Origin: Jacaranda mimosifolia
Taxonomy: Eukaryota; Streptophyta; Magnoliopsida; Lamiales; Bignoniaceae
Assembly: GCA_018894105.1 (NCBI GenBank)
Contig: CM032117.1
Span: 40,906,501 to 40,970,500 of the forward strand
Direction of reading: 5' to 3'
Length of the DNA: 64,000 nucleotides
Shown here: piece after piece, positions 1-64,000 of the stretch
How the letters are laid out: every line of letters starts with the position of its first letter
Position numbering within the stretch: the stretch's first letter is position 1
Made by a program: the position numbers and the translations under genes
The notes under the pieces: generated by a model
Seen by the model: the letters and a program-made list of their open reading frames with translations, nothing else
What the model was told of the DNA's origin: nothing
The model's database searches: none

Positions 1-1198
1 AACAAAATGACAAAAATAAGTTATGAGAAAATATGCCAAAAGCACCATTTTTTCTTTACCTTCCAGTCAACGCATCCATGGAACCTTCTTCCAGGATTGT
101 CATCTGTCCAAGAGGTGCGAAGTTGAGCTCTTTTTCCGCAATCGCAATAGAGAGCCAAAGGACTTGATACTGAAGAAGACATTATTCCTCTTCTGTACAC
201 TATTGATTGATTTCAAGAAAGAAAGGGAAAGAAAAAAAAGACAAAAAAATTGCAGAAGTTATGAAAGAAACCAAGTAAAATTAATTAATGGGGAAGAAGG
301 AGGTGATTTTGGAGGGAATTTGGGGGTGAATAGTGATTTTTCCCTCCCAAAATGGATGCCAAATGTCAATTTTTCCTCTATTCTTTATAGGGTTTTGGCC
401 ACCTAAACACTCATCTGCCAACTCAGCTTAAATTTGGCTCAAAGTTGCCAAAATCCCCAAATTATGTGCCACATAGGACAATTCCGGCATCAGTTGGCCG
501 GCTCCGTTCAAATCGTCCTGAAATTACCAAATTTTCTTTAATTCAAGTATTTGAATTGCTAGACCCCTATAATAAAGGACGGAATCTGAAATTTGTACAA
601 CTTACAGGACCAAAAATGCAATTTTGCCTACATTTAGTTATTGCTTTTAAATAATGTACTTTTTCAAAAATAATGTAATAAGATGACATAAATTTATCAT
701 GCATATAAATTTGAAATGTGTCATTTAATTTGAGTTATTCCTTAGGACAAATAAAATTTTCCCTATATATGGTTATTGCCTCATATGGCATTTATATAAG
801 AATTGTTGCTCATTTTTAATACATGAGACTAGGTGTTTGTTTCAATGGATATAACCACCATGGTTCATGGTCCAACTTTTCTTGTGAAGATTATCTTTAA
901 CACTATTAATTTTTATGCATAGCCATATGCAAATTAATTCCCAATCACAAAATAGTTGTAGGTCAAAGCGGAGAATGTAAAATTTGTCTTCACAATTTCT
1001 AGAAATCATGTCTCTTCAGTTACTTGAGACTCTTGATGTGACTCACAATCATGTTTAAAGATACGGATTACAAAATTTCATTTAATGAGTAACTTAACAA
1101 GCCTTAAAAACATAAATTACACATTCGTGTCTTAAAAATAATAAAATTTTACTATCTCAATTAGAACCGAAAAGTTAACCAATTTTGTTATAAATAAT
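1..1198. other. Intergenic, no gene recognised
   Basis: AT-rich sequence. Short open frames occur at 23-406 and 445-654, but neither shows a domain, a plausible codon pattern or splice context. I see nothing else that can be named. Confidence 0.5.
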
Positions 1199-1755
1199 TA
1201 GGGATGGCAACGGGTGAAAGGCTTCGAATTTTGCCTCACTCTATCCTACTCCGCTCCATTTAGATTTCTAACCTAGCAGGTTTAACCCACCAAACTCATT
1301 TTATTTTTCTTTTTTTTCAATTAAAGTATACAAATCTTGCAATTTATAGGTTTTTAAAATTAATTAAGATAAATAAATACAAAGGAAATTTATGCATGTC
1401 AAGAAAAATGGAATACAATTTACAAATTTTTTACACCTTTTCTTTAAATTTAAAATGAAATATCCACCTTAATTAATTTTGATATATTCTTCATCATTTT
1501 CTACAGTGCTTGAATTGAATGCACATGTGTCGTTTTTTTGTTGAAATGTATGTATGCTATTATATACCCTAACTTTTTAATATTTTATGTATATATTATA
1601 TATAATAACATACTATATATTTATCATGTACGTTGGCTCAGAAAATTAGGACTCATTACTCATCTCAAAATTTATTATTTGATTCCTAACTCACCCCATT
1701 TGGGTCAGCCCGAGACGGGAACTCAATTTACTCGAACTTATTGCCACCATGCCTA
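1199..1755. mobile_element. Decayed hAT-like MITE
   Basis: The left end reads TAGGGATGGCAACGGGTG. The reverse complement of the right end reads TAGGCATGGTGGCAATAAG, an imperfect terminal inverted repeat of the TAGGGATGGCAACGGG type seen in plant hAT-related MITEs. The flanking 8-mers are TAAATAAT and CGCATAAT, compatible with a worn 8-bp target duplication. The interior is AT-rich and non-coding. The family call rests on TIR and TSD length only. Confidence 0.5.
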
Positions 1756-2868
1756 CGCATAATAGGATTAATGATCACTTAATTGGCAATTTAAAGATTT
1801 TTTTAATTTTTTTCTTATAAAAGAAAAAAAAAATAATAATAATAATAAAGAGAAAAATATAGATACATTTTTATATAAGCATTGAAAAATATCCATCAAT
1901 ATAGGGACTTCTTGGGCTAAAAGCTACTCTTAAGAACCTTCAAGAATAAGACTAAAGCACAACTAAGTGGTGTTAAGGTTATGCCAACTTATGAGTTGTC
2001 AATTTGTCATTGAACAATCAAATTTGGATAAATGTGGTTGAAGACATACTAACTCATGAGTAGCCAATCAACAATCAAACTAGGAAACGTGGTTGAAGGT
2101 TTTGAACATAATTATATTTTTTATGTTTTTTTATTTATTTAAACATATACACGCCAAAAATTTCAATAGGTTTGAATCCCTAACTTTATATTTTATGAGT
2201 GAATCTAATGGCTTGGAATCAAAAATTACTCGATGGATTACTTATATTTTTTACATAATATAAGTGCATTTTATATATAACCTCAATAATTATGCAATTT
2301 AAATACACTATAAATATAATATTTGTGTTTTTTGAGCATATGTCAATACTCTAAAACTTAGACTCGCATAAAATCTGATAATATTAAGTAAAAGCTGGTC
2401 ATTTCCAACAATACTCGTGTACCAGTTAGTATGTCAATTACATGTACTCAATTTTGAACTACTAATTCTAAAGATGAAATTGCAAAATACTTTAAAATTC
2501 TCCTTTCAAATTCTCGCCCAAAACTTAGTGTTATCAATTTAAACTAAAATGTAATATTTCAGATGTAGCTAGCCACACAAACAATATGTGATCATGATCG
2601 TGTTCAAATTCATCCAAATCAATCTCCAAAAAGCCAACCTTTTATAATGAATTAGATCAATACTCGTAATTTAATTACCTCAAACGAACAATATCTATGA
2701 ATAAAACCACACTTGAAATCAAAGATTCTGCATATATACAGTTTTAACGATTATCAAATATATATATATATATATATATGTAATTCTTCTTACCTGTTAA
2801 TTACAAAGTTCTTCAAAGAGAAATTGAAGTGAAAATGAAAACCTTCTATATATATACATGACATATCA
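1756..2868. other. Intergenic / 3' flank of the serine-rich gene
   Basis: AT-rich DNA with no coding signal. A (TA)n microsatellite runs from about 2757 to 2779. The last ~100 bases before 2869 probably belong to the 3' UTR of the minus-strand gene that follows. Confidence 0.5.
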
Positions 2869-3174
2869 TCATTTATATTCCATCTGCTGGGCTGATTTTG
2901 GTGATACTGAAAGAGGTGGAGGTGGTGCGGCGCCATCAGCAGCAGCCGTCGACTTTGATCTCATCTTAAACCATTGATCAGTAGTTTTAGAAGTGGAACG
3001 ATGAAATCTGCACCTGAAGGAACCTTGATGCGTGGTGGGTGAGCACAAGCACTGCCCCCCTCTTGGGGATACCACATGACTACTGCTGCTACTACTGCTC
3101 ACATCTTTAGGAGACACTGTTATATTGCTATCCTGGGACTGGGACTGGGACTGGGACTGGGACTGGGAGGCCAT
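2869..3174 (-). CDS. Small plant serine-rich protein
   Basis: An intronless 101-codon frame runs from ATG at 3174 to TGA at 2869. The N-terminus is a run of Ser-Gln dipeptides (residues 3-14) followed by a poly-Ser stretch (about 26-32). The core QCLCSPTTHQGSFRCRFHR at about residues 41-59 matches the conserved signature of short plant 'serine-rich protein-like' proteins, in which a Cys-Leu/Val-Cys-Ser-Pro-Thr-Thr-His block precedes Gly-Ser-Phe-Arg-Cys-Arg. The C-terminus is Pro/Ser rich. I see no signal peptide or membrane segment. The molecular role of the family is not established to my knowledge. The Ser-Gln run is encoded by a perfect CTGGGA hexanucleotide repeat (plus strand, 3133-3168), so its length is likely to vary between alleles. 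TATA-rich sequence at about 3195-3250 could be the core promoter. Confidence 0.8.
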   Translation of the reverse strand: MASQSQSQSQSQSQDSNITVSPKDVSSSSSSSHVVSPRGGQCLCSPTTHQGSFRCRFHRSTSKTTDQWFKMRSKSTAAADGAAPPPPLSVSPKSAQQMEYK

Positions 3175-4379
3175 ATATAATCTTATCTTCTCATCTCTCT
3201 ATATATGTATATATATCACCCCGGCTGAAGAGATATATATCTAGAACGAGAGTATATCTATATATATATGTGGTATTCAGAAAAAGATGACACGGCTGGG
3301 TACGTACGTGGCCATGTGGTGATTATAATGTGTTGATAATGGCTTTTTCTTTCGGCATGGAATATGGATAGAAAAAGAATCAAATTAAAGTTCTGGTAGT
3401 CCTGGAATTATTCCCACTTCCACTAAAATCCAACACTAAGAAATTATTAATAATATATATGCGCGCATGGGACCCCAACCAGAGTACGTACGTGTGCATT
3501 CTTCTATTCAATTAAACTAATATTTTTAGATTAAATTCTAATGGAATTTTTATATATTAAGCAAGGACAACAGGGTGCATGTTTGGCTTGCATTACATAA
3601 AATTAAGCTTTAGAGGATACTTCATTTAATTACAAGTTTGAAACTTAATTAATGGTGTATGTCACATCATTTCTCTAATTCAGAGGATAATTAATAATGA
3701 CATAATAAAGTATTTTTAATTTAAGAAATAAAATCTTAATTTGAATATTTGTAGGTATATATATATATATATCAAAAAATAAATGTAAGTAATAAATCTG
3801 GGATTAAGAAAAAGAAATGCTTTGAGATTTTACAAGAGGATATATATACATTTTATATATTAGAATGCTTCATAAGCTTTAAAGTTGAATTTATGAACTC
3901 CAAACTAAAGACGCCAAAAGTATAAAGCTTTTGAGTAAAAAAACAGAAGACAGAAACACCAACTTACAACCATAACAAGTTCTTTAATTCAATAATATAA
4001 ATAAAAAGATTTCTATATGTTCTGCGATTTTCTTTAATTTGTCCAAATACTTAAAATTTTAAATTTTAGAATAAAGTCTTTAATGCTATAAATTACAATA
4101 ATATTTTATGTAATTATAATTAAGAACGCGTGAATATATGCTCTAAATAAATTTATTAATTAATTGGGCAAGTTATGAACTTAAGACGCGTGAGTGGCGG
4201 TCCACACAATGGACAATCAAACAAAGAGGCGGCTCAAGTGCACAGTGACGTGAGTGGCAGCCTGAAGAGATGAGGTTTCATCTCGGGCCCCATCTAGTTT
4301 GATGTCTTCTATAACTTTCTGCAAAGAATTGACAAGCTTCTTTTTTACGTAGACCTTTATCTTATATTATTTTTTATAA
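3175..4379. other. Upstream flank of serine-rich gene; no other gene
   Basis: Contains TATA-rich stretches at about 3195-3270 that may serve the minus-strand gene, and a (TA)n run near 3757-3771. I see no open frame with coding character. The region ends at the left TIR of the decayed Mutator-like element. Confidence 0.45.
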
Positions 4380-4530
4380 GGGGATCTTATTTAAAAATTT
4401 CAAAACCTAATTTTACTTTAGAATTCAATTTCCACTTATTTCTTTTTTATTTTGGACACCCCATGTAAATTTTCAATTTTGACTTTATTTTTCACTCACT
4501 TAAAATGACGAAAATGTCATCACTTTAATT
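4380..4530 (+). repeat. Left TIR of decayed MULE
   Basis: Inverted match to 14400-14543. It starts GGGGATCTTATTTAAAAATT and carries the CAATTTCCACTTA block equivalent to AGTCCCCACTTA in the other arm. It also resembles the TIRs of the intact element. Confidence 0.7.
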
Positions 4531-5240
4531 TTTTTTTCCTTTCCTTTATTCCTAAACTCTAATGTCCGAAATAGCCCCCCCCCCCCCCCCCAATATGTTT
4601 TCTATTCAACTCCCGCAGTGGAATGCAATGCTTCTTTCTCTCTCTCTCTCTTTCAATTTCTGCAATTTGCTACAATATAGTAGCACGAAGTAGGCCTACT
4701 TTGTTTCCATTGTTGCATGTTAAAGCAACATTGTAATCTTTCACGAGTAACAGTTATTTTAAATTTTTTTTAGCCTAAAAATATCGAGTAGTAAGGAAAA
4801 ACCTCAAATACAACTATTAGGGAATTATATGTATAATGGAGAACTGTATATCATGTCCATTTTTGAGAGCATGACTCTATTAGGACTATATTTCCAATTG
4901 ATAAAAAAAATGGCGTAAAATTTGCCATCAATTCCACATAGTCCAATACCTTACTCCCCATCAAAAAATGTACGTGACTTTAAATGCGTACGAGGGTGTG
5001 CCCAACATGATTTGCCTGCATCTGTGCTTAAAGATGACCCTAGTTGACATTATGGTTGTCCAAAAAAGTGAACCTAGTGGACGGAGAATGCAAATTAGCT
5101 ATAAAAGCTAGTAAATACTCCATATCTTCAATTTCGTACTGCATTTATTATTTAGCATACTTTTATTGTCCCAATTTGTACCTCTTTGCATTATTAGTTA
5201 TATGCAGTTGTCTTACAGAATATTGATCCTTATGTGTTTT

Positions 5241-5690
5241 AGTACTTAGGTTTTCTATGTTAAATACTAAATTTGTTTATTTCAGTACTTGTGCTCTTCT
5301 ACGTTGAATACTGGATATGTGTATTTTAGTACTTAGGCCTTCCATATTAAATATTAAATTTGTTCATTTCAATACTTCGATCACGTATGCTAAATATTGA
5401 ATTTTATGATTATCCAGTGCTTGCTCTTTTATGTAAAATATTTTATTTGTTCATTTCAATACCTAGGTCTTATATGTCAAATACTGCATTTCTTTTTCTT
5501 TTTTTTTTCACTTCTTAGTTCTTTTTAAACACTGGATTCAATCACTTTAGTACTTATCTCCTCCATTTAAGTACTTAAATTATTTATTTAAGTACTTGGT
5601 TCTTTTATGTGAAATTCTAATGTTTTTCACTTAAACACCTAGTTATCTTGTTGTTGAATACAGAAATTGTATAGTTGAGTGCTTACACAC
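5241..5690 (+). repeat. Degenerate ~43-45 bp tandem repeat (AGTACTTAGG type)
   Basis: About ten units begin with AGTACTT or AATACTT and continue with a TCTTCTATGTTAAATACT-like stretch ending TTCATTTC. The array lies between the left TIR and the transposase pseudogene, the place taken by intron 1 of the transposase in the intact element. Confidence 0.7.
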
Positions 5691-5762
5691 TAATCTTCCA
5701 ACACTTTATAAACAATTATTATGTATTTGATTATGTTATTTTTTGCAATGAACACCCATTTA

Positions 5763-7690
5763 GGAATGAAATAGAGGACATTTCCTCCACAAGTGAGTCA
5801 CAATATGATTTAGCATTACAAAGGAATTCAATTTATGCTTGAAGTCATTGCATCCATGGAGAGGGGCAAACATTCCAAGCTACTGAAGATTTTAGAATTA
5901 AATTTAAAAACTATGTTGTTGTTACCAGAAGGTCCTTTATATATAAGAAAAATGATTCCACAAAGATTATAATAATTTGTAGTGATAATAGTTGCAAATG
6001 GAGAATATATGCCTCAAGGTATGCAGTTAACAAACTCTTTCGTATTTGAAAATGCAACCTGGAATATACATGTAATGTGGGTAGTCTGTGGACAAAGGGG
6101 CATCCTAGAGTTGATTCTGCTTGAGTTGCTTATGTTGTAAAAGAAAATTTGAGATGAGAGCCCGATTACCAACCTATCAACCTAATGAAAGATATTCATA
6201 CAGAATTTGACGTAGAAATTCCATATCATAGAGCATGGTTATGTAAGGAAATAGCTATGCATGATATTCATGGAGTGGACAAGGGATACTTTGATAAGTT
6301 GAGATGGTATTGTAGGGATGTGAAGGAAACAAATCCTGGAAGTGTTGCAGATTATAAGATTAACCCAGTAACCCAAAAATTTCACCGATTATTTATCTAT
6401 TTCATAGTTTTTCTGGTCGGCTTTCTCGGGGGATGTTGACCATAGATTTTCTTGGATGGCACTCAAATTAAGAATAAGTATAAGGGATGCTTGCTAAGTG
6501 TTGTCACCAAGGATCCCAAGATAATTTATTCACATTAGCCTATGCAGTTGTTGATGCTGAAAATGATACTAATTGGGAGTGGTTATGCTTGAAGTTGAGG
6601 AGCAATTTAGATTCTCACAATAACACAGGGTTCAGAAGGTTCACTTTTTTCTCTGACTGGCATATTGGGCTTCTTAAAGCCATCCCCATGGTATTTTCTA
6701 GTAGTCATCATGCATACTGTTTGAGACACTTGGTGGACAACTTCAAAAAGCAAGTAACATTTTTTTGTATTTTATTCAAAACAATGTGCTGATCTAAATT
6801 GATGTTCATGTAATAGTTCAAGAAAGATAATGATCATATAATTTCAATTTCATGTGAGAAAGTACCCCCCCCACAACAAGAAATATTGGGCAACTATTTT
6901 CATAAAAGCTGCATATACTCCAACAAGGCAAGAATATACTCATTACATAAACAACATAGTGGAGTTCATGCCTCTTGCTAGAGACTTCATCATGCAATTA
7001 GAGCCCTAGTGTTGGGCAAATTCTTTATTTGCTGGTGATAGATGGGGAATAATAAACAATAATCAAGCAGAATATTGGAATAATTGGGTTAAACCGACAC
7101 AATCTATGCCCATTATAGCTATGGTTGATCAGATACGCAAACAAATCATGGTTATGATACATGATCGATGAGAAGAATCTAATAAACTTACTGGAGTATT
7201 ATGCTCGAAGCAAGAGAAAAAGCAAGCAGTAAATTATATGGCCTCTCATACACTAAAAGTGGAGAAATCTAGTGGTTGGGACTTTGAGGTCAGTGATCAT
7301 GACAAATCCTATGTTGTGGATTTGCAAACTTGGAGTTGCTTATGTCGGGCATGGCAAGTTGATAGAATATCTTGCAAGCATGCTTGTGCGTGTATTGAGT
7401 CTAAGTCACTGTCGGTATATGACTTTACTGACCAATACTATCAGGTTAGGATGTATCAACAAGCCTACAAATTTGTAATTAACCATATACCTACTTTTGA
7501 CTTAGACACATTCCAAGCGTAGGAAGAACCAACCAATTATGTACGTACCTGATGTGAGACCTCAGCCAAGTCATAGAAGGATGTAGAGATTTCCATCTCA
7601 AATTGATATTTGGGCAATGAGGTTAGGCGGTGTGGTAGAACTAGGCATAACCTTCGTACATACAAAGAAGCTACAACTAGCTAGATTAGC
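5763..7690 (+). pseudogene. MuDR-type MULE transposase, decayed
   Basis: Conceptual translation follows the intact transposase (28275-32062) through most of its length. Recognisable parts are the zinc-finger DNA-binding region (about 5870-6075, with CSDNSCKWRIYA), the DDE core (FLDGTQIKNKYKG near 6450; FFSDWHIGLLKA near 6650; HHAYCLRH near 6710), the NNNQAEYWNNW block with the catalytic Glu (near 7065), and the SWIM finger (near 7345-7390). In-frame stops interrupt it at several points, for example near 5840, 6048, 6124, 6154, 6437 and 7007. A splice-donor-like site follows FKKQ near 6751, as in the intact gene. The zinc knuckle is worn, at about 7620-7670. It cannot encode a working enzyme. 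Confidence 0.88.
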
Positions 7691-8027
7691 TTGACCTTAC
7701 TGACGTATTTGTTTACCATTATGTTGCATATGTATGCTTGCTATACCTTCTTGTCATTACCGTGTAAGTAATATCTTTTTTTATGTATTATTAATCTGTA
7801 GAAAGATGGTGCATGAAAGGGATACAATCAATGTCAGAAGGATTGTACGGTGCTCAAAGACCAAAGACATGTGCTGAATTTTGCTTTTTCTAAGGACATG
7901 TTAGATCTAGAGTATTTGTTGGACTATTATGTAATAATTGTAGTTGACTTTTTTTTATATATGTTTGGTATTGCATGTAATGTAATATTTCAGGATTTCT
8001 ATTAATAATGATACTAGATATCCAAAA
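7691..8027. other. Spacer inside decayed MULE
   Basis: AT-rich sequence between the transposase pseudogene and the GTAC-rich repeats; nothing recognised. Confidence 0.4.
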
Positions 8028-10440
8028 AAAAGTACCCAGATTATGTAGTTATGTACTTCAACACTGTGTTTATGTATTGAAACAGCACTTGTTATGTAAT
8101 TATAACCAGAGGTTATGTACCTGCTTTTTCAAAGAACAAGTTTAAACTCAATTCAATGTGTGGAGCAACCCATAAGTGATAGTACGTGTTGGAATGTTTG
8201 GTATTGCATATAGTGTAATATATCATGATTTTAGATAGTATACTAAATCTGTTGGATACCATAAATACATATAAAAATACCATTTTCTGTTGACAATGAT
8301 ATTGGATATCCGGAAAAAGTACCCAATTTAGGCACTTATGTACTTCAGAAATGCGTCTATGTACTGAAACCACACTTGTTATGTACTTATAATTGGGGAT
8401 TCTGTACCTTCTTTTCCAAAGTCTTTTCCAAAGAATGAGTTTAACCTCAATTCAATGTGTGGAGCAATCCATAAGTGATAGTACTTGTTGGAATGTTTGA
8501 TATTGTATGTAGTGTAATATATCACAATTTTTAGATACTATACCAAGTCCGTTGGATACCTTAAATGCAGATAAAAATATCATTTTCTATTAACAATGAT
8601 ACTGAATATTCAAAAAAAGTACTCAATTTAGGCACTTATGTACTTCAGAATTGTGTTATGTACTGAAAATCGCACTTGTTATATACTTATAATCAGAGGT
8701 TCTGCACCTACTTTTTCAAAGAATGAGTTTAACCTCAATTTAATGTGTGGAGCAATCTATAAGTGATAGTATGTGTTGGAATGGCTGGGAACGTAAAGAC
8801 CTACATCGCACCACTTGTGGTGTCATTTGTACTAGTATAAAGCAATAACGTATGAGGCAAATGAATCAGTTCAACACTCCCCTCCTACACTACCGATCTA
8901 TCATCACTAAATGAGTCTGGGGTGTAATACTTCGTGCTCTTTTGATCATGCAATGGTCAGATTATGCCGAATGGAGAATTAACTCTCATGCACTCCGAAT
9001 GATACTGAAAATCCAGAAAAAAAGTACCTATTTTTTGGCACTTATGTACTTGGGGACAAGGTTTATGTACTCACTTTGACATTGTTGTGTACTTGTGGTA
9101 AGGAGTTTTGTACTTGCTGCTCCAAAGGCCAATTTTAACCACAGTTCGACGCATAGAACAACACGTTGGTGATAATTACTTCAAATGCATTATTTGTTAA
9201 ATAAATAGTCGTAATAGTACGTGTTGGAATGGCTGCGAACACAAAGTCCATGTCACATTAGTTATGGCGTCATTCATACTAATATAAAGCACTCATGCAT
9301 AAGGCAAATGAATCAGTTTGACACCCCCTCCATACACCATTGAACATATCATCACTAAATAAGTCCTAAGTGTAATACCTCATGGTCTTATGCTCATACA
9401 ATGGCCAGATTAGTCCGAATGGAGAACAATCCCTCGTGCAGTGCACTCAGAATGATACTGAAAATTCAGGAAAAAAAAGTACCCAGTTTCAGCACTTATG
9501 TACTAAAGGACATGATTTATGTACTCACTTTGACTATCTTGTATACTTGTGGTATGGGGTTATGTACTTGCTGTTCCAAAGGCCGATATTAACCTCAATT
9601 TGACACGTGAAACAACATATCGGTGACCCAATGACTTCAAATGCATGATTTCTTGAATGCTGGGAACCAAAAGACCTACATCCCACCACTTGTGGTATCA
9701 TTCGTACTAGTATAAAACACTGACACATGAGGCAAATGAATCAGTCCGACACTCTCCTACACCAACAAATCTATCATCACTAAATAAGTCCTGGGTGTAA
9801 TACTTCATGCTCTTATGATCATGTAATGGCCAGATTAGGTCGAATAGAGAACGATCCCTCATGCGCTCAGAATGATACTAAAAATCTAGGAAAAAATACC
9901 CAGTTTCGGCACTCATGTGCTTAGGGATAGGATTTATGTACTCACTTTGACTATGTTGTATACTTGTGGTAAGGGCTTCTGTACTTGCTGTTCCAAAGGA
10001 CGATTTTAACCTTAATTTGACGCGTGAAACAATGCATTGGTGACCCTATTACTTCAAATGCATGATTTATTGAATAAATGATCGTGATAGTACGTGTTGG
10101 AATAGCTGGGACCACAAAGGCCCACATCTGACCACTTGTGGTGACAATTGTACTAGTTTAAGCACTAACACATGAGGTAAATAAATCAGTCCAATACCCC
10201 TCCCACACCATCGAATCTATCATTACTAAATAAGTCATGGGTGCAATACTTCGTGCTCTTATGATCATGCAATAACCAGATTAGGCCAAATGGAGAATGA
10301 TCCCTCATGCGCTTAAAATGATACTGAAAATCCAAAAAAAAATACCCAATTTTAGCACTTATGTACTTGGGGAGAAGGTTTATGTACTCACTTTGACTAT
10401 ATTATGTACTTGTGGTAAGGGGTTCTATACTTAAAATTTT
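8028..10440 (+). repeat. Degenerate long tandem repeats with GTAC cores
   Basis: About seven imperfect units of 285 to 460 bp. Each starts with an A-run plus GTACCCA (near 8029, 8314, 8615, 9018, 9475, 9893 and 10337), followed by CACTTATGTACTT and a TTRTGTACTYAC-like block. Later units share a long extra segment (ACTTGTGGT..ACTAGTATAAA..TCATCACTAAATAAGTC). They fill the space between the transposase and protease 3' ends, as the two tandem arrays do in the intact element. Confidence 0.75.
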
Positions 10441-10769
10441 GCTTTTTTTTTAAATAAATTCTGAATGTTCTATATGTCTTTTGTATCTTATATTTCTTAC
10501 TTTTATACTGATTTCTAAATGTACATATTACCATTTTTGGGAATATGGTACTACATAACATGTAACATGTGCTTTTCCTAAGGACCAAATTCACGATAAT
10601 ATCCATATATGAAAACCAACTTCATCAAAATAATAACCATCCAAAATCCCACATCTAACCACATTGTTGTTCTCATCCATACCGCAACTCATACCAATAA
10701 TCAGGCAAATAATACTTCATATTGGTCAATATACTGATAACACAAAAAGAAATATTGCATCACTGGAGA

Positions 10770-13140
10770 CTAGTACTGAAACTTTGTATCAGAATGCAAC
10801 AAGTCATGCTCATTGCTTAGAATTGTAGCATCTATATGTGTTCGATATGTATCAATGGAATATAAGTTTGCATAGTCCCAAATATCTTTTTGGTTCATTG
10901 CATAACATTCAGCCCAAAGACAGCAACAAACTCCACAGTCCACATCGCCAACTTGTTGGCGACAATAACCATATTGGATGTCCGCTTTTCCAGAATGACA
11001 CCCCAATTTTGCAATAATTATAACATCATTTATTATAATTTAAGAAACTTGTTTATATGAATAGTTTTAAAAGACAAGAAACTTATACGAACTCTTGTTG
11101 TTGCTTTTGACGTAAGGGACCAAGTCGAGTTCATCTGTATAAACTTCTTTGTGGATGCATCAAAAACTAATAGGAACAAATGGAACTCATACATAATTAA
11201 AAAAATAACAAACCGGCACATGATCAACACATCCAAATTGAGCTACTCAAGTATCTTTCATGGACTAACACTCATTTCCTCAAGCAACATTAGATATTAT
11301 TGTGGCTTTATCATACATTTCTTATTCAACGTCTCCAATTTGTTCAATATTGCAGTCTACAAATTGTATCAGTATTAGTAGCCATTTTACCATGTATAAT
11401 GCTGAATATTTTACAAATTATTTACATGAACAATGGTAGATATACACCACATTCCATGTCCACAAGATGCATTGGAAGAGCTACTATAGAGTATCTTCAA
11501 GTAACAATCAACTAGATCACATCTCACTTCCTTTCCAAATAAAAAATCACACAAAACATCTCCTCTAATAAAGTGGTTAGATCCACCTCAAATAATGACA
11601 CTACAAAAACAAGCCAAGATTATCAGTTAAGAGAACCTTAAAATTTTTAATAAAAGGAAAAACAAGTATAAGAGAATTATTACTTCAAATTAAGTTGAGA
11701 TAAAAACAATTCAATATGCTTTGTTGCTTGTTAGGAATGTTATTGCACCTTGTATAATATTTTTTCAATCAAAATTCACTTAGGCGAATTCCAAAACCTT
11801 CAACACCAACATCTCTGTACACAACAATAGCACCCTACGAGATATATATAATTTTTATATTAAAAAGAGTAGGAGACAGTATTCTTTCTCAATAATTTTA
11901 GTATTCAACAACCAATTTACAATACTTTTTGTTCACAATTCTGGTACTTTTACAAAGAGATCAAGTTCTAAACATCAGACAGCATAGTATTAAAACTCAC
12001 TTCTTTAGTATCAATCTTCTCATTTTCAGTATGTTGAGCAACTTCTTTAGCATCATCAAATTTTTTAATTGTACCTTGGCTCACCTCTACATTTTTTGCT
12101 TTTAGGCCTTTCTACTTCTGCTATGGCCTTTAGGAGCGCCAACTTTGGCTCTCTTTGATGGTTAGATAGGGATGGTGTGATAAAGTCTTCGTCTTTTCTC
12201 TTTCTCTTTCAATCATCTCTTATTCTCACATATCGAACAATAGAAGAGGTATGATCATGCTTCTTTTTTGCTTTTTTCTTAGTGTGGAATACCATCTTCC
12301 TCTTATTTATCCCCCTCAGCATCAACATCAACATCACCATCACCAACATAAGGGGTGTAAGATGAGATGAGCCGACTCACAAGGTTCGTGAGCTGGCTCA
12401 ATTATAGCTCAACTCAAGCTCGAGCTTTAACATGAGCCGAGCTCAAGCTTTACTTCAGTTGTTTAAAAGCTCATGAGCCGGCTTATGAGCTTTTTCTATT
12501 TTTAAATATTTTTTATATAATAATTAATATATATTAATAATTTAATTTTTTAATTTTAAATATTTATTATATATGATTGAATAATTATAATATATTAATA
12601 ATTTAATACTTTATCAATAATTATAATATATTATAATTTAAATCATTATAGTAATTAATATAGTATATATATATTATAATTTAAATCATTATAGTAATTA
12701 TTTTATTAATTATTATTAAATAATTATGATATATTAATAATTTAATATTTTTATTTAATTTAAAATTTTCTGGTGAGCGGAGCTTGAATTCAAAATACTA
12801 GGTTCGAACTCAAGCTCGAGCTCACAATTTTTGCCAAGCTCGACTCGAGCTCAACTCATTTACACCCCTAACCAACATCATCACCATCATGACCGTTATG
12901 ACCATCATTACCACCACCCGGAGTCTCAGACTCATCAACAACAAACTCCAAGTGTGGTTTCTCATAATTGTCTTGAGCACTAGCACCAGCATCATCATCA
13001 TCATCACCACTTTCCAGTTCTTCATCTTTTTCATCTTCATTCTCCTTCTCCTCTTCAGCCAATTCTCCTCATCGCCTTCATTTCCTTTCCTCTCCAAAAT
13101 TTTAATTATGTGCTTCAACAATTCCACTTTTTCATTTTTC
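10770..13140 (-). pseudogene. Ulp1-like (C48) cysteine protease gene, decayed
   Basis: Three pieces match the protease gene of the intact element. At 11000-10770 is a copy of its last exon, with RQQVGDVDCGV holding the Gln and Cys of the active site, then CLWAE. At 11236-11090 is a copy of exon 7, with VDVLIMCRFVIF and FHLFLLVFDAST holding the catalytic His, then QMNS. At about 13130-12100 is a strongly acidic, Glu/Asp-rich stretch equivalent to exon 4, split by a hAT MITE. I find no counterpart of the plant-mobile-domain exon. As in the intact copy, Asn stands 17 residues after the His where Asp is usual. Confidence 0.75.
12350..12870. mobile_element. hAT-type MITE, 521 bp
   Basis: Perfect 8-bp target duplication ACCAACAT at 12342-12349 and 12871-12878. 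The ends are AAGGGGTGTAAG and, reverse-complemented, TAGGGGTGTAAATG. Sub-terminal GAGCTCGAGCT-like palindromes and an AT-rich core with no frame follow. The 8-bp TSD with AGGGGTGTAA ends fits plant hAT MITEs. It interrupts the acidic exon of the protease pseudogene, so it arrived after the host MULE. Confidence 0.85.
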
Positions 13141-14399
13141 TAGCTCAACTAAGCTTCAAAACTTAAAATATCATAGCTTGATATTGAAGGAATCTGTACA
13201 AAGAGTACAAAACTATTACTATAATAAAAAATTAAACTTCAAGTACTAATCACAAGTCGCCCACATGAGACAACCCCAATACTAAACAAAACTCTGGCCC
13301 CAAAAAAGGAATTTTGATGTCTTCATCGAAGACAAATAAAATTGTTCATACGTTGAATCGTCTTATGATCGCTTGAGTTCTATTGAAGCTATAATAATTC
13401 AACTGTGGCATATTGTAATATATATATATATATAATGGGATTTCTTTAAGGGCATGTATGTGTATGAACCCAGTTTTGGGTTCCAACTCCTTCATTGCCA
13501 TATAAAAATATGCTGGGGAGCAACAACAATATGCTTCTGATTCCGTTGCTGCAAATACAGAATAATGTGAATAAATACTATAAACATCTCCACATATACT
13601 TACATTTAAAGTTTTCAGACTGAAAATGTAATTACTAATACTAAAATAGAGTACACCAAATATACATGCATATAGTACTAAATAAATTAATGTTATGTTT
13701 TCTTCATGAACAATAGGAAACGACTAAACATTATGTAAACCTTTCAAACAAACCATATTTTGAATATAAGCCCTAAAAATTGAGTTGCCAACATACCCAA
13801 TATTGATCGTATTGTAAACCAACTCAGTCATTACAAAATTAAGGTATTGGTTAACTCAAAACAACTATCATAACAATTAAAACAGAAAATTTAAGTACAA
13901 ATTACACTAAAATAAGGTTTGAACAACAAATAATAGGCTTTCTAAATACTATTCATTTTAGAACACAAAATACTACCTTTATGCACAAAAAATGAACTCA
14001 AGTACATTTTTAGTTTAAAATGCGTATATAAACAAAGATTTCAGGTATATTTCATGAACATATCACAAAAATAGTTACAGAGCCAGCATTTTAATAGAAA
14101 AATACCTTCTATAATCTAATGGAAGCCTGTAAAATGAAACAAAATCAATGGAACAAAAGAAAAGGATGAAAAGGCAACTTTCAAAACTCAAACATTAGAC
14201 GAGAATGCTTCAAATTGCAGTCCACAGTGAATGAATGCTTCAGTCGAAGAGAGAAATTGGAGAGAAATGTAGAAGACAGGATCAATGTTGTTGACTTTAA
14301 AAAAAGGAGAGAAAATATGTAAGAAGCGTAGGCGTGATTTCATCGATTTTAGCTGCAGAGAGATGGGCATGTTTTTTTTTGGCAATTTTGTGTTCAAGT
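13141..14399. other. Right interior of decayed MULE, no gene recognised
   Basis: AT-rich sequence with a short (TA)n run near 13420. By position it should contain the 5' part of the protease gene, but I could not align it to exons 1-3 of the intact copy. Confidence 0.4.
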
Positions 14400-14543
14400 G
14401 GAGGTCATTTTGATATTTTGACAGGTAGTGGGGAGTGATTTTAAAATGAAAAATGAGATTGGGAAGTTAAGATTAAGTTTTTTTAAGTGGGGACTAAACA
14501 CAAAATGAAACTTGGGTTTAGGGATTTTAAGCCAATTAACTGC
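14400..14543 (-). repeat. Right TIR of decayed MULE
   Basis: Inverted partner of 4380-4530. Its outer end, read inward, is GCAGTTAATTGGCTTAAAAT, comparable to GAGTTAATTAGAAAAAAAT at the right end of the intact element. Confidence 0.7.
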
Positions 14544-16039
14544 TTTTATATCACACCAAAATAAAAAAATTATTTTTTGATTAAAATAAATAGAGAATAG
14601 CTACCATTTAATCGATATCTAGATAGGTAGATTGATACTATATTTTTTATTGAATTTTTTTTTAATACCACTAGAATTAAAGTTAGCTTGCATAAGAGTT
14701 CTAAGTGCATTGACAGCGAACAATTCCAAGCACTCCAATTAATTTTGACGCATTGCCATCAAACCTTTAACAAAGTTTCACACCTTAAAGTTTTAGTAAC
14801 AAATTTTAACTATGCTTCAACAAAAAAGTAGAGAGAAAATTAGTTTTGACAGTAAGGAAAAGTGTGCTTCGTGTGACGAAAAATTGCACAATATATTCAA
14901 ATCCAAGAGAGTGATATCCCATATAAAAAGTTCTCCTCCAGATTGAAGAACCGGACCAACAAGGAATATAACCCATCTTGATATGAACTTAAACTGACTC
15001 AATATGTATATTGGGTGATGGATCCAAAACCTGATTTAGTTCGTAACATTTTCCCTCTCATACATATCTTGCTCGTTCTTGTCAAATTTCACATTCATGA
15101 AAGAATATAGAGAAACTGCATGCAACCAAGTGAGCAGAGTATATGTAATGAAATTTATATTGAATTATCACCAAACTAATATGATCCTACAGCTCAAAAC
15201 TCGTTGTGTAATCTAAACTATATGGTCGCACGAGATCAAGCATCTCTAACTGCGAAATAATAAGTAAAACATGCTTGACTCCTTCTAAATTTGTATCCAC
15301 TCTCAGGACTACATTACATGTTAACCTGGTTGGCTTGCTAGCCTATTAGCAATACAAGACAAGTATGTTACTGACTTAGTCTTTCCTCAGCCTCTCATAC
15401 CAATTACTTTGGCTTGACAATTTTTCTACTCATGCTTTGGTAGATTGGATTAATCATATCCATTGGATACATGCTAAATAGATCATTAAATTTATACACT
15501 CGTGAAAAGTTCCACAAATTATAAGAAATAATAAGAGCTTGTACAATAACAAAGTTAAGGCTGATTCAATCACTTTTCTTAAAAGGCCACCTCAAAGCAT
15601 ATGTAGTATATATGTTTACATGCTAAGATGGAGCTCCTACTTAGGTCATGTCACACTGTTAGCATCATACAAACTTAGTCTAGTCACTATATGAATGTCT
15701 AACTTACACACTGCTAGACATTCATTCTCCAAAATGCCTTATAGTATTTTTCACTATCAGCTACTAATTGGCTTTTATAAAGTTTGATGTTGATCAATCA
15801 AATATGATCTCATCTTAGCTCCAAGCTTATAAACTAGCTTTACGTTATGTTTATTTTCTCGTTGCTATGAACAATAAGGGAATTATTTATATACCTACTA
15901 ATAATAGGAACATAACTTCTAAGTTTATATCACTTGTTATCAAAGCATTAGAGCGATTGCCCATTTGATCAGTAGGTTACTCTAAGCTTGATGACATTCA
16001 TGTACATCATAGACCTAATACACAAATATAAAGAATATC
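14544..16039. other. Intergenic; probable copia LTR/3' sequence
   Basis: No gene is recognised. Because the copia remnant that follows reads on minus, the part at about 15180-16040 is likely its 3' end and LTR, but I did not find a second LTR or clean TG..CA ends. Confidence 0.35.
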
Positions 16040-16690
16040 ACATAAAAAGAACTAACAGGTTGATGGATCAATACATAGACCTAATACATAAACATAAAGA
16101 ACATCACAATCTCATTAAGGAAAAGTTTGTACAAGCAAAGAATCAAATCATATGAAGTCCTATATTACTGACATATCTTTAGAACACATCCCTATGTGAA
16201 GACTCAGTTAAAAGATTAGGAATCATATTGATAGTACGAATTTTTTAGAAAACTACTTGACTTTGCAAAATATTCTTTCAAATGGTGCAATATCTGGTAT
16301 TTATATGCTTTGTCCTTTCATGGTACTTTGAACATATTGTGCCAAAGTGATTATGTTATCACGATAGATGACAATAACATATTTTGCATGTGCATCAAAC
16401 TATGCAAACTCTAAAAGAATCTCTTCAACCAAATTGCTTTTTGTATTGCCCATAAACAAGTAATATACCCTATTTTCATAGGAGACAAAGAGATGCAAAA
16501 TTGTTTCTTGTATTACTCACAAGATGCATATATAGATATGAATTCTTGTTTATCTCTTTTTATAGATCAATCAGCATTACTATTTCCAATTTGCCTTACA
16601 TTATTGCTACGATAGCAGAATACAAGATCATTACTCCCTTTTAGATATATAAGTACCTTTTGATCATTGCCTACAGTTGAATTCAGGGCC
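16040..16690 (-). pseudogene. Ty1/copia RNase H remnant
   Basis: Read leftward from 16690, the translation gives LIYLKGSNDLVFCY, a worn NSNADWSI block, KKQFCISLSP, and a WLKRF block. This is the order of a copia RNase H domain (YLRGT..ADW..KKQ..VALST..WL). A shifted frame continues with IYRDN and GQSI*IPDIAPFERIF, the eroded CDN..HxRTKHIDIxYHFxRE block. There are several stops and shifts. Confidence 0.7.
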
Positions 16691-17238
16691 ACTTCAATAT
16701 ATATTCACCTTTTTATTGTAAAGCACAAATCTATTCGAGTACACACTATACAATAAAAAAGGGAAATAGTGGTGGACATTTTGAGATGATTTGCCAAAAC
16801 CAACACAAATGATATAACAAAGGAAAATTAGGGCATAATTTACAAATCGAAATTAATGAGAATTATTTAACAACGGTTTGACAATATAGATGTTAGGTAT
16901 ATCACTTTTTTAGGTAGTTTTTCATAGTACCATTGCTACTTGTATCAATTTGCAAAGGACTTTCAAAATCACTTCAAAAAGAAATTCCTAATTTGATTTA
17001 CAAACACCCATTTTCAATTACATCTATTTCCCTCATTTTCATCTTCTTCACCTCGACTTCCCTCATTTTTCTTCTTCTCCATCGTGATTCGAAACCTCCT
17101 AAGGCAACTATGTCCGTCTCTTTTGTTATCCCTTCTCTACCATGCTAGAATATACATCTCCATGAGATATTTTGGTAGTAACGGTATTTGCATGCACGAC
17201 ATGGGGTTCTGATTGTACTTCAAAGCAAAGAAGGTCTT
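16691..17238. other. Intergenic, nothing recognised
   Basis: AT-rich sequence. An open frame at 16933-17148 has no recognisable motif. Confidence 0.4.
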
Positions 17239-17633
17239 CAAATGTTTTAATATTTGCTCAATAAAAATGTTTATTGGAGAACATATATTAATTCTTTGGG
17301 CAATTGAACATTTTAGGTGGTAATAAAGTGTGAATTGTTTGTTTCAATTTCATCACAACAAGAGAGTATTTGATTGTAGTGGTTTTAAAATCTACTATGA
17401 TTTTTTTTTTCCATAAATTTATATTAGTAGGTTAAGTTGCTTTAAAAATTTTATTTTTTGTAAAAGTGGAATAAGTGATGTTTGTAGTTTTGAGCAATTA
17501 GAAAGTGCATGAGAATGAAATCCTGTTGGTATAGTGAAGGTTTATTTTTTGAATTATTGGTTGAGTACTTGAATATTTTATGCGTGGGTACAAGGAGTTC
17601 TTATTAGTTTTATCGATGATATAACATCATACA
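17239..17633 (+). repeat. Inverted repeat arm A
   Basis: 395 bases that reappear as the reverse complement at 17838-18230 with only about nine or ten differences. Arm A begins CAAATGTTTTAATATTTGC and ends ATGATATAACATCATAC. No coding signal. Confidence 0.92.
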
Positions 17634-17644
17634 CCGACATCACT

Positions 17645-17836
17645 GACATCATAATCCAGCCTGCTCAAATCAGCAAAGTCAATTTGAAACTACTGACGAC
17701 ATATGAGAAGCAATCTTCTCGAACTACTATGATACTCTCAAGGTCGACCACCCTGAGGTTGAGTTGCTTCTTGAAAGAGTTATTAGGCATCCCCGATGGA
17801 CCTATCGCCTTCAAATTAGTCTCCCCTTCGAGACCC
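17645..17836 (+). repeat. Direct repeat X, copy 1
   Basis: 192 bases starting GACATCATAATCCAGCC and ending CCTTCGAGACCCA. A second copy in the same orientation lies at 18233-18425, about 95% identical by eye. This copy sits between the inverted arms. No recognised product. Confidence 0.9.
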
Positions 17837-17837
17837 A

Positions 17838-18230
17838 GTATGATGTTATATCATCAATAAAACTAATAAGAACTCCTTGTACCCACGCATAAAATATTCA
17901 AGTACTCAACCAATAATTCAAAAAATAAACCTTCACTATACCAATAGGATTTCATTCTCATACACTTTCTAATTGCTCAAAACTACAAACATCACTTATT
18001 CCACTTTTACAAAAAAGAAAATTTTTAAAGCAACTTAACCTACTAATATAAATTTATGGAAAAAAAAATCATAGTAGATTTTAAAACCACTACAATCAAA
18101 TACTCTCTTGTTGTGATGAAATTGAAACAAACAATTCACACTTTATTACCACCCAAAATGTTCAATTGCCCAAAGAATTAATATATGTTCTCTAATAAAC
18201 ATTTTTATTGAGCAAATATTAAAACATTTG
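17838..18230 (-). repeat. Inverted repeat arm A'
   Basis: Reverse complement of 17239-17633, about 97-98% identical by eye. It separates the two direct X copies. Confidence 0.92.
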
Positions 18231-18232
18231 TT

Positions 18233-18425
18233 GACATCATAATCCAGCCTGCTCAAATCAGCAAAGTCAATTTGAAACTACTTACAACATATGAGAAGCA
18301 ATCTACTCGAACCACTATGATACTCTCAACGTCGACCACCCTGAGGTTGAGTTGCTTCTTGAAAGAGTTATTAGGCATCCCCGATAGACCTATCACCTTC
18401 AAATTAGTCTCCCCTTCGAGACCCA
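18233..18425 (+). repeat. Direct repeat X, copy 2
   Basis: Second copy of 17645-17836 in the same orientation. It is followed by ACCTTAGGCTATCC, whereas copy 1 is followed directly by arm A'. Confidence 0.9.
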
Positions 18426-18639
18426 ACCTTAGGCTATCCATTTAGTGTAGGCTACCATATTAAGTGTCTCTTAAGCTTTTGAGCAGTCTCTCTCCTCCGC
18501 ATTAGTTGTAGGTCATCAGTCTGTCTCCTTTATATTAAATGTGCCTAGGTAGTCCTTTCCCGACAGTAAGGGATACTTTTGCACTGTTTTGGGTGGCGGC
18601 GACTTATTTGGGATCAAAAGACCTATTTTAACTCTCATG

Positions 18640-21600
18640 ACCTGATAAGTGATATTAAATATAGTAGCGATTCTACAATAATTTCAACTACATGAAGAAC
18701 TCTATAAATGCCCCATTTCACTATTTATTTCAAGTATGCACATTATACAGTTAATCCCCAACTACTTCATGACATTATTATCTCTACAACGCTTATTCTA
18801 ACTTAAATATTGAAGGGTCTTAGCCAAGATATACCTCGGCAAGCCTAACATTCTCATTGTGGTTCTAAGTTCGCCAAACTCATCTACCAACTTTCAACCT
18901 TAGGCAATTTAATTTGCATAACCATCCTAAAATACCATATTTTCCCCTAAAATCTCCACATAACATCTTTATTAAAAACTACATCACCGGTTAGTGCTGC
19001 TTGTGGAAAATTTAGCCTAAAATTTGAAAATGATGAACATGAGGTGAACAGTCTCCATAAACCAAAATTACACCCCAAATGCACCCACCCAAATAAAAGA
19101 TATTCCAAGACCCATCAATCTTGTGGAGCAAATGGTCACTTTGTGTATCCACTAGCTACAGCAAATTGTTGGCAAAGAAATAAACACTGCACTTTTCAAC
19201 CTACAAAAACCTTTTTCGGCATCTAGTACTATTCCAAGAACATCTTAGACAACCGTAAGATAATAGAACTGATATTTCAATGAGGTTTTACCTCGTCATT
19301 ATCCTATCAACATGAGAGATGATGGAATGGAACCACTAGGCTGTCAACCATGAAGAGATTGCTGGTTTAGTTTAGAAGTTTTTCTGGCACAACTGTCCCC
19401 CGATACGCAACCATCCTAGAAAACTCCAAGAGTAATACAGTAGAAATTTCAAGTTAGTAGAACGAGATGAATGAAATGAGTCGTCAAATAAAGTACAAGA
19501 ATTGAACAAGTAGCTAGAGGGAAGGTGCTAATCAGACTATTTGTCTTTTAGGGTGAAAGCCCATCGAAGGGAAAAACAAGAAAAAGAAAAAAGGGATTCA
19601 ACCTTCATCCTAAAGATGATTAAAGAAAGAATAGCCATTGATAGCGAAATTCGGATAGATTGACCTCATTATGGTGATCTATGGACTTAATGAACACCTT
19701 TTTCAATTTGAACATATTATGCAACTTCACGGGCAAAACAAAAATATCTATGTAAAAGTGCTTGTCATTACTTTTCAAGGAATTGAACTAGATAGATTTG
19801 TGAAGCTCCAATCGAGGTTGATTTTCCATTGTGATTATGTGCCAAAGTCCTTCACCATTTTTGTAGTAAGAAAAAGGCCAAACTCCCCCATATGCATCTC
19901 CATTTAATCAAACAAAATGAAGGGGAGTCATTGATAGAATTCTTTACTCATTTTAATAACAAAGTATTAAAGATAACCCAAGGGTTTATTTTCTTGTTAA
20001 TATTTTGTTCATAGATTTGAGGTACAAGAAATGTGCTAATGCCCTTATTCGAGAACGAACTCAAACTATGAAACATCTCTCTGACCTTGCAGACAAATAC
20101 GTAGCCCAAGAGAACATAAACAAAATAAAGTTCAGATGACTAACCACGAAAACAAGGCCAAACTAAAGAATGGCAAGAAAGATGATAAGCCATAGAAAGA
20201 ATGCAACCATTTACCTATTAAGAGGTTTCGGCTAGAAAGATGATAAGCCATAGAAGGAGCGCAACCATTTATCTATTAAGAGGTTCCACCACCACACACA
20301 ACTTAACACCATAAGAAAAGAAATATTGATGACCATTCAACATAGATATATCCTCAATTAGCCAAGAAAAGCTCTAGGTGTGACCAAAGGTCAAATACTC
20401 CAAAAAGTATTGTGCTTTTCATTGCTAGAAGGGCCATGACATAGAGGATTGCTTCCAGCTCTACGAAAAAACTGATCGCCTTATTTAATAAGGCTATCTG
20501 ATAAAGTTTGGGGCATCAAAATCAGAGGAAGACCGCCAACCTCCAATAAGGGAATAGCGAAAGAGTCCTAGAAAGATGAATAAAAAAACACTAATGAAGT
20601 CCTCACAATCTAAGGAGTTATCGATACCAATGTTGGGGTTTCAGTAGGTGGGATTCCTAGTTCTCTAAAGAATAGCTTCAAAGAAAGCTCATGGGGGGAA
20701 AGAAGTAAGATACAGAAAACTATTTTTTACATCTCTATTAGCTCTCGCCCCATCTCATTCAGTGATTGCTAACTTGAGCACTTTTTGCACCCACCGACGA
20801 CCAATCAATTTACCCCTTATTAGTCACCACTCTTGAGATTGCCAACTACTTAGTAAGGAAAGATCCTAGTTGATATGGTAAATTAGGCAATGTCATTCTC
20901 CATAGCACTCCTAGAAAGATGGATATAAGCACACTTCACTTCAAGCAAATCCAAACTCCTTTAATTAGATTCAGCGGATCAAAGATTGTCCCTATTAGAT
21001 CAATTCAATTGTCCACCCTCACTCAACATTGCTCCAAAGAAGATGAATCTTATGGTTAAATACTTGTTGGTCGACGCACCCTTTACTTCTAATGTGATTT
21101 TTAGAAAGCCACATGTAATGCCCCAAAGAAAATAATAATAATAATAAAATATAACTAATTCAATAGAGTGTGTTAAATGTAGAAAGTATTGGATTTTAAT
21201 CATTAATTATGATCATTATTTTATAAAATAGAAAGAAAAATATGTAGTGTCATCATAATTCAAGAATGTGAAAAGGTGTATCTTTACCTAGGAATAATGG
21301 AATATGGAATGATGGATTTTAATTCAAGAATTTGTAAGGGTGAACATGTACCTAAGAATGAGGAATATTAGTGTGTTAATCATGTAATAGTGGTGTCTTT
21401 ACTTGGAAATAATGGAGTGTTACATATTTTTTCAAGAATATGTAGAGGTGAATTTTATTTAAGAATGAGGAGTAGTGGTATATTATTCATGTATATTGAG
21501 AATTAATTTGTGAGTTATAAAACTTGGCTATATATATGTTGGAAATATGTGAGAACATGCTTACTTTGTGGGATGAGAAAATATTAGAAGAAGAGGAGAA

Positions 21601-22250
21601 ACTATTAGAGGAAGAAGAGATGAGGAGGGATCTTGAAGTGGTGTTTCTACTTAACTTTATAAGAATTTGGAATGTGAGTGTTTTACTTATATTTAAGGTT
21701 TAAAATATTCTTTAGTATGGGAAATTACATTATAATCCTTAATACATGTAAATATATTTTTTGTATAACTATGTTAACTATAACAATTTGCTATGTGATA
21801 TGAAACCTATGCAATGTGGACCTTTGTATATGTCGGTTCGAAACTAGTTTCAAAATATTTGTGAGTTTTGTTATGATAGTGGATTGTCCACCAATTTTGG
21901 GGTTTTAGTCACATGATAATGTTAATTATAAGTTATTTTGAATATTTTTCATCTTAAACATATTTAAATGATTGCTGGGTTTCCAAACTCACTCTTTTGT
22001 TGACATTTTCAAATGTGGAAGATAATTAGCAAGGTCAAGAGATAAGGAGCAACTTGTCAAGTTGTAGTCTTTTATTGATTTGATTTGTGTATAAATATTA
22101 TTTTATTTTATTAAGTTGGGGCGTGATACAATCACTAAATGATTTCCATGTAGTAGTGTCAATCTATCACCAAAAGATGAAATTCCCAACTTTGACAGAT
22201 ATGGGGGGAGTATTAAGTAATATTGCAAAGGCCTAAAAAGGTTATACAAT
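18640..22250 (+). pseudogene. Decayed Ty3/gypsy element: leader, gag and protease
   Basis: A primer-binding-like TTAGTGCTGCTTGTGGAAA at about 18989 resembles the TTGGCGCCGTCTGTGGGAA leader of plant gypsy elements. Frames with many stops then give a gag block (EGESLIEFFTHFNNK near 19922), a Cys-Phe-His/Gly-His/Glu-Asp-Cys knuckle (about 20410-20460) followed by KTDRLI and GYLIKFG, a glycine-rich VGVSVGGIPSS linker (near 20630), and a protease region (ILVDMVN near 20870; KKMNLMVKYLLVDAPFTSN near 21038; then, after a 1-kb insert, LNDFHVVVSIYHQKMKFPT near 22135). No reverse transcriptase follows. The boundaries are approximate. Confidence 0.7.
21114..22130. mobile_element. 1-kb insertion with TGTA..GCCCCAA inverted ends
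   Basis: The sequence interrupts the gypsy protease frame, which resumes exactly after it. The left end is TGTAATGCCCCAA and the reverse complement of the right end is TGTATCACGCCCCAA, so the ends are short imperfect inverted repeats. The interior has no frame. It includes internally repeated TAATGGAATAT/AAGAATGAGGA-like stretches and an ATA trinucleotide run. I see no clean target duplication. It could be a solo LTR (TG..CA ends) or a non-autonomous DNA element. Confidence 0.55.
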
Positions 22251-22854
22251 ATCTATCAACGCAACCATAGTACAGCGTCGAGTACAGAAGGGTGAATTAT
22301 GCTACTTCAACTTTTTCACACAGAAAACTATCTTTAGGAAAGATTGCTTCCTAAACCTACTAATTCAATCCTTGCAGCACTTAAACAGATTATTGATTAG
22401 TAGCAAAGTAATAAATAAAGTATAGATTAATAATCAATAAGTAAGCAACGCACAATAGTAAAAAATAAAGCAAGTAAAGAACACTAGGACTTTAGAGAGC
22501 TTTAGACGAAGCGATCCTACTGCTTTACTTAATCGCAACTTAAAATTTCGAGAAAAAATAGCTATAACATTCTTTTAGAGGATAAAATCTAACCTATTAT
22601 ATAAATTTTTGTAGGGCAATCCTAACCCAAATTTTTCGTAGGAGCAATCCTAATCCAGTCATTTATGGTATAGAAGGACCAACCCTTGATTTTTATAGAC
22701 TTAGCCAAAAATCTTAGTTCTTTAAAGTTCGGAAGAATCCAAACTTGAATTTTCTAGGCTTAGCTAATAACCCAATCCTTTGTGGTACAAAAGGACCAAA
22801 CCTTAACTCTTGGGGACCAAACCTAATACAAGTTATCATTTTATATGGATAGTT
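22251..22854. other. Repeat-derived non-coding stretch
   Basis: Contains loosely repeated phrases such as GGACCAA..CTTTGTGGTA and GGAGCAATCCTAA (about 22610-22830). I could not assign it to a family. Confidence 0.35.
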
Positions 22855-23238
22855 GAAAGAGCAAGTATTTATTGATCAACCCCCTAGTTATGTGAAATAT
22901 TGAAGTGAGAGTAAAGTTACCAGTTAAGATTAAAAAAACAAACACTATATCGACTAAAAGAAGCTCCTAAAGCTTGGTATAGTTGGATAGATGCATATTT
23001 CAATTTGGCAAGATTTAAGAAATGTCCTTATAACTTTACATAAAAGCTGAAGACGAGAAGATTGTTATCGTGTGCTTGAATGTTAATGATCTGATTTATG
23101 CTAGGAATAATCATACTTTTGATAAGTAATTTAAGCAATCAATGGGAACGGAGTTTGATATGTCTGATCTTGGTTTAATGCATTATCTTTGTGGCATTGA
23201 AGTGAAACAATCAGCTTGTGGAACTTTTACTTCACCAA

Positions 23239-23278
<40 letters not shown>

Positions 23279-23960
23279 ATATTAATTTAGATAGGTTTGG
23301 ATGAAGAATTGCAATTTTGCACCACATCTACCACCCTGGGGTTGAAAGGGCAGAAAGTCATGCAGGAAAAAGAATTGAGAGCACTATTTACAAGCAACCT
23401 GTGGGAATTTTAAGGTATTCAATGACAACTAGACTTAATATTATGCATTATATGTCTTATTAGCAGATACATAGAGCCCCCAAAACAGATGCATTTTCTT
23501 GCTGCTAAAAGATTACTCAAGTACGTATTTGCAAGGCACCTGTCATTATGGGATTTTCTACAAGAAATGAGAAAAGTCAGATCTGATTGGATTTACTAAT
23601 ACTGACTTTTCGGGGTATTCAAATGACTAAAAAGATTTTCAGGTATGTTTCTATGCTGTTTCTTAGTCTTCCAAGAAAACACAGGAGCAGATTTTGTAGC
23701 TGCAACTGCATGTGCTTGTCAAGCAATCTAGCCGATCGAGGAACATTCTTGCTGACGCTGAGATTCATTTCCCACAAAGGACCTACTTCAGTTTATTGTG
23801 GCAACAATTCAGCAACCAGGCTCTCAAAGAATTAGGACCAAACATATTGATGTCAAGTTTCATTTCTTGAGAGACCTTACAAAGAAGGAGATTATGTATT
23901 CAATGCTGTACTGCAGAAATGAAGAGTAAGAGTAGCAGATATTTTTATCAAGCCCCTCAA
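22855..23960 (+). pseudogene. Ty1/copia reverse transcriptase/RNase H remnant
   Basis: Broken frames give a copia RT signature: VFIDQPPSYVKY near 22866, an AWYSWIDAYF-like block near 22974, a LNVNDLIYARN block (eroded YVDDL) near 23076, and FDMSDLGLMHYLCGIEVKQ near 23155. A (TA)n run has expanded at about 23248-23276. RNase H-like pieces follow to about 23850. A G-run at about 23999 followed by a long T-run may be the polypurine tract region. There are numerous stops. Confidence 0.72.
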
Positions 23961-24632
23961 ATTAGTAACAGTTTTTGCTCAAGTTGAGAAAGCCATTGGG
24001 GGGTTTTTTTTTTTTTTTTTTTTTATAATTAAAGCTATTGGGAGTTTGCACTTTGATGCATGGAGGCTTGCACGGAGGAAAACGATTAAACTAAAACTCT
24101 TAAGACTTATCAACTTAATTAAGGGATGCATTATTTGAATTTATCCTTTTATTTAGAATTTTATTTATTTCATATCTGCTTTGTCATTTGAATAGTTCAA
24201 CTCCTAGTTTCTAGGAAGTAGGTGTAATTGAGAGTGGTATTAGTGGGTTTAGTATTTAGTTTCAGCAATGGATAGTTTTTAGTCATGGATCTATGGTTGT
24301 AGTGGTGCCGTTATTTAGCACTACTCATGATGTCTATGTAAAAGTCTGTACAAGACTTGCCAATCTGCCAGATAAAAACTAGCAATTTTCAGTTTCTTTT
24401 CATAAGCCTTAGCATATTTTTCCTCTTGTTATTTCCTCTCTTCTCCACGTGAACACATATTTCAATTCTTATTCTAATTTGATTAATATATATCAAGTAT
24501 ATTCAATTTTTAATAAATTAATTTTATAAAAAAAATATGTAACACACTTAATGCATATTTACAAAATAAAATAAAGGATACAGACTGATATTCATGTGCC
24601 TAACTTTAAAATTTTGGGACGTATCATTAATT
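23961..24632. other. Non-coding, possible copia 3' end
   Basis: Begins with the G-run/T-run near 23999-24024, then AT-rich sequence. It may be the worn 3' LTR of the copia remnant. No gene. Confidence 0.35.
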
Positions 24633-24641
24633 ATATTAGTA

Positions 24642-25524
24642 GGGGTTGGCTACGGTCCGATACCTATAATTTTTACCTGACATCCTACACCCCTTAAAAA
24701 ATTGACACGCGTCTTATTACCTTTTTTTAATCAATAGTAATTAAGTTAATTTACAATACTAATATTTTTTAATTAAATTAAAAATAAAATAATTTTTTAT
24801 ATGAAATACCTTAAATGTCCTTATCAAAAACTAATATATAACTAAAACAAAAATCAAAATATAATTAGCTCAAAAAATAAAAAAAGAAAAAAGAAAAATA
24901 ATTTTTTGGAAAACATTACAACCTACCCACCATCCCAATTCTGTTCTTCAACCCCCCCCCCCCCCCAATTCAAAATCTCCCCAAGCAATTTTTTGTTCTT
25001 CAACCCCAGCCGGTCCCAATTCAGAAAAAATTATTTCTTAAACCAATTCAGACGAACAGGGGTCTGAATAACAGAAAATTCTTGGCCTTTCAATCTGGTT
25101 GTGGGGTTTTTTAAATTAGAAAATTGCTTCTGAATTGGTTTAAGAAATAATTTTTTTTGAATTGGGGCGGTGGGGTTGAAGAACATAAAGTTTTCTCTGC
25201 GTTTGACTCTGGTTTTGAGGGTTGAAGAACAGATTTGGGATGGTTGGTGGATTGTAATGTTCTCCAAAAATTTATTTTTCCTTTTTTATATTTTTTGAGG
25301 TAATTATATTTTGATTTTTTTTTAGTTATATATTAATTTTTGATAAGGACATTTAAGGTATTTCATATTGAAAATTATTTTATTTTTAATTTAATTAGAA
25401 AAGATTTGTATAATAAATCAATTTAATTACTATTGATTAAAAAAAAGTAATTGGATACGTGTTAATTTTTTAAGGAGTGTAGGATGTTGATAAAAATTAT
25501 GGGTATCGGATCATAGCCAACCCC
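24642..25524. mobile_element. Mutator-type fold-back MITE, 883 bp
   Basis: Perfect 9-bp target duplication ATATTAGTA at 24633-24641 and 25525-25533. The two halves are near-complete inverted repeats: the left half starts GGGGTTGGCTACGGTCCGAT, and the reverse complement of the right end starts GGGGTTGGCTATGATCCGAT. The pairing continues for roughly 350-400 bases toward the centre. The interior includes a C-run near 24952-24966 and CTTCAACCCC repeats. There is no coding frame, and the 9-bp TSD points to MULE transposase mobilisation. Its TIRs are unlike those of the two large MULEs here. Confidence 0.9.
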
Positions 25525-25533
25525 ATATTAGTA

Positions 25534-26835
25534 TGCTTAAAACTAATTAAGTTAATAATTTTGGACTAGAATAGGAAATCCCTCTTTTGTGCACTCAGAC
25601 CAAAAGGCCAGGCTAGCATGCATTGGATGCCCCTCCCTGGTGGACCCAATTCAATACTAACTTATGGAAACCAAGCTTGTTATTTTCACAAAACTAATAA
25701 ACGAATGATTTTTGCGTTGGGTCTGCACAGAAATCAGTCCATCAAAAACAGATGTTTTTCTTGCCTCTTTCTTTGGTCCACCACCCTACGTACACTTCAC
25801 ATGCATCTTCACAATCCCAACACCACCCCACCCCCAACCCACCCCCCCAAAAGAGTAAACTTGTAACATAAATGTCTGCTGGGAACTTTTTTGTTTCTTA
25901 TATAAATGTCAATTTTGTTCGTATTATTTATAATCATGTCAGCACTAAGATCCATAATTGTAATTGTTTTATATTTTCATATCCAATCCTTGGAGTAATT
26001 TCCTCACAACCGATTTCATCTTCTCTTTCAAATTCAAGCTGCAGCCTGCACAGGCTAACAAAGACAAAAAGAAAAAAGGGAAAATGCATTCTATTATTAA
26101 AGAGGACCGATGATCCAACATGTGACCTTATTAGCTATTGATTTCATCAGTTCAACTGATTCTATCAAGGTTTTGCTCCAATTTGATAATTAAAACCAGG
26201 TTGCGAAGAAATCAATTCAAATCGATGCAAATAAGTACAAAATTAATTTAATTGGTGAATTGATTTACCTTTTAAACCGATTAGTAGATTTTTTTTGAAG
26301 TAAAAATTAAAGAAATTAATTTCACATTTTAAATTGATGTATGAATTAATGTGAAGTACAATTTGAAAAAAAAAAATCATAAATATTAGACAATTTTTGC
26401 TTTCCCCTTATGTGTATATATATACAATTTTTAATATTTTTAATATATTTATATAATATTAAAAAATATAATTATGATATTATACTGATTGAATTGATTG
26501 TTAAACCAATTGAACTAGTGACCCATTCATCATCGATGCAGTTTCTCAAATATTGCGTAATGCTGGAGAAAAGGCTAGCTAGATGACACTACTTTTAACA
26601 AGCTGTTAGCGACAAACACAAGCGTGGCCTAGGTGGAAGAGCCATAGCCACGCCCACAAAGCAAAAGATAAGAGCCTGACCAATTCTGCTTCCTCATTAC
26701 AAATTCTGGAAAAGCTATCCACCCCAGCTAGCCCTAAGGCTAAAACAGAAATTAATTTAACTGTTAACAGAAAAAAGTAGAGAAGAAGCTGCGAAAACCC
26801 AGCCAATCTCAGCCCTGGATTAATGAATAATTTAT
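25534..26835. other. Intergenic, no gene recognised
   Basis: AT-rich with C/A-rich patches near 25810-25850. The open frames at 25618-25866 and 25872-26141 have no recognisable motif. The stretch at about 26200-26530 has weakly inverted AATTGATT/AATCAATT phrases that could be an old MITE, but the ends are not clear. Confidence 0.4.
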
Positions 26836-27594
26836 TCACCAAGACGGAGAAGTGCAGGGAGAAGCTGATGAGGACGATGAAATCCCATCATTATTGCTGT
26901 TGGAATCAGTACTGCCCGTCGTGCAAATAGATCGAGCATCTCTGAGGGAAACAGAAGGGCCCTCTGGTGGAAGTTTTTTCATTGGAGTCAATGGGGGTGT
27001 AGTTGGAAGAGAGGAGGATCTGCTGCTGGTAGGCGAGCCTGCTGCTGTCTCTAAGTGGGACGGCGATGTGCCGGGAGTTTCAAATGGGGTACTAGGACTG
27101 TCCACCTTGCTTATTATCCTATTAATGGCTTCGCCGTCATATATTGGATTGCAGATGTATATCAGTTGGTCCTTAGTTTTCCCTGCGCTGCAGGTGCTGG
27201 CTGAGGGTGGAGAAGCTTCTCCAAGTAGTATCGAGTGTGGATAACTTGGGGAGGGCGTGAAATTAATGGGTAAATGGGGTGGTTGTTTTTCCAAATCCAG
27301 CTGTTGGTTTTCAGGGCCCGGGAAGAGGAAGCTTCTTGGAGCACGAAGAACCCCCTGAGCGTAGAAGCTGCAGAGAGATAGAGCGCTGGGCTGGTGGGAG
27401 TACTGTTCGGTGTCGCCGTCATTGCCGACGGCGGGGGCCGTGGCTGTGGAAGCTCGGTTTCGATGATGGCGGCCGCGCAATAAGAGGGAGCAGTAGAGCT
27501 CAGCTAAGAGAACTAAAACGAGGCCTAATACTATGGCCAGGGTTGCCACCATTACCACTGCTGCTCCCATGATTACCTTGGAAGTGCCAGTCAT
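26836..27594 (-). CDS. Single-pass membrane protein of unknown function
   Basis: An intronless 252-codon frame runs from ATG at 27594 to TGA at 26836. A strongly hydrophobic segment at about residues 7-38 (MGAAVVMVATLAIVLG..LLLR) is a single transmembrane anchor near the N-terminus, followed by basic RGRHHRNR, which suggests the remainder is cytosolic. The rest is low-complexity and rich in Ser, Pro and Thr, with a central LIYICNPIYDGEAINRI block (about residues 144-160) that looks like the conserved core. The Ser/Thr-Pro repeats (TPGTSPS, LPTTPPLTP) are candidate phosphorylation sites. Its base composition is much richer in G+C than the flanks, as expected for a host gene. I do not recognise a named family. 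The 13.2-kb MULE begins about 300 bp upstream of the start codon. Confidence 0.8.
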   Translation of the reverse strand: MTGTSKVIMGAAVVMVATLAIVLGLVLVLLAELYCSLLLRGRHHRNRASTATAPAVGNDGDTEQYSHQPSALSLCSFYAQGVLRAPRSFLFPGPENQQLDLEKQPPHLPINFTPSPSYPHSILLGEASPPSASTCSAGKTKDQLIYICNPIYDGEAINRIISKVDSPSTPFETPGTSPSHLETAAGSPTSSRSSSLPTTPPLTPMKKLPPEGPSVSLRDARSICTTGSTDSNSNNDGISSSSSASPCTSPSW

Positions 27595-27887
27595 CTCTCT
27601 CTTCTATCTCTAGGAGGAGGGAAGAGGGGGAGGAGAGGAACCGAAAAATGACGAGGGAGTTAGATTTTCGGCGGGAAAAAGAAAGGTAGTCTTTGGACTC
27701 CAGTCCACCTGTAACCAAAGGGGAATCTTGCGACGGGAACTTGGAATGGGAATGAGTTCCACGCTGATGATATAGGGTGAATTTTAATTTGCCACAGCTA
27801 AACTTTTATTCTTGGTGTTGCTTTGCCACCTGGCCCACCTCAAAGCCGTCAATATACATAATCAATAAATTTAAAAATAGTAAATCA
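27595..27887 (-). promoter_or_regulatory. Short 5' flank of the membrane-protein gene, truncated by a MULE
   Basis: About 290 bases separate the ATG at 27594 from the target duplication of the MULE. The purine/pyrimidine-rich part next to the gene (27595-27660) is probably 5' UTR. Any promoter element farther upstream is now displaced by 13.2 kb. This is a positional inference. Confidence 0.45.
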
Positions 27888-27896
27888 AAGTATTAA
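27888..27896 (+). repeat. Left 9-bp target site duplication of the MULE
   Basis: AAGTATTAA, identical to 41080-41088. A 9-bp duplication is the hallmark of Mutator-superfamily insertion. Confidence 0.95.
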
Positions 27897-28035
27897 GGGG
27901 AAATTATTAAAAAGTACCAAAACTACTTTCAAAATTTGTGTTCAGTCCCCAATTAAAAACTTATAGTGCAAACTCCCTAGTTTTAATAAAAGTTTAGAGA
28001 TTACTCCCTAGCCACTTGATTTGACACAAATGCCC
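27897..28035 (+). repeat. Left TIR of the intact MULE
   Basis: Inverted match to 40940-41079. Shared blocks include CTACTTTCAA, CAGTCCCCA, AACTCCC and GATTACTCCC, with moderate divergence between arms. It contains AT-rich sequence that may also hold the transposase promoter, since the ATG lies at 28275. Confidence 0.9.
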
Positions 28036-28274
28036 TTAAGTATCATATTTTTCCTTGTTTTTTCAAGCAAACAGTAAACCCTACAAACGCTCATTACCAG
28101 AAACAGAAAGAACAGAAAAAATTGCAACAAGCGGGAAACGAGAACAACGTTAGAGCCAAACGCCACTAACCCGACAACTGCATTGTCTTCTTCTCTTTTT
28201 ATTTTCATCATTTTCGGATTCCATCTTCTTCTCAGTTGCTTCTGTGTTTCCTTTTTTTTTTTTTTTCCCCTACA

Positions 28275-31200
28275 ATGTCAACCAGCAGCGAAGCAAGTGC
28301 GCTCAATCAAGTGTTGGGGAGTTGTCGCTACAAAGACCAGCTCCATATAATGTCAATTAAGGATAGTACGACTGTAATGGATATCTACATTAATCTAGCA
28401 AGAAAATGGAGTGAAATCAATTCCAAGCACTTCAGCTTGCGATATATAGCTCCACATCAAAGATTGTACGTGAGTTTTACTGATGACGATGACGTCATGA
28501 ATATGGTCTTACTGCATTTGACATTGAAGATGAACATTGCGGACATCTTGGTAAACCGAAAGGATGAATCAAGCAGCAAAGAAAAGAAGAGCAGTGATGT
28601 TTTAAGGTAATACTTCTACAGAATCTCAACTTTACTGCAATTAGTAAAGTTCTGTACATGAAGTGTTCTAAAATTGCTCTCTGTTTATTTGAAAATCTTT
28701 CTGTACTTGGAGCGTTCCACATTATACTTCATTGTAGTTAACATTGTACTTACAGAAACATATACTCTCTTCATTGAAGTTCTATACTTCCATTGTTTCT
28801 AACTTGTACGTCGCTTTATATAAACTTGTACTTCAAGTATCTAAATCTATAATTCGGCTTTCATGTTTTCTACTAATAAGATATCCAAATTGTACTGTCA
28901 TTGCTTAGGTTTTATACTTCAAGTGTTCAGAAATTGTTCTCAACTTTGTAAAAAGTGTACTCCTATTTTCTAAAATCATACAACATTTTATATAAATCTG
29001 TACTCTTTTCACATAAGTTCTACACTTCTGGTGTTCCCAATTTGTACTTCATTATATTAAAACAGGTAAATCATTCATTGAAGTTCTATACTTCAATCGT
29101 CTGAATCTGTACTTCACTTTACTTGAACTTGTACTTTAATTATCTGAACCTATTATTTAATTTTGAAGCGTGTAATAACGTACTATCTAAAATTTATACT
29201 GCGAAAGCTGAGCATCTATACTTCAGTTGCTCCAAAACTGTACCTCACATTGTCCAAAATTATACTTCGAATATCTAAACTTATATTTCAGTTGTTAAAT
29301 AATTTCACTTAAATCTTTATATTATTTTTATTGGGCTTATACACTTCAGGTGTTCCGAAATTGTTCCTCACTTTGTCTAATATTGTACTTCCTTTTTCAT
29401 CGAATCATACCTCATTTTATATTCATTTAATCTATATTTGTGCTGCATTCATTGAAGTTCTATACTTCAATTTCCTGAATTGGTACTTCATTTTGTGTGA
29501 AATTGTACTTTAATATTGCGCTTATACACTTCAGGTGTTCCGAAATTGTTCCTCACTTTGTCTAATATTGTACTTCCTTTTTTCATCAAATCACACCTCA
29601 TTTTATATTCATATAATCTATATTTGTGCTGCATTCATTGAAGCTCTATACTTCAATTGCCTGAATTGGTACTTTATTTTATGTGAAATTGTACTTTAAT
29701 TATTCGATTCAATTATTTAATTCTGAAGCGTGAACTGTTGTGTTATCCAAAATCTATACTGCGAGAGCCGAATTTTTATACTTCAGCTTTTTCGCAACTG
29801 TACTTAACCTTATGAAAAACTATACTTCCAATTTCTGAACTTATATTTCAGTTCGAACATAAATCCGCTTAATTCTTATACTCTTTTCGTTGCGCTTATA
29901 CACTTCAGGTGTTCCGAAATTGTACTTCATTTCTTTTATTTCTGTTCCTTCATTTTGCAAATCAATTTGCGTATATCTGTACTCTTTTTGTCAATGTTGT
30001 GTGCTTCATGTGTTCACAAATTGTACGTCACGTTTTTTTAACTTGTACTTCAATTTTCTGAATCTGTAATTTAATTTTCAAGTGTTCTACTAATGAATTG
30101 TACTTTATTGTGCCTAAAATTATACTTCATTTGCCATCCTCAAGGGATGTAGTGGAGGAGGAAATTGGTTCGACCAGTGCATCGCACAATGAATTGGCTT
30201 TAATTAGCAACTCAATTGATGCATGGAGGAATTGCATATATGGGGAGGGTCAAACATTCAATGATGCTCACGAGTTCAGAATTATGCTTAAGAATTATGC
30301 AGTGTCTACTTTGCGGTCATTTAAATACAAGAAAAATGACAGCAAAAAAATCATAGCCGTTTGCAGTGATGAAAATTGCAAATGGAGAATCTATGCATCA
30401 AGGCATGAAGTTGATAAATTATTTGGCATTCGAAAATGTAATCTAGAGCACACATGTGGTGAGGCTAATCTTCGGACAAGGGGACATCCTAAAGCTGATT
30501 CCGCTTGGGTTGCTAATGTAGTGAAAAATAAATTGAGATCAGAGCCATGTTATCGGCCCTGCACCATATTGAAAGATATCCACAGAGAATATGGTGTGGA
30601 ACTTAGGTACCATAAAGCATGGATGGGTAAGGAATTAGCTATGCATGACATCCATGGAGCCGAGAAGGGATCTTATGATAAGTTGAGGTGGTACTGTGAT
30701 GCTGTGAATAGAACAAACCCTGGAAGTATTGCAGACTGTGAGATTGACCCAATCAGTCGAAAATTTCGTCGGCTATTTATTTGTTTTAGTGCCTGCCTTC
30801 TTGGTTTTCTCAGGGGATGCAGGCCATTGATATTCTTGGACGGCACCCATATTAAAAATAAATTCAAAGGAGTCTTACTCAGCGCAGTCAGTAAGGACGC
30901 CAATGATGACTTATTCACGTTAGCATATGCAGTTGTTGACTCTGAAAATGATATGAATTGGGAGTGGTTCTGCTTAAAGCTGAGAAGTGTCTTAGATTCT
31001 GAATATTTGCCTGGCTTATCAAGGTTTACTTTCTTCTCCGATCGACATCCTGGTCTTCTTAAGGCCCTCCCCATGATATTTCCCGGTAGCCATCATGCAT
31101 ATTGCTTGAGACACTTAGTGGATAACTTCAAGAAACAAGTAAGTGTGCTCTATCTCTGTTTGTGAGATAATTATGTGAAATAAGCTCTACTTCATAACAT

Positions 31201-32062
31201 TAAGCCCATTATTGTTCTATTATTTTGAATTCAGGTATTAAGGAAGTACCCTCTACATAACAAGAAACATTGGTGTTCTATTTTTATGAAAGCTGCATAT
31301 GCGCCTACAAGGCAGGAGTATACCCGACATATAGACAGCATCTTGGAGTTAATGCCGCTTGCCAGAGACTTTATTATGCAGTCTGACCCAACCTGTTGGG
31401 CAAACTCCTTATTCAGTGGAGATCGATGGGGGGTAATAAACAATAATCAAGCAGAATGTTGGAATAATTGGGTTAAACCAGCCCGATTTATGCCAGTTGC
31501 AGCCATGGTTGATCACATACGCATGCAAATAATGATTATGATGCATGGTAAGAGAGAAGAATCTCATAAGATGGTTGGTCAATTATGTCCCAAGCAAGAG
31601 AAAAAGTTGGCAATCAATCATATGCGCTCTCACAACTTAAAAGTTGTCATGTCTAGCGGTTGGAGCTTTGAGGTGATTGAGCAAGACAAATCGTATGCTA
31701 TAGATTTACATAACAGAGTTTGTTCTTGCGGAGCATGGCAGATTGATAAGATACCATGCATACATGCTTGTGCTTCTATCGAGTCAAAGTCACTTTCACC
31801 GTATGACCTCACAGATCAATACTACCGAGTTGAGATGTATCAACAAGCATACCAAGCAGTTATAAATCCTATTCCTACGTTTGATATGCATATGTTCCAT
31901 GTAGATGATGACGACGTCATTCATGCACCTAATTGTCGATCTCAGCCTGGGCAGAGAAGGACACAGAGGATTCCATCACAGATTGAGAAGCGTGCCATTA
32001 AGTGTAAGAGGTGTGGTAGAACAGGGCATAATCGTCGAACTTGCAAAGAATCAGTAAAGTAG
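28275..32062 (+). CDS. MuDR-family MULE transposase (3 exons, 717 aa)
   Basis: Exons 28275-28606, 30145-31138 and 31235-32062; introns are GT..AG and the phases agree (split AGG codon, then phase 0). Domains: a PB1-like N-terminal region (about residues 18-95); a WRKY/GCM1-type zinc-finger DNA-binding domain (about 145-216, C184, C189, H213, C215); the MULE catalytic domain with D343 in FLDGTH, D410 in FFSDRH, the conserved CLRH (C431, H434) and E516 in NNQAECWNNW; a SWIM finger (C605, C607, C617, H619); and a CX2CX4HX4C zinc knuckle (C699, C702, H707, C712) just before the stop. It would bind the TIRs and perform cut-and-paste transposition in the nucleus. All key residues are present and no stop interrupts it. 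The start is the first ATG after a T-rich leader. The terminal codons lie inside the first unit of the 124-bp array. Confidence 0.93.
28607..30144 (+). repeat. Transposase intron 1 filled with TGTACTTCA-type repeats
   Basis: The 1538-bp intron has donor AG|GTAATAC and acceptor CCTCAAG|G. Throughout it, short phrases built on TGTACTTCA, TATACTTCA and CTGAA recur every 20-30 bases. A longer unit of about 187 bp (beginning GCTTATACACTTCAGGTGTT) appears at about 29335 and 29520, with a third start near 29893. No coding content is seen. Confidence 0.8.
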
Positions 32063-33247
32063 CCAACATTTGTACCTCAAAACTGGATAATTGTACCTGA
32101 TTTGGTCCCATTTGCACCTCGCTTGGGCAATGAAGCGGGTGATTTATCGTGAACATAGCAGCCTAGCATGTTGTTTAGTAAAGTAGCCAACATTTGTACC
32201 TCAAAACTGGATAATTGTACCTGATTTGGCCCCATTTGCACCTCGCTTGGGCAATGAAGCGGGTGATTTATCGTGAACATAGCAGCCTAGCAAGTTGTTT
32301 AGTAAAGTAGCCAACATTTGTACCTCAAAACTGGATAATTGTACCTGATTTGGCCCCAATTGCACCTCGCTTGAGCAATGAAGCGGGTGATTTATCGTGA
32401 ACATAGCAGCCTAGCAAGTTGTTTACTAAAGTAGCCAACATTTGTACCTCAAAACTGGATAATTGTACCTGATTTGGCCCCATTTGCACCTCGCTTGGGC
32501 AATGAAACGGGTGATTTATCGTGAACATAGCAGCCTAGCATGTTGTTCAGTAAAGTAGCCAACATTTGTACCTCAAAACTGGATAATTGTACCTGATTTG
32601 GCCCCAATTGCACCTCGCTTGAGCAATGAAGCGGGTGATTTATCGTGAACATAGCAGCCTAGCAAGTTGTTTACTAAAGTAGCCAACATTTGTACCTCAA
32701 AACTGGATAATTGTACCTGATTTGGCCCCATTTGCACCTCGCTTGGGCAATGAAGCGGGTGATTTATCGTGAACACAGCAGCCTAGCATGTTGTTTAGTA
32801 AAGTAGCCAACATTTGTACTTCAAAACTGGATAATTGTACCTGATTTGGCCCCATTTGCACCTCGCTTGGGCAATGAAGCGGGTGATTTATCGTGAACAC
32901 AGCAGCCTAGCATGTTGTTTAGTAAAGTAGCCAACATTTGTACCTCAAAACTGGATAATTGTACCTGATTTGGCCCCATTTGCACCTCGCTTGGGCAATG
33001 AAGCGGGTGATTTATCGTGAACATAGCAGTCTAGCAAGTTGTTTACTAAAGTAGCCAACATTTGTACCTCAAAACTGGATAATTGTACCTGATTTGGCCC
33101 CATTTGCACCTCGCTTGGGCAATGAAGCGGGTGATTTATCGTGAACATAGCAGCCTAGCATGTTGTTTAGTAAAATAGCCAACATTTGTACCTCAAAACT
33201 GGATAATTGTACCTGATTTGGCCCCATTTGCACCTCTCTTGGGCAAC
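32053..33247 (+). repeat. 124-bp tandem array, 9.6 copies
   Basis: Nine full 124-bp units start with AGTAAAGTAG or ACTAAAGTAG at 32053, 32177, 32301 and so on, with a tenth partial unit at 33169-33247. Units are about 95-99% alike. The first unit begins inside the transposase CDS: its AGTAAAGTAG supplies the last two codons' bases and the TAG stop. Unit variants (CCCAATTGC..GAGCAA and ACTAAAG) recur in a pattern suggesting expansion in two-unit blocks. Each unit carries two TTGTACCT motifs. Confidence 0.97.
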
Positions 33248-33644
33248 TTTGTACTTAATATCTTCAAATTTTTACTAATATTCTTGGGCAATGAAATTTG
33301 TTCAAAGATTTGATTTTGAATTCTTGGTAGTTAATCACCAAAATATTTTATAATATGAATAAAATAATATTAAGAATTTTCAGTTGTTAATCAGTAGTGT
33401 TCAACGGATGAATGTTATCAATCGCAGTAATGAAAGAATACCTATGCTTTCATGGATGTAAACAAATGAGAATTTGTCGAACATATCCACCCTATGAAAC
33501 ATAGAAAATCCGTACAACACCAAATCCGATGCTCTCAAATTATTGTACTTGCCCATCATTACAATTAGTGGAGAATAATTATTCATTTACAATAAGTGTA
33601 CTTGAACAAAACAAATTTTATACTTTATTTGTTGCAGATTGTAC
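33248..33644. other. Spacer between the two arrays
   Basis: AT-rich, non-coding. It contains scattered TGTACTTG/TATACTTT motifs and a GAGAATAATTATTC palindrome near 33570. It probably includes the transposase 3' UTR end, but I cannot identify a poly(A) site. Confidence 0.4.
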
Positions 33645-34921
33645 TTTCATTTTCCCTGGTTTGTACCTCATTGACCCCAAAATGCTCTCGAATCCGCCGC
33701 CCGATTTTAATTCTCTTGAAGTGTACATCCACGAAGCCCATTTTATACACCATCTGTTTCAATTTGTACTCCAGTTTTCATGAATTGTACTCAGGATCCC
33801 CGCCTTGTTTCAATAGAATTTGAGTGTCCGTCCCCGAAACACATTTTATACTTTCATTTTCCCTGGTTTGTACCTCATTGCCCCCAAAATGCTCTCGAAT
33901 CTGCCGCCCGATTTTAATTCTCTTGAAGTGTACATCCACGAAGCCCATTTTATACACCATCTGTTTCAATTTGTACTCCAGTTTTCATGAATTGTACTCA
34001 GGATCCCCGCCTTGTTTCAATAGAATTTGAGTGTCCGTCCCCGAAACACATTTTATACTTTCATTTTCCTTGGTTTGTACCTCATTGCCCCCAAAATGCT
34101 CTCGAATCTACCGCCCGGTTTTAATTCTCTTGAAGTGTACATCCACGAAGCCCATTTTAAACACCATCTGTTTCAATTTGTACTCCAGTTTTCATGAATT
34201 GTACTCAGGATCCCCGCCTTGTTTCAATAGAATTTGAGTGTCCGTCCCCGAAACACATTTTATACTTTCATTTTCCCTGGTTTGTACCTCATTGCCCCCA
34301 AAATGCTCTCGAATCTGCCGCCCGGTTTTAATTCTCTTGAAGTGTACATCCACGAAGCCCATTTTATACACCATCTGTTTCAATTTGTACTCCAGTTTTC
34401 ATGAATTGTACTCAGGATCCCCGCCTTGTTTCAATAGAATTTGAGTGTCCGTCCCCGAAACACATTTTATACTTTCATTTTCCCTGGTTTGTACCTCATT
34501 GCCCCCAAAATGCTCTCGAATCTGCCGCCCGATTTTAATTCTCTTGAAGTGTACATCCACGAAGCCCATTTTATACACCATCTGTTTCAATTTGTACTCC
34601 AGTTTTCATGAATTGTACTCAGGATCCCCGCCTTGTTTCAATAGAATTTGAGTGTCCGTCCCCGAAACACATTTTATACTTTCATTTTCCCTGGTTTGTA
34701 CCTCATTGCCCCCAAAATGCTCTCGAATCTGCCGCCCGGTTTTAATTCTCTTGAAGTGTACATCCACGAAGCCCATTTTAAACACCATCTGTTTCAATTT
34801 GTACTCCAGTTTTCATGAATTGTACTCAGGATCCCCGCCTTGTTTCAATAGAATTTGAGTGTCCGTCCCCGAAACACATTTTATACTTTCATTTTCCCTG
34901 GTTTGTACCTCATTGCCCCCA
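33645..34921 (+). repeat. 207-bp tandem array, 6.2 copies
   Basis: Six full units of 207 bp start TTTCATTTTCCCTGG at 33645, 33852, 34059, 34266, 34473 and 34680, with a seventh partial unit at 34887-34921. Units differ at only a few positions (for example CGATT/CGGTT and TATACACC/TAAACACC). Because 207 is a multiple of three, the same short frames repeat on both strands, each closed by a stop per unit, so they are not evidence for a protein. Each unit has several TTGTACT/TGTACAT motifs. Confidence 0.97.
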
Positions 34922-35058
34922 AGTTTGTATTCAAATTCCCAGCCCTGTTTCAGTTGAATTTAAGTTATAAATAGTTACTGGAAAATTACACTTAGCTACA
35001 AAATAATATTATAAACAAATTATGCTTCAAGTTACACATGTATTTACATATAAGTGCT

Positions 35059-38000
35059 TCAAATCCTGGCATTTTCATGAGTTAATATTCTATGCGCCAT
35101 TTTCGCACGATATTTATCAACATTAATTGTTCCAGCATCCCTCCAGAACACGGGGGTGTCCCTAGCAAAACCTTCTGCCCAAAGGCATACATAGACACCA
35201 CAATCCACTGTACCCACTTGCTGCCTACTTTTCCTCTGCTGTAGCTTTTCATCCACACGACTCCCCAGTGAAAGCCTAATGTACCGAGAATAAAATGAAG
35301 CCTACAAAAAATTTGTCAATTGTTGACTCCACAAATTTGCAATGGGAAATCGTAGGGAAAGAAAGCAAACTTACAATGGCAACAGCTATCGGTTTGTATC
35401 TGGGGGCCATTATTGAATTCATGTATAAAAAAGAACGAGTGGATGTGTCAAGGACAACTAAGAACCAGTGCTGGCGCCGGCAAATCGGTAGGATTATGTA
35501 GCGACAGTTGTTTAAAACATCTACCGTCAGCTCTTCCAAATCTGAACAGGTGAAGCTGTTAAGCTTAAGCATCATCTCCACAAATTCTTCATCCGTAATA
35601 TCCTTCATGTTGCGTTCATCTATTCGGTCTAATATATCAGCCTATGAAATATAAAACAAATGGTTAGACTCATCTCTCACCGTGTACTAAATTAAGTTAG
35701 GAAACTGTCATATACCTGCGCTATTGAGGACGTAAACCACACCTTATGCTGACAGTTGTTGCTAAAAGATGGGCTACATAATATCGACATGTAACAGTCC
35801 ACTATGTCGCCGGTAAGTTCTCCTCCAAATAAGAGCTCACAAAAGTCTCTTCCATTCAGAAGATGTCTTGCTCCTTCCCAGACGGTTACCCTACACAATT
35901 GTTAATTGTGTGTTCAGATACCAGTTTATCCAATAGAAAAACAATAAGCAAATTTTGTTACCTCAAATTATCTCTTCCGACAAAGTGGTCGATGACTTCT
36001 CGCTCTTCTACTGGAATAAGAGCAAGTCCTCTATAATCAGTCCTTCCTTTATAGGGATCGGCCACTTCAGTCTTTGGGGTGACTTGTTCATCTACCACCA
36101 GGATTGGTTCTTTTGCCACCTGGATTGAATCTTGTGCCACCTCGATTGGTTCATTTGCCATCTGGGTTGGTTCATGTGCCACCTGGGGTACAAACACAGC
36201 ACATAGGAACCAAGTATTAACTATTGAAATATAAAAGATAAACACATGAAAGTACAGACTTCACCAACATGGAGTACAAAACTCAAGCACATAGGTGTAA
36301 AGTGTCAACTGCTGAGGTAGAATAGATGAGCACATGAAGTACAAATACCACCAACATGGAGAACAAAACTCAAGCACATTAGGTGTAAAGTGTCAACTGC
36401 TGAGGTAGAATAGATGAGCACATGAAGTACAAATACCACCAACATGGAGAACAAAACTCAAGCACATTAGGTGTAAAGTGTCAACTGCTGAGGTAGAATA
36501 GATGAGCACATGAAGTACAAATACCACCAACATGGAGAACAAAACTCAAGCACATTAGGTGTAAAGTGTCAACTGCTGAGGTGGAATAGATGAGCACATG
36601 AAGTACAAATACCACCAACATGGAGTACAAAACTCAAGCACATTAGGTGTAAAGTGTCAACTACTGAGGTAGAATAGATGGCACATGAAGTACAAATACC
36701 ACCAACATGGAGTACAAAAATCAAGCCCATAAAAACAAAGTATCAACTGCTGAGGTAGAATAGACGAGCACATGAAGTACAAATACCCCAACATGGAGTA
36801 CAAAACTCAAGCCCATAAAAAGGTGTAAAGTGTCAACTGCTGAGGTAGAAAAGATGAGCACATAAGTGCAAGTATCAATAATATGAAGTATAAGACATCA
36901 TCCATTAAGTGCAAATATCAACCCATCAAGTATAAGATATCATAATACTTATTACAAACAGACAGTTTACAAATGAAATGCAAGTAGGAAAAAAATAAAA
37001 CATTAAGTAGTGTACAACACCTTCTTCTGCTCTTGTTCTTTATTTTTTCGTGCACGAGGACGAGCACGGTAGGTCTTTGTCACTTGTCTTGCTCTTTTGG
37101 CTGGTGTGGTGCTGGGGGGGCTGACAAAATCTGGAGATTTCTGTTTTCGCTTCCTATCTTCTCGATTGCGCATATTTGTCACAATCGAAGACATGACATT
37201 AGCCACTTCAATCTCATATTCCTCGAACTCAGCCCCTTCAATTGGTATATAATGTGCTGTCTTCAATGGTCTGGGGGAATCTGAAGGATCATGACGTTTT
37301 TTGGTTCGACTTTCTTCATCCACTATGTCTTCAGAATCATCCCCTTCTTTCTGTGCATCATGTACCAAATCAAGTACCCCCTCATGCACATATTCACCAA
37401 CTTCCTCCTCAAGCTCCACCGCATTAGTCTCTTCCTCAGTTGGATGCTCCTCCTCACCCTGCTCCTTCATTACCATGTATTCCAATGAAGCAATTTTTTC
37501 TTTCAATGATTTAATTTCTTCTCCGTTCGCTGCAATCATTGCTTCATATATTGTATGATCACAGACATGGACTTCATTCATGACAGTACTGGCAGCCTCT
37601 GATTTCTTGATCAAATCTGCCAATTCTAACTCCTCTGGAGCAGGGTTGAGGTCTACAACCTATTACAATGGAAATAATTATCAAATTCAAATTATTATAC
37701 AAACAACAAATAATGAATTATTACAATTATTACCATATCTGCTGTAACTTGCTTCAACTTCTTCTCTGCCTGCTCCACATTTTGTGGGAGTTTGCTATCC
37801 TTCCACCGGTAAAAGCGTGGAAACTCAAACAAACTCACTGGTGTAGCTAGTGATGGGATGCGTTCATAAACCCATGCCTGTCATTCATAAATCTAAAAAT
37901 TATACTCACTTGAATATAAATATAATCAATGCTATTAGAAAAATGAAGCAAACACTTACCATCAACCCTACTGTACACCCATCAATGTACTTCTTTCTTG

Positions 38001-40721
38001 TTTTTCCACCTACTCCTAAATGGTTCCTCATATCTTGCACAAGAAACCTGTATGCAGCTTTGCCCCATGCATACAGACCAACTCTGGACAAATTGTCCAA
38101 GTATGGTAGGAGAAATCGTGGAGTCCAGTAATTAGATGTTGGAAACAAAATACAATTAAAAACAAAAACTATGTACAACCTAGAAAAATCATTCAAGTCC
38201 TCCACACTATCCTTATATACATACTCCTCAAGTTTTTTAGCTATTTCAGATCTAGTTATATTCTGCAGCTTTCCAGAAAAAAGCCGCTCAAAAGTTGAAG
38301 ACTTTATCTTCAATGTTATGTCAACAGATTGCCCCACATGTGGCAACCCTAAAACCATTGAAAATTCAGCTACAGAAAAAGGAACCTCAACCCCCTCCGC
38401 AAAATGAAATGAGAGCTTTTTTGGGTCAAACCTCCTAAGTATAGCTTCAAGTCGAATGAAACTTGAACTTAACTTCGGCATATCCATGTATATATAGAAA
38501 GGGGTCTTCTTCAATGCATCAAAATGTTTGGACCCCATCTTGGACTTCACAAGCTCCAATTTACTATGAAAATATTGGGGGGAGCAACGAGAACAGACCT
38601 CACAACGTCTTGGCTTTGCTGCAAGGCCAAAAAAAAAATAGTATATTAACAAATAATAAAGTAACCCTTTTAGATAGTGTGTACTAAAAGCATGAATATT
38701 TTCTACTAAAATATCTTCAAAAATGTACTATAGAAACACATAATATATACTACACTTTCAGTTATTCTATACAGATTATATACTAAAGTTCCATTTAATG
38801 TATACTGCAGTAATAAAGGTTTTATACTTCAGTTTCTTCTAAAATGTGCTGCATATGCGAAGATTATATATTACATTTTCAGTTAATGTATAATGCAGGC
38901 TGAATGTTTATGTACTAAAATGCTGCTATTATATATTGCAGCAACATAGATTACATACTACCCTTATGCCTGAAGTGTACTGTCAGATTGAATGCTTTAT
39001 ACTGCATTTGTTCCTAAAATGTATTGCACCTACAGAGATTTTATACTACACCTTTGTCCAAAGTGTACTCCGGATGCTCTTAAAATGTACTGCATGCTTG
39101 AATGCTTCATACTACACTTATGCCTAAAGTGTACTGCACGTTTTCATGTTTTGTACTACTTTGTTTCAACAGAGATTTTATACTACACCTTTGTCCAAAG
39201 TGTACTCCATATGCTATTAAAATGTACTGAATGTTTGAATGCTTCATACTGCACTTATGCATAAAGTGTACTGCCAGTTTGCACGTTTTATACTACTTTG
39301 CTCCAATGGAGATTTTATTCTACACTTTTGCCTAAAGTGTACTCCAAATGCTTCTAAAATGTAGCACAGATTATATTCTACCTTTTGCCTAATGTATACT
39401 GCAATCTTGAATGCTTTATACTGCATTTGTTCCTAAAATGTACTGCACCTACAGAGATTTTATACTACACCTTTGTCCAAAGTGTACTCCAGATGCCCTT
39501 GAAATGTACTGCAGGTTTGAATGCTTCATACTACACTTATGTCTAAAGTGTACTGCACGTTTTCATGTTTTGTACTAATTTGCTTCAACAGAGATTTTAT
39601 ACTACACCTTTGTCTGAAGTGTACTCCAGATGCTCTTAAAATGTACTGCATGTTTGAATGCTTCATACTGCCCTTATGCCTAAAGTGTACTGCTAGTTTG
39701 CATGTTTTATACTACTTTGCTCCAATTGAGATTTTATACTACACTTTTGCCTAAAGTGTACTCCAAATGCTTCTAAAATATAGCACATATTATATTCTAC
39801 CTTTTGCCTAATGTATACTGCAATCTTGAATGCTTTATACCACATAAATTTGTTTCTAAAATGTACTTCTACAAAACAGATTGTATACTGCATTTGTGTC
39901 TGAAATGCCCTGTACCTACATTTTTACCTAAATCGTACTGGCAGTTTGCTTTATACTATACTTATGCCTAAAGTGTACTGCACCAATAGATGTTTTATAC
40001 AGCACTTTTGGCTAAAGTGTACTCCAGATGCTTTTTAAAGGTAATGCGTTTATTCACATTATATACTATCTTTTGCCTAATGTATACTGCAAGTTTGAAT
40101 ACTTTATATTACATACATTTGTTTCTAAAATGTACTGCTGCAACAGATCATATATAACACCTATGCCTAAAGTACACTGCTCGTTTGAATGTTTTATACT
40201 GCTTTGCTACTAAAATGTACTGCGCCTACTCAGATTATATTCCACACTTATATCTAAAGTATACTACCAATTTGATTGTTTTATACTACATTTGCTTCCA
40301 AATTGTACTGAAGCTACCCACATTATATACTACACTTTTGCTAATGTATACTGCATGCTTTCATGTTCTGTACTACAGATAACACACCACCACATTCAGA
40401 TAGTTTTAAAATATAATTTTTCCGTACACTTTTTGTTTAAAAAGAAGTATAAATCCCTTAAAGGTGAAGTGCAACTTTCATGACCTTCAAGTACAAATCA
40501 GAACTTCCAATCTCACAATAGAAACCATATATCAAATGGGTCCAACTATTTAGCGACTAAAAATGAATAAAAACCCTAAACATGAGAAAATAGACAAGAA
40601 ATGAGTGAAACACTGAAAAATCACGGACATTTGAAGTTTCAAATGCAGAAAACATACCTTTGTTCCTTTCAGTCACTTGTTTTTTTACTTCGCTTCTCTT
40701 TGCAGCTGTTTTTCGTTCCAT
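35059..40721 (-). CDS. Plant-mobile-domain/Ulp1 cysteine protease fusion (8 exons, 803 aa)
   Basis: Exons, in order on minus: 40721-40658, 38618-37960, 37877-37734, 37659-37021, 36182-35962, 35890-35716, 35641-35375, 35301-35059. All introns are GT..AG and the joined frame is open. Exon 1 encodes a short basic N-terminus. Exon 2 has CEVCSRC and a region resembling the plant mobile domain/DUF1985 (FDPKKLSFHF..VPFSVAEFSMVLGLP). Exon 3 has AWVYERIP. Exon 4 is acidic (about residues 330-400) and then basic with KRARQ and RARPRARKNK, a likely nuclear signal. The C-terminal C48 protease has H692, Q751 and C757 in QQVGTVDCGVY, but N709 where Asp is usual. Ulp1 enzymes cut SUMO or related modifiers; substrate specificity here is unknown. 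The 5' end (the first ATG of exon 1) is the least certain part. Confidence 0.88.
36241..36860 (-). repeat. 88-bp tandem array in intron 4 of the Ulp1 gene
   Basis: About seven units with an 88-bp period (GAGCACATGAAGTACAAAT at 36328, 36416, 36504, 36592, with a one-base deletion near 36680). The central units are nearly identical; the last two are shortened and diverged. The array lies wholly within the intron between 37020 and 36183. On the minus strand it carries TTGTACT and CTTCATGTGC motifs. Confidence 0.93.
38690..40440 (-). repeat. Ulp1-gene intron 1 filled with GTACTGCA/GTACTCC-type repeats
   Basis: Most of the 2.04-kb first intron (40657-38619) is built from phrases such as AAAGTGTACTGCA, TTTATACTACACTTTTGCC and AAAATGTACTGC on the plus strand, repeating roughly every 35-50 bases. 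Larger near-duplicate blocks occur at about 39035-39300 and 39450-39715. Donor AAG|GTATGT and acceptor CTTGCAG bracket it. Confidence 0.8.
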
Positions 40722-40939
40722 TGTCGCAGTAAAATGGCAGAAATTTTGTTGTTGTTGTTTTTTTTTTCCCACTTCTTCTTCTTCTTCTTCTTCTCGCGAC
40801 AGTGGTAGAGGAACGGTTTTGCGACCTTTTCTTTTGGCGCTTAGAAAGGTTGGTTTCAAGACAATAAAGAAAATAAGAAGCGTTCTTCTTAAGAGAGAAC
40901 GTATTTTCGAGGTTTTTTTGTTGTTTTTTCCAGCTGCAA

Positions 40940-41079
40940 GGGTATACTGGTCTTTCTGAAAGATATGGGGAGTAATTCCTAACTTTTGTGAAAAAGTGGG
41001 GAGTTTTGTGTGAAATAATTCAAATGGGGACTGATCACTAAATTGAAAGTAGGATTAGGGATTTTTTTCTAATTAACTC
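40940..41079 (-). repeat. Right TIR of the intact MULE
   Basis: Inverted partner of 27897-28035. Read inward it runs GAGTTAATTAGAAAAAAAT, then CAGTCCCCATTT, AACTCCCCA and ATTACTCCCC. It ends at 41079, directly followed by the 9-bp duplication. Confidence 0.9.
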
Positions 41080-41088
41080 AAGTATTAA
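41080..41088 (+). repeat. Right 9-bp target site duplication of the MULE
   Basis: AAGTATTAA, identical to 27888-27896. Confidence 0.95.
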
Positions 41089-41174
41089 AACTTTAAAATT
41101 TTATTAACACTTTTACAACTCATTTAAAATAGAGCTGATATAGGCTGACATAATTGAATTTTATACATAGTTTG

Positions 41175-41647
41175 TCATACCAAAATTTGAAAGAATCTTG
41201 AACGGAAATATATTTCTACACATGGGAAATATTCGATGCCTATAATTTAGATAATTAGTTTTATTATTGAGGGTTCTTTTTCTAAATAAATATAACATTT
41301 GTTGTAATTTCAAATTTTACATTATCTTTTAGGGTGTTAGTTGTTTTATAGATAAACACAAATCATTTAGGGAGTTAGGTATTTTACAGATAAATATGAA
41401 TTTGTTTTATTCTTATCAATTAGAGAATTAAGGTTTTGAGATGCCTATAAATAGGCAAGCATATGTAATTGTACACATAATTTGAGCAATAAATGTTCTT
41501 TGACTTTCTCTTTACAAGGAAGCCTTTTTTTTATTAATTTTATTATTTTAAAATTTATCGTGAACAGGCTTTCTTTCCGTCAAATGTTCGTATAATAGCT
41601 TGTCCTTTCTTTTCTATCTTTTCTCCTAAATTTTACACCTCGTGTCA
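41175..41647 (+). repeat. 5' LTR of the gag-only element
   Basis: Direct repeat of 43865-44321. Shared landmarks are TTAGTTTTATYATTGA, AGATAAACA, GAGAATTAAGG and GAACAGGCTTTCTT. Confidence 0.88.
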
Positions 41648-41899
41648 ATTTAAGTACTAGAGCATATGGATGATTGGTTGTTCAAGAAACAACTCAATAG
41701 TTGGTGGAGACTAGGCTTCCCCAACTCTCCACGAAGAGATTCATGCATTAACAGAATTTCTTAATCATAGATTATAAGAGATGAATTTGCGTATATATGC
41801 TCTCAGCATAGATAGGAGACCAAGGTGTGAAACTGGGGAATTCGCCAAAGCACCACGATTGGATAAACGTGTGATCATATCATGTTATGAGTATGTCAA

Positions 41900-43830
41900 T
41901 GTGGAAGTTTTAGAAGAGAAAGAAGATGAAGATGTCGAAATGCTCAAATAAGATGAGGATCAAGGAGATCGACCTATCCAACGCTCTGCTATGGATGAAG
42001 ATTTTCACCTGAAAGTAGATCTCTTTTATTTTATTGGCAATGTAAATATTAAAGAACTTATGGATTAGCTTCAAGAAGTAGATAGATCCCTTGACTATTT
42101 GGAGATTCCTAAGAAGCACAGAGTCAGATTAGTAGCCTACAAGCTAAAAAGAAATGCTTGTGCTTAATGGGAATGTCTACAAGACGCAAGGAGGCTTGAA
42201 GATAAGGGACAAGTCTGAACATTATACCAGATGTAGTTACTAAAGCCTCGGATTTTACCCATAATTATTGCAGTATCTATTCTTGCAATGTCAATGATGT
42301 AACTAAGGAGACTGATTGGAGTATGAATACACCGCAAGATTCTCAGAACTTGCTAAGAGAAATAATCTAATGGAGTTAGACATAGTCAACAATTGGTGAG
42401 ATACCTTAACAGTTTGGAGCCTTCATTCCAAGACAAGATTGATGTGTAGATTTTAGCAAATATCTTTGAAGCATGAGACATGGCACTGAAAGCCGAGATG
42501 ATAATGCAAGATAAAAAGGTGGAACTTTCTAAGAGGAATTGACTTCAGTCTGCACCCTAAAGCACAGAGCACATCAGCTTATAATTCACAAAGATAAATT
42601 GTAGAGTCGATATATGACAAAGCAGCAAGTAAAAACTTGATAGAACTGAGACTCGGTTATAGACACAAAAGAACTCATACGCCAAGCTGATTCTTGAGAA
42701 GTGCTGCCATTATAATCAACTTGGACATTACTATAGTGATTGTCTAAGAAGAAAGTGTATTAACATCATAGAGCATAGTGATCTTGAACAAGAATTAGAA
42801 GACAAAGATGAGGTAATATGCAAACCTGACAATAACAAAGATAGAGAAGATTTAGAGAATGGCCACTCTTTATAGTATGAAAGATGATGCTGGAGCGAAA
42901 GAGAAGAGACAGACCCAACATCATTAACTTTTTCAAACCAAATGCACCATTAGCAGTAGCACTTATGGCTTAATTATTGATAGTGGCAGTTAGGAACATT
43001 GTTGAAGAGTTACAGTAGCAATGGACAAGCATCCAAAGCCTTATAGCACTAGAAGGATCAACACTGTGGAAAATATCCATACAATCGAATGTTGCAAAGT
43101 TCCTTTCTCATTTGCGAAATATAAAGATAAAGTATATTGTAATGTGGTAGACATGGATGCTTGTCACTTATTATTTGGTAGACCTTGGTAGTTTCACAAA
43201 AATGCACAATCTTGGATAAGAGAACATATATAAATTGGAGACAGATATAGTGAATATGATATTGTTGCTACTAAATAAGACCGGGCCAAACTTCTAAAGT
43301 TAGATGTAAGTTTTTCCTTATACTAGCTCGATTAGGAAACGGGTTTGAGAGTGCCTATAGGTAGAGAAACTGAAATAATTTATTGCTTAATCATAAAGGG
43401 AGTCTTGACTACTATAGAGGACTCGCCAGGGAACCAACTTTTTTAAGATATACCCTTATTATTTAAAGCATTTAATGATATTATACCTAAGGAGCTACAA
43501 GCAAAATTGTCACCACTACAAGATATTCAAGCAAAGATCAAGCAGAAACTTGAAGAAGCTAATACCAAATATAAGGTAGCTCTAACAAACATAGATACTT
43601 CCTAGCTTTTGAAGGAGATGAAATTATGATTTTCTTGAGGAAGAAAAGAGTACTTATAACAAGTTGCAACCGAAGTATGTGCCTCGTCAAATTTTGAAGA
43701 GAATCAATGAGAATATGTATCTATATTGTGGAATTGCTATAAAGCATGTCAATTTCCAAAAAATTAATGTAGAAATTGTATCCTTATCATCCACCCAATA
43801 AGCTTTTATATCCAGAATATACTAATAACT
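41900..43830 (+). pseudogene. Degenerate gag-protease of the LTR element
   Basis: Broken frames give a gag region with HRVRLVAYKLKRNA (near 42117), a zinc knuckle CCHYNQLGHYYSDC (near 42702; CX2C is worn to CCHY), and a protease-like segment ending VVDMDACHLLFGRPW (near 43147). The C-terminal YLYCGIAIKHVNFQ frame is closed by stops. Not functional; proteins would have to be supplied in trans. Confidence 0.7.
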
Positions 43831-43864
43831 CGAGAATAAGTTATTTTTTTAAGAAGGGGAGAAG

Positions 43865-44321
43865 TGATAAGGAAGTTAGAGAAAATCTTGGTTGAAAATA
43901 TTTTTTTTGCACATGAAAAATATTCAATGCCTATCATTTAGAAAATTAGTTTTATCATTGAAATTTTTTTCTTTCCAAACAAATATGACGTTCATTGTAA
44001 TTTCAAATTTCATATTATCTTTTGAGAGATAAACATGAATTACTTGGGAAGTTAGGTATTTTATAGATAAACATGAATTTATTTTTTTCTTATTAGTTAG
44101 AGAATTAAGGCTTTAAGAGGCTTAAAAATGGGCAAGCAAATGCAACTTATGACACACAATTTGAGAAATAAAATTCTTTTGATTTTTCTTTATGGGGAAA
44201 GCTTTTTTTCTTTAATTATGTTACTTTGAAGCATGTCATGAACAGGCTTTCTTCCAATCAAGTTATTCATACTATAGCTTATCCTTTTTCCCTTTTCTTT
44301 CATATTTTACTTGTTGCATCA
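43865..44321 (+). repeat. 3' LTR of the gag-only element
   Basis: Direct repeat of 41175-41647. It starts TGATAAGG and ends TTGCATCA, directly followed by the GTTTG duplication. Confidence 0.88.
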
Positions 44322-44326
44322 GTTTG

Positions 44327-45469
44327 TAATATAAAAATTTATCTTTTATAATAAAATTAATTTTATTCTTCATTATTAGTCATTAAGTAATTAATATTTT
44401 TAGTTTATGCAAAACTAATATAAGTTCCCTCTAAAACCCAACAAATAGCCTTCTAATTTCAGGAAGTGATGCTTTAACAAATACTTTATCAACCATAATT
44501 ATTTGAAAATTTGTAAAATTAGAACGTAAAAAATTTTCTTTACCTGTCCTTCACATTCTCAAGAATGTTTTGGAATAAGAACATACATGTCTTGAGATGT
44601 TAGTACAAATAGAAGTCCAAATAAAATAACTTGTCTGCATCAATAATATCTAGTGTTTGGGAAGGGAGGTTGGTGTGGATAGTATAACATGTCTAAAGTT
44701 TAAGGTCAAAACTCGAGTAAGGGAGCCTAGGTCCAACCTGCAACCACAGTAAAGCAACAAGGCTTGTTGAGGTGGTCCCTCATTAAGACCCCCTAATACT
44801 TAAATTAAGATAAACAAAGGAGTAAAATGAGGTCGAATATAAGTTGGGAGAAAGAGAAAAACATACCATAGCATTAATAGGGCAGGTATTTAAGTAGCTT
44901 GAGGTGTGATGTCAAAATTACCAATAAACCCTTTTTAAGTCATATAGCTTTTATTGAAGGCATAGGAAGATCATTTGCAAAGTAGCGACCAATAGGCTGC
45001 ATGGCCCACCTATTGGTAGGTGGGTCACCGTTCAACAACATTAAATATGGATGAGATAAGTTGATTGTTGCATTAAATATAGAGGGAGACACCTATCACA
45101 AACTTTGTGAAACATTAAATGTGGCCGCATGTAACAGGCAAGTGAACATTGATCTTGTTAAATCAAATACCTTGGGGGCCATCTATATTAACTTGAAGGC
45201 AATGGTAGCACTTGGGCCAAACTTGTCGAGAGTGAATCGACTTAAGAGTAATTGAGTCAATATCATATATTTTCTTACAAGGAGCCCTATAGTTTGGCAC
45301 GCCACTATTTAGGTTTTCTACTACCTTCCTAGTTGACCAACACTATAGGTATTAGACTATTATGCTTGCTTATCAAGGGTTTTGCAACATCTCCCACATC
45401 ACATAATTTTCATACAAAATTTAAAATATATATCTTTATTTTGAAGAAATTCTAAGATAATTGACATAT
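44327..45469. other. Intergenic/repeat-derived, no gene recognised
   Basis: AT-rich to 44640, then more complex sequence (44640-45420) with the look of an old LTR or leader. I could not find a partner copy or termini. A short open frame at 45061-45255 has no motif. Confidence 0.35.
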
Positions 45470-47894
45470 TTTAGTGATGTGTTTCAAATTTCCAAGATGT
45501 AACCTAGAAGATCAACACCGCAGCACCCATTCCCAAGATTATGGTGTAGGAGAGCAGATCTCATTTGATCACTATAAGCTTAGTGTTGCAACATCTAACC
45601 TTAGGCGATGATAATACAGTCATCAAAAATTGGTGCCATAAAGTGCAACATTATGGAGGTCACATTTCTGGGTCGTGATCTGATGTGGAAACTACTTTTA
45701 TTTAGTTTTGACGGGTTAGGGTTTTTAATATTATGTTCATCATAATTTACAAGCAAGTTTCGAGCATTCTTGAAGGTAGAATAGTCTCAATTTTGAATCT
45801 CCTTATACGTCTCATCCAAATTAATGCAATAAACTTCTATATTTGTGGGCGTAACTCAAACTGGGTGAACCACATAATTTTGTATGTTAATTTGTTTGTT
45901 TTCTTAATTTTGAGGTTCTACATTCATGACAAGTGGTATAAAAACCCCAAGAATATGATCAGATATCGTCAATCTTGAGAATGGCATCTGTGAAATACGA
46001 AATTGAGAAGCTCGATAGAGACACTCTTTTTCCTTTATAGAAAATGAAAATAATTGTGATACTAACAAAGATGGATCTAGAGAATACTTTTTGGGAAAAC
46101 AAAAGGTATTTGCAAATTGATCAAATGATAAAATGTTCTAAATCAACAGAAAATTTGTTCCAAAAATTTAGTTTCACCTTTCAATGAGATTCCTCCAAAT
46201 GTTCTGAAAAAGGACAACGCAGCAAAGTTTTAGTGCAAATTAGCGAGAGAAGATCTATATGTAAAAGAACTTAACAAACAAGTTGTGGTTGAAGCAATAA
46301 TTATATCCCTACAAGATGATTAAAAAGGTAGCCTATTCAGTCCTATACATTACCTTCAGAGCTTAGTCAAAGATTTAAAAAAAATTGAAGGTAAAATATG
46401 ATAATGAGAATTTGGCATTGTTACTATTGTTATTCTTACCCCCAATGAATTCTAACTTTCAAGATATTATATTGTATGATAGAGATAAAATCTATTTGAA
46501 GTATTATTGAGTAAGTAATCAATAGATGGTGAGATTACATCAAATGCCTCAGAAAAATCAAGGTAAGGGGCTTGTTATAGGGATTAACACTAGAAACAAA
46601 ATACTAATGACAACAAACAGAGAGCTAGATCACAATCTAAGAAGAAAATCAAGTGTCATCACTGTAAGAAGTTGGGACATATAAATGTAGATTGAAGAAA
46701 CTTGAAAACAAGGAAAAAGGTAAAATTGTTGAAGCCAATGTAGCAGAGACTGGTACTGACAACGATCTTGTGTTAGTTCTGGTAGTTTGAGGCCAGACGA
46801 TCTATAGATCATTGATACTACATGTTCTTTTACATGTAACCCATTAGGGATTGTTCTCCATATATGAGTAAGGAAGTGGAATGGTTCTCATAGGCAACAA
46901 TGTACCTTTCAAAGTTGTTAGGAATTGAGCAATCAAAATGAGATTGTCTGAAGGTGTTAGAACATTGATGGAAGTCACACATTCTAGATTTGGGGAACTT
47001 TATATTTAGGTGCCTTCAGTACTAGTGGATATAAATTACTAATTTAGATGATTTTTGAAAGACTCCAAAGGCACTTTAGTTGTGATGAGAGGTCAAAATC
47101 CAATGAGAATTTATGCATTCTACCTTATTCTATAGTTTAGGTGGAGCTGTAGTTTTGTTATTGTCTATGTTGAATACAGATATTATGAAGTTGTAGTATA
47201 TGTAGTTAAGGCATATGAGAAAGCAAGGATTCACTATTCTTAAGATTTTTCTATGTGGATAGAACATTCCTGGGTTGGAAGTTTGTGAGCATTATGTATT
47301 TAGAAAGTAGAAATGGACTAGATTTAGCAAAGGTGTTCACTAGATCAAAAGGTTGTTAGGCTATTTTCATTTCAATCTTTTTGTTCATCTCAAGTACCTT
47401 TGAAATGTGGTGCTAGGTGCCTGTTCATCCTCATCGACCATTACTCTAGAAAGGTCTGCATTCATTTTCTAAAGTAAAGGTGTAAGGTCTTTGCCACTTT
47501 CAAGCAATTAAGGATGATGATTGAAAAAAATGAAAAATTCGTAACAAGGTAGTTGTCTTGGAAGATGCAAAAGAGATAAAGCAGCTTCCCGTTGATAATG
47601 ATTTAGAGTTATGATGTAGTTACTTTGAGTGATATTATAAAAAGATTAGAGAGTAAGACACCACAAGGCGGTTGGGATGCCTCAACAAAACAACGTAGCT
47701 GAAAGGATGAATCAAACTTTGATAGAGAGAGCTTATTATATGATCTCGAATGCTGAATTGCCTAGGCTGACTTTGGGGTAGAAGCAATTTCTAAGTACAC
47801 TACTTAGTAAAATTAATCATAATCTATAGCTAATGTGTTAAAAACACCAAAGGAGATATGGTTTGATAATATCCTGAGTAAATTTAAAAACTTA

Positions 47895-48271
47895 GGCCTA
47901 TTTAGTTTCATTTTCAAAGCCCATTTTCACATTTTATACTATTCTAAAAATGAAACACATCATGTTCTACACATTTTCACCCAACATCATTTTTATTTTC
48001 ATTTGCAAAACACATTCTCTAATAACCTATATATCTTCTCCCAATAACCTACATATCTTCTCTCTTTATTCTATTCTCTCTCTCTCTCTCTCTGCACCTA
48101 CAACCCATTAAAATCAACATAACTATTATTTTTCCAATAATTGATCTAAATACAAACTTATTTTCAACTCATTTTCACTAACTAACTTGTCAAATTTTAG
48201 TCAAAAAAAAATTCAAATTTTAGTATTGATGAAAATGGGAATTGGAAATGAAAATAAAACCAAACTGACCC
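47895..48271. mobile_element. PIF/Harbinger Tourist-like MITE, 377 bp
   Basis: Target duplication TTA at 47892-47894 and 48272-48274. The ends are GGCCTATTTAGTTTCATTTTC and, reverse-complemented, GGGTCAGTTTGGTTTTATTTT; these are Tourist-type termini. A (CT)n run lies near 48075-48095. It splits the integrase region of the outer copia element, whose frame resumes after it (YPTYAHAC). Confidence 0.82.
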
Positions 48272-48457
48272 TTAGTTATCCTACATATGCTCATGCATGT
48301 GAATGATGTAAGTCAAATCCAAAGTCAAAGAACTTATATTCCTTGATTATGTGCAGGTGTTAAAAGCTTTAGGTCTATTGTCTGGAGCATGTAATATCAT
48401 TAACAGTATGGATGTTTTTTATGATCCTGTCATTCCAAAAGAGGACAATGTAGTCCT

Positions 48458-49493
48458 TGTTGATTCTGGTGGTAGGAATTTCTATGATCGGTAAAAATCA
48501 AGTGGTCGAGGTGAGACTACAGTTCTCTGTCTTTAAGACGAATTAGTCCTGCACCAGTGCTAACGGCAACTGACTATTATCTCCCAAGATACGATGACTA
48601 ATTCAGATGGTAACAGCACTACAAACCATCTGATCTTTTTAAACGTTAAGCATATTGAACTCTTAGGACTATGCTGAAGATGTTGTTGTATATTGTATGA
48701 TTGTATGAATATGCAGATCCGGGATTGATATTTTGTAGTGCCAATGCAACAGCAGAAAAGGTTGTCATCAACGTTGCTGCAAATTTCGAAAACAAAAGTT
48801 GGAATGACGCAGTTCAGGTGCATCCTTTGGAGGATTTAGATTAGCTGAAATTAATTCACTCATTTTTTGAATTCCAAAAGGATAAGCTAAAATTAATTTC
48901 AATTGTTAAAGGTAAGCTGAAATTAATTTCAAAAATTTGAAGGTTTTTTCCTGTTGGGCTTCAAAATAATTCAGACTGTTGGGCCAAAAAATAATTCAGA
49001 TTAAATTTAGCCTAAAGGTTAATACTAAAAACGCAATTTAGCCTAAGCCCACGACCACACTGCGCCAAGCCAAGCCAAAGCCAGGCCCAGTCGAGCCAGC
49101 AGGACGGGCAGGCGGCGGCAATGACGCACGTACGTGAAGGTTGGATTGAACGCACTACCATGTAAATCCTCTCCCCTCCAAACACTTGTAGTACCCCCAA
49201 GGGGCCCAACCCTTACCTCTACACTTAAGACATATATTCAAGTCCACATTTTACTCATTTTGCAATGTGGGATGGAGTTTCACTCCTCTCATTCCTTTGG
49301 CTCATTCTAGTCTTCTTAGTCAACTTTCAAGTAGCTTTGACCATTAATTTCTCATTCACTTGAAATTGATTTTAGCCATTTTAACACATTATCGTCATCT
49401 ACCCGCAGCGTAGTTTAGATGATTACCAATTTCTTAGAAATTAATATCTTCAGCACACTTAAAAATTTGGTCAAAGAAGACCAATTTCCAATA
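48458..49493 (-). repeat. LTR of the inner copia element (3' LTR)
   Basis: Direct repeat of 51638-52683. It includes a GC-rich segment (about 49040-49130) rich in GCCAAGCC and GGCCCAG phrases. Confidence 0.87.
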
Positions 49494-50346
49494 GTCTCCC
49501 ACATTAATGGAAATTAATGCCACTCATAATGCATATTCTTATACGAACACGAGAGAGTTTAGGCGAATAACTACTGCATCAGGATAGATAGCTTGTGGCT
49601 TTGAACCTACCTTAGTGAAGCACTATCGAGCTTACTTGGCTAATCAGTGAACGTAGTGTCTTAAACTGTTCAACCATTGGTGTAAACCAAGACAACATTA
49701 CTCACACAATAGTTGTTCTTATGCTTTCTAGTTCTTTCCAGTTGTGTCCGTTTTGGTCATAGACACCAATCCTGAATTCATAAACGTTTACGATGAAGCG
49801 GCCCATCTTCACACTTACATAGGTGTCTCCCATAAAGAGTATCCTTCCATACTCAGCAGGCAGCACTTCCATGCCATAGGAATGGGTTGAAGCACTCACA
49901 TGAACCTTTATAACTTAGTTGTCCCATTGAACCAAGTTCTTGGGATCTCCGGTCATCATAGTTGGGTGTCAGCTATGTCAGTTCTTAAACTTATGGGTTT
50001 TAATCCCATTCCTTTCATCAGGCGTTTGAGTTGATCTCTGGGTAGGCCTTTGGTTAATAGATCCGCTAAGTTTTTTCTTGGAATTCACATAGTCGAGTGA
50101 AATTACCGTATTTGAGATCAATTGTTTTATGGAATTGTGTCAGCGTCTGATGTGATGAGTTTTAGAATTATACATGCTGCTTTGACTTAGGTACTTCCAC
50201 TTTAGCCAAGCATCCCCACATTTGCACATATTTGTAATAAAAGTAATGAAATACTTTTTCTTTTCCACCTCTAGTTAACACAAACTTTGAGTCACATATA
50301 TTAACTCCAAAGGCATTATTTTTATTCACTTAAACAAGGTTAAGTA

Positions 50347-51485
50347 CTATCTTTCCATCAAATTTGAATAGACCATTCTGCAAAAGCCTCTACCAAAGAA
50401 CATGCCATTCTTGGAAAGCACAAATCCATCAGACTCAAATACAAGTTTAAAACCGTCTTTCACTAGCAAAGACCCTGACACTAAGTTCTTGCGTATGTCT
50501 GACACATGAAGAACCTCATTTAGCGTAAGCCCCTCGCCAGAAGTCATTTTCAAAACCACATTGCCCATTCCAGTAATCTCAAAAGTTGACAAATTGCCTA
50601 TATGCAGTTTCTTTTCAGTAACAGGAGTATAGGTTGAAAACATATATTTTTCAGAATAAATGTGCCGAGTGGCATCAGTGTCAATCCACCACTCTATCGG
50701 ATTATCAACAATATTGGCTTCAAAAACCATTGCCGAGAGGTTCAGTTCAAATAAGTCCAGTAGTACGGACTTTTCCTCAATTATATAGACTTGATTTGGT
50801 TTGTTCTTCTTAGGAAGTCGACAATCTTTGGCCTTGTGGTTCGGCTTTCCATAGTTATAGCAATTTCCTTGAAACCTTACAAGTTTCTTACCTTTGCTAT
50901 TTTGATTAACCCCTTGTCGCTTCTTCCTTTTCTCATTTGCATTTGACCTTGATTCAACTATGTTGGTTTTAGCCTCCATTTTAATTTTATCTTTCTTCAT
51001 ATCAGACATCCGATTGTCCTCCTCTATTCTCAACCAGACAATCAAATTTTCCAGACCCATCTCCTTTCTTTTATGTTTGAAATAGTTCTTGAAATCCTTC
51101 CACGATGGCAGTAACTTTTCATAATTGTAGCTACTTGAAAGGATTCACTCAAAATCATATTTTCAGCATGAATTTCGTGTAGAATAATCTGTAGTTCTTA
51201 GACTTGGCTCATGACAGATTTAGAATCCACCACAAATTCCTTCAAACCAACATCATCTGCCCGATATTTCTTATCAAGTGACTCCTACAACTCTTTAGTT
51301 GTCTTAATAAGGTTGTATAGCGACTCATCCAGTCCATTCAAGATGTAGTTCTGGCACAAGAAATCACTTTGATTCCAGGCATCTAAAGCAGCCTGTGTTT
51401 GGACATCAATGTCATCTTTAGGTGCAGCAGGTGCGTCCTCTTTCAGAAATCTAACAAGACTCAAAGTTATTAGGTAAAGCAGCAT
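50347..51485 (-). pseudogene. Inner copia gag-protease, broken
   Basis: The upstream piece (51485-51285) is the gag N-terminal part (ALDAWNQSDFLCQNYILNGL). The longer open piece (51060-50347, 237 codons) has a basic linker, a zinc knuckle [14 protein letters not shown] in which the second Cys is Tyr, and a protease motif [11 protein letters not shown] where the catalytic D-T/S-G has lost its Gly. It ends in the pre-integrase [19 protein letters not shown] block. The two pieces are separated by a shift or stop near 51070-51280. The lost motif residues suggest it is inactive. Confidence 0.78.
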
Positions 51486-51637
51486 TTTTTGCTACCAACT
51501 CTTAAAATCAATTCCAATAAATTTTTCTGGTCTTTCTCTGTGAGCAGGAATAGGGGCAGGAACTGATGCAATGATTGGAGGAACAGGAACTTGATTTGAT
51601 GTCATGATCACAAAAATTGGATAATTCATCTTAAAAT

Positions 51638-52683
51638 TGTTGATTCTGGTGGTGGGAATTTCTGTGATTGGTAAAAATCAAGTGGTCGAGACGAGAATGG
51701 AGCTCTCTGTCTTTAAGACGAATTAGCCCCACACTAGTGCTAATGGAAACTGGCTATCGTCTTTCAAGATACAACGACTAATTCAGACAGTAGCAGCACT
51801 ACAAACCATCTGATCTTTTCCAACGTAAGCGTACTGAACTCTCAGGACTATGCTAAAGATATTGTAGTATATTATATGATTGTATGACTATACAGATCCG
51901 GGACTGATATTTTACAATGCCAAAGCAACAGCCGAAAAGGTAGTCATCAATGTCATTGCAAATTTCCAACGCAAAAGTTAGAAGAACGCAATCTAGGTGC
52001 ATCCTTTGGAGGATTTAGATTAGTTGGAATTAGTTCACTCATTTTTTTCGAATTCTAGAAAGATAAGCTGAAATTAATTTCAGTTGTCAAAGATAAGCTG
52101 AAATTAATTTTAGACGTTTGAAGGTTTTTTCCTATTGGGCTACAAAATAATTCAGACTGTTGGGCAAAAAAATAATTTAGATTAAATTTGGCCTAAAAGG
52201 TTAATATTGGACTGAAGATCCAATTTAGCACAAGCCCACGCCACGCCAAGCTAAAACCAGGCTCGGCCCAGCCCAGTTGGCCAGACGAGCGGGCAAGGAC
52301 GGCGACAGTAGCGCTTACGTGTGTGGGTTAGGTTGAACCCACAACCATGTAGGTCTTCTCCCCTTTAAACACTTGTGGTACCCCCAAGAGGCCCAACCCT
52401 TACCTCCACACTTGAGACATATTCAAGTTTACCTTTTACTCATTTTGCAACGTGGGATGGAGTTTCAGTCCTCTCATTCCTTTGGCTCATTCTAGTCTTC
52501 TTAGTCAACTTTCAAGTAGTTCACTTTGACCATTAATTTCTCATTCACTTGAAATTGGTTTTGGCCATTGTAACACACCGTCGTCATCTACCCACAGTGT
52601 AGTTTACGATGATCACCAATTTCTTAGAAATTAATATCTTGAGCACACTTAAAAATTTGGTCAAAGAAAACCAATTTCCAACA
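51638..52683 (-). repeat. LTR of the inner copia element (5' LTR)
   Basis: Direct repeat of 48458-49493; it has the intact terminal CAACA that the other copy has lost. Confidence 0.87.
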
Positions 52684-54645
52684 ATTCTTATTGATGCAGG
52701 TACACGGGAATCAGCTGAGAAGGTGGAGTTGTAGGTACTAATTTCTATTTCCATATTGCAGGAGAATTCTTGAGATGATCAATTTACTGCAGTAAGTGAG
52801 GCGCACTTTATTGTAGAAGGTAGGCTGAGGAGACAGGTTAGCCTGCCATGCCGATATGCAAAAGCAAATCTTTTTTAGAGTATGTTCTCACTATTGTTGA
52901 GAGAAAATATATGATGGGTCGATCTCGTATTCGAATCCCGCATCTTCTAATATATTTGCAAAGTAGGTCGGAGTTATGGCAGAGGAATTTAGTTACTACA
53001 TAAGAACATAACTTGGGTTTTAGTAAAGCCTGTGGAGGCTAAGAAGATTGTTGGTTGCATACAAGTATTCAAGGAAAAACAAGAAACACAAGGTGTTGAT
53101 GGCATGACGTACAAGGTAAGATTTGTTGCAAAAGGATAGATGTAGAAAGTATGGAGTTGGCTTCAATCAAGTCTTCTCTCCAATTTGAAGCATAACTCTC
53201 TACATCTATTACCTTCGATGGTTGCAAAGTTCTATTTAGAACTAGAGTAGTTAGATGTGAATTCAACCTTCCTATTTACAACTTGAGGAATGATTTTCAT
53301 TGCGCAGCTAAAGGGTTTCATTATTGAAGCTAAAGAGGACCATCTGTGTTGGCTAAAGTAATCCTTGTATGGTTTGGATCAATCTCCTAGGTAGTGGTGC
53401 AATTTATTTGACTCGTTCATGGTCAATGTATGGTATGTCAGAAGTGAATGTGATGCTTGTCATCAAAGTCCAATTAGGAAGAAGAACACATGTCTCGTAT
53501 TCTATATTCTATTGCAGTTAGGAGTTTAATGTACATCATGTATGCACTAGGCCAAATATTTAGAATCTTGTCATCTTGGTAAGTCGGTATATGGCTCATC
53601 TAAAGAAGGAACATCAATAAATGTCAAGTTGATCAATTTTAAGGTACTTAAAGTGAACCACACATTTTAGGCTTCTATTTGATATTACATGAAGTTACAT
53701 CTAGAGATGCAGTTGTTGGCTAAGTTGATTCAATTTTCTCTGGTCTTGGATAAAAGATCTTCTCTTAATGAACATGCTTTCACCTTATGTAGGGGTGCTA
53801 TTAGTTAAAAGGCAGTTCTACGACCTGTTGTTGCTCTGTCGACTATAGAAGTTGAGTATGTTGCAGTTTCTTAAGCAGTGAAGGAAGCTTTGTGGTTGAA
53901 ATGTTTACTTTAGAGTTTGGGACTAAGTTGAGGTTTGCAACCATTTTATGTGACAATTAGAGTGCAATCCACCCAACTCGTAATCAAATATTGTATAAGG
54001 AAACCAAACATATTGATATTCAGTACCATTTTATTCGTGATTATATATCCATTAGTGAAGTAGCAATTGCAAATATGACCACTCAAGATATCTCTGTAGA
54101 TGTGATGATAAGGTGGTTCCTTTGTACAAATGCTTGAACTTAATGCAAATTTGTGGTTTTACTTGATTGCGTTTTATGGGTATTGTAGAAAGGATTAACT
54201 ATAAGTTATGTTTAACTTTGGAGAGCAGCTTTGTATTGTTAAGTCAAGGTGGAAATTTGTTATAATATATCTCAAATTGCCAAGATGCAATCTGGAATAT
54301 TGGCACCGAGGGGTCTCGAGGACAACAAACCCCATCAACCTACTGTGAACTTGCCGTCACGAAGCTACAGTCATAAAAAATTATTGTTGTGTGGCTAGAT
54401 TGCTGAGGTTGTGGTATTGGGTAGCCATTTTGTGTGAAAATTGTTTTTATTCAGTTTTTTGGAGCTAGGGTTTTTAAGTTTCGTGTTCATTGTTGTTGAG
54501 CAAGTTTAGAGGGTTCCTGAGAATAGAAAATTCAATTGTGAATCTTCCTATAATTTCCTCTATTCGCTCGTGAATAAAGTGAACCACGTAAATTCTATGG
54601 TCGCTTTTTTTTTTTTTTTAATTTTATGGTATCATCTAAACAACA

Positions 54646-55696
54646 TCAGTCTACACACCCATTTTTCCAAGATAAAGTAAACCCTCCTCATCCCCTAAAG
54701 TTCAAGAGGGTTTGCTTCAAATTCAATAGGAAGTTCCACCCTTTTCGGTCTCGCACTCAACATTTTATTGTTTCCAATCAGTTTTATGGGTTTCTAATTT
54801 TTTGCTTTACTTGTTCTTTGAACTCAACATTTTACCATTTTGCTTGGTCAATGGGCCCACTTCTAAACATGTATGTACTAGGTTGTTCTATTTAAATAAT
54901 TGTTGAACTCTTCTTTTACTGGTTCCCATGCACAAATAGAGTTATGTTTTGCGTACGTGGAGTGGCCTGAAGACGGTGATTCTTTCAAAATATTATTATT
55001 TCCTCTCTATTGTTTGAGACAATTCCTTTTGTCCTATTTCTTAAATGATGGTTTAGTAACACTACATATTTGTTGTTAAGGGAGTCGCAGATGTAACACG
55101 TTGAATACTCATTAGCCAGGGGGGGCGCCTTCCCGACAAGTTGGGTTATTTTGACATATTTGTCCTAAAAAGCAGTCTTGCATTTGCAGGGTAGAGTTCC
55201 TGATAGAATTATATATATATATATATATATATCCCAATTCCAGACAAAAGCACCTCGATTTCCCTTCCTCCAGTGACCTCAGAAAACCAACCAGGTCAAA
55301 CGGAATCAATTATGCTTTGAGTTAATAAAAGAAACTTTTCCTCTGACCAATGTGGCCTTTATCGTTCGTTTGGGTACAGTCTACTTAGAGTACTATTTGT
55401 CATAAGCTGTAGAAACTGGGGACCAATATTTCATATTCTAAATCACAACTTTTTAGAGATATGGCTAGCATACATGTCGGATGAAGGCTTACACCGTCTC
55501 AATCTTACACTACTATAACGCACAAGGTCTAAATGCAATAAGAATCTTCAACAGAAGAAAGTTCCAAATCATATAACTTTGAATTCTCAAATTCAGGCAA
55601 ACAAACTTTTAATAATAAAACTATTATAGGACCTAATGCACATTCTGGAGAATCATGTATAAAGGCGTGTAGAAACAATTTCTCCGCTCTCATCGT
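54646..55696. other. Intergenic; 3' flank of the IST1-like gene
   Basis: No gene recognised. A (TA)n microsatellite runs at about 55209-55232. The last several hundred bases probably include the 3' UTR of the minus-strand gene. Confidence 0.45.
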
Positions 55697-58600
55697 TTAT
55701 CTACCCTTCAGGGCTGCAAACCTAGCAGCTAGATCATCGTAGTCAGGTAATTTGGGATGCACATGCCGTGCCTGATTATCTGGCTGGAAAGTATTGGCAC
55801 GAAAAAAAACCTTCACTTCTGGTGAAGCAGTTTGCTCATGAGGAAGAGAAACAGATCTATTAGGAGGTGTAAACACTTCATGTTTCCCATCAACAGAAGA
55901 TTCACCAAAATCAGTAATCATTTGATGTGAAGGAGGCTGACCGGGTAACTTTTTCCTCAACTGTCCTGCATCGTAGCTTGATGGTTTCTTGCTGTAATGA
56001 ATCAACAGCTTATCTATCATCCTTTCCTCATCATCTTTTCTATAGTGCTGCTCATCAAACAATAGCTGCAACCCCTTTCTAGAATGATCCTTCCTCCTAC
56101 TACTTGAGCTCCTACTTACACCATCAACATCGTCAAGAGTATCCACAGCATTATAGCTGGATGACGATGATTTATGGTGCTTCCTTCGAATTGATCGTGG
56201 TTTTGGTAAGGGAAGTTTCTCGTCCTGATGATCATACACTTTTTCATGACCACAATTCTTTACTTCAGCAGTTGCAATAAATTGTTCTTCAAGGTCATGA
56301 CGACCTGGTTTGTTATGGGGCCTGCCTGAGCTGTTGACTACATTACTTCTGTTGCAAGAGGCAGGATCAATAAAGGGTTCATCCAGATTAGGAGCGGCAT
56401 GCTTAGAACCCCTACTGTGTCTGTGTCTATCTTCTTTTGGCTTAATATATGGAGGGCGAGCTACGTTGTCTTTCGATTTGACATATGGTGGTGGGAGGGC
56501 ATAATTAGAGGAAGATTTCAACCTATCAGATCCTTCCTCTGGTCCTTTTCTTGTCAAGTTCAGTGCATTATCCTGATTGGAATAAGAAGAAATGGGATGT
56601 TCTGCACAACTTGAAGTAGATTCTGCCTTTTCATGAAATAATGCATCTGTGCTTTCTCCTTTCCTTGGATTACAGATACCATTACTGGGTGTCATGTATC
56701 TAGTATGAACGCTATCCAGCATTTTCCCATGGGATGAACTGCTTGATTTTTCTACCTTCAATGCTGTATCACGTTTCTCAACTGGATATGAATGCTTACT
56801 TTCGGTCAATGTGTGCCTTCCACAAAATAAAATGTCATTGTCACGTTGCGAACTACTTCCACCCCTTTTTAACAGTGATTGATCTCTGTTCTCAAATGTA
56901 TCCTTCCTTCCAGCAACATGTTGATCTGTTTCATCTCTCCTCCATATATTATCTTCTCCGCAGCTGCGTATTCTGCTTTTCTCATCCAGAAGCCCAGGCC
57001 TTTGCTTCACTGTATCAGCTTTTTGTACTTCTTCCTGGCAAAATCATGTAAATGGAGAACATCAGTCGTTGCATGATGTCCATACTTCATGCCGGCTCTT
57101 AAATATCAGCCACAAGTTGGCAATATGTAAATCATAGATAATGTTTCTTCCCAGTGAACTAAAACTATTCCAAAATATGCTTATAGTTAATGTCTTAGCA
57201 GGTCAACCACCAAGGAAGATAACTTGTCATGTCAACATAAATGAAACTTTCATTTCTTCATAACTAACTGTATTCATGTTGAAACAAGCTAAACTAAAGA
57301 AAGGATTCATTTCTAGTGATTCTCATATTCTCTAATGAGTACAGATATGGTAATATGACAACAAAATACAAAAAAATCTACTGGAATTGAACTATCAGAA
57401 CTCTAATTCTGCATAAATATTGATACTAAATTTTCTAACAAGCTTACATGGCTAATGGGCAACTATTTAGAAGATGTTCGGCAAAGCTTGTTTCGAATGT
57501 CTTATAAGCTCTTGTTATAAAATGTTTTTGGAGCTTATAAAATACTAAATCTTATTTAGAAAATAAACTCTTTAAGTATATATATAAAATAATATCTTAG
57601 AGGATATAAGATGCTAGTAATGACCATTGTGATTAACTCAGTTAAAATTAAAGAAGTTTGTTATGATCTTAAAAATAAATTAGAAACCCCTTATTTTTTC
57701 CTCAAACAGTTCATAACACCCTAACATCACATTTTGAGAGCTTAAAGTATCTTTTAATAAGAATTTTACTAAATACTTTTATAACATTTTACAAGATGTT
57801 TAGGAGCTAGTAAGCTTTACCCAAATATCCTCTTTTATCGGATGTGTGATCAGTTATTCCATCCATGATAAAATGATAACACTGAACACATCTATGTCAC
57901 AAAATGCCCTTGTATTTTTTATATTCTCCCCACAAACATTATATAATAGCTAGGGTTATAAATAATTTAAAGGTTAACAAGATCAAGAAAGCTTGATGGA
58001 CTGATGCAAAACATAAGTTAAATGGCGAGTCAATGTAGTCTTTGAATAGAAGTAGAGGGATTTTTATTACTGTAATCCTTTCCAAGATTATATCCCTCAT
58101 AAGATAACCAGAATCTTTACTGAAACAATGATGAAATGATGCATACATCAATAACATCCAAAGAGTAGCTGTGGCACATTTGCTTCAAAACCAGGAAAGT
58201 TTTGCTTGATAAAACAAAATTCACAAGAGTGCACTAAAGATTCATAAATTTATAGTTCATTAAAATGTAGGAATCCAACCATTGACAACTATGCACTGAA
58301 ATTACAAACAAAAGCCAACAGGGTTTAGTAAGTTCACACATTCAAGTCGGGAGGATTGATACAACGCTGTAGATTAGGACTCAAAAAACTTATGGTTTCT
58401 TATTTGATTGCCTACTCTTCATTATCATCCTTTCTTGGTATATTATCTGTGACATATGCTTGGCTTGAAACAGAAAAGACCGCTGTCTCTCCTAAGTCCA
58501 AATGACTAGATTAGCGTCAGGGGGTTGGAAGTAACAAATCATTTACATGTTATTTCCAGCATTAATTTCATATAAATAAGGAAACAACTCCCACTAAAAA

Positions 58601-61600
58601 TTTCTATTGTAATAATTTTTCAACTTTGACCCTTATCGTTTTATTAACAAATAGCCTGTTTTATTCTTCCGCAAAATGCAAACCTCAAGCATACTCATTT
58701 TTCAGCATGTAAATGAATTTGTGTACCAGCTACATTGCAGGCATCAATCATCCATCCGTACTTGGTAGCAACAAAAATTTAGTACCCCTTTTACATCTTC
58801 ATCAGCATCTCAACATGTAACATTCCCATAAATTCAGGAAATGAGGAACTGGGGAAATATTTTTATGAGAAATGTGCCATGGCTAGGGTGAATTACAAGT
58901 CAAACTTGCTTTTTCCTTGATAAATGGTTCATTTTTCTTAGCTTTTGGCTAGGGGTGCAGAAGGAAGGAGGTTATAGGTATTATGACTGATATTTATATA
59001 CTAGGTTCTTCATATTCTTTTTCTTATCTTGATTTAAAAATATACCTGTGCAAAAATTGGAGCAGCCATCCTCCTTTCAAACCCCCTGGAATCCCACGTT
59101 ATTGAGAACTCTGAAGCTATATCTTGCAAAACCTGGAGTCTCTTTTCTGTTGCAGGAGGCCTCGAAGACAGTTTCTCAACAAACTAGCAACCAGGAATCA
59201 AGCAGGTTGGAGGCTGAAACAAGCTAGTATGATTACTGTAAACTTCTCTACAGGATATAGAGGACATACCTTCTGGTTAACAAAAACTTCCAAACAACTT
59301 CCATATCTCTCTCGAAATATATCCCTGAGTTCTCGCAGTTCAGGCAGATCAGAGAACCTTGCAGCCGCAAACATCAGTGATGCAACAGCCTCCCTACAAT
59401 CTTCAGGGCATTCCCTGTAGAGAAAGCATTTGACCAGATAAAAGTCAATATCATTTTCTAATGTTATGGTCTTAACATGAATGCTTGACACCTGATAGCA
59501 TGAACTTCTAATGAAAAAAAAATATAAACAAAAAGGGTAAAGTTTCAACTCTAATAATGTGTTACTTAATTCTCTCTCCATTCCATCTATCTGCTGCATC
59601 CATTTTGACTCAACCAAGTTTTAGATGAGAGTTGACAAAGTGAAAGTTAGATAATACTGAGATTTACTAGTATCGCATAGTTATTTTCAATTCGAGGGTG
59701 AGGTGGGATGGGGGTGGGGGTAGGGTATTAATGTCTCACATCAGTAAAATAAATAAGTTGTAGTCTCTATATATGATTTTGGATAATCCACACCTCTCGA
59801 GTTAGCTTTTGGTGTGAGTTAGGCCCAAAATCCATTCTTTAGCATAGTATCAAAGTCACCCATTCCCGATGTTGGATTACCTAGTGTTGTTGGGTCACCC
59901 ATTTCATATTATTTCACGCTCCAGATGTTCATTCATGAGCGTGCGCTTAGTGTCCCATATCGGTGAAATAAATAAATTGTGATCTCTATATTTGATTTTT
60001 GGCAATTCTCACCTCTTGAACTAACTTTTGGGGTGACTTAGGCCCAATGTTCATTCTTTGACATAGGGGGGTATTTTCTACTTCAGAATATATAGCAATA
60101 TTCTACCACATTTCATAGAGGAAATATTACCAGCCATTGCGATCTACACACTTGAGGGAGTATATTATACTTCAATTTTATATCAAATCCATCTCTTTAA
60201 AGCTCATGCCTTGCACAACATATTTTCTTGACTCTCGAGTATAGAAATATCATCAGCGCCAACCATTCCAATCAACACACTTCTTATCCAATGTTATAGA
60301 ATTTGACATGCCAATACCTCATGGAGCACTCTTGACAAATAACCTGTAGCTTTTGTCCATCTGGCTTGAATGATAAAACTTTGTTGCACAAAAGGACGTA
60401 TATACATATACATTTAATATTGCATATATCATCATAAAGGCTTTGTCTTAATTTTTTCCAACTTATATTCCATTATCTATTCAACAACATGTGCATGGTT
60501 TTCTGGAGTAACCTTTTATAAATGAATAAACTTCCTATTAATCTATTATCATGAAAACTTTTCTTAGTTTTTTTTTTGCCACTACGATTGTGCAAGTGAT
60601 TTATTCTTGAACATAACAAATAGTCCCTCCATCTACATTAGAATATCTTTATTCCAATTGCACAAAGTTTAAATTTGTTAAAAAAGTGATCTTTGCGGAA
60701 GTTATGCAGTTTTATTTTCAAACGTAATAATAAAAAATCAACACCTGTTATTTTACATTGATCGTGCTTTCAACTAATTTCCTATGTTGGGAAATGGATT
60801 GTTTTTTTTGGATATCCCAAAAAATTAAATGTGGGCAGAAAGGCAATTTAATTACTGTAGCATATCTGGTAGAGTACTAGAATTTTGCCAATGCTGATAT
60901 TGTAACGCAGAATTGGATTTGAGACTTGCTGATACAACATATATAATGATGGCTGTTGTTTCAGTTGAAGTATTTCATGTGTGTCATTGTTCAAATCAAT
61001 ACTTTTAGCTCAATCAGAAAAAGGATGCATCAATATAATCAATAGCCCAAAACTATTGTGACCTATCCCCATTTCAGGTTTTGTCATGTTAATAACATAA
61101 GTGGTTAAGCTAGGCCAAGCATGACTGAAAAGACTAAATATTGATTAGACATGTAGTCCTATTATTTAATCAAGGTCATGCACTGGTATTTTAGTACTTT
61201 TTAGACAGAATACCTCTTGTTATAATGATTTTGTTACAAGCAAATTAGAATACTCTGTACGTTCACTTTTCCTGCTAATTATTTTGTGTTTCTTACCAGG
61301 GATATCAATGATTTGTTTGCATATTTTCAGTTTATATCAACAATGCTAAGACATAATACAACTAGGCCACAAAATATAAGGAATAAGAAGCACGGCAGCA
61401 AGCAACACTTCAATAGAAAATAAAAAGATATGCTAGCGCACATGACACATAGATACACACACATATAAAATGCTCACAAGAAATGAATTAAGCTGCTTTA
61501 GGCATGTGATGTGACCATACCCTTGTTTCTGCATTCTTGAGAGCTGCTTTACTATATATTCGCAAGATTGCTCAACAAAATCATAGCAGGACAAGAGATT

Positions 61601-61624
61601 CATTCCAGCAAGAAATTCTTCAGT
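55697..61624 (-). CDS. IST1-like ESCRT-III regulator (3' four exons; 5' end outside window)
   Basis: Exons on minus: 61624-61521, 59414-59270, 59183-59046 and 57034-55697 (stop TAA). The sites are GT..AG and the phases agree. The first three exons encode the C-terminal half of the IST1 domain: TEEFLAGMNLLSCYDFVEQS, CPEDCREAVASLMFAAARF, LPELRELRDIFRERYG, and DIASEFSITWDSRGFERRM. The 445-residue last exon is a hydrophilic, Ser/Lys/His-rich tail typical of plant IST1-like proteins. It ends KLPDYDDLAARFAALKGR, which resembles an MIT-interacting motif for VPS4/LIP5. The family acts on endosomes in multivesicular-body sorting. The N-terminal exon(s) with the LDGLxGRGF start are not found up to 64000 and should lie to the right. 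The exact acceptor of the first exon seen could be 61624 or 61627. Confidence 0.9.
59732..60063 (+). mobile_element. TRIM retrotransposon in an intron of the IST1-like gene
   Basis: Two 113-bp direct repeats (59732-59844 and 59951-60063) start TGTCTCACATC or TGTCCCATATC and end CTTTAGCA or CTTTGACA, with a 106-bp interior. Right after the first repeat, TAGTATCAAAGTCACCCATT is a worn initiator-tRNA primer site (TGGTATCAGAGTC). No coding capacity. The size, TG..CA ends and primer site fit a terminal-repeat retrotransposon in miniature. I see no clean 5-bp duplication. Confidence 0.82.
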
Positions 61625-64000
61625 CTGCTTTACATGTTAAAATAGAGAGCACCCATGTAAGAGCATGAAATCTAAGCCATATGTATATAAGATTTTTTGC
61701 CACTGTGCATCATCAGAAATAGATACAATTTCAAATCAAAATGTACTTAGTTTCAGTTTTCTCATAATTACCCAGTCATCTGGTCCAATTATGTTACCCT
61801 GCTTGAAAAGGAACTAAATGGACCCAAAAGCATTATGTGCTCTCTCATGTCTATATCTATAAGAAAGAACTTCCAAAGCACGAGAACAGTGGAGTTAAAT
61901 ATGTATAACTTTCAACGCACCACAGATTCAACACAATACAAACAGGGGCCACCACAATTACCGAATAGTTTAGGATACGGCATCACTAGGATAAGACATT
62001 TTATTTAATAAGTAAATGGTTAACTCATACAAGATTACACATATTAAAATTTATTGCAGAACATACACAACTAAGTTACAATATATTTGCTGGATTAGAA
62101 ATGTACTGTTTCTGACTGCAAATACTCGGGCAGAGTTTGAGACATGCCAAATATTGTTGGCCAAATATGAAAGGTGAAACCTTAATTTCTTCCTCTTATT
62201 CCTCTTTTCTGTCAACCGTATTGTTGCTGCCACTGCCTTTCTCTTTAAAGTTGGTTAATTAATGCTCTCTCAATTTTCTTTGCAATCAATTACATGCTTT
62301 GATACTTTTCATAGTTCTTATTATTCTAATATTAAACTTGTATTTTATTATGGAAACTTTGGATTGAGGGGATAGGGAGGGAGAAGCAGCAAATAGGCCT
62401 CAACAAGAAAGGATGGATCGGCAGATAAAAGTATTTCCCCATCAGTAGAGAAGAATTCTAGGAATTTGCAACTGATTCCTTGAAGCTGTCTTTCTGCTTG
62501 CTTAAAAACTTATGGCCATATTCAACTTTTCTCCAGGCCCAACATGCTACTCTAATTTTTCTTCTTTATTATGATTTTTGAACACCACTAAAGCAATATT
62601 AGACACGTCCCGTGACAATTAGTGCCTTGTGCACTGTGTGGGTGGTCATCTCATACTAGCCTTTCAGTCTACTGTAGGTTGGCTTCCTGCAACACTCTTG
62701 TAGTTGCTAAAGAACGACAAAGAATGCTGTGCTATTGTGGGTGGCAATCATGGTTGACGGTCTCCTCAAACATTTATAGCAGTTAGCCAATGAAAATATG
62801 TTCTCTGAGGCCTGCTACCATTTGCCTCAGATTGGCCTTTCAATATGCTTTTGCTCTGAGGAAGTTGAGGACTCTACTGCAATTTTTATGTGTATACTCA
62901 TGTCACTCCTAAATTGTTGAATTCGGGATAAGCATTACACACAAGCTTTTGGGGCAGTTCCTTCTAATTAATAGTCCATATAGCAACACTGTGCAGTTAC
63001 GATAATTGCTAGTGCTGCTTACTTTCATGGACTTGTGCCCATTGACTTGTTTTCATTCTTGAAAACTATAAAGAAAACTAGAATATTCTAAATCAATTTG
63101 TTTTTGCTATTTGTTATTTTGGTCCTTTTGATAGCATCTTGCACAAATTAGAGTGCTGGCCAAGCTCTTCATTGCTACTGAGCTTAGCAGGAGGTGAAGA
63201 GGAAGCAAAAATGCAGTATGAAGTAGATAAAGGTACAAGGAGGCAATGTTTCTTATTGTTACTATTGTAAAGAATATGGAATTGTGGTTGCTATTGTCAT
63301 TGTGTTGATACAGCCAAGAAGAAGAAACTAGAACCAAAAAGCTTGAGAAAGTTTCCAATAAATGCGTGATTGTGAAAATTGAGAAATGACATTGAACAAG
63401 AAAAAAGATATGCTTATTTCTAGTGATCCGGCAGATCTCTTCCTGCTTGCCAGCAGTCCCAATTTCAATACGAATGTGCCCATGGCCATAAAAGTATAAG
63501 CTCCCTTGACAAAGTGCTTTTTCCCCATGGGATGGTTTTCAATCACTAACAAAGAATTTACACACCTTATCTGGGGTGGGTGAAGCAGAAAAAAAGAGCT
63601 CCTTTTTAACTTTTTTTTTCCTTAATTGGCGTTTACTAAGTGACTCAATATGGCGTATCCGATCATCTTCCTATTGATCCTCCATCGCTTCAAACCCCTC
63701 GGGACAAGATTCAATCAAACACATATAGCCAAGAGATCTTATACACAATAAGAGTTGGCTCTAGGGACGAAGTGGCCTAGTTGAACAGAGTGAGACTAAG
63801 GGACGAAAGGTCAAACCCATAAATGTGAAACTACCGCATAGAGAATTATATTCTAGTTTCATTTGTTTCCAGTATAATTATTAAATAAATTTTTATGAGC
63901 TCTAAGTAACTATCTGAAGTAACAATGCGTATCCATAAAACAACCAAACAACAGACAATAAATCAAATTGTTAAAATTGAAATAAGAAATGGAAAGCAGA
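61625..64000. other. Probably intron or 5' region of the IST1-like gene
   Basis: No exon for the IST1 N-terminal half is recognisable in 2.4 kb. The open frames at 62051-62233, 63107-63358 and 63328-63552 carry no motif. Continuation of a long intron is the simplest reading. Confidence 0.45.

Follow-up and report, generated by a model that had tools for sequence, protein, structure and literature searches.

What does the second gene of a coding-intact transposon do, and does the repeated non-coding DNA around that gene have a part in it? A MULE on contig CM032117.1 of Jacaranda mimosifolia raises both questions. It lies in a window of 64,000 nucleotides, the whole stretch of DNA that was analysed, and all positions given here are those of the window. 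The original prediction had placed a complete MULE with two uninterrupted genes at 27897-41079, and this placement is upheld: the element is complete and coding-intact, and it has a MURA-type transposase with a MULE DDE domain, a 9-bp target site duplication (TSD) and terminal inverted repeats (TIRs). Its limits are as follows.

27888..27896, no strand: left target site duplication AAGTATTAA (sequence, chance controls)
27897..28008, plus strand: left terminal inverted repeat, aligned part 27902-28008 (end alignment)
40968..41079, minus strand: right terminal inverted repeat, aligned part 41074-40968 (end alignment)
41080..41088, no strand: right target site duplication AAGTATTAA (sequence, chance controls)

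The two copies of the duplication agree at 9 of 9 positions. By base composition, two 9-mers are expected to match with a probability of 8.6e-6, and 12 of 400,000 random pairs drawn from the window did so. The TIRs had been announced as matching; they are far above chance, with a local score of 86 where 500 shuffles reached at most 45 and 1985 random pairs from the window at most 51, but they are imperfect, being 72.5% identical over 109 columns, and they are worst at the outermost five bases (GGGGA vs GAGTT, 2 of 5 matching). Given this level of identity, the insertion is undatable from the element's ends. The description as an Ulp1-carrying MULE with recognisable TIRs stands, and the recent activity and autonomy proposed along with it are possibilities.

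The first gene encodes the transposase on the plus strand, and the expected length of its coding sequence was reproduced (2154 nt, that is 717 amino acids and a stop). Its three exons are separated by GT..AG introns.

28275..28606, plus strand: transposase exon 1, weak PB1-like match below the Pfam cut-off
30145..31138, plus strand: transposase exon 2, DBD_Tnp_Mut and MULE DDE domain
31235..32062, plus strand: transposase exon 3, SWIM; zinc knuckle below cut-off

Above the Pfam cut-offs are PF10551 (1.7e-18), PF03108 (9.5e-16) and SWIM, and the DDE residues D343, D410 and E516 (our own count) are kept, as in six aligned homologues. Both joins are spanned by 6 aligned homologues, the second being well conserved and the first poorly; one homologue, P0006, is without the residues immediately preceding the second join. 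Fifty open GT/AG combinations give at least about 700 codons, and for the predicted genes the chosen splice joins appear the most plausible on sequence grounds. The transposase has 392 significant homologues, and long relatives from Gesneriaceae are found among the 120 listed. When viral contigs were scanned with transposase exon 2, no relative was detected.

A side observation concerns the distribution of these homologues. A tree was built from 33 of the 120 listed matches (of 392) together with the element's transposase, and two Zingiber officinale transposases fall there within a clade otherwise composed of proteins of the Gesneriaceae Henckelia and Primulina and of one further row. Among the matches listed, the inner six-row group has a support of 100/100, and P0012 and a Primulina protein share 80% identity over 586 columns. 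The two ginger proteins differ in annotation style, and their contigs are 141 and 166 Mb long, both of which reduce the likelihood of contamination. Among the matches listed, this pattern suggests a horizontal transfer of the transposase family into ginger. The element's own transposase branches beside the Gesneriaceae/ginger clade, at a weakly supported fork.

The second gene runs on the minus strand from 40721 to 35059. Here too the coding length given in the original prediction was recovered (2412 nt, 803 amino acids, 8 exons); the seven introns are GT..AG and no internal stop is present.

40658..40721, minus strand: PMD/DUF1985-Ulp1 exon 1, the least certain exon (gene model)
37960..38618, minus strand: exon 2, bulk of the PMD/DUF1985-like domain (Pfam, homologues)
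37734..37877, minus strand: exon 3, end of PMD (homologues)
37021..37659, minus strand: exon 4, acidic linker (gene model)
35962..36182, minus strand: exon 5, 21-bp coding repeats at its start (TRF)
35716..35890, minus strand: exon 6 (gene model, homologues)
35375..35641, minus strand: exon 7, protease domain with catalytic His (Pfam)
35059..35301, minus strand: exon 8, protease domain with Gln and Cys (Pfam, SENP1 alignment)

PMD is matched above its cut-off (residues 80-285, 2.6e-11, 43.7 bits vs 34.9) and DUF1985 below it (residues 95-215, 3.9e-6, 27.3 bits vs 35.1), while Peptidase_C48, the Ulp1 domain, covers residues 675-794 (5.7e-11). PMD and Peptidase_C48 are joined in one predicted protein of 803 amino acids, in which the connecting joins are mostly predicted: the residues flanking the join after residue 241 are conserved in two Gesneriaceae homologues and those flanking the join at 575/576 in one homologue, and the five other joins rest on frame and splice consensus. 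Exon 8 aligns to SENP1 (E 0.013) with the active-site Gln and Cys kept. The protease positions, counted by hand, are His 692, Asn 709, Q751 and C757, aligned to the His, Asp, Gln and Cys positions with catalytic roles in SENP1; by our own reading, the triad Asp of Ulp1 (Asp in SENP1) is thus replaced by Asn at 709. A search with the PMD region (residues 24-290) aligned 2 of 1257 candidates, both of them Gesneriaceae proteins, and a search with the full-length 803-amino-acid protein retained 0 of 7999 scored candidates. With the N-terminal 305 amino acids, a PDB sequence search returned just two weak matches to ribosomal proteins (E 0.28 and 1.2), and an AlphaFold model of the PMD exon built with two homologues had a mean pLDDT of 45.

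By self-comparison and TRF, five tandem arrays were detected within the element. They are spread across all four of its non-coding segments longer than 400 bp, namely transposase intron 1, the intergenic spacer (two arrays) and introns 4 and 1 of the Ulp1 gene.

28607..30144, plus strand: array A, transposase intron 1; 14 TRTACYNCA sites on the plus strand, 22-bp period
29329-29700, plus strand: 186-bp unit of array A (TRF)
32063-35058, plus strand: intergenic spacer; 23 TRTACYNCA sites on the plus strand (10 in B, 13 in C)
32053..33246, plus strand: array B, between the genes; 124-bp unit x 9.6, its start overlapping the transposase stop
33639..34922, plus strand: array C, between the genes; 207-bp unit x 6.2
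36183..37020, minus strand: array D, Ulp1-gene intron 4; 88-bp unit x 7.2, 12 TRTACYNCA sites on the minus strand
38619..40657, plus strand: array E, Ulp1-gene intron 1; units near 66, 137 and 419 bp, 32 TRTACYNCA sites on the plus strand

The long units are unlike between arrays, yet a sub-period of 21-22 bp and the core word TRTACYNCA are common to them. This motif lattice was no part of the original prediction. Within the element, the 8617 non-coding bp contain 81 copies of the word and the 4566 exon bp contain none; outside, it was counted 6 times in the 16,388 bp of the left flank, 3 times in the 22,912 bp of the right flank and 4 times in 11,501 bp around a sister element described below. 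The sites are confined to the four large segments (14, 23, 12 and 32), with zero in eight others, the small introns and both terminal segments among them, and the first (28723) and last (40369) are more than 700 bp from either element end. All sites within a segment point the same way, on the plus strand in three segments and on the minus strand in intron 4 of the Ulp1 gene. When arrays B, C and D were reduced to one unit each, 50 sites remained in 3996 bp, where 500 dinucleotide shuffles gave 0.91 on average and never more than 5, figures that are to be read as effect sizes and not as a formal p-value, since the word was picked after viewing the sequence. The top 6-mers over the element's non-coding DNA are TGTACT (77 vs 7.1 expected) and TTGTAC (73 vs 8.2), and the most enriched 7- and 8-mers include CG-rich words confined to single arrays.

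The sites are also regularly spaced. A distance of exactly 22 bp separates neighbouring T[AG]TAC sites in 29 of 56 pairs in E and in 14 of 39 in A, and 43/56 and 26/39 of the distances, respectively, deviate by no more than 1.5 bp from a multiple of 21.75. Autocorrelation peaks at lag 22 in each of arrays A, D and E and at lag 21 in the unit of B. For the unit of C the leading lags are 11, 22 and 21, all with modest z values (2.5-2.7), lag 11 being slightly above lag 22 (z 2.6). No lag of 21-22 was seen in the short spacer stretches 33292-33638 and 34923-35058, nor in five flank stretches. Array E contains eight gaps of 44 bp, and in four of them the skipped register is, by our own reading, one base off the word.

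Conservation of the word beyond the letters used to find it was measured as the presence of YNC after TRTAC, a less circular test given that the scored letters played no part in site finding. YNC follows in 22/40 sites of A, 12/14 of D and 43/57 of E, vs 15/113 in the flanks; in B and C, each scored as a single unit, it does so in 1/2 and 2/6. In the set of non-redundant 22-mers, the 99.9% null is exceeded by free columns +5 and +6 of array A and by +5, +8, -4 and -5 of array E, three positions being at the core and two, both in E, upstream of it. A one-strand 22-bp model derived from E recognises array A (21 sites vs a null maximum of 10) and C (5 vs 3) and does not recognise the single units of B or D, so that the common property is the core together with the period. 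Profile training on array A alone gave no motif, and a two-strand EM motif model was dropped, as it merged the near-palindromic core.

The window contains one known relative of the element, the sister.

4380..14542 (about), plus strand: decayed sister element with the same layout as the element; support for its right end but not for a left end or TSD

Its transposase, on the plus strand, is 50.6% identical to that of the element in amino acids over 650 columns and 72.6% in DNA, and its PMD and Ulp1 pieces lie on the minus strand, which is the two-gene layout of the element. It is decayed, as had been claimed, with 10 stops in three second-protein matches and 20 in the transposase match, part of the latter falling in stretches aligned out of frame or over an intron. 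At its left end, an alignment from the first base scored 38, within the chance range, and the best TSD candidate matched at 7 of 9 positions. Lags of 21 or 43 are among the leaders in five non-coding stretches of the sister and are strongest in two only, the transposase intron (z 4.4 at 43) and the Ulp1-gene intron (z 6.4 at 21). The words are others: TATGTACT occurs 15 times in the sister's two spacer stretches, once in five element segments and once in the flanks, and YAGTACTT occurs 4 times in the sister's transposase intron, 2 times elsewhere in the sister, 0 times in the element segments and 3 times in the flanks. From these lags and counts, sister and element share their layout and roughly their period, while their words differ.

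This combination recalls a known system. VANC proteins, which contain DUF1985, bind to short motifs located in tandem repeats of non-coding DNA (PMC5735166) and clear methylation from elements of their own kind (PMC5735166, PMC10398659), and related Arabidopsis VANC proteins use differing tandem-repeated motifs (Hosaka 2017, PMC5735166). According to a 2026 review, Ulp1-fused VANC genes (KIU) act likewise on KIU elements, and the role of Ulp1 in KIU is called unknown there (PMC13317346). Because the Jacaranda element likewise combines a PMD/DUF1985-Ulp1 protein with a motif lattice, we rate a VANC-like, sequence-specific and self-targeting anti-silencing system, in its Ulp1-fused (KIU) form and with a motif of its own, as the most likely function, and by analogy a probable one. 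The approximately 80 copies of the word look like candidate docking sites for the protein. It would act like Arabidopsis VANC and bind, as we infer, its own TRTACYNCA lattice, in which a site spacing of about two helical turns would bring many molecules onto one face of the DNA. Once bound, it would free its own family, and no other, of DNA methylation and silencing; the transposase would stay expressed and would then cut out and move the element. At the weakest step of this scheme, the Ulp1 domain may desumoylate silencing proteins where the protein is bound. The motif-bearing units would multiply through slippage or unequal exchange at the locus, and motif and protein could then drift jointly between families, as the different words of the sister suggest. 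A 2022 EMBO J study by Sasaki, said to be key on eudicot VANCs, reportedly describes motif density and helical periodicity; our own literature search on VANC and helical periodicity yielded, by title, nothing on plant transposons.

In a Mutator survey, the VANDAL group is characterised by 9-bp TSDs, by TIRs that are 46-174 bp long, by SWIM and CCHC and, in half of its members, by “PMD and/or DUF”, and this profile fits the element (PMC6446971). Like VANDAL21/Hiun and VANDAL6, it is a MULE with degenerate ends (PMC5735166), its second protein resembling the DUF1985 type by a match below the Pfam cut-off, and as in VANDAL/VANC a short motif resides in non-coding tandem arrays and differs among related elements. 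Unlike the VANDAL/VANC elements described, it has Ulp1 fused, fits PMD better than DUF1985, has recognisable TIRs and is not from Arabidopsis. The VANC21 and VANC6 words, YAGTATTAY and AGTTGTCC/AGTTGTAC, occur 0 times in five element segments, and no VANB was seen in a domain scan of all but two of the element's ORFs of at least 120 amino acids. With Kaonashi/KIU the element shares being a MULE in which Ulp1 is joined to a VANC-like protein, encoded opposite to the transposase (PMC13317346). Kaonashi is described as a non-TIR element with three coding genes (PMC13317346), whereas here there are TIRs and, in the ORFs covered by that scan, two recognised genes. Large MULEs with TIRs (141-263 bp) and a ULP region are also known from grapevine, as Mutavine-3, -4 and -18, a 9-bp TSD being listed for Mutavine-4 (Benjak 2008, PMC2528002); unlike here, no tandem arrays are mentioned for them, “tandem” being absent from the main text of the grapevine paper, by whose description the elements were compared (PMC2528002). 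The original prediction had called the element perhaps undescribed, which has to be withdrawn for its type, as Ulp1-carrying MULEs with TIRs have already been published in grapevine and melon. In searches of open-licence literature, framed on terms other than the word itself, we met no mention of TRTACYNCA or of its lattice.

The counterpoint to a read lattice is that the word shared across arrays may be due to common descent from one 22-bp repeat. The arrays would then be neutral minisatellites, formed by a repeat that expanded early and spread by slippage through introns and spacer, unread by any protein. Nested amplification is plain, the array copies of B and C being 96-99% alike, and shared descent by itself would yield a shared word; moreover, two of the four conserved free columns of E sit 4-5 bases upstream of the core and not beside it. 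Yet the core is kept in the non-redundant 22-mers of A and E where spacer columns are near background, the word is kept by five arrays with unlike units, arrays are present in 4 of 4 large non-coding segments, and the sister retains the period under other words, so that we regard purely neutral arrays as unlikely.

The word might also serve other binders, the transposase or host factors of the SBP/SPL type, and the arrays would be transposition or enhancer sites. SBP/SPL factors have a GTAC core and are linked to the copper response, and other superfamilies offer examples of transposase proteins that bind subterminal repeats. GTAC is indeed present in many sites, TGTAC making up 21/21 TRTAC sites in B, 26/36 in C and 13/15 in D, but TATAC takes its place in 18/40 sites of A and 28/57 of E, only array A contains the fuller SBP form, CGTACAA, with two copies, and the outermost sites are distant from the ends, the terminal segments being site-free; this explanation appears improbable. 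That the second gene is a captured, functionless passenger of a silenced or dead element, whose open frames reflect youth only, would agree with the Asn read in place of the triad Asp, and MULE ULP regions were originally described as transduplicated host sequence. We give this very little credence, the protease His, Gln and Cys being kept, the same two-gene layout recurring in the decayed sister, and Gesneriaceae having both long transposase relatives and PMD-region relatives of the second protein.

VANC anti-silencing is established in Arabidopsis, and a coding-intact element elsewhere offers a test of the VANC-like system in another plant lineage. An element whose motif is clearly predicted, whose lattice is defined and whose reader is fused to a protease could reveal the purpose of Ulp1 and show how motif and protein change together; if the proposal is true, it might provide a way to clear methylation from selected sites in a sequence-specific manner. 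In a bolder version, which we find doubtful and offer tentatively, a PMD/DUF1985-SUMO-type protease would, with a specificity of its own, read the helically phased 22-bp TRTACYNCA lattice in the introns and spacer of its TIR-bearing transposon and, by means of the protease, strip SUMO-dependent silencing from its own family, the words would have switched between element and sister, and the family would have crossed between Lamiales and ginger.

CpG content is ambiguous: the observed/expected ratio is 0.57 in the element's transposase exons vs 0.28 in the sister's, and 0.04 and 0.23 in arrays D and E. The TSD resembles the core of the VANC21 motif, a likeness that we read as coincidence because AAGTATTAA is present five times in the AT-rich window. 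A Pfam scan of the neighbouring minus-strand ORF (26836-27603) was without matches. The element is inserted 294 bp upstream of ATG 27594, the first in-frame ATG of this ORF, and such a site upstream of an ORF start is usual for Mutator insertions.

In the tree built from the element's transposase and 33 of its 120 listed homologues, two transposases of Zingiber officinale, P0012 and P0018, were placed within the Gesneriaceae clade of the element's MULE family. P0012 shares 80% identity with a Primulina protein, and both ginger genes are carried by chromosome-size contigs. The two ginger transposases are candidates for horizontal transfer. A further ginger transposase among the matches listed, P0065, was left out of the tree.

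Within the Ulp1 gene, TRF detected a 21-bp tandem repeat of 4.8 copies (36086-36186) in coding exon 5. It adjoins array D, the tandem array of 88-bp units in intron 4, and the short period extends into protein-coding DNA.

Comparison of the window with itself revealed the following repeats on either side of the element:

17239-17632 against 18230-17838, inverted repeat, 98.2% over 394 bp
17644-17837 and 18232-18425, 194-bp direct repeat, 96.4%, adjoining the preceding inverted repeat
24627-25540, large palindrome, 79.9% against its own reverse complement over 943 columns
41183-41618 and 43873-44301, direct repeat in two copies of roughly 430 bp each, 74.9%, immediately right of the element
48457-49491 and 51637-52681, direct repeats, 84.7% alike

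The repeats of 17239-18425 are a recent duplication that has been rearranged, and the palindrome resembles a foldback element in its self-complementarity. Between the 84.7% repeats, a minus-strand ORF (50347-51144) encodes a Pol_BBD domain; 48457-52681 is probably a decayed retrotransposon. Finally, the minus-strand ORF at 59198-59620, with an Ist1 domain (5e-14), is probably a host gene.
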